From: Pratylenchus scribneri | Lineage: Eukaryota; Nematoda; Chromadorea; Rhabditida; Pratylenchidae | Reading direction: 5' to 3' | DNA length: 64,000 nucleotides | Assembly: GCA_030063045.1 (NCBI GenBank) | Contig: JAQSEB010000032.1 | Location: forward strand, 1,364,001-1,428,000 | Shown here: positions 1-64,000 of the stretch, piece by piece | Position numbering within the stretch: the first letter of the stretch is position 1 | Layout of the letters: every line of letters begins with the position of its first letter | Position numbers and translations under genes: made by a program | Notes under the pieces: generated by a model | The model's input: the letters and a program-made list of their open reading frames with translations, nothing else | Databases searched by the model: none | Told to the model about the DNA's origin: nothing

Positions 1-1326
1 AATATGAACACACAATTTTCGCCCTTTTTCAATTGTTTTGCTGCCCGAAGTGCGCCAGTGAGAATTGCGCCCGATGAACCGCCACTCAAAATGCCCTCCT
101 TCAAATGGAGTTTTCGGGCCATTTGGAATGTGTCCGTGTCGCTCGTCTTTTGCCAAAAATCAATATCGTTCATGTCCAACACGGATGGCACAAAATCGTA
201 GCCAATTCCCTCGACCAAATAATGTCCATGTTCTCCTTTGCTTCCTTCATTTTCATTGCCTCCGGCCGACAAAACTGAGCCAAATGGATCAACGCCAACA
301 ATCTACAAATGAATGTAAATGAATAGAAAGTCCAATTTTTGGGTACCTTGCATCCTGGACAACGTTTGTGAATTTTGCGTGAAATTCCCGTAATTGAACC
401 TCCCGTTCCGACGCCAACGACCACCATTTGAACATTCCCATCCAATGCATCCAAAATTTCCTCTGCTGTTCCCTCATAATGCGCAAGTGGATTGGCACAA
501 TTTTTGTACTAAAAAACAAAAGTTTAAAAATCAAAATAAAATTACCTGATCTAAAACGATTGAATTTGGAATTTCCTTCCTCATCTTGAACGCTTTTCCC
601 ACGTGCGATTGATCACTGTCGTAGGGGGCATCATCCTTGGTACGCACAATTTTGGCACCCAATGCTTTCAGTGTGACCTCCTTCTCTTTGCTCATTTTTT
701 CGGGCATCACAATGATACACGGATAACCTAAATAAATGGTCATCAAATTATTCAAATATTCGGAGCAGAATTTGTGACCTTTAACAGCGCAAGTCAATGC
801 CAATCCAATGCCCGTATTTCCAGATGTTGGTTCAATCACTGTCATCCCCGGTTTCAATCGACCAGTTTGTTCTGCTGCTTCCACCATTCGCAATGCAATC
901 CTGTCCTTTACTGAACCACCGGAATTCAAAAATTCGCATTTGCCATCTAAAAAAGCAAATAAAATATGAATTTATTGAGAAAAACAAACAAATGTTGCAT
1001 TCAATCCCATATTCGGCTGGAATTTTGTTTAATTTGACCTGAATTTTTTTGTGTTTAAATTGGTTTATTCAAAAATAATTACGAGAGGTGTTGATCCAAT
1101 TCCTTCGAGAATGTTGTCAAAAATTTTCGGCTTTTCTTTACTGAAAAATGCATAATAATTAATCAATATTTTTAATGTATAAAACTCACGGATATTTGGC
1201 AAATGGATAACGCCCAAAAGAATCTTCAATCGAATCCTCGTGCCAATGAACGCGTTTTTTTGCTTCTGGATCCCAGGGACGAACATCATCGGCCAATTCC
1301 TCTTTTTGCTGTGCTCTCGATGACAT
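1..1326 (-). CDS. cbs: cystathionine beta-synthase, 5' part (runs off window)
   Basis: PLP enzyme that condenses serine and homocysteine to cystathionine in cytosolic transsulfuration. Exons on the minus strand: 1190-1326, 1083-1140, 990-1038, 779-946, 546-727, 347-508 and 1-302 (continuing). Joined, they read through in one frame. The N-terminus has the RPWDP...W stretch resembling the segment before the catalytic core of human CBS, then GIGSTPLV. The PLP-lysine motif GGSVKDRI, the [10 protein letters not shown] loop and the GTGGSITG phosphate loop follow in the family order. The start is taken at AAAAATG (1326). An in-frame upstream ATG at 1389 would add 21 lysine-rich residues. The C-terminal regulatory part is outside the window, so a cysteine-synthase-like paralogue is not fully excluded. 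It is divergent from the transporter downstream. Confidence 0.93.
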
Positions 1327-1519
1327 TTTTATTTTCTTTAAACTCTTAAAAAATAATTTGTTAACGCTTTTTTTGTGTTGGTCATTCATCGAAAAATAAA
1401 TAGGAAAAAAAATAAATTTTTATCATTATTTTTATCTTGCTGAACTCACTGTTCAATTTTACTATTTAATCGTTACATTATCTATTCTATTCTTGAATTC
1501 CGACCTAATTCAACACAAA

Positions 1520-1614
1520 ATGATTAAAAGAATGAATGGAGAAGAAAGCGCCCCGAACTCTGCTCGATATAAGTTTGGAATGGAAATGGAAACTTTGATT
1601 GATGAGCTGCAGGG
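1520..1614 (+). CDS. candidate first exon of the SLC7-type gene
   Basis: Open frame with AAAATG start and donor at 1615. It encodes a 31-residue hydrophilic segment beginning MIKRMNGEESAP, like the cytoplasmic N-tail of these transporters. It ends in phase 2 while the next recognisable exon (2031) needs phase 1, so at least one exon would have to lie between. Assigned by position only. Confidence 0.35.
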
Positions 1615-2030
1615 GTAAATGGGAATAAAACCAGTAATAAAATGGGAAAGGAAGTGATCAACCCAAAAGAAATTAATTGGAAAGTATAGGGAATTGATCT
1701 AGTCCAAGGAGTTCTAGATGAATAAATTGGTGAATTCGAATTCATAAATCAAAAATACAGAAATAATTTAATTTCTTAGAGAAGAAAGATTGTAAAAGAA
1801 TGATGAAATTAAAATTGCAAATAATTTTTTTTAATTGTTGGGTTGGGTCCTAGATCCGTTCCGAATGATTACGAAATGAGAAGCAACAAGCAAAGCAAAT
1901 CGCAATCCAATATCCAATTCGCAAATCAATAAATTTAGGGAAATAGGATGAATTGTCATTTATGCGAATAAAAATGGGAATTATCAAAATGCCAATCTTC
2001 CCAGTACCATATACCGAACATCAATTTTAG
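1615..2030. other. non-coding stretch where SLC7 helices 1-4 would be expected
   Basis: Several TTAG/CTAG acceptor-like sites (about 1780, 1853 and 1938) but no frame encoding hydrophobic helices on either strand. I see no repeat or RNA gene here. Confidence 0.5.
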
Positions 2031-3858
2031 GGCTAATCACATGGATGAATTTCTTCGCTTTAGGCAAATTTGCCGCTCGTTTCCAAATTGCTGCTACAAT
2101 CGCAAAATTGGTTATTAATTAATTATTAATTTTTTGTAATTTTAATATTTTTCAGTTGGCTTGTTCATTAATAATTTTAACTGGATTCTATTATTGGTTT
2201 TTCCTGGATTGGAATGAAGGATTGCGCGAACCAATGGCAAAATCAAGGTAGATTAATTTTAAACAAAAATTACTAAAAAATTATATCATTAGGTGGAATG
2301 CTGGCGATTTGATGATGGGCCTTTATGGAGGCTTATATGCTGTTGGTCTTTAACATTTTTTTAAAATTCAAAACCAAATTTTAGTACAGCGGTTGGGACA
2401 TTTTGAACTATGGAACTGATGAAATTCAAAGGCCGAAAAGAAATGCACCATTGGCTTTATTGAGTGGAATTTTAATTGTTTTCTTGGTATTTTCGAGTTT
2501 TTTAATCAACTAAACCTTAATAAGGTTTATTTTTGCATCAATATTGCCTATTTTGCTGTGCTTGACGTGGAAACAATGAAAACGAGCAATGCGGTGGCAG
2601 CGGTGAGTCAAAAAATGAAATGGAAATATAAAAATTGTTTATTTTAGTTATTCAGCCAACGCACGCTGGGCAGATTCAGCGAAGCAATTCCATTTCTCAT
2701 TGGAGTTCTACTCATTGGTTCATTAAATTCAAATTTATTTTGTGGCTCTCGCTATATGTATGCGGCAGCAAAACAAGGTAAATTAAATAAATGATCCATC
2801 AATTCACATTTCTCATCTTAATCGAATATTTTCCCTCAGGACATTTGCCAACTTGCTTCAGTTGCGTCAATTCCCCCAATGAAAGTCCACGGGTTGCCGT
2901 TTTTGCTCAATCCGCGTTGGCAGTTGCCATTTCATTTGTTGGCGATTTGGATGGTAATTGATTTTAATTAAAAAAATGTGGAATAACAATAGCGCATTAG
3001 TGGGATAAAAATAATTAACCCCGAAGAGGATTCGAACCCATGACCTAAATACAGGAAATTGAAGAGTTCGCCCTCTAGGCTAAAGAATTCTTTCTGGGAA
3101 GTATTAATTTTTTTTATTTTCAGCTCTCATCGGATATGTAATGTTCGGATTCTGGGCTCAACGGGTGTTCACACTTTGCGCATTGTTGACAATTCGGTAC
3201 AGGAAAATTCCAGTTCACATTGATGCCATCCGAATGCCATTACCTTGGTTGGTCCATTAATTAATTAATTATTTTCTAATCACTTTTTTAATTTAAGCAT
3301 TTATCTTTTCCTTGCAATCAATTTGGTGCTCGTTACCATTCCAATTTGGCAGGAATTTGCCGTAAATATTCATTAATTCCTTCCTTCCACTCAAATTGTT
3401 TTTTCAAGGTCACTTCTCTGGGAATTTCAATTTGTTTTCTTGGCCTTGGCTTCTATTTTGTTTTCGTTAACAACCCACAAAACCGACCCGCAATTTTCTC
3501 TACAATTAATGGTCAGTAAAATTAATTAATAAATCGATACGATTATATTTTAAATTTCAGAAAAGGCCACTTTTCTTGCCCAAATCATTTTCGACGCCGT
3601 CCCGGATGTGAAGCAGCCATTTGCGGGTGGGAAAAAGCAGCCATCATTTTTATTGCCTTGCGATTCTCAACGAGAATTACTCCTCCAAACTAATTCGGGA
3701 ATGGACATCGTGGATGATGATCAAGCTGCTGGTCAGTCTCAATTAAAAAATAAATAAATTGACTAATTTATTCAATTTAAGTTTTGGATTTGCATTCGGA
3801 CGAAAAGAATATTATGATCCGAAATGGAAGTGGAAATACACTGAGAAAATTGTGGTAA
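2031..3858 (+). CDS. SLC7/LAT-type amino-acid transporter, N-terminus missing
   Basis: Light-chain-type amino-acid exchanger of the APC superfamily, a plasma-membrane protein. Exons: 2031-2110, 2156-2247, 2293-2341, 2385-2486, 2525-2602, 2648-2777, 2840-2953, 3124-3247, 3298-3361, 3409-3511, 3561-3731 and 3782-3858, all frame-compatible. Family landmarks are GKFAARFQIAATIAKLLA, GLYAYSGWDILNYGTDEI, then SGILIVF, LFCGSRYMYAAAKQGHLP and SPRVAVFAQ. The helices before the first of these (about 100-130 residues, including the GSGIF substrate-binding helix) are not found upstream. A plausible first exon (1520-1614, starting MIKRMNGEESAP, donor GGGTAAAT) has an incompatible phase with 2031 and the 416 bp between them encode no membrane helices. 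The gene is therefore truncated, has an unrecognised exon, or is misassembled. A poly(A) signal AATAAA lies at 4024. Confidence 0.85.
3013..3098 (-). repeat. tRNA-like / SINE-like fragment in transporter intron
   Basis: On the minus strand there is an A-box-like TTTAGCCTAGAGGG and, about 44 nt on, a perfect B box GGGTTCGAATCCTCT, within intron 2954-3123. The would-be acceptor arms do not pair, so it is not a functional tRNA. The fragment at 11716-11790 shares both boxes and the sequence between the B box and CGRGG, which suggests a dispersed tRNA-derived family. Confidence 0.55.
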
Positions 3859-4705
3859 CCGGAAAAAGGCCTATATTGGAACCAAAAAACGGGCAAAATC
3901 ACTTTGAAATCTCGATGGACCAACAAAATTATGCAATCATCACAAATTTTTGTATATTTTGAATCCATTCCCTCATTCCCAATTCATTGTGAAAATAATA
4001 TTTTAATCATCAAAATGTGAAACAATAAAACTTGTTACTGTTTATGAAAATTTCCTTCCACATTTGGAGGGAAAGGGAGAATTTTTGCTACTGCTGCAAA
4101 CTTTTATTTTGAATCGGAGGCAAGAGGATGGAGGAATTTGGTTTGTTGAATCATTGAATGGTGCCTCCAGCAAATTCGGGATTTGCATGTCAAAATGATG
4201 GTGACGATTCCACACGCAACAATTATTGAATAGAAGGGAAGAAAGAGGAAGGGTATTTGGAGGAAAGAAAGAAGGTAAATGGTTAATATCAGAAGCTTTC
4301 GTACATTAAAATTATCATTTTTTGGACCAAACTAAAGTCTAGACTTGACTAAAATAGCATAAATAATCATCTATCTGTTGTCAATCTCTGAAGAATTGAA
4401 CTACAAAGATCTAAGTTTCCCTTTCGTAGACTAGTTCCACTTTCCACTTCCTTCCACCCTCTTATCAAAGCAATTCCCCTTCCATAATATTCATCTAACA
4501 AAGGACACTTTTCATCATTCCTTTCATTTGATGATGAAAATCGCCCGACTCCAATTATTGAAAGGAAAAGTAGTGTCAAAAGGAAGAATGAAAGAAGAGT
4601 AATCGACGGAACAGAAAAATTATCAATTTTACGGAAAATTCACGCTTCCAATCCAATAAAAGTTTCAATATTTAAATAGATTTGAACATTTAATTCCAAG
4701 AAAAA
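3859..4705. other. intergenic, transporter 3' UTR and hrg-1 upstream
   Basis: Contains AATAAA at 4024-4029 about 165 bp after the transporter stop. The rest is AT-rich without a credible exon. A 70-codon minus frame at 4367-4579 shows no homology I recognise. Confidence 0.6.
4024..4029 (+). terminator. poly(A) signal of the SLC7-type gene
   Basis: Canonical AATAAA about 165 bp after the stop codon. Confidence 0.6.
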
Positions 4706-5419
4706 ATGAAAATTGGAATGAAAATTCGTCTGATTTGGGCTGGAATCGGAATTTCGGCTGGATTAATGGCAGGCACCGTTTTTTGGATCAGTTATCAGGT
4801 AAAAGTGGGAGAAATTAAATAAATAAATTGAATTAACTTGTAAAGAATTATTTGGCTGTTCTTCTGGCCTATTTCAGTTCCATTTGTGCCATCTACCTTT
4901 TTTATACCCATTGGGCATATCACAAATCGTGGATGTTTGATTGGTCTCAAAGGAGGATTCAGATGGCTTGGATTACCAGTAAATTTATAGAAAATAGTGG
5001 AAATTGAAATTGTTTCTCTAGATATGATAATTTCTGTCCTTGGGACAATTGGAATGGCAATTAGCCTGATTTTAGCCGGAATTAAGGGCCAAACATTGAC
5101 CCATGAAGGATTGATGGGGACAAATTTGTGGATTGTCGCAGTTTGGTTCTGGTAAATATCGTCAAAATTATTATATTCCTCAATATTTTCGTTTTCTTTT
5201 TTAGGATGACAGCAAAGGTGGGGGTTTTGGAAATTTTATTTTAAAAATTATTATTAAAATTCAAAGTGGGCCCTTGCTTCCTGCATCTACACCCGCCATT
5301 ACAGCAAAGAGGTAACAATGCCATTATTATTGCCTAAATTGGGCGCAAATTTTGCAAATTCACGCCGGAAATTTATTCCAATGATTGATGCCAGCACCCA
5401 AACAGATTCACAAAAATAG
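4706..5419 (+). CDS. hrg-1: HRG-1/SLC48A1 haem transporter
   Basis: Four-helix endolysosomal or plasma-membrane haem permease; nematodes are haem auxotrophs and depend on this family. Exons: 4706-4798, 4846-4978, 5022-5151, 5205-5217 (only 13 bp) and 5267-5419, giving 173 aa. The alignment to human SLC48A1 is recognisable from memory across the core: the TH..Y motif after helix 2 (here [10 protein letters not shown]), then the GQTLTHEG loop and, in the last helix, the [16 protein letters not shown] block corresponding to FKWAFLLSLYAHRY. The C-tail has FANSRRKF, resembling the FARKY-type tail motif described for worm HRG-1. The 13 bp microexon encodes MTAK and is needed to keep frame. It is convergent with the TRMT10C gene. 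Confidence 0.9.
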
Positions 5420-5693
5420 AAATGCACTCAATACTAATCAAACAATACAATTGCCAATTATCGCTTTCCTTTATTTATTTCCTATTTTTTGCTTAGCTTT
5501 TGCTAATTTTATATTTTTGTACTTATAAATTTGACTAATTTTGTACATAAAAATTTGCAGATAATTAAACAAAGTGTTGATTTGGCAAAGAATTGAGAAA
5601 AAAATTTGGAAGATTATTTATTTTTAAATGATGTCTTTTTATTTTCAAATTATTTTCAAAAATAACAATGAAATTTAAAAATGATTGAATTAA

Positions 5694-7582
5694 TTAATAA
5701 CGTTTTAAAGTTTTTGCATAATCAACAACGAATGATTGAATTAATTGATCGGTGGTGTCTAAATCCTGCGGGTAATCTCCCAATGTGTCCGAAATCAATT
5801 GAATAATTCGTCTCTTCTCATTCCGATGATCTTGAACTGCTTGAAATCTGTGCTCCTTCATTTGCTCGATTCTCTCTTCTTTGCTCTTTCTTCGATAGCT
5901 GAATGTGAAGGGAATTTATTTTTCAATAAATTTGAATTCAAATTTACTCTGGTATATTTTTCTCTATAGCCGTGCCCCAATCGCCTCCATTATTGGCAAC
6001 ATCCTGTAATATTTTGATGATATTCACAAAAGGCACATAAACTGGGCCAGTAACCCATCTGAAATTTATTTGAATTAAAGCTGTGATTTTTTTTAATTAC
6101 TCACTTCATATATCGCTTCAATGGGAGACACATTGTTTGGTAACCTTTTCGTCTAACTGCTCCAATTGATTCCTAAAAAGGGTGAATGTAAAAGATTGTT
6201 GGTAATATTTTTGATTATTTAAAATATTAAAATTTATAATAAAAAATCCTTTTAATAAATGTAAATATTAATTAACCAGCCTTTTGTTTATCAAATGTAA
6301 GCGGAACAACATAAGCCTTGTGAATGAGCGGACCATCGAGCATTTTATCGGCAAATCTTTGATGTGAAAATAATTAATTAATTATTTTAATATTTTAAAC
6401 AAACTTTGATATATAAATGACTTGTTTTCTTGGATCCTTCTCTTTTGGGTCGTGGAATGGATCATTGCTATACAAATTGCCTTCCGAACAGTTTTTCCCC
6501 AATTCAGTATTCAAAATAAAACTGAAAATTTTTTATTTTAATTAAGCTGAAAAATTGGCAAAAACTTTTTAAATAAATTTCTCGTATGTTCATCTTTGGG
6601 TTTTACGTTAATATATGCAGTTGGCATTACGGCACGAGATTCCATATTTGTCTAAAAAAAATATTTTAAAATTAATGAGAATTATTTCTTAACATACAAA
6701 AAGGACATGTTCCGTGTTTCGTTTGACTTTGTTGTATTCCACTGGTATCATATTGGGTAAAAATTGACAATCGAAAAGTATTTTTGGCATATCCAAAGCA
6801 ACCGCTGAGTGGTAATACCACATCAGATATGAATTGAACCCTAAAAAATTGAATCAGCCTTGGAAAAAAATTATAAAAATTTACTTGTGATATCTGTTCT
6901 CCTCATTGGATTATAAATAACATTGTACCCAGCTTGGCCATAACCCATTCCACCAGCTTCAAGTTTGGCTTTCTAAATATGTTTTATGAGTAAATTATTA
7001 ATTTATTAAACCATTTCAGCAACACGTTCGTCATAAATTTTTCTGTAATGTTGTTTATTTCTTATATCATTCGCTTCTCTCTGCTCTGTTATGCCCATAT
7101 ACCACAAATAATGAACGCGATCTTCCATTTTATTTCTTTTGAGTAAGCTAAAATATTCCAATTAGAAAATTAGATAATGTAAATCATACTTGAGCCAATG
7201 TTTATCCTGGAATACTGTCGGGACACGAGTGGAAAAATATTCATAAATCTGTTTAATGGGAAATAATTACATCAAAAACAACGCAAAAATATGAAAAAAC
7301 CTCAAATTCTTTTTGAATTCTTTTCACTTTTTCTTCAATTGCTTTATTTTCTTTAATCATTGCCGCCAAATTCTCAGTTGGTTCACATTTTGCATGAATA
7401 TTATTCATATCTTCTTGATTAGCAAAACCTTGATTTGATGAACTTTCATCAATTGATTCATTCTGATTTGATGAAGTAAATGGTTGTTGTTCGACTGTTG
7501 ATTGATGACGTAGAATTTGAAAATTTAGGCGATTGTTTAAATTTTTCACTGAAAAAGCTCCGCGGAAGAAGGAAGTAAGCAT
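5694..7582 (-). CDS. trmt10c: mitochondrial TRMT10C / MRPP1-like tRNA methyltransferase
   Basis: SPOUT-type TRM10 protein, predicted subunit of the mitochondrial tRNA m1R9 methyltransferase and RNase P. Exons on the minus strand: 7301-7582, 7190-7248, 7012-7147, 6885-6972, 6698-6840, 6566-6651, 6405-6521, 6281-6356, 6105-6172, 5948-6058 and 5694-5898 (456 aa, sum divisible by 3). The N-terminus MLTSFFRGAFSVKNL is basic and amphipathic, fitting a mitochondrial presequence. A Lys/Glu-rich helix (MIKENKAIEEKVKRIQ) precedes the TRM10 domain. Domain landmarks are KILFDCQF, VIYISKF, HKAYVVPLTF, YQTMCLPLKRYMKW and NNGGDWGTAI, close to human MRPP1 (ECLPLDKYLQW, NNGNWQEAL). Keeping the frame across 6173-6280 requires a non-GT donor (AAG|GCTGG), the weakest border in the model. 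The start is the first ATG after an in-frame gap. Confidence 0.9.
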
Positions 7583-8157
7583 CTGGAAATATTTTCCTTA
7601 AAATTTTTTCAGTTTTTATAAAGGATTTTGGATTTTCTCTAAAATTTACGAAAAAAGGAAATTGGATGGTTTGGATAAAAAGTCTTAAAGATATTTTCCT
7701 TCTTTTTCGGGGTGCAGTGCGTTTTGTTCCTGCATTCATAAAATTTATAAGTTAAAACATTTTATCCAAACCGGTTTTCGCCTATTAAATCTCTTGATAA
7801 AATAAAATAAAAATGGTTTTTGAAGCCAAAAACGGAGGTAGAAACCATTTAAACTCAAAGTAAACTGTAAACCTAATGGGCAGAATGCCATAATAACTGA
7901 AAAATTTTGCGAAACGCCAAACGCGCCAGCCAAGCCGCCACCCACCCGCAACCGCACCCGGCGCCCCCCCCCCCCCCCCCCTACCTTTTCGTTTTCGGTG
8001 ATGAAACGTGAAAAAACCTTCCATATCATTTCAGTAGGAGATTTTTATTTGCAAATTAATTGATGATAATGATAAATGCTAGATTTCCATTTTATTTTTA
8101 GATATCTTTTAGTGATCGATCATTAATAATTAAATAGACAATAACAACAGAAGAACA
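7583..8157. other. divergent intergenic region trmt10c / eif-3.J
   Basis: Shared upstream region of two head-to-head genes. It holds a GC-rich patch ending in an 18-nt poly(C) tract (7964-7981). Long minus-strand frames here (7745-8029) run through the homopolymer and encode nothing recognisable. Confidence 0.6.
7964..7981 (+). repeat. poly(C) tract, 18 nt
   Basis: Uninterrupted C18, preceded by CCACCC/CCCGGCG-type sequence. One of seven long G/C homopolymers in the window. Confidence 0.95.
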
Positions 8158-9192
8158 ATGAGCGACAATTGGGGTAGCAAATTGATTAATTATTCTAAGA
8201 ATTCAATCCTCAAATTTAGATGATGATGATTATGATCCAACGGCGCAGATCACAGCACAAGCCTCTGATAAACTTGCGACACTCGGATTGGATGAAGTCA
8301 TTAGGCAGAATAAGCCTACGTCGTCAATAACTCAGGCGGAAGAGACCAATAGTGGAGCTAACAAAAAAGCGGATGGAGAACGATCAATGGTAAATATACT
8401 AACAATAATTTTCTATATTTTCGCATTTTAAGTCAATAACAAGGACGGATTATGAACTCACTGAAATGGAGAAACGAGAAGCGCAACTTCGTCAGGATGG
8501 TGCAGCTGCCATGGATCTTTTTGGTTAATTCCAATTATTTAATCAAATTAATTAACTTAAATTATTAGGAATAACCGTTGAACGCAAAGAACCAACATTT
8601 AACGACCTTCGAACCAAATCGGACTTCCAGGCTTTTGCTGACAAACTTGGTGAACAAATCGCATCCAGGCACTCAGATACAAATTATCTATTCTTTGTCA
8701 ACACACTCGTGGATCACATTACCAAGCCAAGTAAATAATAATTTTGATTTTTTTAAATTTTATATTTTTAGTGACAAAAATACAACTCCAAAGTGTCAAA
8801 GAAATTGTGCAGGTAAATTTTTAATGCAATCTTATCCCTAAAAATGTATAACATGGGCAAATTGAGTTGGTATTTTTGCAATATTATCTAAAAAATACCA
8901 AATTATTTGCTCAAAATCAAATTCCCATTCGTTAAAAGATCACCAAAAAATTATTCAAAGAATTTTTTGGTGTAAAAAAACGACACAATTTTGTTATAAA
9001 TTGTTTCAATTCTCATTCTTCACAATTTAGGTGCATTTGAATGTTCATACGAAAGAAGAAGAACAAAAAATGAAGCAAGATCAAAAGGATAGAACTCAAA
9101 AGGATATGAAGAAAGCGAAGAAAAAGCAAATCAAAGAGGACTATGTGGACGATGAATATGATGATTTTGATGAGAAATTCAATCGATATTGA
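8158..9192 (+). CDS. eif-3.J: translation initiation factor eIF3 subunit J
   Basis: Loosely bound eIF3 subunit acting at the 40S ribosome decoding centre. Exons: 8158-8173, 8220-8389, 8433-8523, 8569-8730, 8772-8812 and 9031-9192 (213 aa, in frame throughout). It begins MSDNWDDDDYD, the acidic Trp-containing N-terminus typical of eIF3j. The middle has EMEKREAQLRQDGAAAMDLF and a conserved FADKL...Y..F...L section. The C-terminus is a Lys/Glu-rich helix ending DDFDEKFNRY. The ATG follows an ACAACAG site by 8 nt, fitting trans-splicing. Poly(A) signal AATAAA at 9307. First member of a proposed eif-3.J/tpk-1/lsd1 operon; the next ATG is 224 bp after the stop. Confidence 0.93.
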
Positions 9193-9306
9193 AAGAAGAA
9201 TCGAAATATGGGATGAGAGATATAAAAGCCTTGCTTTGATTAAAAATGTATTTGTTGTTTTCGATGACTGCTCAAAAATGCAGTTGAATTTACGCTTCCA
9301 ATTATG

Positions 9307-9312
9307 AATAAA
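9307..9312 (+). terminator. poly(A) signal of eif-3.J
   Basis: AATAAA about 115 bp after the eIF3j stop and about 100 bp before the next ATG, the arrangement expected between operon genes. Confidence 0.6.
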
Positions 9313-9415
9313 CGGATATGCTTTTTCATTCTTGTTTCAAATATAATCTTTTTAACATGACATTATTTTATTTTTATTACTAATTTATTAAGTAATTTTG
9401 ATTTTATCCAGTAAA

Positions 9416-10386
9416 ATGTGTTTTCGTTTGCATAAACCATTTGAACTTATACAAAAATATGCGGACGGATTGGCAGTTATAATCATCAATAGTCCGAGGA
9501 CGGGTTTTTCCACTCCTCTGCGAACAATTTGGAACAATGCAAAAATCCGTCTTTGCACTGATGGAGCGGCAAATTTGCTTGTCGAATTATGTCGGTTTGT
9601 CAGAATATTTTATTAAACCAAAATGACTAAATAATTTGAAGGTCAAAAATAATGGAATATCCGGCAATAATTGTTGGCGATTTTGATTCAATTACGGAAG
9701 AGACAAAGAAATTTTTCATTGGACGATTACGGCATGAGCCCGATCAAGATAGCACAGATTTATCAAAAACATTGAAAGTTCTAATGGAGATGGTAAAAAT
9801 TAATTAAATAATTTAATTAAAAATTTATTTAGTTTCACAATCCGCAAGCTGAAATTGAGGGAATTCTTTTATTTGGCGGTCTCAATGGTCGTTTCGATCA
9901 TGTTCTCGCAACATTGAATTCAATGCTTTTGCAGGTAATATTTTGGTTGCCTAATTTATTTTTAATATTTTTATTCAGATTCAATCGCATCCGGATATCC
10001 CAATTTACGGATTGGATGATCAGAATTTTATTACAATTTTACCGCAGGTTAATAAATAATTGTTTATTATAAAATAATTTCTCCTTTTAGGGTGAATCAC
10101 ATTTCGAACTTTCAAAAGAACATTTGACCGGCAATTGCGGTTTACTACCAATTGTGCAGAAACGAACCATTGTGAACACAAACGGGCTGAAATGGGAACT
10201 AAGTAGGTTAAAACTAATTTTTAAATCATCATAAAATCCAATTTTTATTTTATAGATGAAACGGAACTCGAATATGGGAAGTTGGTGAGCACTTCAAATC
10301 ATATAATTCGGCCAGAACAATTACAAATCAAATCGAATGAACCGGTGGTCTTCACATTTGAACTGAAACCTAATGAAATGCTTTGA
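9416..10386 (+). CDS. tpk-1: thiamine pyrophosphokinase
   Basis: Transfers pyrophosphate from ATP to thiamine, making the cofactor TPP in the cytosol. Exons: 9416-9594, 9642-9792, 9833-9934, 9979-10047, 10091-10202 and 10256-10386 (247 aa, normal size). Motifs match human TPK1: CTDGAANLL, VGDFDSI, the DQDSTDLSKTLK metal/substrate motif, LFGGLNGRFDHVLATLN, then CGLLPIV and the C-terminal thiamine-pocket LVSTSNHI. The ATG at 9416 is four nt after a TTTATCCAG acceptor-like site; the in-frame TTG at 9398 lies upstream of that site and is not used. Poly(A) signal at 10469. Middle gene of the proposed operon, 192 bp before lsd1. Confidence 0.95.
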
Positions 10387-10468
10387 ACAAAAATGATCTC
10401 AATCTCATTTTTTTAATATTATTTTTCAATGTGCCATTTTCGAATTATAATTGCCTTGAATGAATTTT

Positions 10469-10474
10469 AATAAA
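10469..10474 (+). terminator. poly(A) signal of tpk-1
   Basis: AATAAA about 85 bp after the stop and about 100 bp upstream of the lsd1 ATG. Confidence 0.55.
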
Positions 10475-10577
10475 TATTTTAAAATTTATTAATAGCATTT
10501 GTTTAAATAAGTTTATTTTACTATATTTATTATTAATTTAAATATAAATTTATTTTGATTAATTTTAGTTAAAAGAG

Positions 10578-13500
10578 ATGTCCTCTGCTTCAAGTTTAAG
10601 CCTTTCACCTCCACCGGAAGAACGTGGAAATAATAATTATTATGGCCGATCAAGACGGCAAAATGTCGATTACGGTGTGCGAAATCAATTAATCTCCCAG
10701 CTGAATCGCCGTGAATTATATGGATTGGATGTGTACCGATGGGAGGACGACGATTTATGTAAAATTATTTAATAAATTAAAATGAATAAATTAAATAAAC
10801 AAATTAAATATAAATAAATAAATAAATTCAATAAATAAACTAATTAAATAAATAATTTAAAATTGAATTAAATAATTAAATTTACTAAATTAATTTTAAT
10901 GCTATTTTCAGCTTTACGCCATGCAGCTTCAAATGCTCGATTGCCTTATGACCGAATGACATTAAAAGAATTGGAAATATTCGCAGAAATGGCTCGTTCC
11001 CAAGCCAGCATCAACCTCTTCCTCTATTTACGAAATCGTATTTTGGTGCTTTGGCAATTGGATCCATTAATTGAATTAACTGTTGAAGCAATTCAAAAGG
11101 AAATTCCGGAGCCATACAATAGTAAAATTAATTATTTAAAATTAATTATTTAAAATTTATAAATTAATATTATTTAAGGTGATTACGAACTGGTCAGGGG
11201 CGTACACAATTATTTACAACGATATGGATATATCAATTTTGGAGTATTTTTGCGATTATCAAGTTAGTTAAACCGAAATATTTAATGGGAAAGATTTAAT
11301 TTGTTAAAACTAGAGACCGGCAAAATGCCTTTTGCCGGATTCCGGACCGGATTTTTTTTCCAAAATTTTTGCCGGATCGGATCCGGCCGGATAATCCGGC
11401 AAAAATCCGGCATCCGGATAATCCCGCAAATCCGGCAAAATCCGGTCCGGTGCCGGTCTCTAGTTAAAACATTGAAAATTTTGAAAAGAATTTTATTATA
11501 ATCAAAAAATCTCGTCAAGATGCAACACTTGATTATGTTTTGGTATTTGGTTTGAGTTTAAACCGTTTATAATACCATTTAATTTTGACACCAAACCATG
11601 ACAAATTATATACCATTCCATCGGACAGCCCAATTCAATGTTTGCGTAACATTAAATTAAACAATTAAATTGATTAGGGTTTATAAAGAAGATTTAAACA
11701 TTAAACTAAAAACGACATTTTTAGCTTAGTGGGTTAGTGCTTTTTCGTAAAATTTAAGTCCCGGGTTCGAACCCTCTCCGAGGCACATATTTTTTTATTG
11801 AACTTGTTTGTCATTTTTATCCGTTTTATGCATTATATTATGCAAATCTAGGCCAAAAACATTATTTAAACAAAAAAGTGGTACCCGAATTCTCTAGTTT
11901 TCGATGCGTCTTGAATATTCTACTTAATTATATAATTTTTATTATTATTTAGATAATATATTGGATAAACCGTATAAAATTGTGGTTATTGGGGCCGGGG
12001 CATCCGGTTTGGCTGCGGCACGTCAACTTAAATTCTTCGGCTTTGATGTGACCATTTTGGAAGGAAGGGTAAATTAATTTATTCATTTTATTATTTTTTA
12101 TAATATAATTTAAGCCACGAATTGGTGGCAGAGTTTACACAATTCGTCAACATGGATATCCGGCGGCCGATTCCGGAGGAATGATCATAAATGGAATCAG
12201 TAAATATTTTTAAAATTTATTAAATTGGAAAGAAAATCTTTATAAATTTAATTTAAAAATTGAATATTTTTAAATTTTATTATAAAATTTGAATATTTAT
12301 TTATTAATTTAATTTATTAAAATCTTTAAAATTTATTAAAAAATATTAATGGCCTTATTAATTGCGTTAGAATTTTTTTATTTCAGTTGGCAACCCTATT
12401 ATCACTTTGGTGCAACAAAATCTCTGCAATATTGTCAGGTAGGGAATTTGGCAATTTCTAGCAATTATTTGTAATCCAGCCTAACTGATCTTGAATCTAT
12501 TGGCCTAAATTTGAGATTTTTAATGCTTAACTTTATCACTTTAGCCCTATGCTCCGGTAATAACCTTACTCTAAGTTAGCTTTTATAAAATCAAAAAAAA
12601 AAAAAACATAGATCAATTAAGTTAAACTTTAAATCATTTTTAAATCAATTTTTATGGAAATATTTATAAATTAATTCTAATCTCTCAATTTGTCAAGGAT
12701 GAACAACAAATGTGCAATTTATGATGTACAAGAAAAATATCAAGGACAAGGAAAAATGGTGGAAGCTCGAAAAGATGATATGATGTAATTTATTTAATAA
12801 TTATTAATTAATATTTAAATTTACAGCCAAAAATCATTTAATCGAGTTTTGAGCACAATTTCCTATATTGTCCATGGATTGGGAATCACCGAAATTGGAG
12901 GCGATGAAAATGGGAAAGGAGCCAGAAAAATTAGTTTGGGAGAAGCATTTCAACTCATTTTAGAGTAATTTTATGAATTATTTTTTTAGTTAATTATTCA
13001 TCATTTTTAGCCAACATGAATTGAGGGTTCAAACAAGAAGATTTAATTATTGGAAAAAATATGAATTATTATGCAATAAATTGAAAGCAGCAATTGATAG
13101 GGTAAAACAGAGGGGGAAAATATCAAATTTTATTTTTTTAGACTAAAATTTGCCGAAGGGCAATTGGTGATTGTTTGGAACAAATTCGCAAAAATGGAAT
13201 CCCGAATTTGGCAGAGGCAACGCCAGAAATGGTACGGGAATTTTTGTGAAAATATTTTAATTGTTTTCAGTTATCAATAAATTTTGACGATTCTGTGCCA
13301 AAAGAAGAATTCAATCAAAAAATTGCAATTCGATGCCTTCGAAAATGTTTACAAATTGCCTTAAAAGTGGGTGGATTTTCATATAAATTTAATTCAATAT
13401 TTCGCGAAAAAGTTTTACAATTTAAGTCAATTTGGCTATTAGGCTTTAAATAATCCAATTTTGCACGAAAATTTATTAATATAATTTAACTGTTAATTAA

Positions 13501-16500
13501 TTAATATCCTTTAAATTCAGGAATTCGAGGAAGCGGACCAAGAAAGGAAGGACATTGAAAACATTTTGAGTGAATACAAAAATATGGAGCCAAGGTGGGA
13601 TATTCTCCTGCATCTTTTTAATGTGAATTCCTCTCATTTAGCCATGTTTTCATGAACAATGTCGACAAAAGAATTTTGGATTTCCATTTAGTAAATTTTA
13701 TTTAATTTTAATTAATTATCCAATTTTTTATTTATTTTTAATTAAAATTTTAATTTTTCAGGCCAATCTTGAATACGCTATTGGTGGACCACTTAGCTCA
13801 GTGGCACTGAAGGATTGGGACCAGGATGATCCATTCGGATTCGCCGGCTCTCATTTGACAGGTGGGAAAAATTATAATTTGAATTTTTTAAATTTTATTC
13901 AATAAAATTAAAATTTAAAGAATCGTTCGAAATATATTTTTGTAATTTTAATATTGAATCGAAAAATATTTGGTCCATTAATTCTTGAAATAATGTTTTG
14001 TGATTTTGATGTGAATTTGTGTACAATTTGAATATGTAAATGTGTGTTTGTGGCATGAATATACCCGTCTTTGGTTGATTTTGATGGTTTTAAATTGGGC
14101 AACAATTTGATTTTTTTTGTGTTGAAAGTCTGTGGAGTTTACAAAATGAGTAGGGAGCGGATTTTTAAAATTTATCAGATTTAATGAGATTTGAGCATTT
14201 ATTCAATTTTCTGACGTAATTGCAATTTTTGCGATCTGAAAATCCGCTCCCAAAAAATGAGAATACAATTTTACCACGTTTTATATTGAGTAACTGACTG
14301 GCATGGAAGTGTTTGGAAATGAGAGAAAAAATTGCAAAATGAGAATTGGGATGGAAAAGGCAAAATAGAAAATGTGAAAAATGTTGCTTAAGAGCACTTC
14401 ATGATTTATTGGGGCCTATTTTGGGGTTAGACAAAATCACTTGGAGCCGGCGGAATTTGTCCATATTCCGAATAAATATGCGATTGTGATGTTTCACTGC
14501 TGGGTGACGGATATCTGATCGGTGGGATGTCGCGTAGAAGCCTCTTCAAATCCTCCCAAAATTGGGGGCTATCTCTTCGTAAATATCCATCCCTGAGGAT
14601 GATTGACCCAATTTCAATTGGCAAATTGGCCAAATCCGTTTCATCCATGTCGTAGCCAACAATGAAGAGGATTCGCCTCGATTCATTCTGCTTTTTGTCC
14701 AGTTTGATGCTGCTCGTCAACTGTGGTCTATTCCAATCCAATCGCATGAATTCCCTGGACAAATACACAACCAGCATTCGGCTTTCTCCAATCAGCTTGA
14801 TCAGCTCATTGCTGATATAGACCGGGTCCTCTCGATAATATCCGCATTGATGGAGGTAGCAAAGAATGTAGCCGTAATTGAATTCCAAAGATCTGAAAAT
14901 ATAAAATTAAAATAATAAAATGGATAGAAATTAATTTCACTAACTTTTCATGTCGAAAAATCAAAATTTTTCGGCGGCCTTAAACTTGGCCAAATTGGGC
15001 TCATTTTAAGCCCTCTCCTACCTTAAGATTAACCCCAATCAAAAATGGCCATATAATATGGGCCAAGCAAAATGTTTATTTTTCGAAAATTCAACGATTT
15101 TTACCAGTAAATTTCTCTACTAAAAATGAATGCACCTGCAAAACTCCATGATAGCTTTCTCATCATTCTTCGTATAGCATATGAAAATGTCGCATTCATT
15201 CGGCAGAACATGTTGACTGCTTAATTCCGTCGGAATTGGACTTCCTCCGTTCACTGTCGGTGAATGAGTTGATGAGAGGGAATTGTTGTTGGTTGGAAGC
15301 AGTAATCCATTTTTCTCCTCTTGATTTCGTCCTTTTTCCTTCACATTTGTGAACCATTGTGGTCGAAAAGCGAACATCAACAAAATTGGGATGATCAGAA
15401 GGAGAATGGCCATAAGGAATGCGAACATCAATGTGTCATAGGGACCACCGAATCCAAAAATTCCATTGGTTTGAGCAACACAAATTGTTCTATAAATATT
15501 CGATAAATTCACTAATTAGGCACAAATGCCAACCTATTTTCATCGCTCAAAAATTCCAACATTAGCATTGTGAAAAGGTCATCGCCCTCATTTGGCAATC
15601 GCAATGAGAGGACAGTTGTGTCATTGGTTTTTTGTGCCCGAGTCACATTCTCCACGCATTTTAGCCATTCCGAATCCAATACACGCCATCGATTCCGGGC
15701 CAACCAATGTGGAATATCAAAACGTCCATTTGGGTAGCAATCACATCGAAACGGGTTTCCAGCCAAAGTTATTTTCCGTAATTGATCACCCGAAGCATTC
15801 TTTAAATTTAATTTTAAAAAAATAAATTTGAAATAAAATATACCCTCAAATATGTTGGCAATTCCTCGAGCAAATTCCCCTCCAAATGTAATTCCTCCAA
15901 ACGAGGTATCATTTCAAGGAGGTTGACATTTTTATTCCGGATTCGATTGTTTGCCAAATTCAACCGTCTTATATTTTGGATTGAGAAGCCTTCATCCCCA
16001 TTGATTTGTTCCAATTGATTATTTGCCAAATGAAGAGACTGAAAAATATATAAAATAAATTTTAAATTAAATCAAAAATTAATATTTTTAATTAAATATA
16101 TTATTTTATAAATTAATTTTTAAATATTTTTTCAGTGAAAGAAGGAATGAGTTCAGTAATGGAGCGACTCTCAAATGAATTGAAGATTGAATTGAATTCA
16201 GTGGTCAATTCCATCGAATACAACAATAAAGGAATCTCCGTAAAATACATAAAACAAGAAACTCATCAAGAAACAACTAAAACTGAAATCCACACGTTAA
16301 AGGTGACCAAAATATTATTAATCAAATACCAAATAATTAATTTGTTTAATTTAGGCGGATGCTGTCCTTTGCACAGTTCCTTTGGGTGTTCTAAAAAAGT
16401 CGCCATTTTTATCCGAAGCCGATGAACCAGATTCGGGTGCAATTCGCTTTCAACCCTCATTGCCTGGTCCAAACATAATATTTAATAATTAATTAAACAT

Positions 16501-17493
16501 TTTTTCAGCCTGGAAACGGGAGGCAATCGCCAGACTTGGCTTCGGCAATCTCAATAAACTAATCCTTTTCTTCGAAAAACCCTTTTGGGACGTCAACAAA
16601 TCCTCTTTTGGACGGCTAAATGATACATCGTGAGTTTTTTATTGGTGGGAAATTAAAGGGTTTTATTTGGTTGGGTTATATGAAAAATTTCCTTATCTTT
16701 AAAATTCCTTAATAAATATTTTAGCACTGCACGAGGTGAATTATTTCTCTTCTTCACAAACGGCGATTTGCCAATTCTGATTGGATTATTTGCCGGTGAA
16801 GCTGCAGCCGTCACAAGTCAATTAGAAGAGGAAATCATTGTACAGAGAGGAATGAAGGCATTGCATTCCATTTTTGGCAACATTTGCCCTGCAAAGGTGA
16901 ACGAAAACGTAACAAATTTTAATTCATTTTCCATTGTTTTAGCCAAAACATCACATAATAACTCGCTGGCATATGGACCGATTTTCACGCGGCTGCTACA
17001 GCTATATGAGTGCCAATTCCGTTGGTATGTTTAGAGGGGGGGATAAAACAGTTCATCAATTTATTTTACATTTTCAGCCGAAGACTATGATCTCCTCGCC
17101 AAGCCAATTCACCCAAATGAAAATGAATCGACCATTCCGCGTGTCTTCTTTGCCGGCGAACACACAAATCGCCAATATCCTTCATCCGTTCATGGCGCAT
17201 TCCTTTCTGGTCTTCGAGAAGCTGCTCGAATTGCCGAGTATTTGATTTCAGCCTCATTTGAATATATTTCCGCATTTTTTTTCAGCACATTTATTGGCAA
17301 ATTGTCTTTTTCTGGCCAAGAAATATGTCAAGAAGAGGTCGAATTGGCCATGAATTACAATGAACATTTGAATATTAGGGAAATGGCCGCCGGATCAAGT
17401 CGAAATCATCAACAACAAAATGGACGACAAAACTTTAATGCAGAAGAAACGAATAATTCATCGGACAATGATGACATTGAGATGTTGGAATGA
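10578..17493 (+). CDS. lsd1: lysine-specific histone demethylase LSD1/KDM1A (SPR-5/LSD-1 type)
   Basis: FAD-dependent nuclear demethylase of H3K4me1/2. Exons: 10578-10758, 10912-11121, 11179-11262, 11953-12068, 12115-12199, 12387-12438, 12698-12784, 12827-12964, 13011-13101, 13142-13231, 13271-13366, 13521-13594, 13642-13690, 13762-13861, 16136-16302, 16355-16466, 16509-16629, 16725-16896, 16943-17024, 17078-17237 and 17286-17493 (824 aa; sum divisible by 3). SWIRM domain about residues 50-158; FAD motif [16 protein letters not shown] about 167; a long helical Tower insert about 318-450; then [18 protein letters not shown]. The catalytic lysine lies in [10 protein letters not shown] and the C-terminal FAD motif is [14 protein letters not shown]. 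Splicing the 48 bp intron 17238-17285 gives IADTFIGKL like the human IADQFLGAM. The intron 13862-16135 contains the last tol-1 exons on the other strand. Confidence 0.95.
11310..11463. mobile_element. 154 bp inverted-repeat element (MITE-like) in lsd1 intron
   Basis: Ends are perfect inverted repeats CTAGAGACCGGCA...TGCCGGTCTCTAG, flanked on both sides by TTAAAA (11304-11309 and 11464-11469), a likely target-site duplication. The interior is filled with degenerate CCGGATAATCCGG/GCCGGAT words, far more GC-rich than the surrounding intron, and could fold on itself. It has no coding capacity beyond spurious frames. Confidence 0.75.
11716..11790 (+). repeat. tRNA-like / SINE-like fragment in lsd1 intron
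   Basis: A-box-like TTTAGCTTAGTGGGTTAG and B box GGGTTCGAACCCTCTCC spaced as in a tRNA, followed by CGAGGCA and then a T-rich tail. The acceptor stem does not pair. It matches the minus-strand fragment at 3013-3098 in both boxes. Confidence 0.55.
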
Positions 17494-20400
17494 AGTGGAT
17501 GGAGGAGAAATCAAAACAAATTTTTGGATTTTACTTTTGCATTTTTTACTTTTTTATTTGTAAAAATTTAAAATATGAAGTATTCTTTCAGCCTTTTTCT
17601 ACATCAAATTCTCCTTTTTATGCCTGAGAGGCAATTGGTGAAGGATAAGAGAGAAAAGGCTCCCTTTCCCTTCTATTGGTACAGTAATCATCACTCTTTG
17701 GAAAAAGAAAAGGCCCCCTTTGCCCTTTCCCTTCTATTGGTACAGTAATCATCACTCTTTGGAAAAAGAAAAGGGCTCCCTTCAATTGGTACAGTAATCA
17801 TCACTCTTTGGAAAAGAAAGGGCTCCCTTTTCCTATGCAAGATGCAACAAAGGAGGCCGCCATTCCTATTACAGTATGCAATTTCCCTTTTCAATCATTG
17901 CATTCCTCGAGGGAATTTTTATTTTAAGTATTAATAATAATTTTAATTTAATTTAACAATAATTTAAATGAAATTTCCTCACCTTTAAATTAATCAGCGT
18001 GTTGAATGCTTTTGGCTGAATCTTTTTGACTTTTGATGAATTGATGTGCAATTCAATGAGTCGATCTCTGCCGGCAAAAACATTTTCCCTTAGCAAAGGC
18101 AAATTCAAGTCGGAAAGGAGAATATGTGAAGCCATCATTGGCAACAATTCAAGCTGATCATTGCTACTGCTGCCACCTTCATTTTCGCCACCGCCAATCC
18201 GTCCCTTGCATTTGACCACATTTGTGATGGAATGCAAATCACGGAAACATTCACAGCCTTTTGGGCATTTTGATTTACAGTCGCAGTCACGGAAGAAGCA
18301 ACAAACGCATCCGGCCTCACAGAATTGGGTGTAAGGACACAGGAAATCGGTGGCCTTAAAAAGATGAAATTAGTAGGGTTATTTTGTTATTTCGGGAGAC
18401 CTCCGTTTCAATGATTGCCTTTCGCTTCCCATTCAACGGGGTCAAACAATCCACTTCACGAATGTCTTGAACACCACCTCCGCCAGTTGTTGTTGTTGAA
18501 TTTGCCACTCTCCATGGGATGCTCGCATTCAGCAGCCATCCCATTTCACAATTGCATTCTAGTGAATTCCCTGAAATATATTAACAGAATTAAATTATTG
18601 AGAATAATGGAAATAATTCTTGTTTTTCGGAAAAATGAAATTTTTCAGTAAAATTATAAATATTACTTATTTAATTTAAAAATTTTTTGAATTAATTTCT
18701 AGAGGACATTTATTGCATTATTAAATCGCATATCACTTCCCAAAATTGGCTATTGTCTCGCCCAGTTATGACCAATGACCAAAAGTAAGAGCCAGGTACC
18801 GGATTGGCAATAAAAGAATTCCCATTCAACTCACCGGCAATCCACATTCGCCCAAATGGGGCATTTGCCTCGATTGCCACTTCGTATAATTCCCTTGGAA
18901 TTGTGCGCAATCGATTCGAACGAAGATTGACCGATTTGAATTGGCCCATTCCATGGAAAGTGTTATTGGCCAATGTGGCCAATTCATTTTCACTCACATC
19001 CAATTCCTCCAATCCAAGTGGCAGGGAATCAGCCGAAAGACGTCCAATTCGATTTCTTTTCAACTGAAAATGGCCTTATATTTTTATTATTAAAGGGAAA
19101 ATTTGCCTCAAGTTTTCTCAATTTTCTTGCGCCAATTCCTTCCTCTCCATCCTCAAATCCATCCAAAGTGCCAATTCGTTCAATTCGATTCCAATTTGCA
19201 GAAATTTCCAACAATTCTGGCGGAAATTGTGTCCAATTCAACTGCAAAAAATTTCAATCATTTTAATTTATTTCGCCGAAAAAGAGAACATTCGGTTCGG
19301 CTATTTCAGTATCCTGGGCCATTCTTTTGGCCAAAACTCAACAAGGAAGTAATCAATTTAGGAAGGCGATATACCATTCGAAAGCCATAAAAGTTCTCTT
19401 AAAAGTGGCTTAATTAATTTTTGAAAATTTAAATCAACTTCTAAAATAATCGGCTTTTTCTCGAAAAATCCTGATTTATTAAACTTAAAGGCATATAATT
19501 TTTATATTTGCTAGATTTCATGAAATTAAACAAAGCCAAAATATAGAGGACATTTTAGGATTTCGAATGGTCTATCCCCTTCCCTACTTGGCTGTTGCCT
19601 CTCTGAGCTATAGCCAAAAGAATGGCTCAAGTACAGAATGGAATACTGTAACAGTAACCCTTTATCATTTTCTCACTTCTTCCAATGCATTGCCCGTCAA
19701 ATTCACAGTCCTCAATGTTTTCAAAAGAGTCAAAGATGGTCCAAGATTGGTGAGTTGATTTTGTGCCAAATCGATCCTCTTTAATTTTGGGCATTTCTCA
19801 AATGCGTCCGGACTGATTGTTTGAATTCGATTGGCCCTGAGGCTCAATTCCTGCAAATGGTCGCATTCCATGAACACAAAACTTTCCACTGATTCCAGTG
19901 CATTTTGACTAAGATCCAATCTGGCCAAATGTGGCAATTTGTTCAGTACAAATTTGTAGGCTTTTCTTTAAAATGAAAAAATATAAATTAGTTTTTAAAG
20001 TTAATTTACGAAATTTTATTGCCCGAAAGATCCATTCGCCGCACTCGAGTCAATCGGCCAACGGCCATTGGTAATTCAGTCAATTCATTTTGATTCTGAA
20101 AAAAATATAAAATTAAAAATTGGAAATATTTCATTTGTGTAAAAAAAGATTGTAGGGGTTCGGAAATTTATCTTACTTAGACTCGCAAACCTTAAATTCA
20201 ATCTAGATTATTTCCTCCTGTTTTGTGTTTTCGCTTAGAATAATTCCGCCTGTTTTGTGTTTTCGCTTAGAATAATTCCGCCTGTTTTGTGTTTTCGCTT
20301 AGAATAATTCCTCCTGTTTTGTGTTTTCGCTTAGAATAATTCCGCCTGTTTGTGTTTTCGCTTAGAATAATTCCGCCTGTTTTGTATTTTCGCTTAGAAT

Positions 20401-23400
20401 AATTCCGCCTGTTTTGTGTTTTCGCTTAGAATAATTCCGCCTGTTTGTGTTTTCGCTTAGAATAATTCCGCCTGTTTTGTGTTTTCGCTTAGAATAATTC
20501 AGCCTGGTTAATATTTTCGCTTAGAATAATTCCGCCTGTTTGTGTTTTCGCTTAGAATAATTCCGCCTGTTTGTGTTTTCGCTTAGAATAATTCCGCCTG
20601 TTTGTGTTTTTGCTTAGAATAATTCCGCCTGTTTTGTGTTTTCGCTTAGAATAATTCCGCCTGTTTGTGTTTTCGCTTAGAATAATTCCGCCTGTTTGTG
20701 TTTTCGCTTAGAATAATTCCGCCTGTTTGTGTCTTCGCTTAGAATAATTCCGCCTGTTTGTGTTTTCGCTTAGAATAATTCCGCCTGTTTGTGTTTTCGC
20801 TTAGAATAATTCCGCCTGTTTGTGTTTTCGCTTAGAATAATTCCGCCTGTTTGTGTTTTCGCTTAGAATAATTCCGCCTGTTTGTGTTTTCGCTTAGAAT
20901 AATTCCGCCTGGTTAATATTTTCGCTTAGAATAATTCCGCCTGTTTGTATTTTCGCTTAAAATAATTCCGCCTGTTTGTATTTTCGCTTAAAATAATTCC
21001 GCCTGTTTTGTGTTTTCGCTTAGAATAATTCCTCCTGTTTTGTGTTTTCGCTTAGAATAATTCCGCCTGTTTTGTGTTTTCGCTTAGAATAATTCCGCCT
21101 GTTTGTGTTTTCGCTTAGAATAATTCCGCCTGTTTGTGTTTTCGCTTAGAATAATTCCGCCTGTTTGTGTTTTCGCTTAGAATAATTCCGCCTGTTTGTG
21201 TTTTCGCTTAGAATAATTCCGCCTGTTTTGTGTTTTCGCTTAGAATAATTCCTCCTGTTTTGTGTTTTCGCTTAGAATAATTCCGCCTGTTTTGTGTTTT
21301 CGCTTAGAATAATTCCGCCTGTTTGTGTTTTCGCTTAGAATAATTCCGCCTGTTTGTGTTTTCGCTTAGAATAATTCCGCCTGTTTGTGTTTTCGCTTAG
21401 AATAATTCCGCCTGTTTGTGTTTTCGCTTAGAATAATTCCGCCTGTTTTGTATTTTCGCTTAGAATAATTCCGCCTGTTTTGTGTTTTCGCTTAGAATAA
21501 TTCCGCCTGTTTGTGTTTTCGCTTAGAATAATTCCGCCTGTTTTGTGTTTTCGCTTAGAATAATTCAGCCTGGTTAATATTTTCGCTTAGAATAATTCCG
21601 CCTGTTTGTGTTTTCGCTTAGAATAATTCCGCCTGTTTGTGTTTTCGCTTAGAATAATTCCGCCTGTTTGTGTTTTTGCTTAGAATAATTCCGCCTGTTT
21701 TGTGTTTTCGCTTAGAATAATTCCGCCTGTTTGTGTTTTCGCTTAGAATAATTCCGCCTGTTTGTGTTTTCGCTTAGAATAATTCCGCCTGTTTGTGTTT
21801 TCGCTTAGAATAATTCCGCCTGTTTGTGTTTTCGCTTAGAATAATTCCGCCTGTTTGTGTTTTCGCTTAGAATAATTCCGCCTGTTTGTGTTTTCGCTTA
21901 GAATAATTCCGCCTGTTTGTGTTTTCGCTTAGAATAATTCCGCCTGTTTGTGTTTTCGCTTAGAATAATTCCGCCTGGTTAATATTTTCGCTTAGAATAA
22001 TTCCGCCTGTTTGTATTTTCGCTTAAAATAATTCCGCCTGTTTGTATTTTCGCTTAAAATAATTCCGCCTGTTTTGTGTTTTCGCTTAGAAAATTTTAAT
22101 TATTTTGGTATTATTATTCTTTTTTATTCTCTATTTCATATTTTTTTGGCAAATTAAATATCGATCCATTTAAAAATATTAAATATTTACCATAATAAGT
22201 GTATGCAAATTTGATGCCAATGTTTGGAAAACTTCCGCATCAATTTTTCCAATGGAATTGTTGGCCAAATTGATCAAGGCCAAATTGGAAAGGCCTTCGA
22301 ATGTGTTGAATTCCAAAGTGAATAACCGATTCGAGGAAATATCCAACTGCAAATTTAATAGAATTATTCATTTTGTCCCAATATAGATTTGCCTCTTGTA
22401 AGGAAGTCAAATTCTGAAGGCTTTCAGCCTCAATTCGGTCAATTTTATTCCCAGCCAATTTCAATGTTTTCAATGAATCCGCCGATTCGGTAAAAATTTC
22501 CAATGGCATTCGTTCAAACAAATTCCAGGACAAATCCAATTGTTCAATGGCGGAACTTTGCAAACTCTAAACAATAATGGAAAATAATTCATTTTTTTTC
22601 AAGAATTATTTTACAATTTTTGCTTGTCCAATTTCATTTCCACTCAAATTTAGTCGTGTCAATCCGGCCAATTGGGCAATGGAATCAGGAATTTGTTGAA
22701 AATGATTGGAGGCAGCATCCAAATGGATGAGTCCTTCGGGAAGGCCGGAGGGCACATCCGAAAGGCGATTGGAGGAAATGTCCAAATGCTGGAGCAGAGG
22801 GACTGGGCCAGAACGGAAAGCATCCGGCTGGATCTGGAAATGGATGAAAGGTGGATGAATTGTTAAATTTTGGGACACAATTGTTTGGATGACATTGCTT
22901 ATAAACTTCCAACCCATCTTAATGGTCTAATTTACTCCAAAACTTGAGTTATATTCCAAAATTTGATTAAAAACAATTTTGGGAGTGCCAACTTGTCGCC
23001 GTTTATAATAATTGATCCAGGAATGAACGAATTTTGATAATTTTATAATTAAATTAAAAAGCTTATTGCTGGCTATCAAATAATATTAATTTTATTTAAA
23101 TTGGTTCAGTATTGATGAAAATGTGCCAAAAAAAAATAATGGAAAATTTCGCTAATCCATAGTAAAGGTCATTTTAAATTGTTTTTGAGTAAAAGTTCAT
23201 CAATTCCGAACCAATTAAATAAAATTTCTATCACTGGATAGCCAAAAGTCTGCTCTTTAATTTATTAACAAAAATGTTAAAATTAATTCTGTCCTTAAAG
23301 TATTAGCGGCAAATTGGCCAAAGGAAGTTGAATTCATTCATCTGAACCATATTTGCAAAATTTCATGGTCAAAAAATTTTGTAAATGCTTCAAATTTAAG

Positions 23401-26400
23401 CTCACCTCGACCATTCCATTTGAGGCAAGATTCAATTGAGCAAGTACGGGGAATGGGCGAAGATCTTGTTCCGCCAAAATGTGAATGGAATTGGAGGAAA
23501 TATCCAAAATGATTAATTGATTAAATTGACATGGCTGATCGGCGGGTCTGGGCATGAAAATGCCAAGTCGCGCGGATTGGAGAGAATTGCCAGATAAATT
23601 GAGCACCTAAATGGCCGAATTGGATGAAACATTAATTAATTGGCTTAAAATTGAAATTGACTTGAAGCTGTTGAAGATGGCAAATTCCATCGCCCGGCAA
23701 TTCCCTCAGTCCATTTTCAGACAAATTCAACATTTCTAATTTGGCCAAAGGCGCAAAGAAATTTGGCTCAATCCGTTGGAGTGATGGCATTTTGGTGAGG
23801 GACAATGAACGAAGATGGGGGACAGAATTGAGGAATAAGTCACCGGCCAAATAGTCAGTTTGGCATCCCTAAAGATGGAATATTTTTACTGAATTTTTGC
23901 CATTTTTGTGCTGACCACAATTTTCAATTCCCTCAATTCGTCGAATCCTTGGAATGTTCCTGCTTTGGTCAATGGATTTTCTTCTCTTTCAGTCGAATTT
24001 GGCATTTTTGTGCATTGAATTAGCAGCGATTTTGTCCCATTTTTGGGAAAATCATCAAAGGAATTTGGCCCTAGTAAATTCCATTGGCACGAAACAATCA
24101 TCAATTCAATAGAAGATGGGTCCGGCACACAACGGCATCTGTCAATGAAGCCGAAAATGTTTTTTAATGATATTTATCCAAATAGGAAAATTTCCCTTAT
24201 AAATTTTTTCCCATATAATTCCCCCTCAATAAAGATGCTTCAATGCCATCTATTGCTAGGACCCGCATTAAATTTTTGGCCATAACTCAGCGAGGCATTA
24301 GCCAATTTTGGAAGGCGGTAAGCCATTTGAAAGCCCAAACATCCCTTTATAATTTGGCCTTTTTGAATTTTATGAATTACAAATTTTAAAAAATTTACTG
24401 ACCTTTGAGTGTGAAAAATTCGAATTTTTGGAGGAAAAGCCGCTTATTCCAAAAAATATTTAAATTTTCAAGAATCAATAAAGGCTACTTTTTATAGGAC
24501 ATTTAGGGCTTTTAAATGGCATATTGCCTTCCAAAATTGGTTATCGCCTCGCTGATCTATGGACAAAAGAATGGAACAAGTATTGAAGGTAGCATTAGAA
24601 TCTTATTTTGCCAAATTCAATTGAAATTTCACACCAAATTTTCCCATTATTAATTTTTTCCATGCCTCTGAATTTATTTTGGTTCAATTTCATTCCATAT
24701 AGAATATTTTTATGCCCTGCCACCTCCCCTCTAGCCATTGAATTTCCATATTATATTAAATTTCCGCTCAATTTGCCCCTCACAATTTCCAATTTCCATC
24801 CATCAATGAATTCAATTCGAAAGGGGAGAATGGACAATTTTGGTTGGGTGAAGTGGACAACAACCAAATGAATGAATGAATGAATGGATGGCACTTTAGG
24901 GGAGATTAAAACACGAAATGACACTTTCCCCCTTCCCTCCTCCCCTCTATTCCCCCTCATCAATTCGTCGTTCAATTTTGCCAAGTGGCCCGTCGAACAA
25001 ATAAAAATTGGGAAGAAAGGGAAGAGAAGGGCCAAATAAGGGAATATTCCTTTCAATTTTAATGGAATAAATTTTTGAGAAAATCGGCAAAATGGGGGAA
25101 TATTGCGTTTAATGAAGCGGAAAAATTGGCAATTTTCTTTTACAAAAAAAGGCACAAATCAATGTTCAATCCCCTCACAAAAACCACCTTTTTGAGGTAT
25201 TTTCCCATGTTTTACCCAAAAATGGTGCCCTCCATTCATTCATTCATTTTCCATTCTCCACCGAATACATTAATCGCCCCTTTCCCCCAATCAGCAGCAG
25301 GGGAGGGGAAGGAGGCATTCAGCCGTGCGCATAAATCGGCCTTTTCAAAAAGGGTAATGTAAATGGTTGGATGGGGGGAAAGGCAAGGTGGTCGAGTCAA
25401 AGACAAGAGAAAAGTGGCGAAAATGGCGGCGAGAATTGTGCCGAAATATGGGGCGATTGGAATGGAAGAAGGGGAAATTAGGGGGAAAATATTGAATATT
25501 TGACAATATTTGGAAGGAATTTTGGAGGGAATTTAATTGAGAAATTATTCAAAATTTTATGAAATAAAATGAACCAATTTCCCCTTTAAATTATTACAAT
25601 TTTGACATTTTCCTTAAAGTAAAATTGATGCCTCCATTTGTGAATCCATAATAATTTTTCCTTTCCCATTCCCTTCCACTTTTATGAGATTCCACTCCAA
25701 AAATGTTGAATGATGATGAGAAGGCGGAAAGTCCTCTTTGAAATGTGCGAGGGAGAATGATGACCCTTTGGGGGCGCATAAATCCAGAACAGAGGGAGGG
25801 CAAAAAGGGTGTGGGCATTTCCCTGGGGGGATGATTTTATGATGGGGAGGGGGGATGGGGATAATGGCTAATGAGAGCTAAAATGGGACAAAGAGGGAAT
25901 AATGGATGGAATGGATGAAGTGGATTTAGCTTTTAAGGTTGCAGAATTTAGGCCAGAATATGCTAGGAAAATAAAGGCATTTTTTATAAGGGACAATTGC
26001 CAATTAGTCCTACAAAAGTGGCTCTCACTAAATCCTATTTTATTTCTACTAAATTTACTCTGTTCCTATAAATAAGAAGAAGGGGAGAATACGGTATCGG
26101 CACTTGATTGAAATTGAGTGAGAGCACAAAATGATTTGTGCCTCTAGCCATGAAATTAAACAAAGCACCATTATCGTTCCTTCTACCATAACTCAATAAA
26201 GTAATAACCAATTTGAGAGGGGGATATGCCATTCGAAAGCTCTGAAATTCCTCTAAAAAGTGGCTTAATAATTTTTGGAAAATTTAAACATCTTATAGAA
26301 AAGGCGCTTTGTCTCCAGAAATGCGAGTCTATTATACATAAAGATATTTAACTTTTTAAAAGGTGAAATATATCAAATAAATAAGCCAAATAAGCCACTT

Positions 26401-26760
26401 TGTAGAGGACAATTTTGGCTTCCAAATGATATATCGCCTTCTCAGATTGGTTATTGCCTCGCTGAGCTATGGACCAAAAACCCTTACCCATTTTATCCCT
26501 CTTCCACTCTCCCTATTCATATTAATTTGCCACCCATTTTGCTTTCCATTTTTCCCATTAAATTTAAATAATAAATATAAATATAATTAATCGCACCCTT
26601 GTGGGCATTGATATCGAAAGAGAATATTGCTGCCACTGCCTTTGCCTTGGTGTTGTGCCAATTCCGCAATTTGTCGCCTTCGATGATGTGATGGCCTTTG
26701 TGGATTGTTGGTGGCCAATAAATGAACAATTTGGGAGGAAATGAGAAGAAAAATGAACAT
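14427..26760 (-). CDS. tol-1: Toll-like receptor (TOL-1)
   Basis: Type I membrane receptor with leucine-rich repeats and a cytoplasmic TIR domain. Exons on the minus strand: 26597-26760, 23916-24138, 23662-23868, 23406-23606, 22615-22833, 22393-22566, 22191-22346, 20010-20095, 19677-19965, 19107-19241, 18835-19063, 18401-18570, 17983-18354, 15844-16038, 15534-15799, 15136-15489 and 14427-14892; 1,301 aa in one frame. Order: signal peptide (MFIFLLISSQIVHLLA), LRRNT CPQGCRC at about 51, many LRRs, LRRCT (CNCEMGWLL) about 700, the Toll-specific block FLCPYTQFC...CDC...CPKGCECF about 755, further LRRs, a second LRRCT ([11 protein letters not shown]), TM about 1046-1068, TIR from CDIFICYT (about 1128) with FW box 3. 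The BB-loop RDxxPG is replaced by YREDPVYI. Introns 6 and 10 have GC-AG borders. Introns carry foldback elements and a minisatellite. Last four exons lie inside an lsd1 intron. Confidence 0.95.
17657..17835 (+). repeat. short tandem repeat (3 units, ~55-70 bp)
   Basis: Three near-identical units built around ATTGGTACAGTAATCATCAC followed by TCTTTGGAAAA and a CCCTTT-rich spacer of varying length. It lies about 160 bp past the lsd1 stop and within tol-1 intron 16039-17982 (antisense). Confidence 0.85.
19319..19624. repeat. foldback element family A, copy 1
   Basis: Left arm CATTCTTTTGGCCAAAACTC..., right arm ending GAGCTATAGCCAAAAGAATG. Inner landmarks are GATATACCATTCGAAAGCC and AAAGTGGCTTA. 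In the tol-1 intron between exons 9 and 10. Confidence 0.8.
20205..22092 (+). repeat. minisatellite array 1 (31-32 bp unit), tol-1 intron
   Basis: About 60 head-to-tail units made of TTCCGCCTGTTTTGTG plus TTTTCGCTTAGAATAA; the run of three or four T before GTG gives 31 or 32 bp. Rare variants GGTTAATATTTTCGC at 20502/20911 recur at 21568/21977, both offset by exactly 1,066 bp, showing a higher-order duplication. It fills most of tol-1 intron 20096-22190. Confidence 0.97.
22986..23310. repeat. foldback element family B, copy 1
   Basis: Left part CAACTTGTCGCC... with GGCTATCAAATAATATTAAT and TTGGTTCAGTATTGATGAAA; right part reverse-complementary with GAACCAATTAAATAAAATTT and GGATAGCCAAAAGTCTGCTC. 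In the tol-1 intron between exons 4 and 5. Confidence 0.7.
24271..24574. repeat. foldback element family A, copy 2
   Basis: TTTTTGGCCATAACTCAGCG at the left and GCTGATCTATGGACAAAAGA at the right, with palindromic arms. In tol-1 intron 1. Confidence 0.8.
26091..26178 (+). repeat. dispersed repeat adjoining family A copy 3
   Basis: Segment starting GAGAATACGGTATCG and ending TAGCCATGAAATTAAACA recurs at about 39165-39255, each time followed by a family A element. The interior ACTTGATTGAAATTGAG is shared. Confidence 0.65.
26179..26481. repeat. foldback element family A, copy 3
   Basis: Arms CTACCATAACTCAATAAAG and GCCTCGCTGAGCTATGGACC; inner GATATGCCATTCGAAAGCTC and AAAAAGTGGCTTAATAA. In tol-1 intron 1. 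Confidence 0.8.
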
Positions 26761-29125
26761 GGAAAGAAGAGGGAAATTGCTAAAAAAAATTTAAAAAATT
26801 ATTAATAAATTAAATATTAAATTAATTTGTTATTTTTATAATTATTAATTAAAAGTTGCTATTTAAATATACCAAATGCGCCAATTCGCATTGGGCGATG
26901 GCCTCCTCCTCATTATTTTGGTCATTTTAATGGTTGTTTTGCTCAAATCGCCATCCATTATTTCTTCCATTGTTATCCTCTCATCATCATCGGCTGCCGC
27001 CCTTCTCCTCGATTTTTTCCCACAAATCGCCATTTCCGTGCAGAGGAATTTGGGTCAAAATTTGGGCATTCAATTGAGGGAATGGGTTTTGGGCAAGAAT
27101 TGGGCGCAATGGAACGAAGGTGGCTTTTTTGTTGTTTTTATGGCCAATCCCGGGGAGGATGGAAAAATGTTAGGGAAAAAATAAGGAAGGCTCGAAAAAT
27201 GTGAAGTGTTTCGCTGTAATTTAATTAATAATTATTTTAAAAATTTTGAAAAATATTCTATTATTAATAAAAGTATGAAAATTTGCAAAATATTTTGTAT
27301 CAATAAATAGTTTATCCTTTTAAGGAGGGTTTTTTGTTTGCATTGGAAAGGAAGTGAGAATTGGATGAATAAGTAATATTTAAATAATTTTGAGAGGCTG
27401 GCAATAATAATTTGCCTAAGGCAGAAATGCCACAATGAAAGGAAAAGAAGGGAGGGCTGCCATTTTGCAATTTATTAAAAAAAAAGAATGGAATTATTTG
27501 CGAAATTAATACTGGAAAATTATGAAAAAAAAAATAGAAAAAAGCGCGAAAAATATTTTTTAATGGATTTTGATCAAATGCGCTAGAAAAAATTGCGGCG
27601 TCAAAAATGGATGTGGGCAAGGAATTTGGGGAAAGGGATGAACTGGTTGGGAAAAGAGGCACCCAAAAGAGGAGAGGAGGAAATGCTGGAGGGGTTATTT
27701 TGGATGGTTGGTGGATAATTGGTCGGGGTCCTCGCCACCCCTTGGTCCGCCCTTTTAGAGTGCGCAGAGAGGGGGCTTCCTCTCCATAATGTGCCTTCAT
27801 TCATTCAAAATGTCCATTTCCGTCGTCAATACCCTACCCCTTTTTGCGCGATTGCACCCTTTCTACCCAAATTTGGTGGACCAGCCGAATGAATAGTGGC
27901 ACCAGCCAGGCAATCAGCCAACAATCAAAAATTAGGTGAAATATCCGGGTGGCGTGATTATTTTTTGGATTAAAGGAAGAATTTTGGAGGATTGGAGGGA
28001 AAAGTGGAAAATATATTTGTCCCAATAATTTTGAAAATATCAAATAATTCATCTTGACCAAAGGGTTTTGATTTTTGAATAAGGCCAATGATCCAAAATT
28101 TAGTCGTGAATGGACCATTAAAATGAGTGGGGATGTGGACTTTGTGATCAATCGAGGTGCTGATTAATAATTTTCCCCATATGGTCCATTCCTTCCCGAA
28201 TTCATCCATTCCATTCCAATGTCCAAAACAAATAAAATCGGAGGGAATGGCCGGAAAAGGCAAAAACGGTCAAGATTCACCAGGGAGGATGATTAGGTGA
28301 AGGAGGAGGAGGGCGATAAAAATGGAATTGAATGAATGGGTAGGGAAAATGGGCTAATATTATTTAAAATTGATAAGGATTCAGCAGGGAAATTGGTCGA
28401 AGAGTGAAGGAACAACCAAAGTCCTATGGCCAATTTGTCGCCCGCGTTTCTCAATAAATGGACTAATATTATTTATTTTAATTGATAAGAAGAAGCTGAG
28501 GGAAATGGTCGAAAAGGGTCCTCGATCAGATGGAAGAAAGGAGAGGAAAACATCCGTTTCGGATTGGCCTCCCCCGCTCGAAATTGGACAAATTTTGGGC
28601 AAATGGGATGAAATGAACGAATGGGGGGATATATTGGATGTTGAAGGACATTTAGGCAAGAGGGGCGGAACACATAAGGGATTAGCGATTCTCGGGGCCG
28701 AATTTAAGGGTGGGGAGGGGGGCAACAAACCATTCACACAGGCAATGTTGCCAATGGATTTTGGAAAGGGGGGCACTTGTAAACTAGAATAAATGCGCAT
28801 TTTAGGGGGGATCAGCCCCCAAGGGGAAATATCCAGGCAAAATTGTGAATGGATGAATGGAAAGGAATTGAGGGATTTGTTTGCCTTCCCCCTCTCGCCT
28901 TTTCCCATTCTCGGTCCATTCCAGGAGAATGCTGGAGGGGCGAATATTTCTAGGGATCAAATATTCTTAAGGGCAAGTTGACCCCTTATTATTATTATTT
29001 TATTTGTGTTGTTTTCGAGTGAATGGAATGGGCAAAACATTTTTTGCCTTTTTCGAAGGAGAGCAATTTCCTCATTATTCTTTAAAATAAATTTAATTAA
29101 CAAATTTCTTCAAAATTTAATTACT

Positions 29126-29160
29126 CCTAATTCCGCCTGTTTGTGTTTCACACCTAACTA
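29126..29160 (+). repeat. solitary minisatellite unit
   Basis: A single TAATTCCGCCTGTTTGTG unit ending TTTCACACCTAACTAA, matching the terminal degenerate unit of array 2 (about 50500-50520). Confidence 0.7.
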
Positions 29161-29233
29161 AAGAACATGAAAATTTTTCAAAATCTGAAATCGTAAAATT
29201 ATAAAAACCAAAAAGGAATTTTTGAGCTTTCTT

Positions 29234-29306
29234 ATGGTTATCATTTTCACAGATTGGTTATTGCCTCACTGAGCTATTTTCTAAAAGAATGCCTTATTAA
29301 GTACTG
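29234..29306. repeat. foldback family A, right-arm fragment
   Basis: Only the outer right arm is present: AGATTGGTTATTGCCTCACT then GAGCTATTTTCTAAAAGAAT and AAGTACTG. Confidence 0.6.
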
Positions 29307-32300
29307 TAATGGCGATTGTGAATACCCGAGGTCAAATCAAAAAATTTGTAGATTAAACAAATAAATTTAAGAAGTTGGTGCAAATTATCCATCGGAATAA
29401 AGAATGTTGAGTGCAAAAGGTTGACTAATAAAATTGATGGCCAATCTTTTGGTCGGAATATTTCTATTCCTAGGCCAATTCTCAAATTATTTGGTGGGTT
29501 ATGGGAAATTGTCCAGCAAAACCGCCCCTCAATTCGGACAACATATGTTCCCCTCAGGCTTTTATCGCCTCTAGGCTTTGTGGTGGAAATCCCTCCAAAA
29601 GTAATTCATCTTCACCAACCAAGAATGAGTTCTAAAATTGTTAAATGGGAGAAATCCACAAATTGTTTTACGAAATGCGATTGTCTCTCAAATATTTAAC
29701 CCCAAAATCTGATTAAAACATCGGCTCATCAGTCAGCCAAAAAATATACAAAAAATGTTTAATGAATGGAATGGAGGATTATGTGTAATTTTGACCACTA
29801 GTCGAAAGAGGGCTGGGAATGGGACAGCCGAAATCCATCCCAGAATTTAAGGGTATTGGACATTTGTTTATTTCCGATATTTTATGCTGCTAAAGAGAAT
29901 TGTGTAAATGGTGAATGAATAGGATTATTATTATCGAGAAAATGAAGAATGGGATGTTGGCGATTGGATGGAACTTGATTGATGTGGAAATTGGAAAGTT
30001 GGGCAAAGGATGGCCATAAAATGGCATTTTCAGAGGATTTTTCATAGATTTGCTTGATTTAAAATTGATTGTTTGGGTGGGAATTTAGTTCAAAACTAAT
30101 TTTTTAATTCCAGTAAATTCTCAAAATCAATGGCATTGGATTCCTCCAAGGAGATCGGAGGGAAATGGCCATCAAAAATCTCCATTAAAGTGAAGGCCAA
30201 CTTGGTTTTATGGCCCATTGGATTGGCCTTTCCCATTGCCACTTACTTGGAGAATGTCTCCCTCAGCCATTCATCCATCCATTTGGCCATCAATTGTTGT
30301 CGCCATTTTCCTCCAATTTTGTCCCCTCCTCCTCCCTTTCAATTGACCCTTTGCCCCCAGGGGCCATTCCAAGGAAGAGGCCAAAAAGACCGACACAAAG
30401 GGAGGAGAAGGCACAAATCCGCTTGGATAAAATTTATTGCCCTTGGATATTTTTTCGTATCAAAAAAGTTGGATGGATTTTGAGGGAACATCTGCCATGC
30501 GGCTGGCACCAAAATTAATTTTTTTATATTTTTGGCCGATCTTAATAGTAAGAGAATTCAAACAAAGGTCAATTTTATTAGTTTCTGGAATCGAAAAAGC
30601 TGGAAATATTTTTAGCATTTTTGTGATGGTCATTCCACCCGCATTTTCATTTTTTTTTTGTTTGGTTTGGCCGCAGTCGCCATCGCCCACTCTTTGTTAG
30701 TTGGGGGAAGGCGGCGAAAAATTGAGTGAATTGAATATGCATTTGCATTTTGAAGGGAGGGGGCAGCATTTTTGGTCTCGACTTATTGAAAGGGAATTGG
30801 CCACAGCAGTTTTGGTAAGGGAAAAATGACCAATTCGAAAATATGTCCATTTTTAGGGAATTAGGTGATATTTGATCGAAATTTTAAAAATTAATTGAAG
30901 AAATCTCAAAAAATTTTGATTTTAGAAAAATTTTAAGGAAATCTCAAAAATTAGGAAATTTTAAAAAATTTTGAGATAATTTTAAAAAAAATTAGAAAAT
31001 TTAAGAAAATTTTAAAAATGGATATCTGCCCTTTCAAATTTGGTCTGCGATTTTTTGCAATTTTGAGAAGAAGAAGATTTGAAGGGGTCGAGAATGGGAA
31101 TGGGTGGTATGGGAAAAGAGGTCGAGAGGTGAAAAGTGAGGGTGGATGGAAGGGAGGGGGTGAGGAGCATTTGGCCGGTATAATTTATGCATGGGCCGGG
31201 ACCATTCACACAATCCCCCTTCAATTCCACCTGCTGCCCCCCTCCCCCCAAACCTCTTATAAAATATATTCGCCATTGACCTTTTGAGATTGTGGTGGTG
31301 GGTGAGCTGGAAATGGAAATGGAGGGAAATGGCCAAACCACAAAAATGGTGACCCCCACACTTGAATGCCCTCAAAAATGGTAAAAATGTGGCCAATAAA
31401 ACAAATAAAAATAAGCAAAATTAAAAATATTTTTTAATGAATTGTAAAACTGTGAATGACAATAGAATATTGAAGAGGATGAAAGGTAATAAATCATTCA
31501 ACAAATTTGTGTGAGACCATCTTTATTATTTGTTCAACTTCTGGCGAATGCCAATGAAATGAAGATGAAGAATTAGGGCAAATGAGGAGGACCAGAAGTG
31601 CATTTTTGAGTGGAAGGATTAGAATTTGAATTGGATGGAAGAAAGGAAAGGTGGACTTCTGGTGCCGATGCCTTGAATGCCGAAAATGATGATAAGAAGG
31701 AGAGGGACTAATTTAAAGTAAATGATAAAATTTGGGAGAAGGAATATTCGAATCTGAATGATGGCGGCATTTCGGCATTTTGAAAGGAAAGATTGAAATT
31801 GTTTTCGGAAGGAAAAGGTGGGCGCCTTCTGCTGCCGAAAATGATGATAAGGAAAGGAAGAAGGATTAAATTTTTAAAATTTGCTTTGATAAAATTGAAA
31901 GTGGGAGAATATTTCGGCATTTTGCCCGTTGCCATTTTTATGAGAAAGGCGCAGGGCCACTTCTCTTTTAAATTAAGGGAAAAAGGCAAAAAATTGGTTG
32001 ATTGGATCCGAAATTTTGCCGACCATGAGCAGCAATCTTCAATCGTCGCCAAAATGGAAATGGATATTATGAGAAGGCATAAAAGTGTTCAGTAAAAAGC
32101 CAAGATTCATTCAAATGGCAGTAGATATTAAATTGGGAAGTGATGGATGGTGTGAAAACGGTGTGCTTTTTTAGAGCGAGATAATTAGCGGCATTTGAAG
32201 AGACGATTTTGGCGTGAAAATGTGGCCAACACAAAATGGTCATTTTGCCCTCAGGGGAATATTCCAATAATATTTGTAATATATAATTGGGTGGAGGCAA

Positions 32301-32587
32301 CCATAATTATTTATTATTATTGCGGATTGGCCGGCTAATGTGAGTTTTGTGCGCGGTCATTTTGATGGAGAGAGGATGAGATTGGGTGGTGGATTATAGT
32401 ATGTCCGGTCAGTCGCAATAATGAGGTGGGAGGGATGGGAGGGGGGGATGTTAATAATTAGCCGGCCACCGGAGGGGATGAGCCCCCCAATAGCCGACGA
32501 TGGCAAAAAGGGAGGAGAAGCATCGGATGAAGGGGGAATTGGGCCATTTCATGGAAATGTGGACATTGGATACCTCTGGGGCCTGGT

Positions 32588-32601
32588 GGGGGGGGGGGGG
32601 G
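32588..32601 (+). repeat. poly(G) tract, 14 nt
   Basis: Uninterrupted G14 in non-coding DNA. Confidence 0.95.
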
Positions 32602-33525
32602 AATATTTGATTTTGCATATTTATTTTCCCCTCCATCACAATCCATTAGAATAATTGGCATTGGCAACATTGTGAGGTGAGGGTTTGGGGGTCATCCTCC
32701 ATCTCATTGAATTCATTCCAATTCCAACCATTCTTCGTTTTCCTTGACTTCTTCCTTTTCCATTCATTTCCAATTGACCATCCGTTGACCACCACCCCAC
32801 CAAAATTGACAATGCCATGCCATGACCCTCAAAATGGCCTTTCTTTTCACATTTTGGTGTGGAATGGGAGGGGGGGAGGAGTAGATTGAGCGTGCCAATG
32901 CCCAATGTGGTGCCCTTTCAAACACAATTGGATGGGCCCTTAATTCTAAATGAATGAAGAGGGGAAAATGGACATGCAAAACATGAAGACAAGATGGGAA
33001 TTGAAGGGAAACAGCGGGAAATGGAAGGGAATCGAATGAATGAATGGGTTTGGTTCCCGGTGCGCGAGAATATTTTTTGGCCCGGAATGTTTTGATGCGC
33101 ACAATTTCAATAAAAAACGATGGTCATGGGTTTGGCGAGACAATTTTTTGAGTGGAGGAAAAATTGATGAATGGACGAAAAGAGTCAATTAATTTATTAC
33201 ATTTTCAGTCAATTTTTTAAAGAAAATGGCAATTTTGAATTTGTTTATTTTGATTTCCCCGTGAGGGAAATTGGCAAATTTTGAATTTGATTCCGAATTG
33301 GGGAGGGCGCATAAATTATGTGGAAAAATGTGCGCGCGATTTTCCCGTCGTCTCGACTAATTTTGAGAAGGGGAAAATGCGGGAAATGGATAGTTTTTCG
33401 GGCATTCAGTCCACTTCCACTTCACTCATTTTGCTGATTCTGAGGAGGATGAAAATTTTAGCGGGAGGACCAAAACCGGTTATTGAGGGAATTGAGGAGG
33501 AATTGATTGCGCAAACCAAAGAAAA

Positions 33526-33539
33526 GGGGGGGGGGGGGG
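33526..33539 (+). repeat. poly(G) tract, 14 n
   Basis: Uninterrupted G14 after AAAGAAAA. Confidence 0.95.
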
Positions 33540-34440
33540 AACAAACCATTGGATGGATACAACTTAATTATGGGGGACAACAAAACAATTAGCGATAATG
33601 ACGCAAAAAAGGGATCAATTAGAGGCTGTTTAATCGGCCTGGAACAGGGAGGGAAGGGATTCAAAGGAAAAAATATTTTGAATGGATTATTTAAAATTTT
33701 TTTTGGTATAATAAAGGAAAAAATCTTAATATCAACTTATTTTTTATATTTAAAAATGTTCAAATTTGCCAAATTTTTAGCTTTTTATTTTTATTTAATT
33801 TAATAAATATAGACTATTAATTCATAGGCCTATTGAATCTTAACAAAATTATTCAAAATAATTCAATCCAGAATGAGTTTAGAAGACTTAAACTTCTCCG
33901 CTACACAATGGTAAATTATCCCAATTCGCATTCTTCAAATGGACACCAAAATCATATTTGAACGGATTTGAATGCTTCTCTTAATTTTCTGTATCAATTC
34001 TCTTATTATAATTCGATTGCCTTCATTTGCTTCCCCTCATCATTTCCTCCTAAAATTGATCATATTTCAATCGAAGACCCGCCAATTTGTTCGGCCCGTT
34101 GATTGCGCAAAAAATGGGGGGTGGGGCGAATGAATGAACCATTAAACCGCAAACAAACAAACCATCAAAAGGGAGAGGGGAAAATGTGGAAACATGCATG
34201 GGGATTTTGTGGGTCACGGTCAATCCAATCCAAATCCATTTCCCCCAAATTCACATTAATGGATTTAATGAAGGATGAAAAGGTGGCCCATATTTTTGGG
34301 GACAAATTTGCGCGAAAGGTGAAAAAATTAACGCCCCAAAAATGCCTCAGGGCAAATTTGTACAATATTAGTAAAACCCTTGGAAATGTACAAAATTGGG
34401 AATGGATTTGGAAGATGGCACAGAAAAAAATGCGCAAATT

Positions 34441-34454
34441 GGGGGGGGGGGGGG
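34441..34454 (+). repeat. poly(G) tract, 14 nt
   Basis: Uninterrupted G14 between CGCAAATT and CAAAAA. Confidence 0.95.
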
Positions 34455-36846
34455 CAAAAATGAAAGGATGGATTTGGGGCAGAGGATTTAGGATTGAGTG
34501 CCCTGGGGGCATCCTTTCCAGTCCTTGGGGGTCAGTCATCATCGACCAATTTGCACTCTGCTGCTATATTGGGCGAATTAAAACCGAAATATTATTTTTG
34601 GGATGTAAATTGGTTGGATTATATTCAATTTTTGGAATTGTTTTAATTTTAAATATTTTTTAAGAAATTATTTAAAAAAGCAAAGTAAAAGAATGGACAA
34701 AAATTCGTATTAGATTAATTTTGGCTGAAAAAAACATTGAAAGGGGATTTTGATTTTATTGAAAAATATTTTTGTCGCTTTAAGACCTTATCAACCATAA
34801 TAAAATATTTAGATTAATTAATAAATTAGACAATTTGGTGGCATGGCCATAAAAATGCCATTTAAATATTTACGAGCAAAAAATAATAAATGAATTGATT
34901 TGGAGGTTGGCAAATGCGCACCGTCGAATTAAATTGACGAAAGGATGAAATTGAATTTTGGTGCGCAAAATGGACAAAAAGTGGCTGGTCCCAAGGGAAG
35001 GGTTAAGGGGACGCTTGATTGATGAAATTGGAAAGAAGAAATGAAGAAAATAGGAAAATTGGGGAATTGTTTGGGAGGACAAAATGGACAATTTAGAGTG
35101 CATTTTGGGGGAAGGCGCCACCTATATAATGTGGCCGATCATTTTTGGGGAAATTGTGGGGAAAGAAAAGGGCATCGGCAGGCAATAAAAGTGGGCAAAA
35201 AGGGGATTTGATTTATGTTTATGCATTTCACCTTGCCCCAGCAGTAGCCGCCCCTTTTCTGGGGTGCGCAGGAAAAAAGAAAGAAATTGGAAGGCAAATT
35301 TCCAATGAATTCATTTTTAAGAAATGGAACACATTTTTCTTTTTTTTTGTCGAAGAAACATTGAAATTGCCTAAAAAGAAATAATTTTGGATTAGAGCTG
35401 GTCAAGACACATTGAATGATATATAATTTGCTATTTGGGTCAAAATTAAAGGATATTAAACGGTTTAAGCCCATTTTGTTTTATGGTTTAAAACTACGTA
35501 AGTTAGAATTAGTTAAAACCAAGCCAAAATATAATCAAATAATGCATCTAAATGAGATCTATGAATTGAAATAAGGCTTCGGCGTCTAGGTTTTGTACCG
35601 ATAAAGAAATGGAACATTTTATGTTTAAGAGAGGACTTAATTATTTTTCGGATTTTCGTTTTTTTCTTGGTTGCGTGCAATAATGGCAAAAAATGGGCAT
35701 ATTTGGGGGACGGAAATAGCCAATAAAAGAGGAATGGGAAAAGGAGGATGCCAAGGAAAATGGGCCATCCTTCTCCCTTTTTTGGCCTTTAGGCAATTCC
35801 ACATTACTTCAAATTCAAAGTAATTATTAAAAATGGGCCATCCTTTTTTCCGGCAAACTTTTTATGGCTATGAGAATATTGAAGGGAAAATATTCCAAAA
35901 AAATTAAAAAAAAAATAAAATTATTGCTATAGAAAAGGGCCTCTTAATTTGGCAAATAATTGAAAGCCTAAATTGGCAAACAAAAATACTAATCCAATAT
36001 TCCGTTCCATATAGGAGAAGAATAAAGGGAAAGAATGGGATTTAGGGCATTTTCCCCCATCGCCCTCCATTCATCCAATTTTTCTTCCATGACCCCTTTT
36101 TATGGACACAATTTGGAGGGCCCAAAAGGGCCAATTGCGCAATTGGCCCAAAATATTCATTCCCCAATTGTGGTTGGGGGAATTGGCACGAAATGTGCTT
36201 AAAACGAATTAAAAGAGGAATTTTGTGGCAAATGAAGATAAGGAAAATAGGCCCCAGAGGGAAATTGGCCACATTTGAAAGAGAATGGCACATATAAATT
36301 TAGGTGCCATTCTCGCCGAGGTCGACACATTCGGCGCCAAATATTTTTTGTTTTGTTTTGTGGCCATCGTAAAATGGTCAAATTGGTGACAAAAAAAGGA
36401 GGAGGGCAAAAAAATGGAGGGGCAAAAATGAGCATAAATTTGTGTGGGGAGGGGCAACATCTGGGCCAAAACCCAAAATAATAAATATTTGTTGGAGGAA
36501 CAGAAGGGGGAGAAGGGGACCATTGAAAAGCAGAGGGAAAACATCCAAAAGAAGGGGGTTGGAGGAGGACTATGGATGATGGCCCTCGATCATTCCCTCC
36601 CTTCTGCTCTTGGACAGGAAGGTTGGCCATTTTTGGTGGTTTACTCGATAGGTCCCCTATTGATTGCCATCATTTCCTCCTCTGTTGGCCCAATGCAATT
36701 CCCAATTTCCTCGTTCAACTTGATGACCAGAGAGAATCAAATTACTAATAAAAATATATGTTTTTATATGGGAAAGCCATATTCGATGATAATAAAATAA
36801 TTCGGGCAGAGGACATTGAATATCGCCAATTGGTGACTTGAATTGG

Positions 36847-37171
36847 TTTTTTGGCCCGTAGCTCTTTGAGGCAACTGTCAATATAGGAAGGCGATATACC
36901 ATTCGAAAGGCCTGAGTTTTCTCTACAAAGTGGCTTATTTAGATTTTTTGAATTACAAAAATAAGTTTGATTTAATAAACTTTGAAATCAGAATTCGCTT
37001 ATGAAGGAGAGAAAATTCCAATTTGCCCGGAGGAAAGGGCAGTTTTTCGTCGAATTATTTCTTAATTAAAAATGTATAATATGGCCACTTTTTATAAGAA
37101 ACGCAGGCCTTTCGAATGGCATATAGCCTTCCCTGATTGGCTATTGCCTCTTTGAATTATGGAACAAAAAC
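36847..37171. repeat. foldback element family A, copy 4
   Basis: Left GGCGATATACCATTCGAAAG and right CTTTCGAATGGCATATAGCC show the inverted arms; outer ends are TTTTTTGGCCCGTAGCTC and GAATTATGGAACAAAAAC. Confidence 0.8.
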
Positions 37172-38372
37172 ATCATTGTGGCCTTTTAAAATCAAATGAA
37201 TCGGAAATGGATCCAAAATGGAATAATTTGGCCTTCTGAAATGAGTGGCCTACCTCTCGAATTCAGTTCCCAATGAGAATGGCTCTACAAAAGGACTGTC
37301 CACAAATTCATCCATCAATGTGCCGAATGGCGGAAAAGGTGAAATGGAAGAAAAAGGGGGATGTATGGAGTGCCCTTGGCCAAAGTGTTTTCGACCAAAA
37401 GAAGGGCGGCAGCCAATCCCAAAAATGATGGACAAAAGCACAAAAGGGCGATGGATGAGGCAAAAGGACCGTCGACAATTTTTGGATATTGGCCACCATT
37501 TTTGGGAGGAGTGGTGGACAAGGAGTGGACACAAAAATGAATGGCTGAATGAGGTGGGATGAGTGGATTGAATGGAATAATGGAGTTGGGCGGATGGAAG
37601 CCGTCAAAAGAGCAAAATGGGATAAGGAGAAGAGAATGGACATGGATGGATTAGAATTAGCAGGGATGGAAAATTGGCGGGGGCCAAGCTGAATGCCGAT
37701 GAATGACGCAACAGTTTATGGGTTTATAAAAGAGTTTGCATCAAAAAAACAGAGAAATGGCTTCAGATTTTGTGTATCAAAAGTGAGATATTTTGAAAAT
37801 ACATATTTAAATCGTCCTAAATTTATTTAAATTCATATTTTTTAGCTTTAGATTTGTGTGCCGCAAACTAATATTTTATGGAAAAAAAATAGTCGGATAG
37901 GGAAAATTTTAAGCCAAAAAATGGCTTCGCAAGAAAATAGATATTTTATTAGGAAAAAAAATGATAATTTTATTAAAAATCAAACAAAAGCGGACAATAA
38001 ACATCACAGGAAAGATCTATGAAGTTGGGACAGATAGAGGAGAAAACTCTCTATTATTTATAAATTATAAAACCAAGAATAAATGAATATTTGCCACTGG
38101 TTGGTATTGGGGACCTAATCGTTCTATTCTTGTTTTCGGATTGGTGAAGTTTTTAAACCAAAATTGGCAAATAATCTTCTATACATTTTAATTCTAAATC
38201 CAAAGTAACAAATTTCATTATTTTATAATGCATCCCCAAAAGGAATATCCTACTTACAAATGTAAATCCACCAATTATTTATTCATCCTTCAACATTTCC
38301 GCCGCCATTTTTCCTTCCAATTTTGTACAATTTCCATATTTGGCCATATATTTCCAAGACATCCATTGAGGA

Positions 38373-38387
38373 GGGGGGGGGGGGGGG
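38373..38387 (+). repeat. poly(G) tract, 15 nt
   Basis: Uninterrupted G15 followed by AGGGAG. Confidence 0.95.
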
Positions 38388-39164
38388 AGGGAGTTAATTT
38401 GCTTTTCGGGGAGTTCAAAAGGGAAATATGCTCCCAATAATTCCATTAGTCCGGACAATGAAAGGAAAGGAATGCCCCCTCCCCCTTCGGCATTCGGAAG
38501 CAAATTATAAAAGGAATTTGCATAAAAGAATATGAAAAAAAGGGAGGATTGGATGAATAGAAAATGGAATAAACGAGAAAAGAAAACAAAAGGTTGAATG
38601 GGGCCAAGGAGAAGCAATGGCAGAAAAAAACAGACTAAAATAAACCCATTTTTTTGAAATATGTCGAATGGGGATGAATAGGAAAATGGGTAATGGAAAT
38701 GGTTGCATAATTTGTTGCATTTTTTTTTGTTTTGGAAGAGGATTATACAAATGCCAAAAAGCCACACACAGAAAATAATAATTTACATCTAAATATTCAA
38801 CAGTCAATGTTCCACTGGTCCAATATTTTGGCTATTTGGCAAAATGGAACGAGCCATTCTTCGATTTCATCCATCGTTCCCGGCAATTAATTTTGCACAC
38901 TCATTTCTGGCACAAATGAATGAATGAATGAATGAATGGGGAAGGTGCCAATTTGGAAAGGAAGAGGGGAAAATAGAAAATACACATGTTGAATTAAATG
39001 AGTGGTATTATAATAATGATTGTCCTCAATTTTGGTGCCATTAGCCATTTCAATAGACATTAGTGTCAACTGTCAATCAACAGCTATAAAAAAAATGATA
39101 AAGAGGGATTTTTTATTTCATTTCCTTGTCAAAAATCTTCACTTCTTCAGCAGCTGAAGGAGAG

Positions 39165-39255
39165 AGAATACGGTATCGCTTATCGTACTTGATTGAAATT
39201 GAGGGAGATACAAAAATGATTTATGCCTATAGCCATGAAATGAAACATCGCCATT
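39165..39255 (+). repeat. dispersed repeat, second copy of 26091-26178
   Basis: GAGAATACGGTATCG followed after a short insertion by ACTTGATTGAAATTGAG and TAGCCATGAAAT. Lies about 180 bp before a family A copy. Confidence 0.65.
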
Positions 39256-39433
39256 CGCCAATTTCTTTTCTGAATACAAAGGAAGAAATAATCTAACAAG
39301 AAAATAGGCAAAATTAAAATATTACTAGTAAGATCAAAATAAAATTATAAAAGCTAAATATAGGAAATCAGAAGCTTTTTGTATTATTAATAAAATAACT
39401 TTAATCGTTACAATGAAAAATAATAGCCTTATC

Positions 39434-39712
39434 GTTTTTGGACAAATCTCAACAAAAGAAGTAACCAATTTTGGAAGGGTATATGCCATTTTGAAAGCTC
39501 TAAAATCCCTCTAAAAAGTGGCTTTATTAATTTTTTAGAAATTTTAATAAATGGATAAAATAACCGACTTTTACTCAAAAATTAAGGTTTTTATATTCAG
39601 AAAATAAATATTACTTTTAAAAGGTGAATTTTCAGAACAATTTATAGCCACTTTTTTGAGGATTTCCAGGGGCTTTGAAATGGCATATTGCCCTTTCTAA
39701 TTTGTCTTTTTC
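39434..39712. repeat. foldback element family A, copy 5
   Basis: TTTTTGGACAAATCTCAAC at the left; CTCTAAAAAGTGGCTTTATT and ATAGCCACTTTTTTGAGG form the inner arms. The right end is degenerate. Confidence 0.75.
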
Positions 39713-39935
39713 ACTTTGAACTAAAACTAATTTAATTCTAAAAATCATATCAATCAATCGTTAATCAATTAATTAATTCTTATTTATTCCAATTTGCTTA
39801 TTATGAATTTAATATTCAAAAATGCATTCATCTTCCAAAATCAGCTAATTCTTTACATCCAATTGAACTTCTTCTTCTTTTTGCCCTCATTCATTTCTTC
39901 CCCGAAAATGGCGATGGAGAAATTGAGGAATTGGT

Positions 39936-39951
39936 GGGGGGGGGGGGGGGG
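39936..39951 (+). repeat. poly(G) tract, 16 nt
   Basis: Uninterrupted G16, 130 bp upstream of a 19-nt poly(C) tract on the same strand; the two could pair as a hairpin. Confidence 0.95.
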
Positions 39952-40081
39952 CAATTATAGCAGCAAAATTGGATTGGCTCCGAAAAAGGCGAAAGGGTGA
40001 CAATGAGTCAAAAGTCAAGGTGGTTGGCTGGATGAATGGAAGGGCGGCGTTAAACCATAAAATGGAATGGAAATTGATCGT

Positions 40082-40100
40082 CCCCCCCCCCCCCCCCCCC
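40082..40100 (+). repeat. poly(C) tract, 19 nt
   Basis: Uninterrupted C19, complementary to the poly(G) tract at 39936-39951. Confidence 0.95.
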
Positions 40101-40890
40101 ACCTCAAATTATTACCAGCCACCCTCAAACCATCAAACCACCTTCATCTCGGCCTCCACTTTCGCCAATGTGCCCGCCGCACTTTTCAAGGATATTTTTG
40201 GCAAACAATTTGTGCACATTGCGCAATGTAATTTTGGACGAAATTAATTTTTTCCACTGGATTTCCTCTCGCCTGATCATTTCCTTCTATTTACTTTTTT
40301 TTGGAAAAATGTCTCCAAAATTATCAATAGACCATTTTGCCTCCAAAAAGGGAATAAATTTCCTCCTCCAAATTGGGTTTTATCAGTTTTGAGAGATACC
40401 AAAAGCAAATACCCAATAACATTTTCCCTCGGCCTTGACCATACAAAACCATCAATCCAAATTTGGGCATTTCTTCGGCCATCATTTTCCCTTTAAAATT
40501 CCCTCATCAAAATATTCTGCCCATCTCCATAAAATTCTTAGGGAAAAGCAATCAAATTCTCTCTCTTTCAATCATTTGGCCATTTTGAAATGGTGCAAAT
40601 GGTCATAATCTTCATTTTATAGGCCATTCGCCGGACTGTTGGTCCGTTTCCCCTTCCACTTCCTTTCCTTCCTTGGCCATAACAATATTTGGTTTGGTTT
40701 GTTGCCTTTTTCTTTCCTTCATTCCATTTTTATTTACATTCCACCGAGGCTAAAGTCCACACACAAAAGCCCCCAAATCGATTCTCTAATTTTTTGATTT
40801 TATCATTCTTTTTTTTGATAACATTTTCCCACAAATTTGCCCACTGCTTTTTTTGCTTATTCTTTCCTCCCTCCATTTTTAGCCACTAAA

Positions 40891-43800
40891 ATGGTTTCTT
40901 TTACACGGGTTTTCCCCTCCTTTTTGGCCACATTCTTGTGGCTTTCCATCATTGTTGCAAATGCAGAAAAAGCAGTATCGAATGGGACGGATGAATCCAT
41001 AAAAGAAGGCAATGATGGAATGGAAGGTGGGATCAAAAATGCTGAAGGAGACTATTGCGTACCACCGATTGAGAACCCAGGCAATTCTTTTGGCCATAGC
41101 TCAGCAAGGCAATAACCAATCTCGGAAGGGATATACCATTCGAAAGCATAAAGTATCATCTAAAAAGTGGCTTATATAAATTTTTATGAATTCAAGATAT
41201 AAAAAAGTTATATGCCATTGAGCGTAATAAACCCGAATTTTTGGAAGAAAGCCGCTTATTATACAAATTGTTTAAAATTTTCATAAATTGATAAAGCCGC
41301 TTTTAAAGAAGTTTTAGAGCCTTTGAATGGTACTTCCAAGATTGGTTATTGCCTCAATGAGCTATAGGCCAAAAACAGATATTCAATCGGCGGACTCAAT
41401 TTTTCCGTTTAAAAGGCAATAATTGCTCAAATTTATAATTTAGCCTCAACAAATTTTGCATTTACCAATCCGAATATATTGTTGAAGGAAGGGGTTGGTT
41501 GGCTAGGTGAATTGAATTCCCTGTTTACCTGAATTTAGCCAAATGATCAACAATTGTCGGCGGAAACATTAAAAGAATTGTTGAATGCCCGAATATTATT
41601 GAACGGAAATGAGAGCTCCGGGAACGGGAAGCAGTCAACAATGAGAAAAAAGCAAAAAAGTAAAAATTGGGAATCATTCATATTTTAATCTAATTTATGT
41701 ACTCCGCCTCCAATTTCCATATGTGTAGTAATTAAGTTGATTTTCCGTTTTAATGAAGCCAGGTCAAATCACAGATCATTCATTCATTGTCTCCTAATTA
41801 ATAATTGAATTATTATGGAATTAAAATTGAAAACATTTCCTTCTTTTTACCAATAAGCAAATTAAAATTCTATAGGGAACTATTACATTACCTTTATCAT
41901 TTTGGTCATAACTAACGAGGCAATAGCCAATTTTTGAAGGCATTTGCCATTATAAAGCTTTAAATATTTTCTAAAAATTGATATAAATTGTCTATGAAAT
42001 ACCTTTTAAGTATTTGTCTTCAAGCATTAATAAACCAAAATTCTCTGAGGAATAGCTGCCTATTTTATAAATATTAAAAATTTTCATTATAAAATATAGC
42101 CACTTTTTAAAAGACTTTCAGGGCTTTAAAATAGCATGTATCCTTCCAAAATTTATTATTTCATTGTTGAGCTATGGTTAAAAGAAAATCCAAGTTACTG
42201 AATCCACCAGTTTTGGAACAAATTAAATTCTTTCCTCTCAAGTCTCAACGAATTTAATTGAAATGACCAAATATGGAAATTGAATCTAATTCAAATGACT
42301 CAATTTAATATTTAATTAATGATTTCATTCGCATCTTCCCCTCAATTTTTCAGCCAAGCCCCCTGAATTGTCATGCAATCCGCAGGAGAAATCATTGTGT
42401 GCCAATGCCAGGCTTTGCGTCCATCGCGAGAATTCCACCAATTTTGAGTGCATTTGCCACCGGGGATATGGAGGAAGATTTTGCCAATTCTGTGAACCCT
42501 GCGGCCTCCCTCCTCTCATCAATAAATTCCCTTAAATTTAAGCATTATTCCCTCGAAGTTGTGCAGATGCTTTGGCATTCCACGATGAAGAAGACAATGA
42601 GATCGAAGGAATATTGCCAAATGTGAATGTAGAAGAAGGCAGCGAAGAACATGAAAATGGACAATGGCGACAATTGGACATTGATGGGTCTGGGCCATTG
42701 ACAGCCACATTTGTTAGGCCTTGCCCAAATAAGTCATTAAAAATGTTGCCTTATTTTAACAGGCTGAATGTTTTGCGAATGGAGGCCGAACAATTGTTGG
42801 ACACAATATTCCCTCGGATCAACCATTTTTGGTCCGAAATGAAACATTCAACAATCAAAGTGCATTCTATCCAATTAACTATAAGTCAGAATTCTCTTTG
42901 ATAATTTCATTTCCACTTTCAAAATCCCAACAAATATAGGCTATTTTCGAATGCCCATCTTCGGGCATTGATCGATCGAAGCGAACATTGCCGGCAAACA
43001 ATTCGATTCGATTGTGAACAAAGTCCATTGGAGTGAGTTTAAAATGAGGGAAATAAGGAGAAGCCCAACTTGTCATGGCCTATTTACCCCTATAAGGATT
43101 GTATCAATTTTGATATAAGACTGTTGGCTATCAATTAATTATTAATTTTATTTATATTGATTCAGAAATGATTAAGTCACGCCAAAAAATCATACGCTAA
43201 TCCATCATAGTAAAGATCATTTTTAAATGGTTTTCTGGTACAACTGCCTTAATTTATTAACCAATTTAAATATTAATATCCTTTGATTAGTTAAAATAAA
43301 GCTCTTTAATTTGATTACAAAAACAAAAAATCGGTTCACTCTTTAATTAGTTATTTTAAATGGCAACAATTTAGCCCTTAAGACAAGTTAGGCGATATCC
43401 GGAATTGATGACATTACATCATAATTTTTTACGCAGTTTCAAAAACAATCAAACTTGGCTGCAAATTGCCCATCGAGAGGGCCAACAATTCCGACAAATT
43501 GGCAGCCAACCATTCAGTTGTGCTTGCAGGGATAAAGAATTATATGGATGCGGAAGAGATGGTCAAAATTAATATTTTTGTGGAGAATATTCCAATAAAA
43601 TGATTTCACACAGAATTCACATGCTATTGCGATGATTTGAGCCAACAAAGTGCGACGGATCAAGCAATTTTGCATAATAAAAGTGCTGGCGTGACTGCCA
43701 TATATTTGAGGAAGAATGAAATACAATTTGGGGGCAAACAATGGATCACATTGGGCCCATTGGAATGTGCCGGTGAAGGTACAAATTTTGGTACTAATAT

Positions 43801-46800
43801 TTGGGTGAAATTAGTGAAATGAAATTCTTTTTTGAATGGATGATAATTAGAAAGAAGGACACATTTTGGTGAGGCATTGATGAATTCAATTTATTATGAA
43901 AAAGGCTAGATTTGATTAATCCCCGGAAAGAATAAATCTGCAGAAAATATTAATTTAATGCCAGTTTTCTTTAAAGTTTTGCAACTTTATCTACTTAAAT
44001 TTTAACCCATGAATATATCTATTTTATCATATTTTTAAGAACGACATATACGTTAAAAAAATAATTTTATTGGTTCAAAATTCATAGAAATATGATTAAA
44101 AAAGTCGAAAAAATAATGAAAAAACTAATTTCAATCTTTTTAAAAAATATAGGCTAAAACTTGGCAATTCAAGATTGCATCAAATTTGTTTAAGAAATAT
44201 AAAGCTATTCATTAATTATACAATTTTATCATTTTTAGCCGGCACATCCCAGAATGCGTTGGTCACCCTTCGTTCATTGAGTGCCCATCTGGAGACGGGT
44301 GCCTTCCATGGATGGCGCCAATTGGAATTGGATTTTCGAACATGGCAACCGGACATTGAGAAAATGGTGACCGGATGGTCCCCCGTGGGCAATGGCGAAA
44401 TACAATTGAAAATATCGCTGAGGGCTGGGCATCGAATTGAGCTGACATTGTCCCATCAAAATGTGGAGGATGAGGGTGAAGGGGAGGATAAGACGATTAC
44501 GGTAGAGGATGAAGAGGAGGAATTGGAGGCGGAAATACAACAAAAAAGGCAGCCACCTCAAATGAGGAGGAGACAGCCTGAGGCAATTCGCCGCGAAATG
44601 ACCGTATCCATTGCATCGCCCCGCCCACTGAATGATCTGTTCTGGCATCGACTCCATTTGGAAATGTTCCGAAATGAAGTCCGGTTCAGCATTGACCGGC
44701 TGAACGCATTTCAACCATTGACATTCCCATTTCCGGCGGCAACCAAATTCACACTGGGCGGCGATGAACAGTTTGGCCATTAGGGATTTTACGATTAATA
44801 TTGGAATTTGATTAATTCTGGAATTACCAAGAACAAAGTAAAATTGTCTTAATTCTGGAAATCTTGGTTTCTAGATGTGGTAGCTTTTTCAATTCGGCAA
44901 TAATTTAGTTTTTTAGAATTCTAATTTCAGAATTGTATGTATTTTTATTAAAAAAGCTGAACCTTTATTTAAACCAAAACCTGTGGGTTTACTAATTTTG
45001 TCTAAACTAAAAGCCTTATTAATCGGTTTGAAATTATGTAGATTAAATAGACCAAATCGACCATACTAAAGCCGAATGAGTCTATTTTTTTCCCTCTATA
45101 ACATCTAGGAGGAGAGATTTCCAAAAGTAACCAATTTAATACTTGTTTAATTCTGGAATAAACCAATTTTGAATATTAGCCGCAATAAATGAAATTATGA
45201 TGGCATTTTTCCCCATATTTGAACAGAGGAAATGGCTTCGTCGGATGTGTTGGCAATTTTCGGGTGGATCAAAGGCTGGTGGATTGGCGAAGTCAGCTGG
45301 AATTGAGGGGAGTAGAGGACGAAAGGGTGGCGCCGGGATGTGCCGATTTATGCCAGGAAAATCAATGCCAACAAGGCGCCAGATGTGTTGAACATTTCGA
45401 TACGCAAACAAATGATTGTGAATGCCGTCAACCACGAATCCATTTTGGCGAACATTGCGAGAAAAGTGCGTTGCCGACAATTTTCGGGGGAAAGGGCAAA
45501 TTATGCCGTAGATGCCTTTTTTATATAATTGGCAAAAGTCACAAAAGATTTAAGGGTTTTAATAGAAGCATTAGATTTAAGGCATAGATTAGGCATAGGA
45601 GAAGGATTGGATTTTGGGAATGCGTAGGCAAAGGATGGGATAAATGAATGGGCCAAGAAATGTCTAGAAATGGAACAGCCCAACCTTCACTATTTATAAT
45701 TTATAATAACTCATCAATGACTGAACCAATTTTGATAAAAGAGCAGATTTTTGGCTATTTAATATTATTAAATTCTATTTTAATCGGTTCAGGAATAATG
45801 GAGTTGTGTCAAAAAAAAACAATGAAAATTTCTCTAATCCATGATTAAATTATTTTGATTTTTTGACATAATTTCATCAATTCAAAACCAATTTAAATAA
45901 AATTAATTTTTAATTAGATAGCCAAAAGTTTGTTCTTAAATTTGATACCAAAATCACCAAAATTGGTTTAGCCTTTGATGAGTTAAAAGCACTTAAACAA
46001 TAAAATTTGTAATCATAATCAAAATTTTGCCATTAATTTATTCCCATTCAAAAAGATGTGAACGAGAATTCCTCCATCGCATTGGATGGCACCGGCTTTT
46101 TACGATTTGAGAATTTGGCCTTGAGCACATTGCACGCTGATTTGGTATTCAGTGCCAGAACGGATCAACGTCGAGCACTTTTCTTCTATGAACACGATGA
46201 ATTGGACAATTTTGTGCAGGCAAATATAATCGAAGGGAAATGCCACGAATATTTTAGCCAAATTTAGATTCATTTGGCGGATGAATATCGGATTGTGTTG
46301 AGTGTGAACAATTTGAGCCGAATATTGCATTGCACAATTTATGCAAAAATGGGAAAAGGTAAAGGCGAATGGGGTCATTTGCCATTCTTTTGGCCATAAC
46401 TTTGTGAGGTATTAACCAATTTTGGAAGACTATATGTCATTTAAAAGCCTTAATTGTCCTTTAAAAAGTAGCGTTATTAAATTTTATGAATTTAAAATTT
46501 AGAAAACATTATATGTTTTTGAATGGTAATAAGCTTAATTTTAGGATTAAAAGCTGCTTATTTTACAAATTATTATAAATTTGAAAAACTTAGAAGTGCC
46601 ACTTTTTAGAGAAATTCTAGGGCTTTCGAATGGCATATCGCCATCCAAAATTGGTTAGTTCCTTCTCGAGCTATGTACAAAAAAAAAAGACTTATTAGAA
46701 ACTACTGAAACAGTGGTACTTTCTTTTTCGAATAATGCAATTATTTATTAGACTGGATTGAAATGAATTCGGAAGGGAAATATTTTAATATTTTTTATGC

Positions 46801-49800
46801 TATAATTTAAAGTGTTCAACAATATGGAATGGATGCAATTTGTGTTAGAAAGAGATGGACATGGAGGAATTAGCCTGAATGTGGACGATCAAAATTGCCA
46901 AATTGGAGGGCCAATTTTGATGAATGCCAATGGGAAAGAAGTCAGCAATATGGAAGGAGAAAATGGAGGAAAATCATCAGAAGAATATGGTAATAAAAAT
47001 ATGATAGAAAAATGCCCAAATAATTTATGCAAAATTTGAAGAAGATGCCATCCTTCCGCCGGTGCCACTTTTTGCTGGCCAATCCCAAATTCGGCCACCA
47101 TTTAATTTCCTTTTCATCGGCAGATTGCCTCGAGCCACTCGAACAAAGCGGAGGGGGAAAAAGACAGAGAAACGGTAATTTTTTGACATTTCAGTACCGT
47201 ACTCGGGTTTTTGCCATAGTTCAACGAGAAAGCAAATAATTTAGAAAAGTAATATTGGAAAGATTTAAAGCACTGTTAAAATGGCTTTTCTGATAAATTT
47301 AAAAAAGCTTGGAGAAATTTTAAATAAGCTGTCTTTCCTAAAAAATCTGATTTAGCACATTCAATAGTTAAAATTTAATTATCTCATTTTAATAAGGCTT
47401 TCAATGTTCTATCGCCTTCCAAAATTTATTATCGCCTCGCTAGGATATAGTCAAATCAAAACTCAAAAGTGGATCTTTGTATTGAATAGTCCTCTATCGG
47501 ATTTTTTGTTAATTTAAAAATTTTATTTCCTTCACAGAATGCCACTTTATGTGAGCAATATTCCCCCATTGAAAGGATGCATTCGAGGCCTTTTAATTGA
47601 TGGAGAAAAGTTGGATTTGAGGGAAATTGTCGAAAATGGTACGAACATTCTTGGCCGAATTGAAGGAGTCCAAATTGGATGTGAGCAAATTGGAAGGGAA
47701 TGTGAAGAATTGAATTGCCAAAATAGGGGCAAATGCCAGGTGAAAATTGTGATGAAGAAAACACGAACACATTTTATTTTAGGTGAATTGGCATTTGGCC
47801 GAGAAATCTGTGCAATGCGATTGCAGCACAACATCCTTTGGAGGGCAGAATTGCACGGAAGGTAAGAGGGACTAAAGATATAAGGGACAATTCAATACCT
47901 GCATCAATTTTGGTCTATAGAACAGCGAGACAATGGTCAATCCATTGCCTCGCTATTTTTAGGAAGGTGATAAACCATTGTAAAGCCCAAAGTGTCCTCT
48001 AAAAAGTAGCCTTTTTAAATTTTATGAATTCAGGCTTTTAAAAAGTTAAATCTAGAATTTTTGGAGGGAATGTCACATGAAGAAAAGTTGTTTCTTTATT
48101 TTTGTTCTTAATAAAAATAAATTTGCCACTTTGGATATTTAAGGTTATCTAATGGTATCTCCCTTAATTGGTTTCTTCCTCGTTGAATTATGATCAAAAG
48201 AAGGATCTAGCTATAAAGAATAGAGTCCCATTTCATAGTGTAAAGATATTTAAATGCAATAACAATTCACAGATATTGGCATCGAATTCCCCGGCCACTC
48301 CTCCATTATCTTCGATTTGGCCCATCCAAAACGGTTTTCATTCCTTGGCGATAGTGAACGACAAACATTGTCGTTTTCCTTCAAAACTACCCAAAATGAT
48401 GACAGCAAATGGCCACAACAATTGGCCACAATTTATTTTGAGGATGGCCATCAAATTCAAATTCAATTGGGAATAAATGGCACATCATTTTTGGCGTTTG
48501 GAATATTCCCCAAAAATGGATCATCCGTGCCCATTTCAATTCATAAATTTGATGGCACCAACTTTACCGATGTTTTTTCTAATAATTTAAATTCCTTTCA
48601 ATTTCCCCCTTTCAAGGGCCATCGACATTTCTTCCGGGCTCATTTCTTCTCTAGAAAATCGCCACTAATTATGTTGGATGGATGGCGGCATCAATTCAAT
48701 AGATTAGAGGGGCCATTGAGTTTGGCAAATGCAAAAATGTTTTATTTTGGTGGAAAAGCTGAAATAGAAGAGGAAGCGGAGGGAAGCGAAGAAAATGGGG
48801 AGGAAATGGAAAACAATAGAAAAAGGTAAAAATGTGCAGGGGAATGAATGGAAAGGAATTATTTGGAAAATTTAGTGAAGAAAATGAGAAAATTGGGACG
48901 AAATTTGAAGCTGAAAATGAATCAACGACAACAGTGAATGAATTAAAAGAGAAGGTAGAACAAGCAGAAAATAATCAACCAAATACAGTAAATGTGCCGG
49001 AGCAAATTTTGCTATCGGATGCAATGCGCGAAATAATGGCAAAAAGGCGAAGGGCAACATTGATAGATGGGGGGAATGGAACGGTGGATCAAAATAATGA
49101 ATTGGTTGAAGAAAATGGAGAGGATGAAAAGCAGAAGGAAGAAAAGGAGAAGAATAAAAAGGATGAAAAAGAAGAAAAGAATGAACTGGAGAAGGATGGG
49201 GCAAAGTGGCCAAGAAGGGTTCATTATTTTGAGGGCATCATTTCAAGTAAATCTATTGTCATTTTCTATCATTCCCTCCCAACTTGAAAAAAGATGTGGC
49301 CATCGAATTTGAAAGAGAATCATCATCATCTCCTTCCAACGTTCTTCGTTTCACGCCTTTGCTCTATTATCTTCAAGAGGAGGAATTCCTGCATCGAAGT
49401 ATACGCACTGATCCATTGGATCTTCCTGGAGGAAAATTATTGCCGGCTTCCGCTGGGCCATTCCCTTTACCGCCCAAGCCAATTCCCCGTATGTTTTTAT
49501 AGGTTGGCGCTGGTTTTAACTAAATTTAATTCCGCCTTTTTGTGTTTTCGCTTACTTAGTTAGAATAATTCCGCCTCTTTTGTGTTTTCACTTAGAATAA
49601 TTCCGTCTCTTTTGTGTTTTCGCTTAGAATAATTCCGTCTCTTTTGTGTTTTCGCTTAGAATAATTCCGCCTGTTTTGTGTTTTCGATTAGAATAATTCC
49701 GCCTGTTTTGTGTTTTCGCTTAGAATAATTCCGTCTCTTTTGTGTTTTCGCTTAGAAAATTCCGTCTCTTTTGTGTTTTCGCTTAGAATAATTCCGTCTC

Positions 49801-52800
49801 TTTTGTGTTTTCGCTTAGAATAATTCCGCCTGTTTTGTGTTTTCGCTTAAAATAATTCCGTCTCTTTTGTGTTTTCGCTTAGAATAATTCCGCCTGTTTT
49901 GTGTTTTCGCTTAAAATAATTCCGCCTGTTTTGTGTTTTCGCTTAAAATAATTCCGCCTGTTTTGTGTTTATACTTAGAATAATTCCGCCTGTTTTGTGT
50001 TTATACTTAGAATAATTCCGCCTGTTTTGTTTTTTCACTTAGAATAATTCCGCCTGTTTTGTGTTTATACTTAGAATAATTCCGCCTGTTTTGTGTTTTC
50101 GCTTAGAATAATTCCGCCTGTTTGTGTTTTCGCTTAGAATAATTCCGCCTGTTTGTGTTTTCGCTTAGAATAATTCCGCCTGTTTTGTGTTTCACTTAGA
50201 ATAATTCCGCCTGTTTTGTGTTTCACTTAGAATTCCTCCTGTTTGTGTTTTCGCTTAGAATAATTCCGCCTCTTTTGTATTTTCACTTAGAATAATTCCG
50301 CCTGTTTTGTGTTTATACTTAAGAATAATTCCGCCTGTTTTGTGTTTATACTTAGAATAATTCCGCCTGTTTTGTGTTTATACTTAGAATAATTCCGCCT
50401 GTTTTGTGTTTTCGCTTAGAATAATTCCGCCTGTTTTGTGTTTTCGCTTAGAATAATTCCGCCTGTTTTGTGTTTTCACTTAGAATAATTCCGCCTGTTT
50501 GTGTTTCATCTAACTAATTCTGCATGTCTGTCTTTCATCAAATAATTCTACCTGTTTTCACCATTTAAATTACTTGCAACTTTTTAGCACCTCCGCGAAT
50601 TGTGCAAGTCCCAAATTGGGAGGCGCCCTTACGACGAGTGCCATTCCCCGATTGGGATCCATTTGCAATGAATGCGCATAAAGAAAGTGATCAATTTGGG
50701 CATGGCCAAGGTCTAAATAAAATTCCTTCCAAATCATTTTGTCAATTCAGAATCACAAACTAATAATTCCCACATTTGGATTGTTTCTATGTTGTTAATT
50801 TTCCTTCTTTTGATGGCAATTTGTTGTTGTTGTTGTTTTTATGTGGGCAGAAAACGGAGAACGACAGAAAGTGCCGAATTTTTTGATGAAAGAACGGTGG
50901 AAGGAAAACCAGAAAAGAAGCCAATGTTGGGCAAAAGTAAATTATTGAATTTTGGATAATTGGAATTTACTCGGTTTTCAGTCAAATTGAAAGAAAATGG
51001 CATTGGAGAAAAGAGGGCATTGACAAAGGAAGAAGAATACCCAATTCAACTTCGCCTTCAACGTTTGCCTCCCAAATTAAATAAATATGGCACATTCCCC
51101 TTATCATTCAATAGGCCCGTTGAAGTCGCCGCCTCCTACATATTCGCCTATCAAAATCCCAAAAGTCAATGGTGAATTCACGGATCCAGCCCAAGTGAAG
51201 CCTCCAAGATCAATTTTACGCACTCCAGGCCAAAGGAAGAAGACGCCTCCTGCAGGCCCAAACAAAATTCCAGATCATTTTGAGAGAAATCCAGCAGGTC
51301 CAAAGGTCAGCCAGAAGGCATATATAAAATGGGCATAATGGCCATTTGGTAGAAGACTCTTGTGTAGAGCATTAAACTTAAATTCATTTAATACAATTTG
51401 GTGTCCTCTAGCAGAGCCAATTTGGCAATAATATTTTGGTTTAGTCTTTGAGGAAATATGGCTTCCGATTCCCGGAATAATGGTGAATTCATTTTGAATC
51501 ATTTTTTCAAATGTTTATGGCCATAACTTACCGAATTTTATTTAAATCTTCTTCCATTTCAATACTTTGGTTCCTCAATGACCATAAAATTTCACGCCTA
51601 AATGGAATGCTCTCGGATAAAATTGAATTAAAATATTCTTTTTCGATATTCATTCTCCCATCCTAGGCCCAATGTGATGAAAGTGCCGCAAGTAGCAGTG
51701 GAACAACAGCATATTTCACGGCGAATGATCATTTTGTCGGCGATTCATCGGCCACTTCATCATTTGTCAGTTTGGAACAACCCGATCCTCCTACAAATAT
51801 TGGAAACGATGATTCTTCTATAATTGGTGTCATTGCCAATGACAATGCTGAAGAAGATGATGACGACGGTTTTGGCGAGAAAGCGCCATCCGAATTAATG
51901 GACGAAAAAATGTAAATTTAATGAGAGGCATTCGGGTGGGTATACAAATTTTAACATAAATTGTGAGTATGTAGAGAACCAGTTTTTTGGTCAAAATTTG
52001 CTTTCCTCCACGTCAAAACTCATTAGGGAGTCTTTTCTGCACATTATTTTAATTTTTTTGAACATAGAAAAGCTGATGATGATGAACAATTCTCACATGT
52101 GCTCTGAAATATTCAACCTAATTATTTTTGATTTGTAAAATATAATTTTTCGATAATATATTTTTATTTTTTAAGTTTATTTAAATAGTGTTTAACATTA
52201 GCCCTTATATTTTCATTTCCTGTGTATCCAACAAATTCGGGCATAGAATAGGTATTCCTCCTTTTATATTTTTGGTAAAGATACAAAAGAATTGGAGAGG
52301 CAGAATGTAAATATGAATAGAAAGTGGGAGATCGCTGCCTCCTTTTCCTTCCCTTCATTCGTCGCCTGCCTGCTTCCCATAAAATTTCTTTGGACTCTTC
52401 ATTCACTTCTATATATATGACCTCGACAAATCGCCTTTTGTGTCGATCGCTTGGGCCGGTGTGCCCCCAAGGGCTGAGGGGGGCGCCGCATGGGCGGTAT
52501 TGGAGTTGTGAGTGTCCCTTTATCGTGGCGGGGAATGGTGAAGCAGGTTTTCCGGTGATGATCCGGCCGCGGTCATTGTTTGGATAAACTGCTGAACCAA
52601 ACAATTAGGGAAAGATTGGCTGTTCCTATTATAAAATGCCCCAATCTTCCACAACTCTAAATGGGGCCCCAAACACAGCCGGACAGAAATGTCAAAAACG
52701 TGCCTCGCTTTCCGGTGAAGCGGGCGATCGACCCAAATTTTTTTCATTTTTTTTTTAAATAGGAATAAAAATAACAAATAAAAAATGATCAAATAAACAA

Positions 52801-53070
52801 TTAATAAAATAAATGTTATTTTTTCTTTACAGGCTTGAATTGACCAATGGTGGCGGCGATGCCCTTTTTGATGAATCCTCTTCATCCTCATCCACTTCAT
52901 CCATTCAATTGCCCACCACTTCTCCATCCCAAAATGGGCCATCCTTTGCCAATTCGTCGATTTGTGCCGCGCCCGAAACACCGGAAACTTTGACAGCGGC
53001 CAGCAGAGCCGAAGGAGAGGAAGAAGCTGAAGAACAATCGACGCTCAACATTTCCGGCCAAAAGAATTAA
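40891..53070 (+). CDS. Caspr/neurexin-IV-like transmembrane receptor
   Basis: Neurexin-superfamily adhesion receptor (worm ITX-1/NLR-1 type). Exons: 40891-41080, 41444-41493, 41539-41659, 42354-42491, 42567-42712, 42763-42884, 43437-43561, 43614-43778, 44239-44770, 45227-45465, 46056-46219, 46268-46358, 46813-46989, 47042-47174, 47538-47739, 47783-47861, 48273-48825, 48876-49246, 49294-49488, 50588-50710, 50751-50936, 50982-51062, 51115-51305, 51667-51911 and 52833-53070; 1,618 aa in one frame. Signal peptide, EGF (about 122-166), fibrinogen-like part (FSCACRDKELYGCG, then ITLGPLEC), laminin-G, EGF, laminin-G, EGF, laminin-G with a long Glu/Lys-rich insert, Pro-rich stalk, TM (SMLLIFLLLMAICCCCCF, about 1314-1336), Pro/Ser/acidic tail. 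The discoidin domain and the first laminin-G domains of full-length Caspr are absent. Introns 1 and 11 are GC-AG. Reading past 51911 gives an alternative stop at 51915. Confidence 0.92.
41084..41376. repeat. foldback element family A, copy 6
   Basis: Near-intact ends ATTCTTTTGGCCATAGCTCA and TGAGCTATAGGCCAAAAAC. It begins four bases into Caspr-like intron 1, so the element supplies the sequence right after the GC donor. Confidence 0.85.
41897..42187. repeat. foldback element family A, copy 7
   Basis: TTTTGGTCATAACTAACGAG at the left, GTTGAGCTATGGTTAAAAGA at the right; diverged. In Caspr-like intron 3. Confidence 0.75.
43065..43380. repeat. foldback element family B, copy 2
   Basis: CAACTTGTCATGGCC at the left, TTGGCTATCAATTAATTATT and GATTCAGAAATGATTAAG inside, then AAGCTCTTTAATTTGATTAC at the right. 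In Caspr-like intron 42885-43436. Confidence 0.65.
45695..46003. repeat. foldback element family B, copy 3
   Basis: ACTCATCAATGACTGAACC and GAGCAGATTTTTGGCTATTT at the left are mirrored by AGATAGCCAAAAGTTTGTTC and AGCCTTTGATGAGTT at the right. In the Caspr-like intron before exon 11. Confidence 0.75.
46382..46690. repeat. foldback element family A, copy 8
   Basis: CCATTCTTTTGGCCATAAC at the left and GGCTTTCGAATGGCATATCG in the right arm. In a Caspr-like intron. Confidence 0.8.
47207..47456. repeat. foldback element family A, copy 9 (diverged)
   Basis: TTTTTGCCATAGTTCAACGA at the left and TATCGCCTCGCTAGGATATA at the right; the inner arms are poorly preserved. In a Caspr-like intron. Confidence 0.65.
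47908..48204. repeat. foldback element family A, copy 10
   Basis: GTCCTCTAAAAAGTAGCC and AAGGTGATAAACCATTGTAA in the left arm; the right end is GTTGAATTATGATCAAAAGA. In a Caspr-like intron. Confidence 0.75.
49528..50515 (+). repeat. minisatellite array 2, Caspr-like intron
   Basis: About 31 units of the array 1 repeat, same orientation, with local variants CCGTCTCTTTTGTG, TGTTTATACTTAG and TTTTCACTTAG grouped in runs. It fills intron 49489-50587 between the last extracellular exons. Confidence 0.97.
52433..52600. other. GC-rich island in last Caspr-like intron
   Basis: About 165 bp with words such as GGGGGGCGCCGCATGGGC and GATCCGGCCGCGGTC, strikingly GC-rich against its AT-rich neighbours. 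A second small patch (TTTCCGGTGAAGCGGGCGAT) is at 52710. Overlapping frames on both strands remain open, but I recognise no protein or known RNA. Confidence 0.5.
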
Positions 53071-53629
53071 TTTAAATTATTTTTAAATACTCAATTTGCC
53101 AGCAATCCAAATTATTATTATTTTTTTTTTGTTATTTTATTCCTGATCTCGATAAAGGCGAGAGGATTTTAGTGGGCAAGAGAATTTTGATGAGTAAATT
53201 TTGCCGCCTTTTTCCTCCTTTTTTCGTTGATCCCAAAATTGGCCTTTCAAATGGCGGGGATAATTCCGCCCAATTCGCCACATTTTCGCCTTTTTTGGAT
53301 TGGCACAAAAGCTGGAATATTCCCTCATTTTTCCTTTTGGATATTTGAGCCGACCATTCCATTCCCCCACATTGCCAAATCCGAGAGCAGTAGAAAATGT
53401 GCTCGGTGGTCGAATTTGGCGGGAGCAAAGGAAATTGAACCTTCCTTTCTTCATCCATTCATTCATATTTGGTGAATGCACCTGCTGCTGCATCACAAAT
53501 CCAGCTAATGGATTTGCATAAATTTGTATGGCACCCAAAAATATTTTTCAAGACAAAAAAGTTGGGTTTATACTTGAGACATAAATGTTTCATTTTCTGG
53601 AGCCAATTTTCAATGTCAATGTGAATGAA

Positions 53630-53965
53630 CCCCAACTTGTCGTCAATATAATAATTCAACAAGGATTGAAAAAATTTTAATGATTTTGTTATAAAATTAA
53701 ATAGCAAACTTTTGATGACTATCTAATGTAATTATTTTATTAAATTGATTCAGAAATGGTGAAGTTTTGCTCAAAAACAATCAAAAAAAATGACCATTAT
53801 TATTTATCAGCGAAATTGTCAGCAATTTTTTGGCAATAATTTCATTAATTCTGAATCAAATTAAATAAATTTAATATTTTCGGATAGCCAAAAGTCTGTT
53901 TTTTAATTTGATAATAAAATCATTAAAATTGCTCCAGTTTTTGATGAATTATGATTAAAGGGGCC
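53630..53965. repeat. foldback element family B, copy 4
   Basis: CAACTTGTCGTCAATATAAT at the left; arms AATTTTAATGATTTTGTTAT and ATAATAAAATCATTAAAATT are reverse complements, as are GATTCAGAAATGG and AATTCTGAATC. Confidence 0.8.
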
Positions 53966-54572
53966 GGCGTCAAAATTTGGACTGCCCCTTTACAATGTTT
54001 TATCCAAATTTATTGATCTCATCAATGCCAAATTTGATTCTCTTTTTATTCTTCTGTGCCACAAAATTCGCGCCTACAATTTCTTCTATTTTCCTCTTTT
54101 TTGCCATCGGCCAACATCACACTTGACTCCGCCTCAATTATTTCCCCATCAAATCCAAAAGAGAAGGGAAAGAAGGGAAGAGGATTACGGTAAGGGAAGT
54201 GGGGAGGGAGGGAAAAGGGGAAGGGAATGCTGGAAATGGGAGAGGAAGGGAAGATTGGCCTAAAAGGAAGGAAGCAAAAATTGTGGTCCGGCATTGGCAC
54301 CGAAGGGATGAAATGTAAAAAGGAAGGAATGGAAGGAAATTGGACAAGCAAAACAAAACAAAAGGCCAACCCTGGCGGGGTCAAGTGGAATATGAAAGGA
54401 GGATAAAAGAGGGGAATTAGACATTGAAAGTTGCTTCTCAATCCATAAAATCCAATTATTGGACCTATTCGTGGTAATTGGATTATGAATTTTGATTTTT
54501 GAATTGTTTAATCCATTTTTAACTTCATAATCCTGGTAGGGGACTTCAATATCGCTATTTCAATATCTTGAA

Positions 54573-54857
54573 CATTCTTTTGGCCATATCTCAGCGAGAT
54601 GAGAGCCAATCTGGGAAGGTAATATACCATTCGAAAGCCCTAAATGTATTACAAAAAGTGGCTTTAATAAATTTTAAACATTCGGATTTTAGAAAAAATT
54701 ACATGTATTTGAATGAAATACACTCAAATTTTTTAGGAAAAGCTGCTTATTTTATAAATTATCTTATTAAATTTTGATAAATTAATTAAGCCACTTTTTC
54801 TAAATAAATATATCCATCTCCTAAATGATTTTCGCCTCGCTGTGTTATTCTCAAAAT
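54573..54857. repeat. foldback element family A, copy 11
   Basis: CATTCTTTTGGCCATATCTC at the left, TTCGCCTCGCTGTGTTATTC at the right, with the conserved AAAAAGTGGCTTTAATAA core. Confidence 0.8.
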
Positions 54858-55616
54858 TCAGCTCGGGTAGTGAAGAGGCGGTACCATATAGCCTCTTTCC
54901 ATTTAATCTACCAATTTTGACCAATTTTTGGCCAATTTTTGACCATTTAAACCATTCCCATTCCATGCCTAAATTTCCCTAAATCCATCCTCCAAACTTT
55001 ATCCCACCCATTTACCCGCCCCAATTCTTCCTCTTCTCCGTCTGCTATTTTCGAGAATCAAACCCAAATCTCACAAATTCATTCCCTTAAGGCGCAATTA
55101 AAATTTTTGTGTTTGGTTGTTTTGGCCGCAAACATGTGTTTGGCTGATTCCCTCCCCTCTTTCACACTAAAATCCCAATTAAATTTTTCTGTCCCTTTGA
55201 TTTTGGCCGGTGGATTCGCCTTTTGGGTTATGGCCTCATCCCTTTCCCTTTCCCTTTGCCATCGCATCATAGCCATATATTTCGAATTCCCAATGAGTGG
55301 AAATTTTTAATGAGAATTTTTTGTGTAGCCAATTAAAAAGTACAAAAGCCACAAAAAAATGCGCGTAAGAATTCTAATTGGCCGCATTTTTAGGAAAAGT
55401 TTTGAAAAATATTTGGGAATTTGTGTCATCGAGGGAATACAAAAATATATAAAATGGCAAATTCGGAGGGGAAATGGCAAATGCCTAACAAAACATCCTT
55501 CCATTTTAATGAGCATTCATTCATCATACCAGCATCTGATGAAATTCAGAAATATATGCCAACTTCATTCAACAACGATTTAAAGGAAATTGGCATTTTA
55601 TCTGAATGCCTGCTCA

Positions 55617-55735
55617 GATATTTAGCCCATAGTTCAATGAGGCTATAGCCAATTTTATAAAGCTATATATTTTTCGAAAGCTCTGACTTTCCTCTATAAA
55701 GTGGCTTCATAATATTCTTTGAATTCAGAAGAAAA
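55617..55735. repeat. foldback family A, left-arm fragment
   Basis: TTTAGCCCATAGTTCAATGA to CCTCTATAAAGTGGCTTCAT, without a matching right arm before the next copy. Confidence 0.65.
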
Positions 55736-55798
55736 TGGATAAATTTCCCCTTAAAAAAGATGATTAACATGTCTGATGATAAGCCAATCTGATGCCAA

Positions 55799-56106
55799 TA
55801 TTTTTGGCCCATAGCTCAACGAGGCTATGGCCAAACAGAGAAGGCGATATACCATTCGAAAGATTTAACTTTCCTTTAAAGAAAAAGTGCTTTGTTTATT
55901 TAAATTAGATTTAAAATTTAGACAATTAGAACTCAAATTTATATGAATGGGATAGCTCGAGTTGTAAGATAAAATGCCATCTTTTCTGCAATGTATTATT
56001 TAATTCAAAAATTTTAATGAAGCCACTTTATAAAGGAAATGTAGGCCTTTCGAATGGCATATCCCCTTTCCGAATTGGCTTTAGCCATTTTTAGTTATGA
56101 CCCTTT
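55799..56106. repeat. foldback element family A, copy 12
   Basis: TTTTTGGCCCATAGCTCAAC and GGCGATATACCATTCGAAAG at the left; GGCCTTTCGAATGGCATATC in the right arm. Confidence 0.8.
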
Positions 56107-56666
56107 TAATGCAACGTTGGAATCATCTCGTTAATTTCGATGCCCACTGGCCACCCAATTAGTAATATGGATTTATCCCATTAAATTCTAATTGTAAGTG
56201 AAAGCTTAATGAAAGGGTCCAAAATTCAAAGTGCCAGCAGCCATTCAAAAAGGGCGCAATCAACGGTAGGCAGATTACCCCCAAAATTATCCAAAATCCC
56301 CAATGAAATGATTATTTTGTTGGTGGGATTATGTGAGGAGGCTGGAGGGATATTTTGGTGGGATTTTGTTGGGATTGTGCAACACCCAAATAATGAAGTG
56401 GCTGGAAATTTGATGATGAGGTGATGATCGGGGGCAAAGGGTGGTTGAATGAGGGGATTATCCATTCTGGGGTTGGCGCAAAACAATTATCCAACCAATT
56501 TATTTATAACAGAATGCGAATTATTTTGTCGCATAAAATTTTCTGTTGGGTGTCCAAATTTTTTAATGGCCAATTTGAGTCCTTTTTCCTCTTAATTTTC
56601 AGGAATTCCCTCCCTCCCCTCCCCTTCTCCATTTTCTTTTCCACATTTTCTTCGGGGCTCATTTTA

Positions 56667-59600
56667 ATGTTGTTTTTCCCGCCCACCGCCGAGTTGGCTT
56701 CTTCGACAGCAGCCACCTTGGATCCAATGGCAATGGACAGCAGCTTTTTGTTGGGCGGCGCCTTGATGCCCCCGCCCAGTGCCATCCAACAGCAGCAACA
56801 ACAACAGGTGAGTATTGAGCCCAAAATGCCATGAATACTATGGCCATAATCTTATTCTTAACAAGAAAGTCTTTAATTGGCCACTTTTGATAAAATTTTG
56901 CCTAATTTTAGTCCATAGTATGCGTAAACTTAAACCGCCATTTTTATATGCCAAAAGTCCATGCCTCGGAAATAAGGTTATAAGTTCTAGTTTTTCGGTA
57001 CCTTTAGCTATATTTATATCCCCCTTTTAGAGACATATCCTATAACTTAACTAGACATTACTTTGTAGGAAATTTAATGAACTTTTTGTGTTGTTAAAGT
57101 GGTTTAGTAGTAGGCATACTTTGGAATTAAAATTAGGCAAAGTTGCATCGGATTAATATTTTAAGTTCATGTATTTGCTTTAATTATGTCAGATTTATAT
57201 GCTTCATTCTACAGGTTCAAAGCCTCCAATTGCAGCAACAAATCTTCGCCATGGAACAACAACTTCAGCAACAAACATTTCTGCCAGCCGATGGAGGGCC
57301 TCCTCCCCCTCCTTCCACATTTTTTCCACTTTTCAATCCATCAACAACAATGGACGCCAATTTAGGAATATTACCGTCACCTTCACTTCAACAAATGTCA
57401 GAAAGAGTTGCCATCGATGAAAATTTGAAGACGGTGGAAAATTCACATTTGGTAAGGCTATATTTGAGGAAGGAAAGTTTTTTGGCAATATTTCAACAAT
57501 GAAATAACCAATCGGGGAAGGCGATATACCATTGGAAAGCACTAAAAGTCCTCTAAAAAGTGGCATTTTAGTTTTTATTAAAACTAATTACACCTTGCAG
57601 AAAAAGCGAATTTATCTCCAAAAATTTAGGTTTATGTACACAAAGATGAATAATTAAATTAAAAAGAAGAATTTCATAGCAATTTAATAGCCACTTTTTA
57701 GAGGACTTAAAGAGCTTCACAATGGCATAAAGCCTTCCCAGATTGGCTATAGTCTCGTTGAGCTGTGGACCAAAAACTAATATAAACTTATAAAAATCCT
57801 CCTATATAACTTAATGATCTACCATTTCTTTCAGCAGCCAATTTATCAATCGCAGGGCAATCTGCTTATGCAGGTACATATCAGCCAATTCGCCTCCATT
57901 TCCCCCTCCGCAACTTTCAGTCAATTTTGCCATCCTCCATTTCGGCATCATCATTTCCCCCTCCAATTTCCACCGGTGACCAATTGAATCCGCCCCCTCC
58001 TCCACATATGGCAATGCCTCCAACCGGGCCATGTGGGCTTTGTCGGCTGCCAATTTTGGAAAAGAATTTCCTCCTAATCGATGCCCAAAGTTGGCATTTG
58101 AACTGTGTGCATTGCGCGGATTGTGGCCAAAATTTGGAACAGTTGGGGTCGACATGTTTTGCCAAAGATGGATTCCTCTACTGTCGTCGAGATTATTTGG
58201 CCAAATTTGGCAAACATTGCCAAAGATGTGGCATCCCTATTGAGCGGGGTGAATTGGTGATGCGAGTGCCCCAGCAGATGCCATCCACAGCAGCCACAAT
58301 GCCTCAAAGCACATCCGCCGATTCCAGCATTTTTCACGTCCATTGTCCGTGTTTCCTTTCGCTCTTTTCCCTTTACAGTATTCTTTTTTGTAGGTTTCAC
58401 CTGTATTTTTTGTGGACAAATGTTGACCCCCGGTGAACAATACACAGCTGGTCCCGTGGAACAGCCTGGTGGAACACTTTTTTGCCGAGGTATTTAGTGA
58501 TAAATTCATAATTATTATTCTTCAAGGATTACAGAATTGATTAAGTTGACCAAAAAATCTAGAGAAATTTTTCTAATTCATAAAAAAGGTTTTTTAATTG
58601 GTATTTTTGGGCATAACTCTGTCAATTTGTAATCAATTAAATATAATTAATAGTATTTAATAGCCAATAGTCGGCTCTTTAAAATGATTACAAAAAACAT
58701 CAAAATTTGATTCAGTCTTTGATGAGTAATTAAAAATTGCGCCAAATTGGGCCGAAAATATTAAAGTGTATATTTTTCTTAATTATTTATAAATATTTTG
58801 GAATTTTTAGCCACTGAATTTTAGCTATAATACCTATTCTCTATAAATATTTCATAATTCAATTCCCTTTCCTTTTTAGCCCATTTCCACATGAATCCGA
58901 ACAGTCAGCCTCCATTTGGCCCTCCTCCTGCCCAATTCCAATCGACCATGAATTCACTGGGTGGAAATTCAGAAGAGGAGGTTGCAAATTGTAGAAAGCA
59001 TTTTACCCCAATTTTTTGCTGAATTTTCAGCCTCGTTTCTTGTTGGTCGAATTGAAGGATGCGGAAGGAGGGAAAAGTGAATTGACCGACACGCATCATT
59101 CGCCTTCAAACCAATTTATTGGCCAACAAATTGAGGCGAACAAGGAAAATCCGTCGGCAACTGAATTGAATGGTACGTTGGAATTTGGAAATGTGAAGGA
59201 CTTATGGCAATTAGCCAAATTAGCCCAATCCCCAATTTCATTACAATCGAAATTGAACTTTTCATTTTTCATATGCCATTTCAGTATTTTTCAATATTTG
59301 GCTTATTATTTTGGCCATAGCTCAACGAGGCAGTAACGAATTTGGGAAGTCAATATACAAATTTAAAACCCAAATTGTCCTATATAAAAAGGCTTATAAA
59401 TTTTTATGTTATCTGATATTAATTAAAAGAATTTATAGGCCATTTAGTAATACTTAAACTCTAGCTTTTTGAGGAAAAGCTACTTTTTTTTACAAAATAT
59501 ATAAGTTTTCAAAAAATTAGAAAAGCCCCACTTTTTAGAGTACATTCAGGGCTTTCAAATGATATATTGATTTCTTAAATTGGTTAATTTCTTACAGAGT

Positions 59601-61174
59601 TACAGCCAAAAGAATGACTCCAGGTACATTTTCTTCGGGTCCCTTCCCCTCACCCCAGTACCGTATTTTTTTTATTTTCCCTGGCTGTCCCCGCACTAAT
59701 TGGCATTGTTTGCCCATAGGCCACATTTTCGCATTAAAAGAGAGGCTGTGAGAGGGATTATATTTTGTATTTGCTGAAAGGAATGAGCAAAAAATGGGAC
59801 CTTTGGACAGGAAAAATATTGGCCAAAATTAAATAATTTTTTTTTCAGACCACCAATTGGCCACCGCCCAACAAAATGGAGGCAGTCCAACATCCATTGA
59901 GGATTTTGGATGTTGTACCACAAATTCCAACGATGCCCATTCCTCAAATGGAGGCGGCTCATCCAGCCAAAAGCAGAAGAGAATGCGGACCAGTTTCAAG
60001 CATCATCAAGTTAGCCTCCAAACTCAAAACAAATTTAATTCAGTGCATCGCAGCTGCGCACAATGAAACACTATTTCAATTTAAACCACAATCCAGATGC
60101 AAAAGATTTGAAGCAATTGGCCATGAAAACGGGGCTAACCAAAAGAGTTTTGCAGGCAAGTTTTTTTGACATGAAAAGAGGATGATTGAATATCGACGAT
60201 TAAGTACCAATGCCGTTCTTTTTGACCATAACTCAACAAGGAAGCAATCAATTTAAGAAGGCTTTATGCCAAATGAAAGCCAGAAATGTCTTCTAAAAAG
60301 TGGCCTATATAATTTTTGAAAACTTACAAAATTTTGTAAAATAAGCGACTTTTCCTCAAAAAATTTAAATTTATTATACACAAATACAAATTACTAAATT
60401 AAAAAAATATCAAATTCATAATAATTTTAAAGCCACTTTATAGAGGAATTTTAGGGCTTTCAAATGATATCTTGCCTTTCAAGTCAAGATTGGCTAAGGC
60501 CTCTTTGAGCTATAAGCCAAAAATAAATGCGGACTTTATCTACGATACTCAATTGACCCTACCCTTTTGAAATTAATTCAAGAAGTGAAATAATATTTTT
60601 TTTTGTTTTTTTTCAGGTTTGGTTTCAGGTCAGTTTGGCTGATTTGTATAATAAACTAAAATGGCTTTTTGGAAAAATAAATTTTGACAAAAATTTTGCC
60701 ATTTCAAGAATGCTCGGGCCAAATATCGTCGAAGTCAGCAGCACAAAATTGGTGGTACATCAATTTGCGGTGGTGGCATAATTGATGCACAAACGGCGTC
60801 CATTTCCCATAATCCTCAACAAATTCTCCTGCCAATGGGCCCAAATGGCGGTTATCATCAACAACCGGAACAGCAACAAATGAATTCGATGCCATCGATG
60901 ATTGTTGGCCAAGCGCAAATTGGCCAAATTGAAACGGAAATGGGGGTAAAATAATGAACAATAATTTCAAATTTAATTTAATTTCCATAATTAATAGCAA
61001 TTCCCAATGTCCCTTCCGGCCCAACATCCACCTCCTCCAATTCTATGCTCCAATCCAAAGGCAAATTCGTTGAGTCCATTGGACGATGGTGGTTCCTCCT
61101 CAACAATGGGAGCCTCCTCAATTTCGTTGAATGCATCCGCCGATGAACAAAGCAGCGAGAATAGTTTTCAATGA
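56667..61174 (+). CDS. ttx-3: LIM-homeodomain transcription factor TTX-3 (LHX2/9, Apterous)
   Basis: Nuclear LIM-HD factor of neuronal identity. Exons: 56667-56807, 57215-57451, 57835-57873, 57921-58344, 58394-58489, 58880-58980, 59031-59172, 59849-60009, 60054-60155, 60617-60628 (12 bp), 60709-60945 and 60998-61174 (622 aa, in frame). Gln/Pro-rich N-terminus, LIM1 from CGLCRLPI (about 176), LIM2 from CQRCGIPI, then a linker and a homeodomain KRMRTSFKHHQ|LRTMKHYFNL...LTKRVLQ|VWFQ|NARAKYRR nearly identical to LHX2/9. Exon 10 encodes only VWFQ of recognition helix 3. LIM2 carries an extra ~18-residue Pro/Ser/Thr insert before FHVHC. Donor of intron 9 is CAG|GCAAGT (GC-AG). Introns hold family A and B elements. 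Confidence 0.96.
57480..57777. repeat. foldback element family A, copy 13
   Basis: GGCGATATACCATTGGAAAG and AAAAGTCCTCTAAAAAGTGG in the left arm; CGTTGAGCTGTGGACCAAAA at the right. In ttx-3 intron 2. Confidence 0.8.
58515..58745. repeat. foldback element family B, copy 5 (left arm eroded)
   Basis: Right arm is clear: AATAGCCAATAGTCGGCTCT and GATTCAGTCTTTGATGAGTA. In the ttx-3 intron before exon 6. Confidence 0.6.
59307..59616. repeat. foldback element family A, copy 14
   Basis: TTTTGGCCATAGCTCAACGA at the left, GAGTTACAGCCAAAAGAATG at the right. In ttx-3 intron 7. Confidence 0.8.
60215..60524. repeat. foldback element family A, copy 15
   Basis: TTTTTGACCATAACTCAACA and TCTAAAAAGTGGCC at the left; TTTGAGCTATAAGCCAAAAA at the right. 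It lies in the intron that splits homeodomain helix 3, directly before the 12 bp microexon. Confidence 0.8.
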
Positions 61175-61340
61175 TGAAGAATGGGCAAATTCATACAGTG
61201 ATCACAAATTTTAACAGAAAAACCTCCAATTTTGGGCCCAAACCTATCCATAAATTCCCACATTTTTGTTGCCCAAACATTTAGAATTTTAACATTTATT
61301 TGTCCCCAAAACGTGCATATCAATCAACATTCACAATATA

Positions 61341-61346
61341 AATAAA
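61341..61346 (+). terminator. poly(A) signal of ttx-3
   Basis: AATAAA about 165 bp after the stop codon. Confidence 0.55.
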
Positions 61347-61494
61347 TTTTAATTAATTTCCAACTTTGAATATGCTTGGAACAAAAATAATTTTGGTCTG
61401 TTATTCGCGCAAAAAAAAATTGATTAGATTTGATACTCAAATTTCTTCAACACATTATCCAAAAGAAAATTAAATAAAAAAAATTTTGGTTAGA

Positions 61495-61888
61495 TAAATT
61501 CCGCCTGTTTTGTGTTTTCGCTTAGAATAATTCCGCCTGTTTTGTGTTTTCGCTTAGAATAATTCCGCCTGTTTTGTGTTTCCGCTTAGAATAATTCCGC
61601 CTGTTTTGTGTTTTCACTTAGAATAATTCCGCCTGTTTTGTGTTTTCGCTTAGAATAATTCCGCCTGTTTTGTGTTTTCACTTAGAATAATTCCGCCTGA
61701 TTTAAGAATAATTCCGCCTGTTTTGTGTTTTCGCTTAGAATAATTCCGCATGATTTAAGAATAATTCCGCCTGATTTAAGAATAATTCCGCCTGTTTTGT
61801 GTTTTCGCTTAGAATAATTCCGCCTGTTTTGTGTTTTCGCTTAGAATAATTCCGCCTGTTTTGTGTTTTCACTTAGAATAATTCCGCT
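61495..61888 (+). repeat. minisatellite array 3, downstream of ttx-3
   Basis: About 12 units of the same repeat in the same orientation, interrupted three times by a shortened GATTTAAGAATAATTCCGC variant. Confidence 0.95.
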
Positions 61889-62526
61889 AACTTCGCCGCA
61901 ATTTTTTCTGACGTTTTTCTACTCCCCACATAATACACTGATAAATTTTTTTATTCAATTAGGAATTAATTAATTAATTGAGTATTGGATGTTTCTCTTT
62001 TCTGCCATTTGTTTTATTTTTTAAATAAAAATATATTATATGATAATACAAAAGAGAATTATTTTCCTTAGTGATTTGAAGGCCAGTTTGATTAACTGTT
62101 GAAAAAAACGAGCAAAATACAGCGGCAAAACATTAATTTTCTAATTTATTTTTAGAAAATTTATTTTTTTGAAAAGGCTCATATAGCTATTTGCTCAGCT
62201 GCGCAGCCTTATTTGCCGAATTACCCATCCAATTCATTTCCTCTTTACACTTTTCCCTTCTCGAAGCAAATCACGCGTGTTATTTCCTGCAAAAATTCAT
62301 TGCTGATCTGCGATCATTGGTATATTTATATTTCAATTCATTCATTTGTTCCCATTTCAACATTCGAAAAATATTCTCATTCTCGGCATCAATTCGCCGA
62401 ATTCGACGACCTTCCCAGCCCAAAATGACCTAAAAAGAGGAAAAGGGATTGTTGATCGTTGATGCCCCCAAATATAAAAACTGTTTTGGATTACCTCCTA
62501 AAAATTTATTCTTAACCATTTTCAAA

Positions 62527-63455
62527 ATGTCCTCTTTCCCCTTTATTCTTTCCTTCCTAATTTTGTTGCCTCTTTTATTGAAACCAAATTCGGCATCGGC
62601 ATTAAGCAAGGAGGAAAATAAATTGGTTAAAAAAGGCGAAGAAGCTGAAAGAGAAGGAGGAGTCAATGCCACCGTACGAAGAGAAGTCCAATCATTTGCC
62701 AAAAACTTGATGAACATTTTTAATAACGAAACATCAACGGAAGAGAAAATGGAGGAAAAGGAGCAAATTGGAGAGAAAGTGGCTGAAAATAATTCACTGG
62801 TGGATGCCGAAAATGAAGGAGCATCGCCGCATCAAAATAAGTAAAAGAAGGCAGGAAATAGCTGGAATTGACTTAAATTTGTTTTTAGCCTGTAGCTCAA
62901 TCAATGAAGCATTTGCTAATATAGGAAGGCGATATGCCATTCGAAAGCTCAAAATGTCCTCTAAAAAATTGCTTCTAAATTTTTGAATTAAACAATAATT
63001 TTAGTGATGCCTTTTTACCAAAGAGAGTCGAATTATTTCCATTATAAATTCGAGGTCGTTTGGGAAATCAGAGCTTTTTATTCAAATTATTTCCTAATTT
63101 TAAAAAGTACAAATTTCACTTTATAGAGAAAATATTATGATTTCCAATAGTATATTGCCTTTACTAAATTGGTTGCTTCCTTTTTGAGCTTTAAGCCATA
63201 TTGAAGGATGCAATAATAATTAAATATAATAAAAATTAATATTTATTTAACCACAACAGAACCCGAAATCGACGTCAATATTATGGCTACTATAATCCAT
63301 ATGGATACTATGGATACGGATATGGAGGCGGATACGGATACGGATATGGGGGATATGGATACGGCTACGGAGGCTATGGTGGATATGGATACGGATATGG
63401 ATATGGCCGGACAATTTGCGGAATTCTTGGATGCTGGCGAATTCGCTTTGGATAG
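62527..63455 (+). CDS. secreted Gly/Tyr-rich peptide precursor with C-terminal RIRFG
   Basis: Exons 62527-62840 and 63260-63455 (169 aa, frame kept by AA|A). A hydrophobic signal peptide FPFILSFLILLPLLL ends near SASA (about 24). An acidic Lys/Glu-rich segment with two possible N-glycosylation sites follows to about 105. Then RNRRQYY and a run of YGYG/GGYGYGYG repeats resemble the Gly-rich caenacin/NLP-type antimicrobial peptides of worms. The end is unlike those: GRTICGILGCWRIRFG, with two cysteines four apart and a terminal Gly that could be an amidation donor. It could equally be a cuticle or eggshell structural protein. Poly(A) signal AATAAA at 63614. I do not recognise an exact family. 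Confidence 0.75.
62882..63203. repeat. foldback element family A, copy 16
   Basis: GGCGATATGCCATTCGAAAG and ATGTCCTCTAAAAAATTGCT in the left arm; TTTTTGAGCTTTAAGCCATA at the right. In the only intron of the Gly/Tyr-rich gene. Confidence 0.75.
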
Positions 63456-63613
63456 AAATGGAATTTGATGGGCAAAAAATGAATCACAAACACAAACAAA
63501 ATCCTTTACAAAAAAACATTCACTGGTCTCTAGTTTATTATTTTTTATATTTTATATTTTCCATTCATTATTTTCCCAAAAGATGGTTGTGTTTGGGCGA
63601 GATTAATGTCAAG

Positions 63614-63619
63614 AATAAA
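63614..63619 (+). terminator. poly(A) signal of Gly/Tyr-rich gene
   Basis: AATAAA about 160 bp after the stop codon. Confidence 0.5.
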
Positions 63620-63790
63620 TATGTGAAAATAATGCGATAATTTTGATAAAATGGGAATGAATGATTATTAATGGCTGATAATAGCCAAAAGAGTGTGAGA
63701 AAATATTTTCCCGAGAAAGGCCCACCCTCATTTTTGCTCCCATATTTCTCCCTCATTTCAAATTCACCCTCAAAGCTCAAATCAACAAAA

Positions 63791-64000
63791 ATGAGTCAAA
63801 TTCATTGGCAATTATTTTTTCTATTCTTCCTTTTAAAAGTGTCAAATGGTCAGCCACATCAATCGAATATATGGGAATTTGGAAAGAATTTAACCCTACA
63901 TTGGATATTCATCAATCAAAATGATGATGTTGAAGGCACTGTGGGAAATGACAAAGTGAAAGAGAATGGAATGTGTCCACCGGCAACCAACAATTATTGG
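63791..64000 (+). CDS. 5' end of a secreted protein (runs off window)
   Basis: ATG preceded by CAACAAAA. Seventy codons are visible, beginning with a hydrophobic signal peptide (WQLFFLFFLLKVSNG) and followed by a hydrophilic region with one NLT glycosylation site. No domain is recognisable from this length, and exon end and product are outside the window. Confidence 0.6.
   Translation, partial: MSQIHWQLFFLFFLLKVSNGQPHQSNIWEFGKNLTLHWIFINQNDDVEGTVGNDKVKENGMCPPATNNYW

Follow-up and report, generated by a model that had tools for sequence, protein, structure and literature searches.

Can two large genes on opposite strands each house the terminal exons of the other, and if so, is the arrangement intact, shared with related species and of consequence for either gene? 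The question is raised by a 64,000-nucleotide stretch of the Pratylenchus scribneri genome (the window), in which the 3' end of lsd1 (+ strand) lies inside one intron of tol-1 and the 3' end of tol-1 (- strand) lies inside one intron of lsd1. Read along the + strand, the 5' half of lsd1 is followed by the 3' half of tol-1, the 3' half of lsd1 and the 5' half of tol-1, with the following features:

10578..17493, + strand: predicted histone demethylase gene of the lsd1/spr-5 type, 824 aa in 21 coding exons (exon assembly, Pfam, LSD1 alignment)
13862..16135, + strand: lsd1 intron 14, phase 1, GT-AG, 2,274 bp, housing the last four tol-1 exons
16136..17493, + strand: the seven terminal exons of lsd1, which encode the second half of the amine oxidase domain
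16136-16302, 16355-16466, 16509-16629, 16725-16896, 16943-17024, 17078-17237 and 17286-17493, + strand: the lsd1 exons within the tol-1 intron
17238..17285, + strand: in-frame lsd1 GT-AG intron, 48 bp (kept in contig C92; homology)
14427..26760, - strand: tol-1 gene, 17 coding exons (exon assembly, ectodomain alignment, Pfam)
26597..26760, - strand: first tol-1 coding exon, with ATG and hydrophobic leader (signal peptide), reading ...FRYQCPQ|G (donor GTGCGATT)
16039..17982, - strand: tol-1 intron, GT-AG, 1,944 bp, frame kept, housing the last seven lsd1 exons
14427..16038, - strand: last four tol-1 exons, with the last LRRs, LRRCT, transmembrane stretch and TIR (Pfam TIR)
16038-15844, 15799-15534, 15489-15136 and 14892-14427, - strand: the tol-1 exons within the lsd1 intron
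14405..14410, - strand: AATAAA, starting 17 bases past the tol-1 stop and lying within the lsd1 intron; a likely poly(A) signal of tol-1
16039..16135, no strand: AT-rich spacer, 97 bp, with the splice acceptors of both long introns in opposed orientation (sequence)

The coding spans share 14427-17493 (3,067 bp), in agreement with the overlap of about 3 kb first proposed, and this region holds 1,281 bp of tol-1 exons and 1,022 bp of lsd1 exons with no coding base common to the two genes. The original prediction placed four terminal tol-1 exons in the lsd1 intron and seven terminal lsd1 exons in the tol-1 intron, and the coordinates of both sets were verified in the sequence. The count of seven needs the 48-bp intron, removal of which gives RIADTFIG, matching RIADQFLG of LSD1; its retention gives six exons and also leaves the frame open. 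All 20 introns of the lsd1 model are GT-AG, as are 14 of the 16 tol-1 introns, the other two being GC-AG. The long lsd1 intron runs from GTGGGA to TTTTTCAG, and the long tol-1 intron, read on the - strand from 17982 to 16039, starts with GTGAGGAA and ends with TATTTTTCAG. Both reading frames close across these introns, as had been claimed, and the joined proteins align gap-free through the junctions to solved relatives.

The gene names of the original prediction are right at the family level, according to Pfam and structure alignments, the TIR assignment being weak. The lsd1 protein consists of a SWIRM domain (Pfam 1e-13, 51.7 bits) that precedes an amine oxidase domain (1.8e-77, 262 bits) split by a tower insert. 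In a single alignment stretch (query 61-762, E 1.1e-159) the joined protein matches LSD1 structure 2x0l_A, which we take to be human LSD1; the alignment is gap-free over the focal junction (FEFTGSHLTVRNG in 2x0l_A), and the tower-like insert region is aligned with gaps. The protein is closer to LSD1 than to LSD1B (9.7e-63) or MAO and resembles nematode spr-5, one match (P0017) being named spr-5 of Pristionchus pacificus. These similarities place it in the LSD1/KDM1A (spr-5) family as a predicted H3K4 demethylase.

The tol-1 protein is laid out as LRR - LRRCT - LRRNT - LRR - LRRCT - TM - TIR. Its first coding exon connects via a 2.46-kb intron to the exon at 24138, and the remaining exons run down to 14427. 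Residues 1-987 of the joined protein match the TIR-protein ectodomain 8suf_A (E 3.2e-152), gap-free across the junction LINLK|SLHL, and the LRR ectodomain has the internal LRRCT-LRRNT cysteine cluster, with CPYTQFCEAGCVCCFFRDCDCKSKCPKGCECF included in the 8suf_A alignment. A single transmembrane stretch, judged by eye from its hydrophobicity, is followed by a TIR that is recognized narrowly: Pfam TIR (PF01582) gave a weak match to the C-terminal 272 aa only (22.4 bits, cut-off 21.3), the Pfam scan of the 1,246-aa model gave no TIR match at E<=0.001, none was found in a six-frame scan, and solved TIR structures matched at E 0.033-0.65 only.

Each gene would be transcribed from its own upstream promoter, and each pre-mRNA would carry the terminal exons of the other gene, in antisense, within one long intron, from which they would be spliced away. 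Discarding of the foreign exons is to be expected, splice and poly(A) signals being readable on one strand only. Between the lsd1 stop and 17982 no AATAAA is present, and of six hexamers tried only AATGAA at 17967 was found.

An interleaving of this kind might be produced in an assembly if pieces from two genes that lie apart were stitched together out of order. Chimaerism is possible in any single contig, and the published assembly has 41.4% duplicated BUSCOs with many genes in multiple copies (PMC10138993). It was built with PacBio HiFi reads after removal of those below 5 kb (PMC10138993), a length sufficient to span the 4.1-kb focal region. An artefact needs three breakpoints, all of them intronic and all preserving both frames, and the identical three joins are found on an independent contig, C92, which carries a second copy of the interleaving (C92:229293-232360; 94% identical, order and strand unchanged). 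In this copy splice dinucleotides are kept at all 21 lsd1 exons and at the 16 tol-1 exons tested, including the donors and acceptors of both long introns, and both frames are open. The window contig and C92 are collinear for about 50 kb, the aligned blocks having 86-97% identity (blast rows of at least 200 bases that lie within 12 kb of the diagonal). Both genes are complete, and neither the window nor the C92 stretch contains N bases. The argument against misassembly is upheld, and the second contig makes it stronger than the window sequence could by itself; misassembly is effectively excluded, and wrongly ordered pieces are an extremely improbable explanation.

The two copies have diverged at synonymous sites (dS 0.17 for lsd1 and 0.14 for tol-1), and dN/dS between them is 0.036 for lsd1 (822 codons) and 0.084 for tol-1 (1,243 codons, exon 1 left out), falling to 0.015 in the 3' part of tol-1 (2 nonsynonymous and 34 synonymous changes). 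The second copy of both genes is under purifying selection. The donor of tol-1 exon 1 (GTGCGATT) is identical in C92. The start codon differs between copies: the ATG is at 26760 in the window, and the C92 in-frame ATG at 240204 gives a predicted N-terminus that is nine residues longer and begins differently. It is highly probable that lsd1 and tol-1 are two independent, intact and conserved opposite-strand genes that are reciprocally interleaved, with an ancestry and origin that we infer.

The argument on ancestry concerns the break points of database protein models, not the genomic DNA of those species. The Meloidogyne enterolobii LSD1 model P0011 ends with GSHIT followed by GKF..., and the Ditylenchus dipsaci LSD1 model P0037 with GSHMM followed by GGS..., each at the homologous phase-1 junction. 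Similarly, the M. enterolobii tol-1 fragment P0174 (249 aa) starts MFFQ|ALHLSGNN, exactly at the homologous tol-1 junction, and this MFFQ may be read as a translated acceptor tract (ttttttcag). P0174 also ends early, past the transmembrane stretch and before any TIR, and interleaving gives no explanation for this second break. The alignment of the LSD1 junction took 15 of 120 listed proteins (556 found), with P0014, P0015, P0016 and P0018 left out; 13 pass the junction, among them P0009, which stops 37 residues beyond it, and 2 stop there. P0009 is Meloidogyne-like and 81% identical to P0011, with the exons joined as GSDIT-VKEG; its frame and that of P0007 run through the junction uninterrupted (contigs of 2,387 and 2,329 bases). 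For TOL, 7 of 53 matches were examined at full length, as was one (P0174) of the 63 matches of a separate search. Among the models examined, none from Meloidogyne represents a tol-1 5' half or an LSD1 3' half. The cyst nematode LSD1 models P0001-P0005 are unbroken, and in D. destructor both genes are represented by full-length models, neither of them split. Scanning bacterial and archaeal genomes with the LSD1 alignment yielded 50 pattern matches, none of them a relative.

Truncated models might also mean that the halves are separate genes (LSD1 N-half, LSD1 C-half, TOL ectodomain and TOL TM-TIR), with premature polyadenylation in the long introns. In-frame stops are indeed found past both long-intron donors, each long intron has an AATAAA soon after its donor, 40 bases in for lsd1 (13901, + strand) and 60 bases in for tol-1 (17923, - strand), and the LSD1 models of Meloidogyne and D. 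dipsaci are truncated likewise, the Meloidogyne tol-1 fragment beginning at the acceptor. Against this, both P. scribneri copies retain the donor and acceptor of each long intron together with frame and phase, and P0009 and P0007 join the exons across the LSD1 junction. Moreover, half an amine oxidase would hardly fold by itself. Fission is accordingly very unlikely, and truncated isoforms alongside the full message are possible. Gene predictors seem to cut the interleaved genes of M. enterolobii and D. dipsaci at these introns; losses of the oxidase half or the TIR half are therefore not to be inferred from databases with truncated LSD1 or Toll models.

The neighbourhood of the two genes differs among nematodes. 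Locus tags of LSD1 and TOL are four apart in Steinernema carpocapsae (L596_008450 and 008446) and three apart in Steinernema hermaphroditum (QR680_008720 and 008717), and in D. destructor both matches are assigned to a 259,914-bp contig. The genes are on separate contigs in Mesorhabditis spiculigera (1,169,076 and 2,201,695) and in Heterodera schachtii (589,942 and 2,954,855 bp), and because of the latter lsd1-tol-1 linkage is not universal.

Judged from the model break points, the interleaving is probably older than the genus Pratylenchus. That Meloidogyne shares it seems reasonably probable, our confidence having been lowered slightly by the early 3' end of P0174, and it would then predate the Pratylenchus-Meloidogyne split. 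It is tempting to speculate further that the common ancestor of Pratylenchus, Meloidogyne and Ditylenchus already had the interleaving and that it has acted as a lock, in that a simple breakpoint would destroy both genes, so that a neighbourhood as close as that in Steinernema became inseparable and H. schachtii represents an escape. This proposal is tentative, at slightly less than even confidence, and was marked down a little for the early end of P0174. If it holds, cyst nematodes, in the form of H. schachtii with its separate contigs, would show how the lock is escaped. Alternatively, the interleaving could be confined to Pratylenchus and the split models of Meloidogyne and Ditylenchus could reflect ordinary long introns or poor annotation. 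The unbroken cyst nematode LSD1 models favour such a restriction, and the 3' break of P0174 before the TIR speaks for poor annotation and made this explanation slightly more credible; however, the M. enterolobii LSD1 end and tol-1 start fall exactly at both homologous introns (of 20 and 16), and D. dipsaci LSD1 ends at the identical LSD1 intron. Restriction to Pratylenchus is less likely than not. P. scribneri has the interleaving in two diverged copies, and several plant-parasitic genera probably share it.

With regard to origin, the interleaving would derive from ancestrally neighbouring genes, and the simplest route would be that a block containing both 3' halves was duplicated in tandem and complementary halves were then lost. 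Remnants of such a duplication were sought by blastn among 13862-14426, 16039-16135 and 17494-17982 and against both 3' halves, and by tblastn of the two 3' protein halves (best E 0.36); none was convincing in 13862-14426 or 17494-17982. The best blastn matches (E 8e-7 for 16039-16135 with 17494-17982, and 2e-5 for 13862-14426 with 17494-17982) are short and AT-rich, and their orientation is inverted. In the direct orientation, which the duplication model predicts, the best matches were 48-52 bases, AT-rich, at E 1e-4 (16039-16135 with 13862-14426) and E 0.003 (13862-14426 with 17494-17982). These AT-rich matches are taken as probable chance, and the proposed duplication and loss is conceivable but unsupported by remnants.

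It is conceivable that the interleaving was retained because it couples the two genes, through antisense interference or dsRNA between the pre-mRNAs. About 3 kb of predicted pre-mRNA is complementary and the pairing of the genes seems long-lived, but their coding exons do not overlap, the H. schachtii pair is on different contigs, and persistence is equally explained by the simple inability to separate interleaved genes. A P. pacificus study found the expression of antisense genes embedded in introns to be uncorrelated with that of their hosts (PMC4994411). Coupling is thus improbable, and the functional connection of an immune receptor to a chromatin regulator that the original prediction implies is unsupported.

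The lsd1/tol-1 interleaving is real and ordinary in kind, and unusual in its likely conservation. The pair is a fresh case of an already known kind of gene overlap and no new type of system. By the placement of their exons both genes fit the antisense 'nested' class of PMC4994411, in which exons lie within introns on the opposite strand and the gene is not wholly embedded. That paper counts 49 such pairs in P. pacificus among 1,112 antisense overlaps overall and describes them as a class, naming, in the part available, neither lsd1/tol-1 nor its reciprocity or conservation (PMC4994411). The vps-4/npr-23 and sel-2/mab-21 pairs of nematodes are likewise long-conserved antisense neighbours located in a long intron, but there, as far as that part shows, one gene is wholly within one intron, non-reciprocally (PMC4994411). 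Convergent overlapping pairs of Metazoa are similar in having opposite strands and overlapping 3' ends; the scheme of partial (convergent, divergent) and complete (nested, embedded) overlap does not, in the sections available, set apart reciprocal placement of terminal coding exons (PMC2330155). The Drosophila genes Dync2h1 (btv) and CG5674, called 'strongly mutually nested', each have parts inside the other; these are other genes, from an insect, and the likeness is one of description in the available text, not of exon pattern (PMC10556659). This was the one useful case retrieved from the open-licence PMC literature for interleaved, interdigitated or mutually nested genes; there, no paper was found with 'spr-5' and 'tol-1' together, or with all four of tol-1, Toll, TIR and plant-parasitic nematodes, and no reciprocal case was found in the available parts of PMC2891614 and PMC4528330. 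The lsd1/tol-1 pair is a clean and checkable case of two large conserved genes housing each other's terminal exons, and can serve to examine how interleaved genes come about and whether they lock gene order.

The noncoding block 13862-14426 is identical between the copies at 543 of 555 aligned bases and was considered as a candidate hyperconserved element. It was rejected as a feature of its own: noncoding blocks of at least 40 bases from 10578 to 20095 range from 0.70 to 1.00 in identity, RNA folds of 14042-14426 are not unusual (z -1.08 on the - strand, -0.71 on the + strand), and the window has no match to Rfam families at the gathering threshold. The low-divergence tract 14021-14699 (4 substitutions) extends from noncoding into coding DNA, a pattern expected from gene conversion.

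The histone demethylase gene lsd1 (lsd1/spr-5 type) and the Toll-type receptor gene tol-1 are reciprocally interleaved on opposite strands. When both genes were rebuilt from raw sequence, each was found to place its terminal exons within an intron of the other, as the original prediction had it: the last four tol-1 exons lie inside lsd1 intron 13862-16135, and the last seven lsd1 exons inside tol-1 intron 16039-17982. The parts of the locus are as follows.

10578-17493, + strand: lsd1, 21 exons, spliced frame of 824 aa
26760-26597, - strand: tol-1 first exon, hydrophobic leader and start of the cysteine-rich cap, FRYQCPQ/GCRCVPD across the junction
24138 to 14427, - strand: tol-1 exons beyond the first, 16 exons
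16039-16135, both strands: AT-rich spacer of 97 bases, with the acceptors of both interleaved introns back to back

In the rebuilt model the first 14 lsd1 exons end at 13861 and the remaining seven start at 16136, and GT-AG borders were found in 20/20 introns. The tol-1 introns comprise 14 GT-AG and 2 GC-AG introns, the - strand exons preceding the GC donors having their last bases at 22393 and 19107. A passage of the Globodera rostochiensis paper describes an elevated GC/AG intron proportion as apparently restricted to Heteroderidae (PMC4901422); the GC-AG introns seen here are in a Pratylenchus gene. The two long introns measure 2,274 (lsd1) and 1,944 bases (tol-1), and the coding exons of the two genes have zero bases in common.

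Pfam scores the lsd1 product at 51.7 bits for SWIRM and 262 bits for Amino_oxidase, and LSD1 structure 2x0l_A aligns to it in a single stretch, residues 61-762, ungapped at the 13861/16136 junction. In the tol-1 product Pfam finds a long LRR array, and the Toll-type ectodomain structure 8suf, which we take to be C. elegans TOL-1, aligns to residues 1-987, spanning the 17983/16038 junction (INLK/SLHL) and an internal LRRCT-LRRNT cluster. The TIR domain is divergent: a scan restricted to the C-terminal 272 residues put it at 22.4 bits (cut-off 21.3), and it was absent from the Pfam listing at E<=0.001 for a longer tol-1 model, gave no match in a six-frame search of the genome, and matched solved TIR proteins only at E 0.033-0.65. 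Among the matches listed, the closest named full-length LSD1 proteins are from Heterodera trifolii (58%) and G. rostochiensis (55%); the protein relatives agree with a tylenchid.

Misassembly, against which it had been argued beforehand, is excluded for practical purposes, as a second contig of the same assembly, C92, carries the interleaving with splice sites and frames intact. It was found by searching the whole assembly (227,248,964 bases, 276 contigs) with 14400-17520 as query. The published description of the assembly (227.24 Mb, 276 contigs, HiFi reads, <5 kb removed) calls it diploid, with 41.4% duplicated BUSCOs (PMC10138993). The second copy is full-length and 94% identical, with order and strand as in the window, and the C92 stretch is collinear with window positions 1-50869 (identity of aligned blocks about 86-97%). 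Splice dinucleotides are kept at 21/21 lsd1 and 16/16 tol-1 exons tested, both GC donors included, and both frames are open up to the stop codon. The donor of the first tol-1 exon is retained; its start codon is not, an in-frame ATG elsewhere giving a predicted N-terminus nine residues longer. Between copies, dS is 0.174 and dN/dS 0.036 for lsd1, against 0.141 and 0.084 for tol-1 (exon 1 left out of the count). Of the four parts compared, the 3' part of tol-1, with the TIR, shows the lowest dN/dS (0.015; 2 nonsynonymous vs 34 synonymous changes). The interleaving is kept in two diverged copies, which may be haplotypes or homoeologues, with both genes looking functional. One tract, 14021-14699, differs by 4 substitutions and no gap over 679 bases, noncoding and coding, against a dS of ~0.14, and looks like local gene conversion.

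Database models of other nematodes bear on the age of the arrangement. Of 15 LSD1 proteins aligned, out of 120 listed matches, 13 cross the lsd1 junction and two end at it: P0011 from Meloidogyne enterolobii (11 cluster members; ...GSHIT then GKFLIQ...) and P0037 from Ditylenchus dipsaci (...GSHMM then GGSLTF...). The residues just past both breaks fit a translated phase-1 donor (G/GT...). P0174, a 249-aa M. enterolobii Toll protein (7 cluster members), starts with MFFQ followed by ALHLSGNNLKRINGDE, exactly where the P. scribneri exon at 16038 starts, and its MFFQ reads as a translated splice acceptor tract. All three truncated models are broken at introns homologous to the interleaved ones. 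We infer that predictors barring overlap of opposite-strand genes would cut an interleaved pair at exactly these two introns. The M. enterolobii LSD1 break looks like an annotation effect because P0009, a Meloidogyne-like protein 81% identical to P0011, has the exons joined over it, ending 37 residues on. P0174 also stops early, past the transmembrane stretch and before any TIR, for which interleaving gives no explanation. Meloidogyne is fairly likely to have the interleaving in common with P. scribneri; for Ditylenchus this is possible.

In Ditylenchus destructor the LSD1 and TOL matches both list a 259,914-base contig, and locus tags are close in Steinernema carpocapsae (L596_008450 and L596_008446) and S. 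hermaphroditum (QR680_008720 and QR680_008717); a close neighbourhood, by contig and locus-tag proximity, therefore seems to predate Pratylenchus. Against old linkage, the two genes lie on separate contigs in Heterodera schachtii (589,942 and 2,954,855 bases) and likewise on different contigs in Mesorhabditis spiculigera.

Each gene would be transcribed from its own promoter, Pol II passing through the partner's exons in antisense, and the long introns would be removed by splicing; splice and poly(A) signals being strand-specific, the partner's exons would go unseen. The tol-1 AATAAA begins 17 bases past the stop, inside the lsd1 intron, and among the six hexamers tried the only lsd1 poly(A) candidate is a variant AATGAA at 17967. 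A + strand AATAAA at 13901 lies 40 bases inside the lsd1 intron, and a putative short LSD1 message is therefore conceivable. Functional coupling of the two genes is unsupported. The arrangement could have arisen by tandem duplication of a block with both 3' halves; if one lsd1 half and the opposite half of tol-1 were then lost, the present order would follow directly. A search for remnants of this at the locus found only short AT-rich matches.

This kind of overlap is already known, since excerpts of the respective papers describe 'nested' antisense pairs in Pristionchus pacificus (PMC4994411), a class known in nematodes, and Drosophila Dync2h1 and CG5674 as strongly mutually nested (PMC10556659). 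For the lsd1/tol-1 pair, its two-copy preservation or its likely sharing among plant-parasitic genera, no description was found in open-licence papers; the pair offers an interesting likely history for a known sort of overlap.

The locus also carries repeats. A minisatellite with a 31-32-base unit of about TTAGAATAATTCCGCCTGTTTTGTGTTTTCGC lies in a tol-1 intron at 20204-22095, where it runs to about 60 copies, and recurs at 49560-50506 and 61490-61887. A 26-base probe matches the genome exactly 2,330 times in forward and 2,156 times in reverse orientation (control 0). An additional array in C92, at 242545-243081, falls at the point where the window blocks 29122 and 29128 meet. The inverted repeat GGGAGCGGATTTT ... 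AAAATCCGCTCCC at 14153-14248, inside the lsd1 intron and downstream of tol-1, showed up in RNA folds that are no better than shuffles. A dispersed repeat in a tol-1 intron (14893-15026) occurs at at least 22 other genome places (73-85%), a lower bound drawn from 30 matches besides the two full copies. Past the lsd1 stop, a 61-base tandem repeat (17662-17830) differs in length between the window and C92. Upstream, + strand reading frames at 9392-10386 presumably resemble thiamine pyrophosphokinase.
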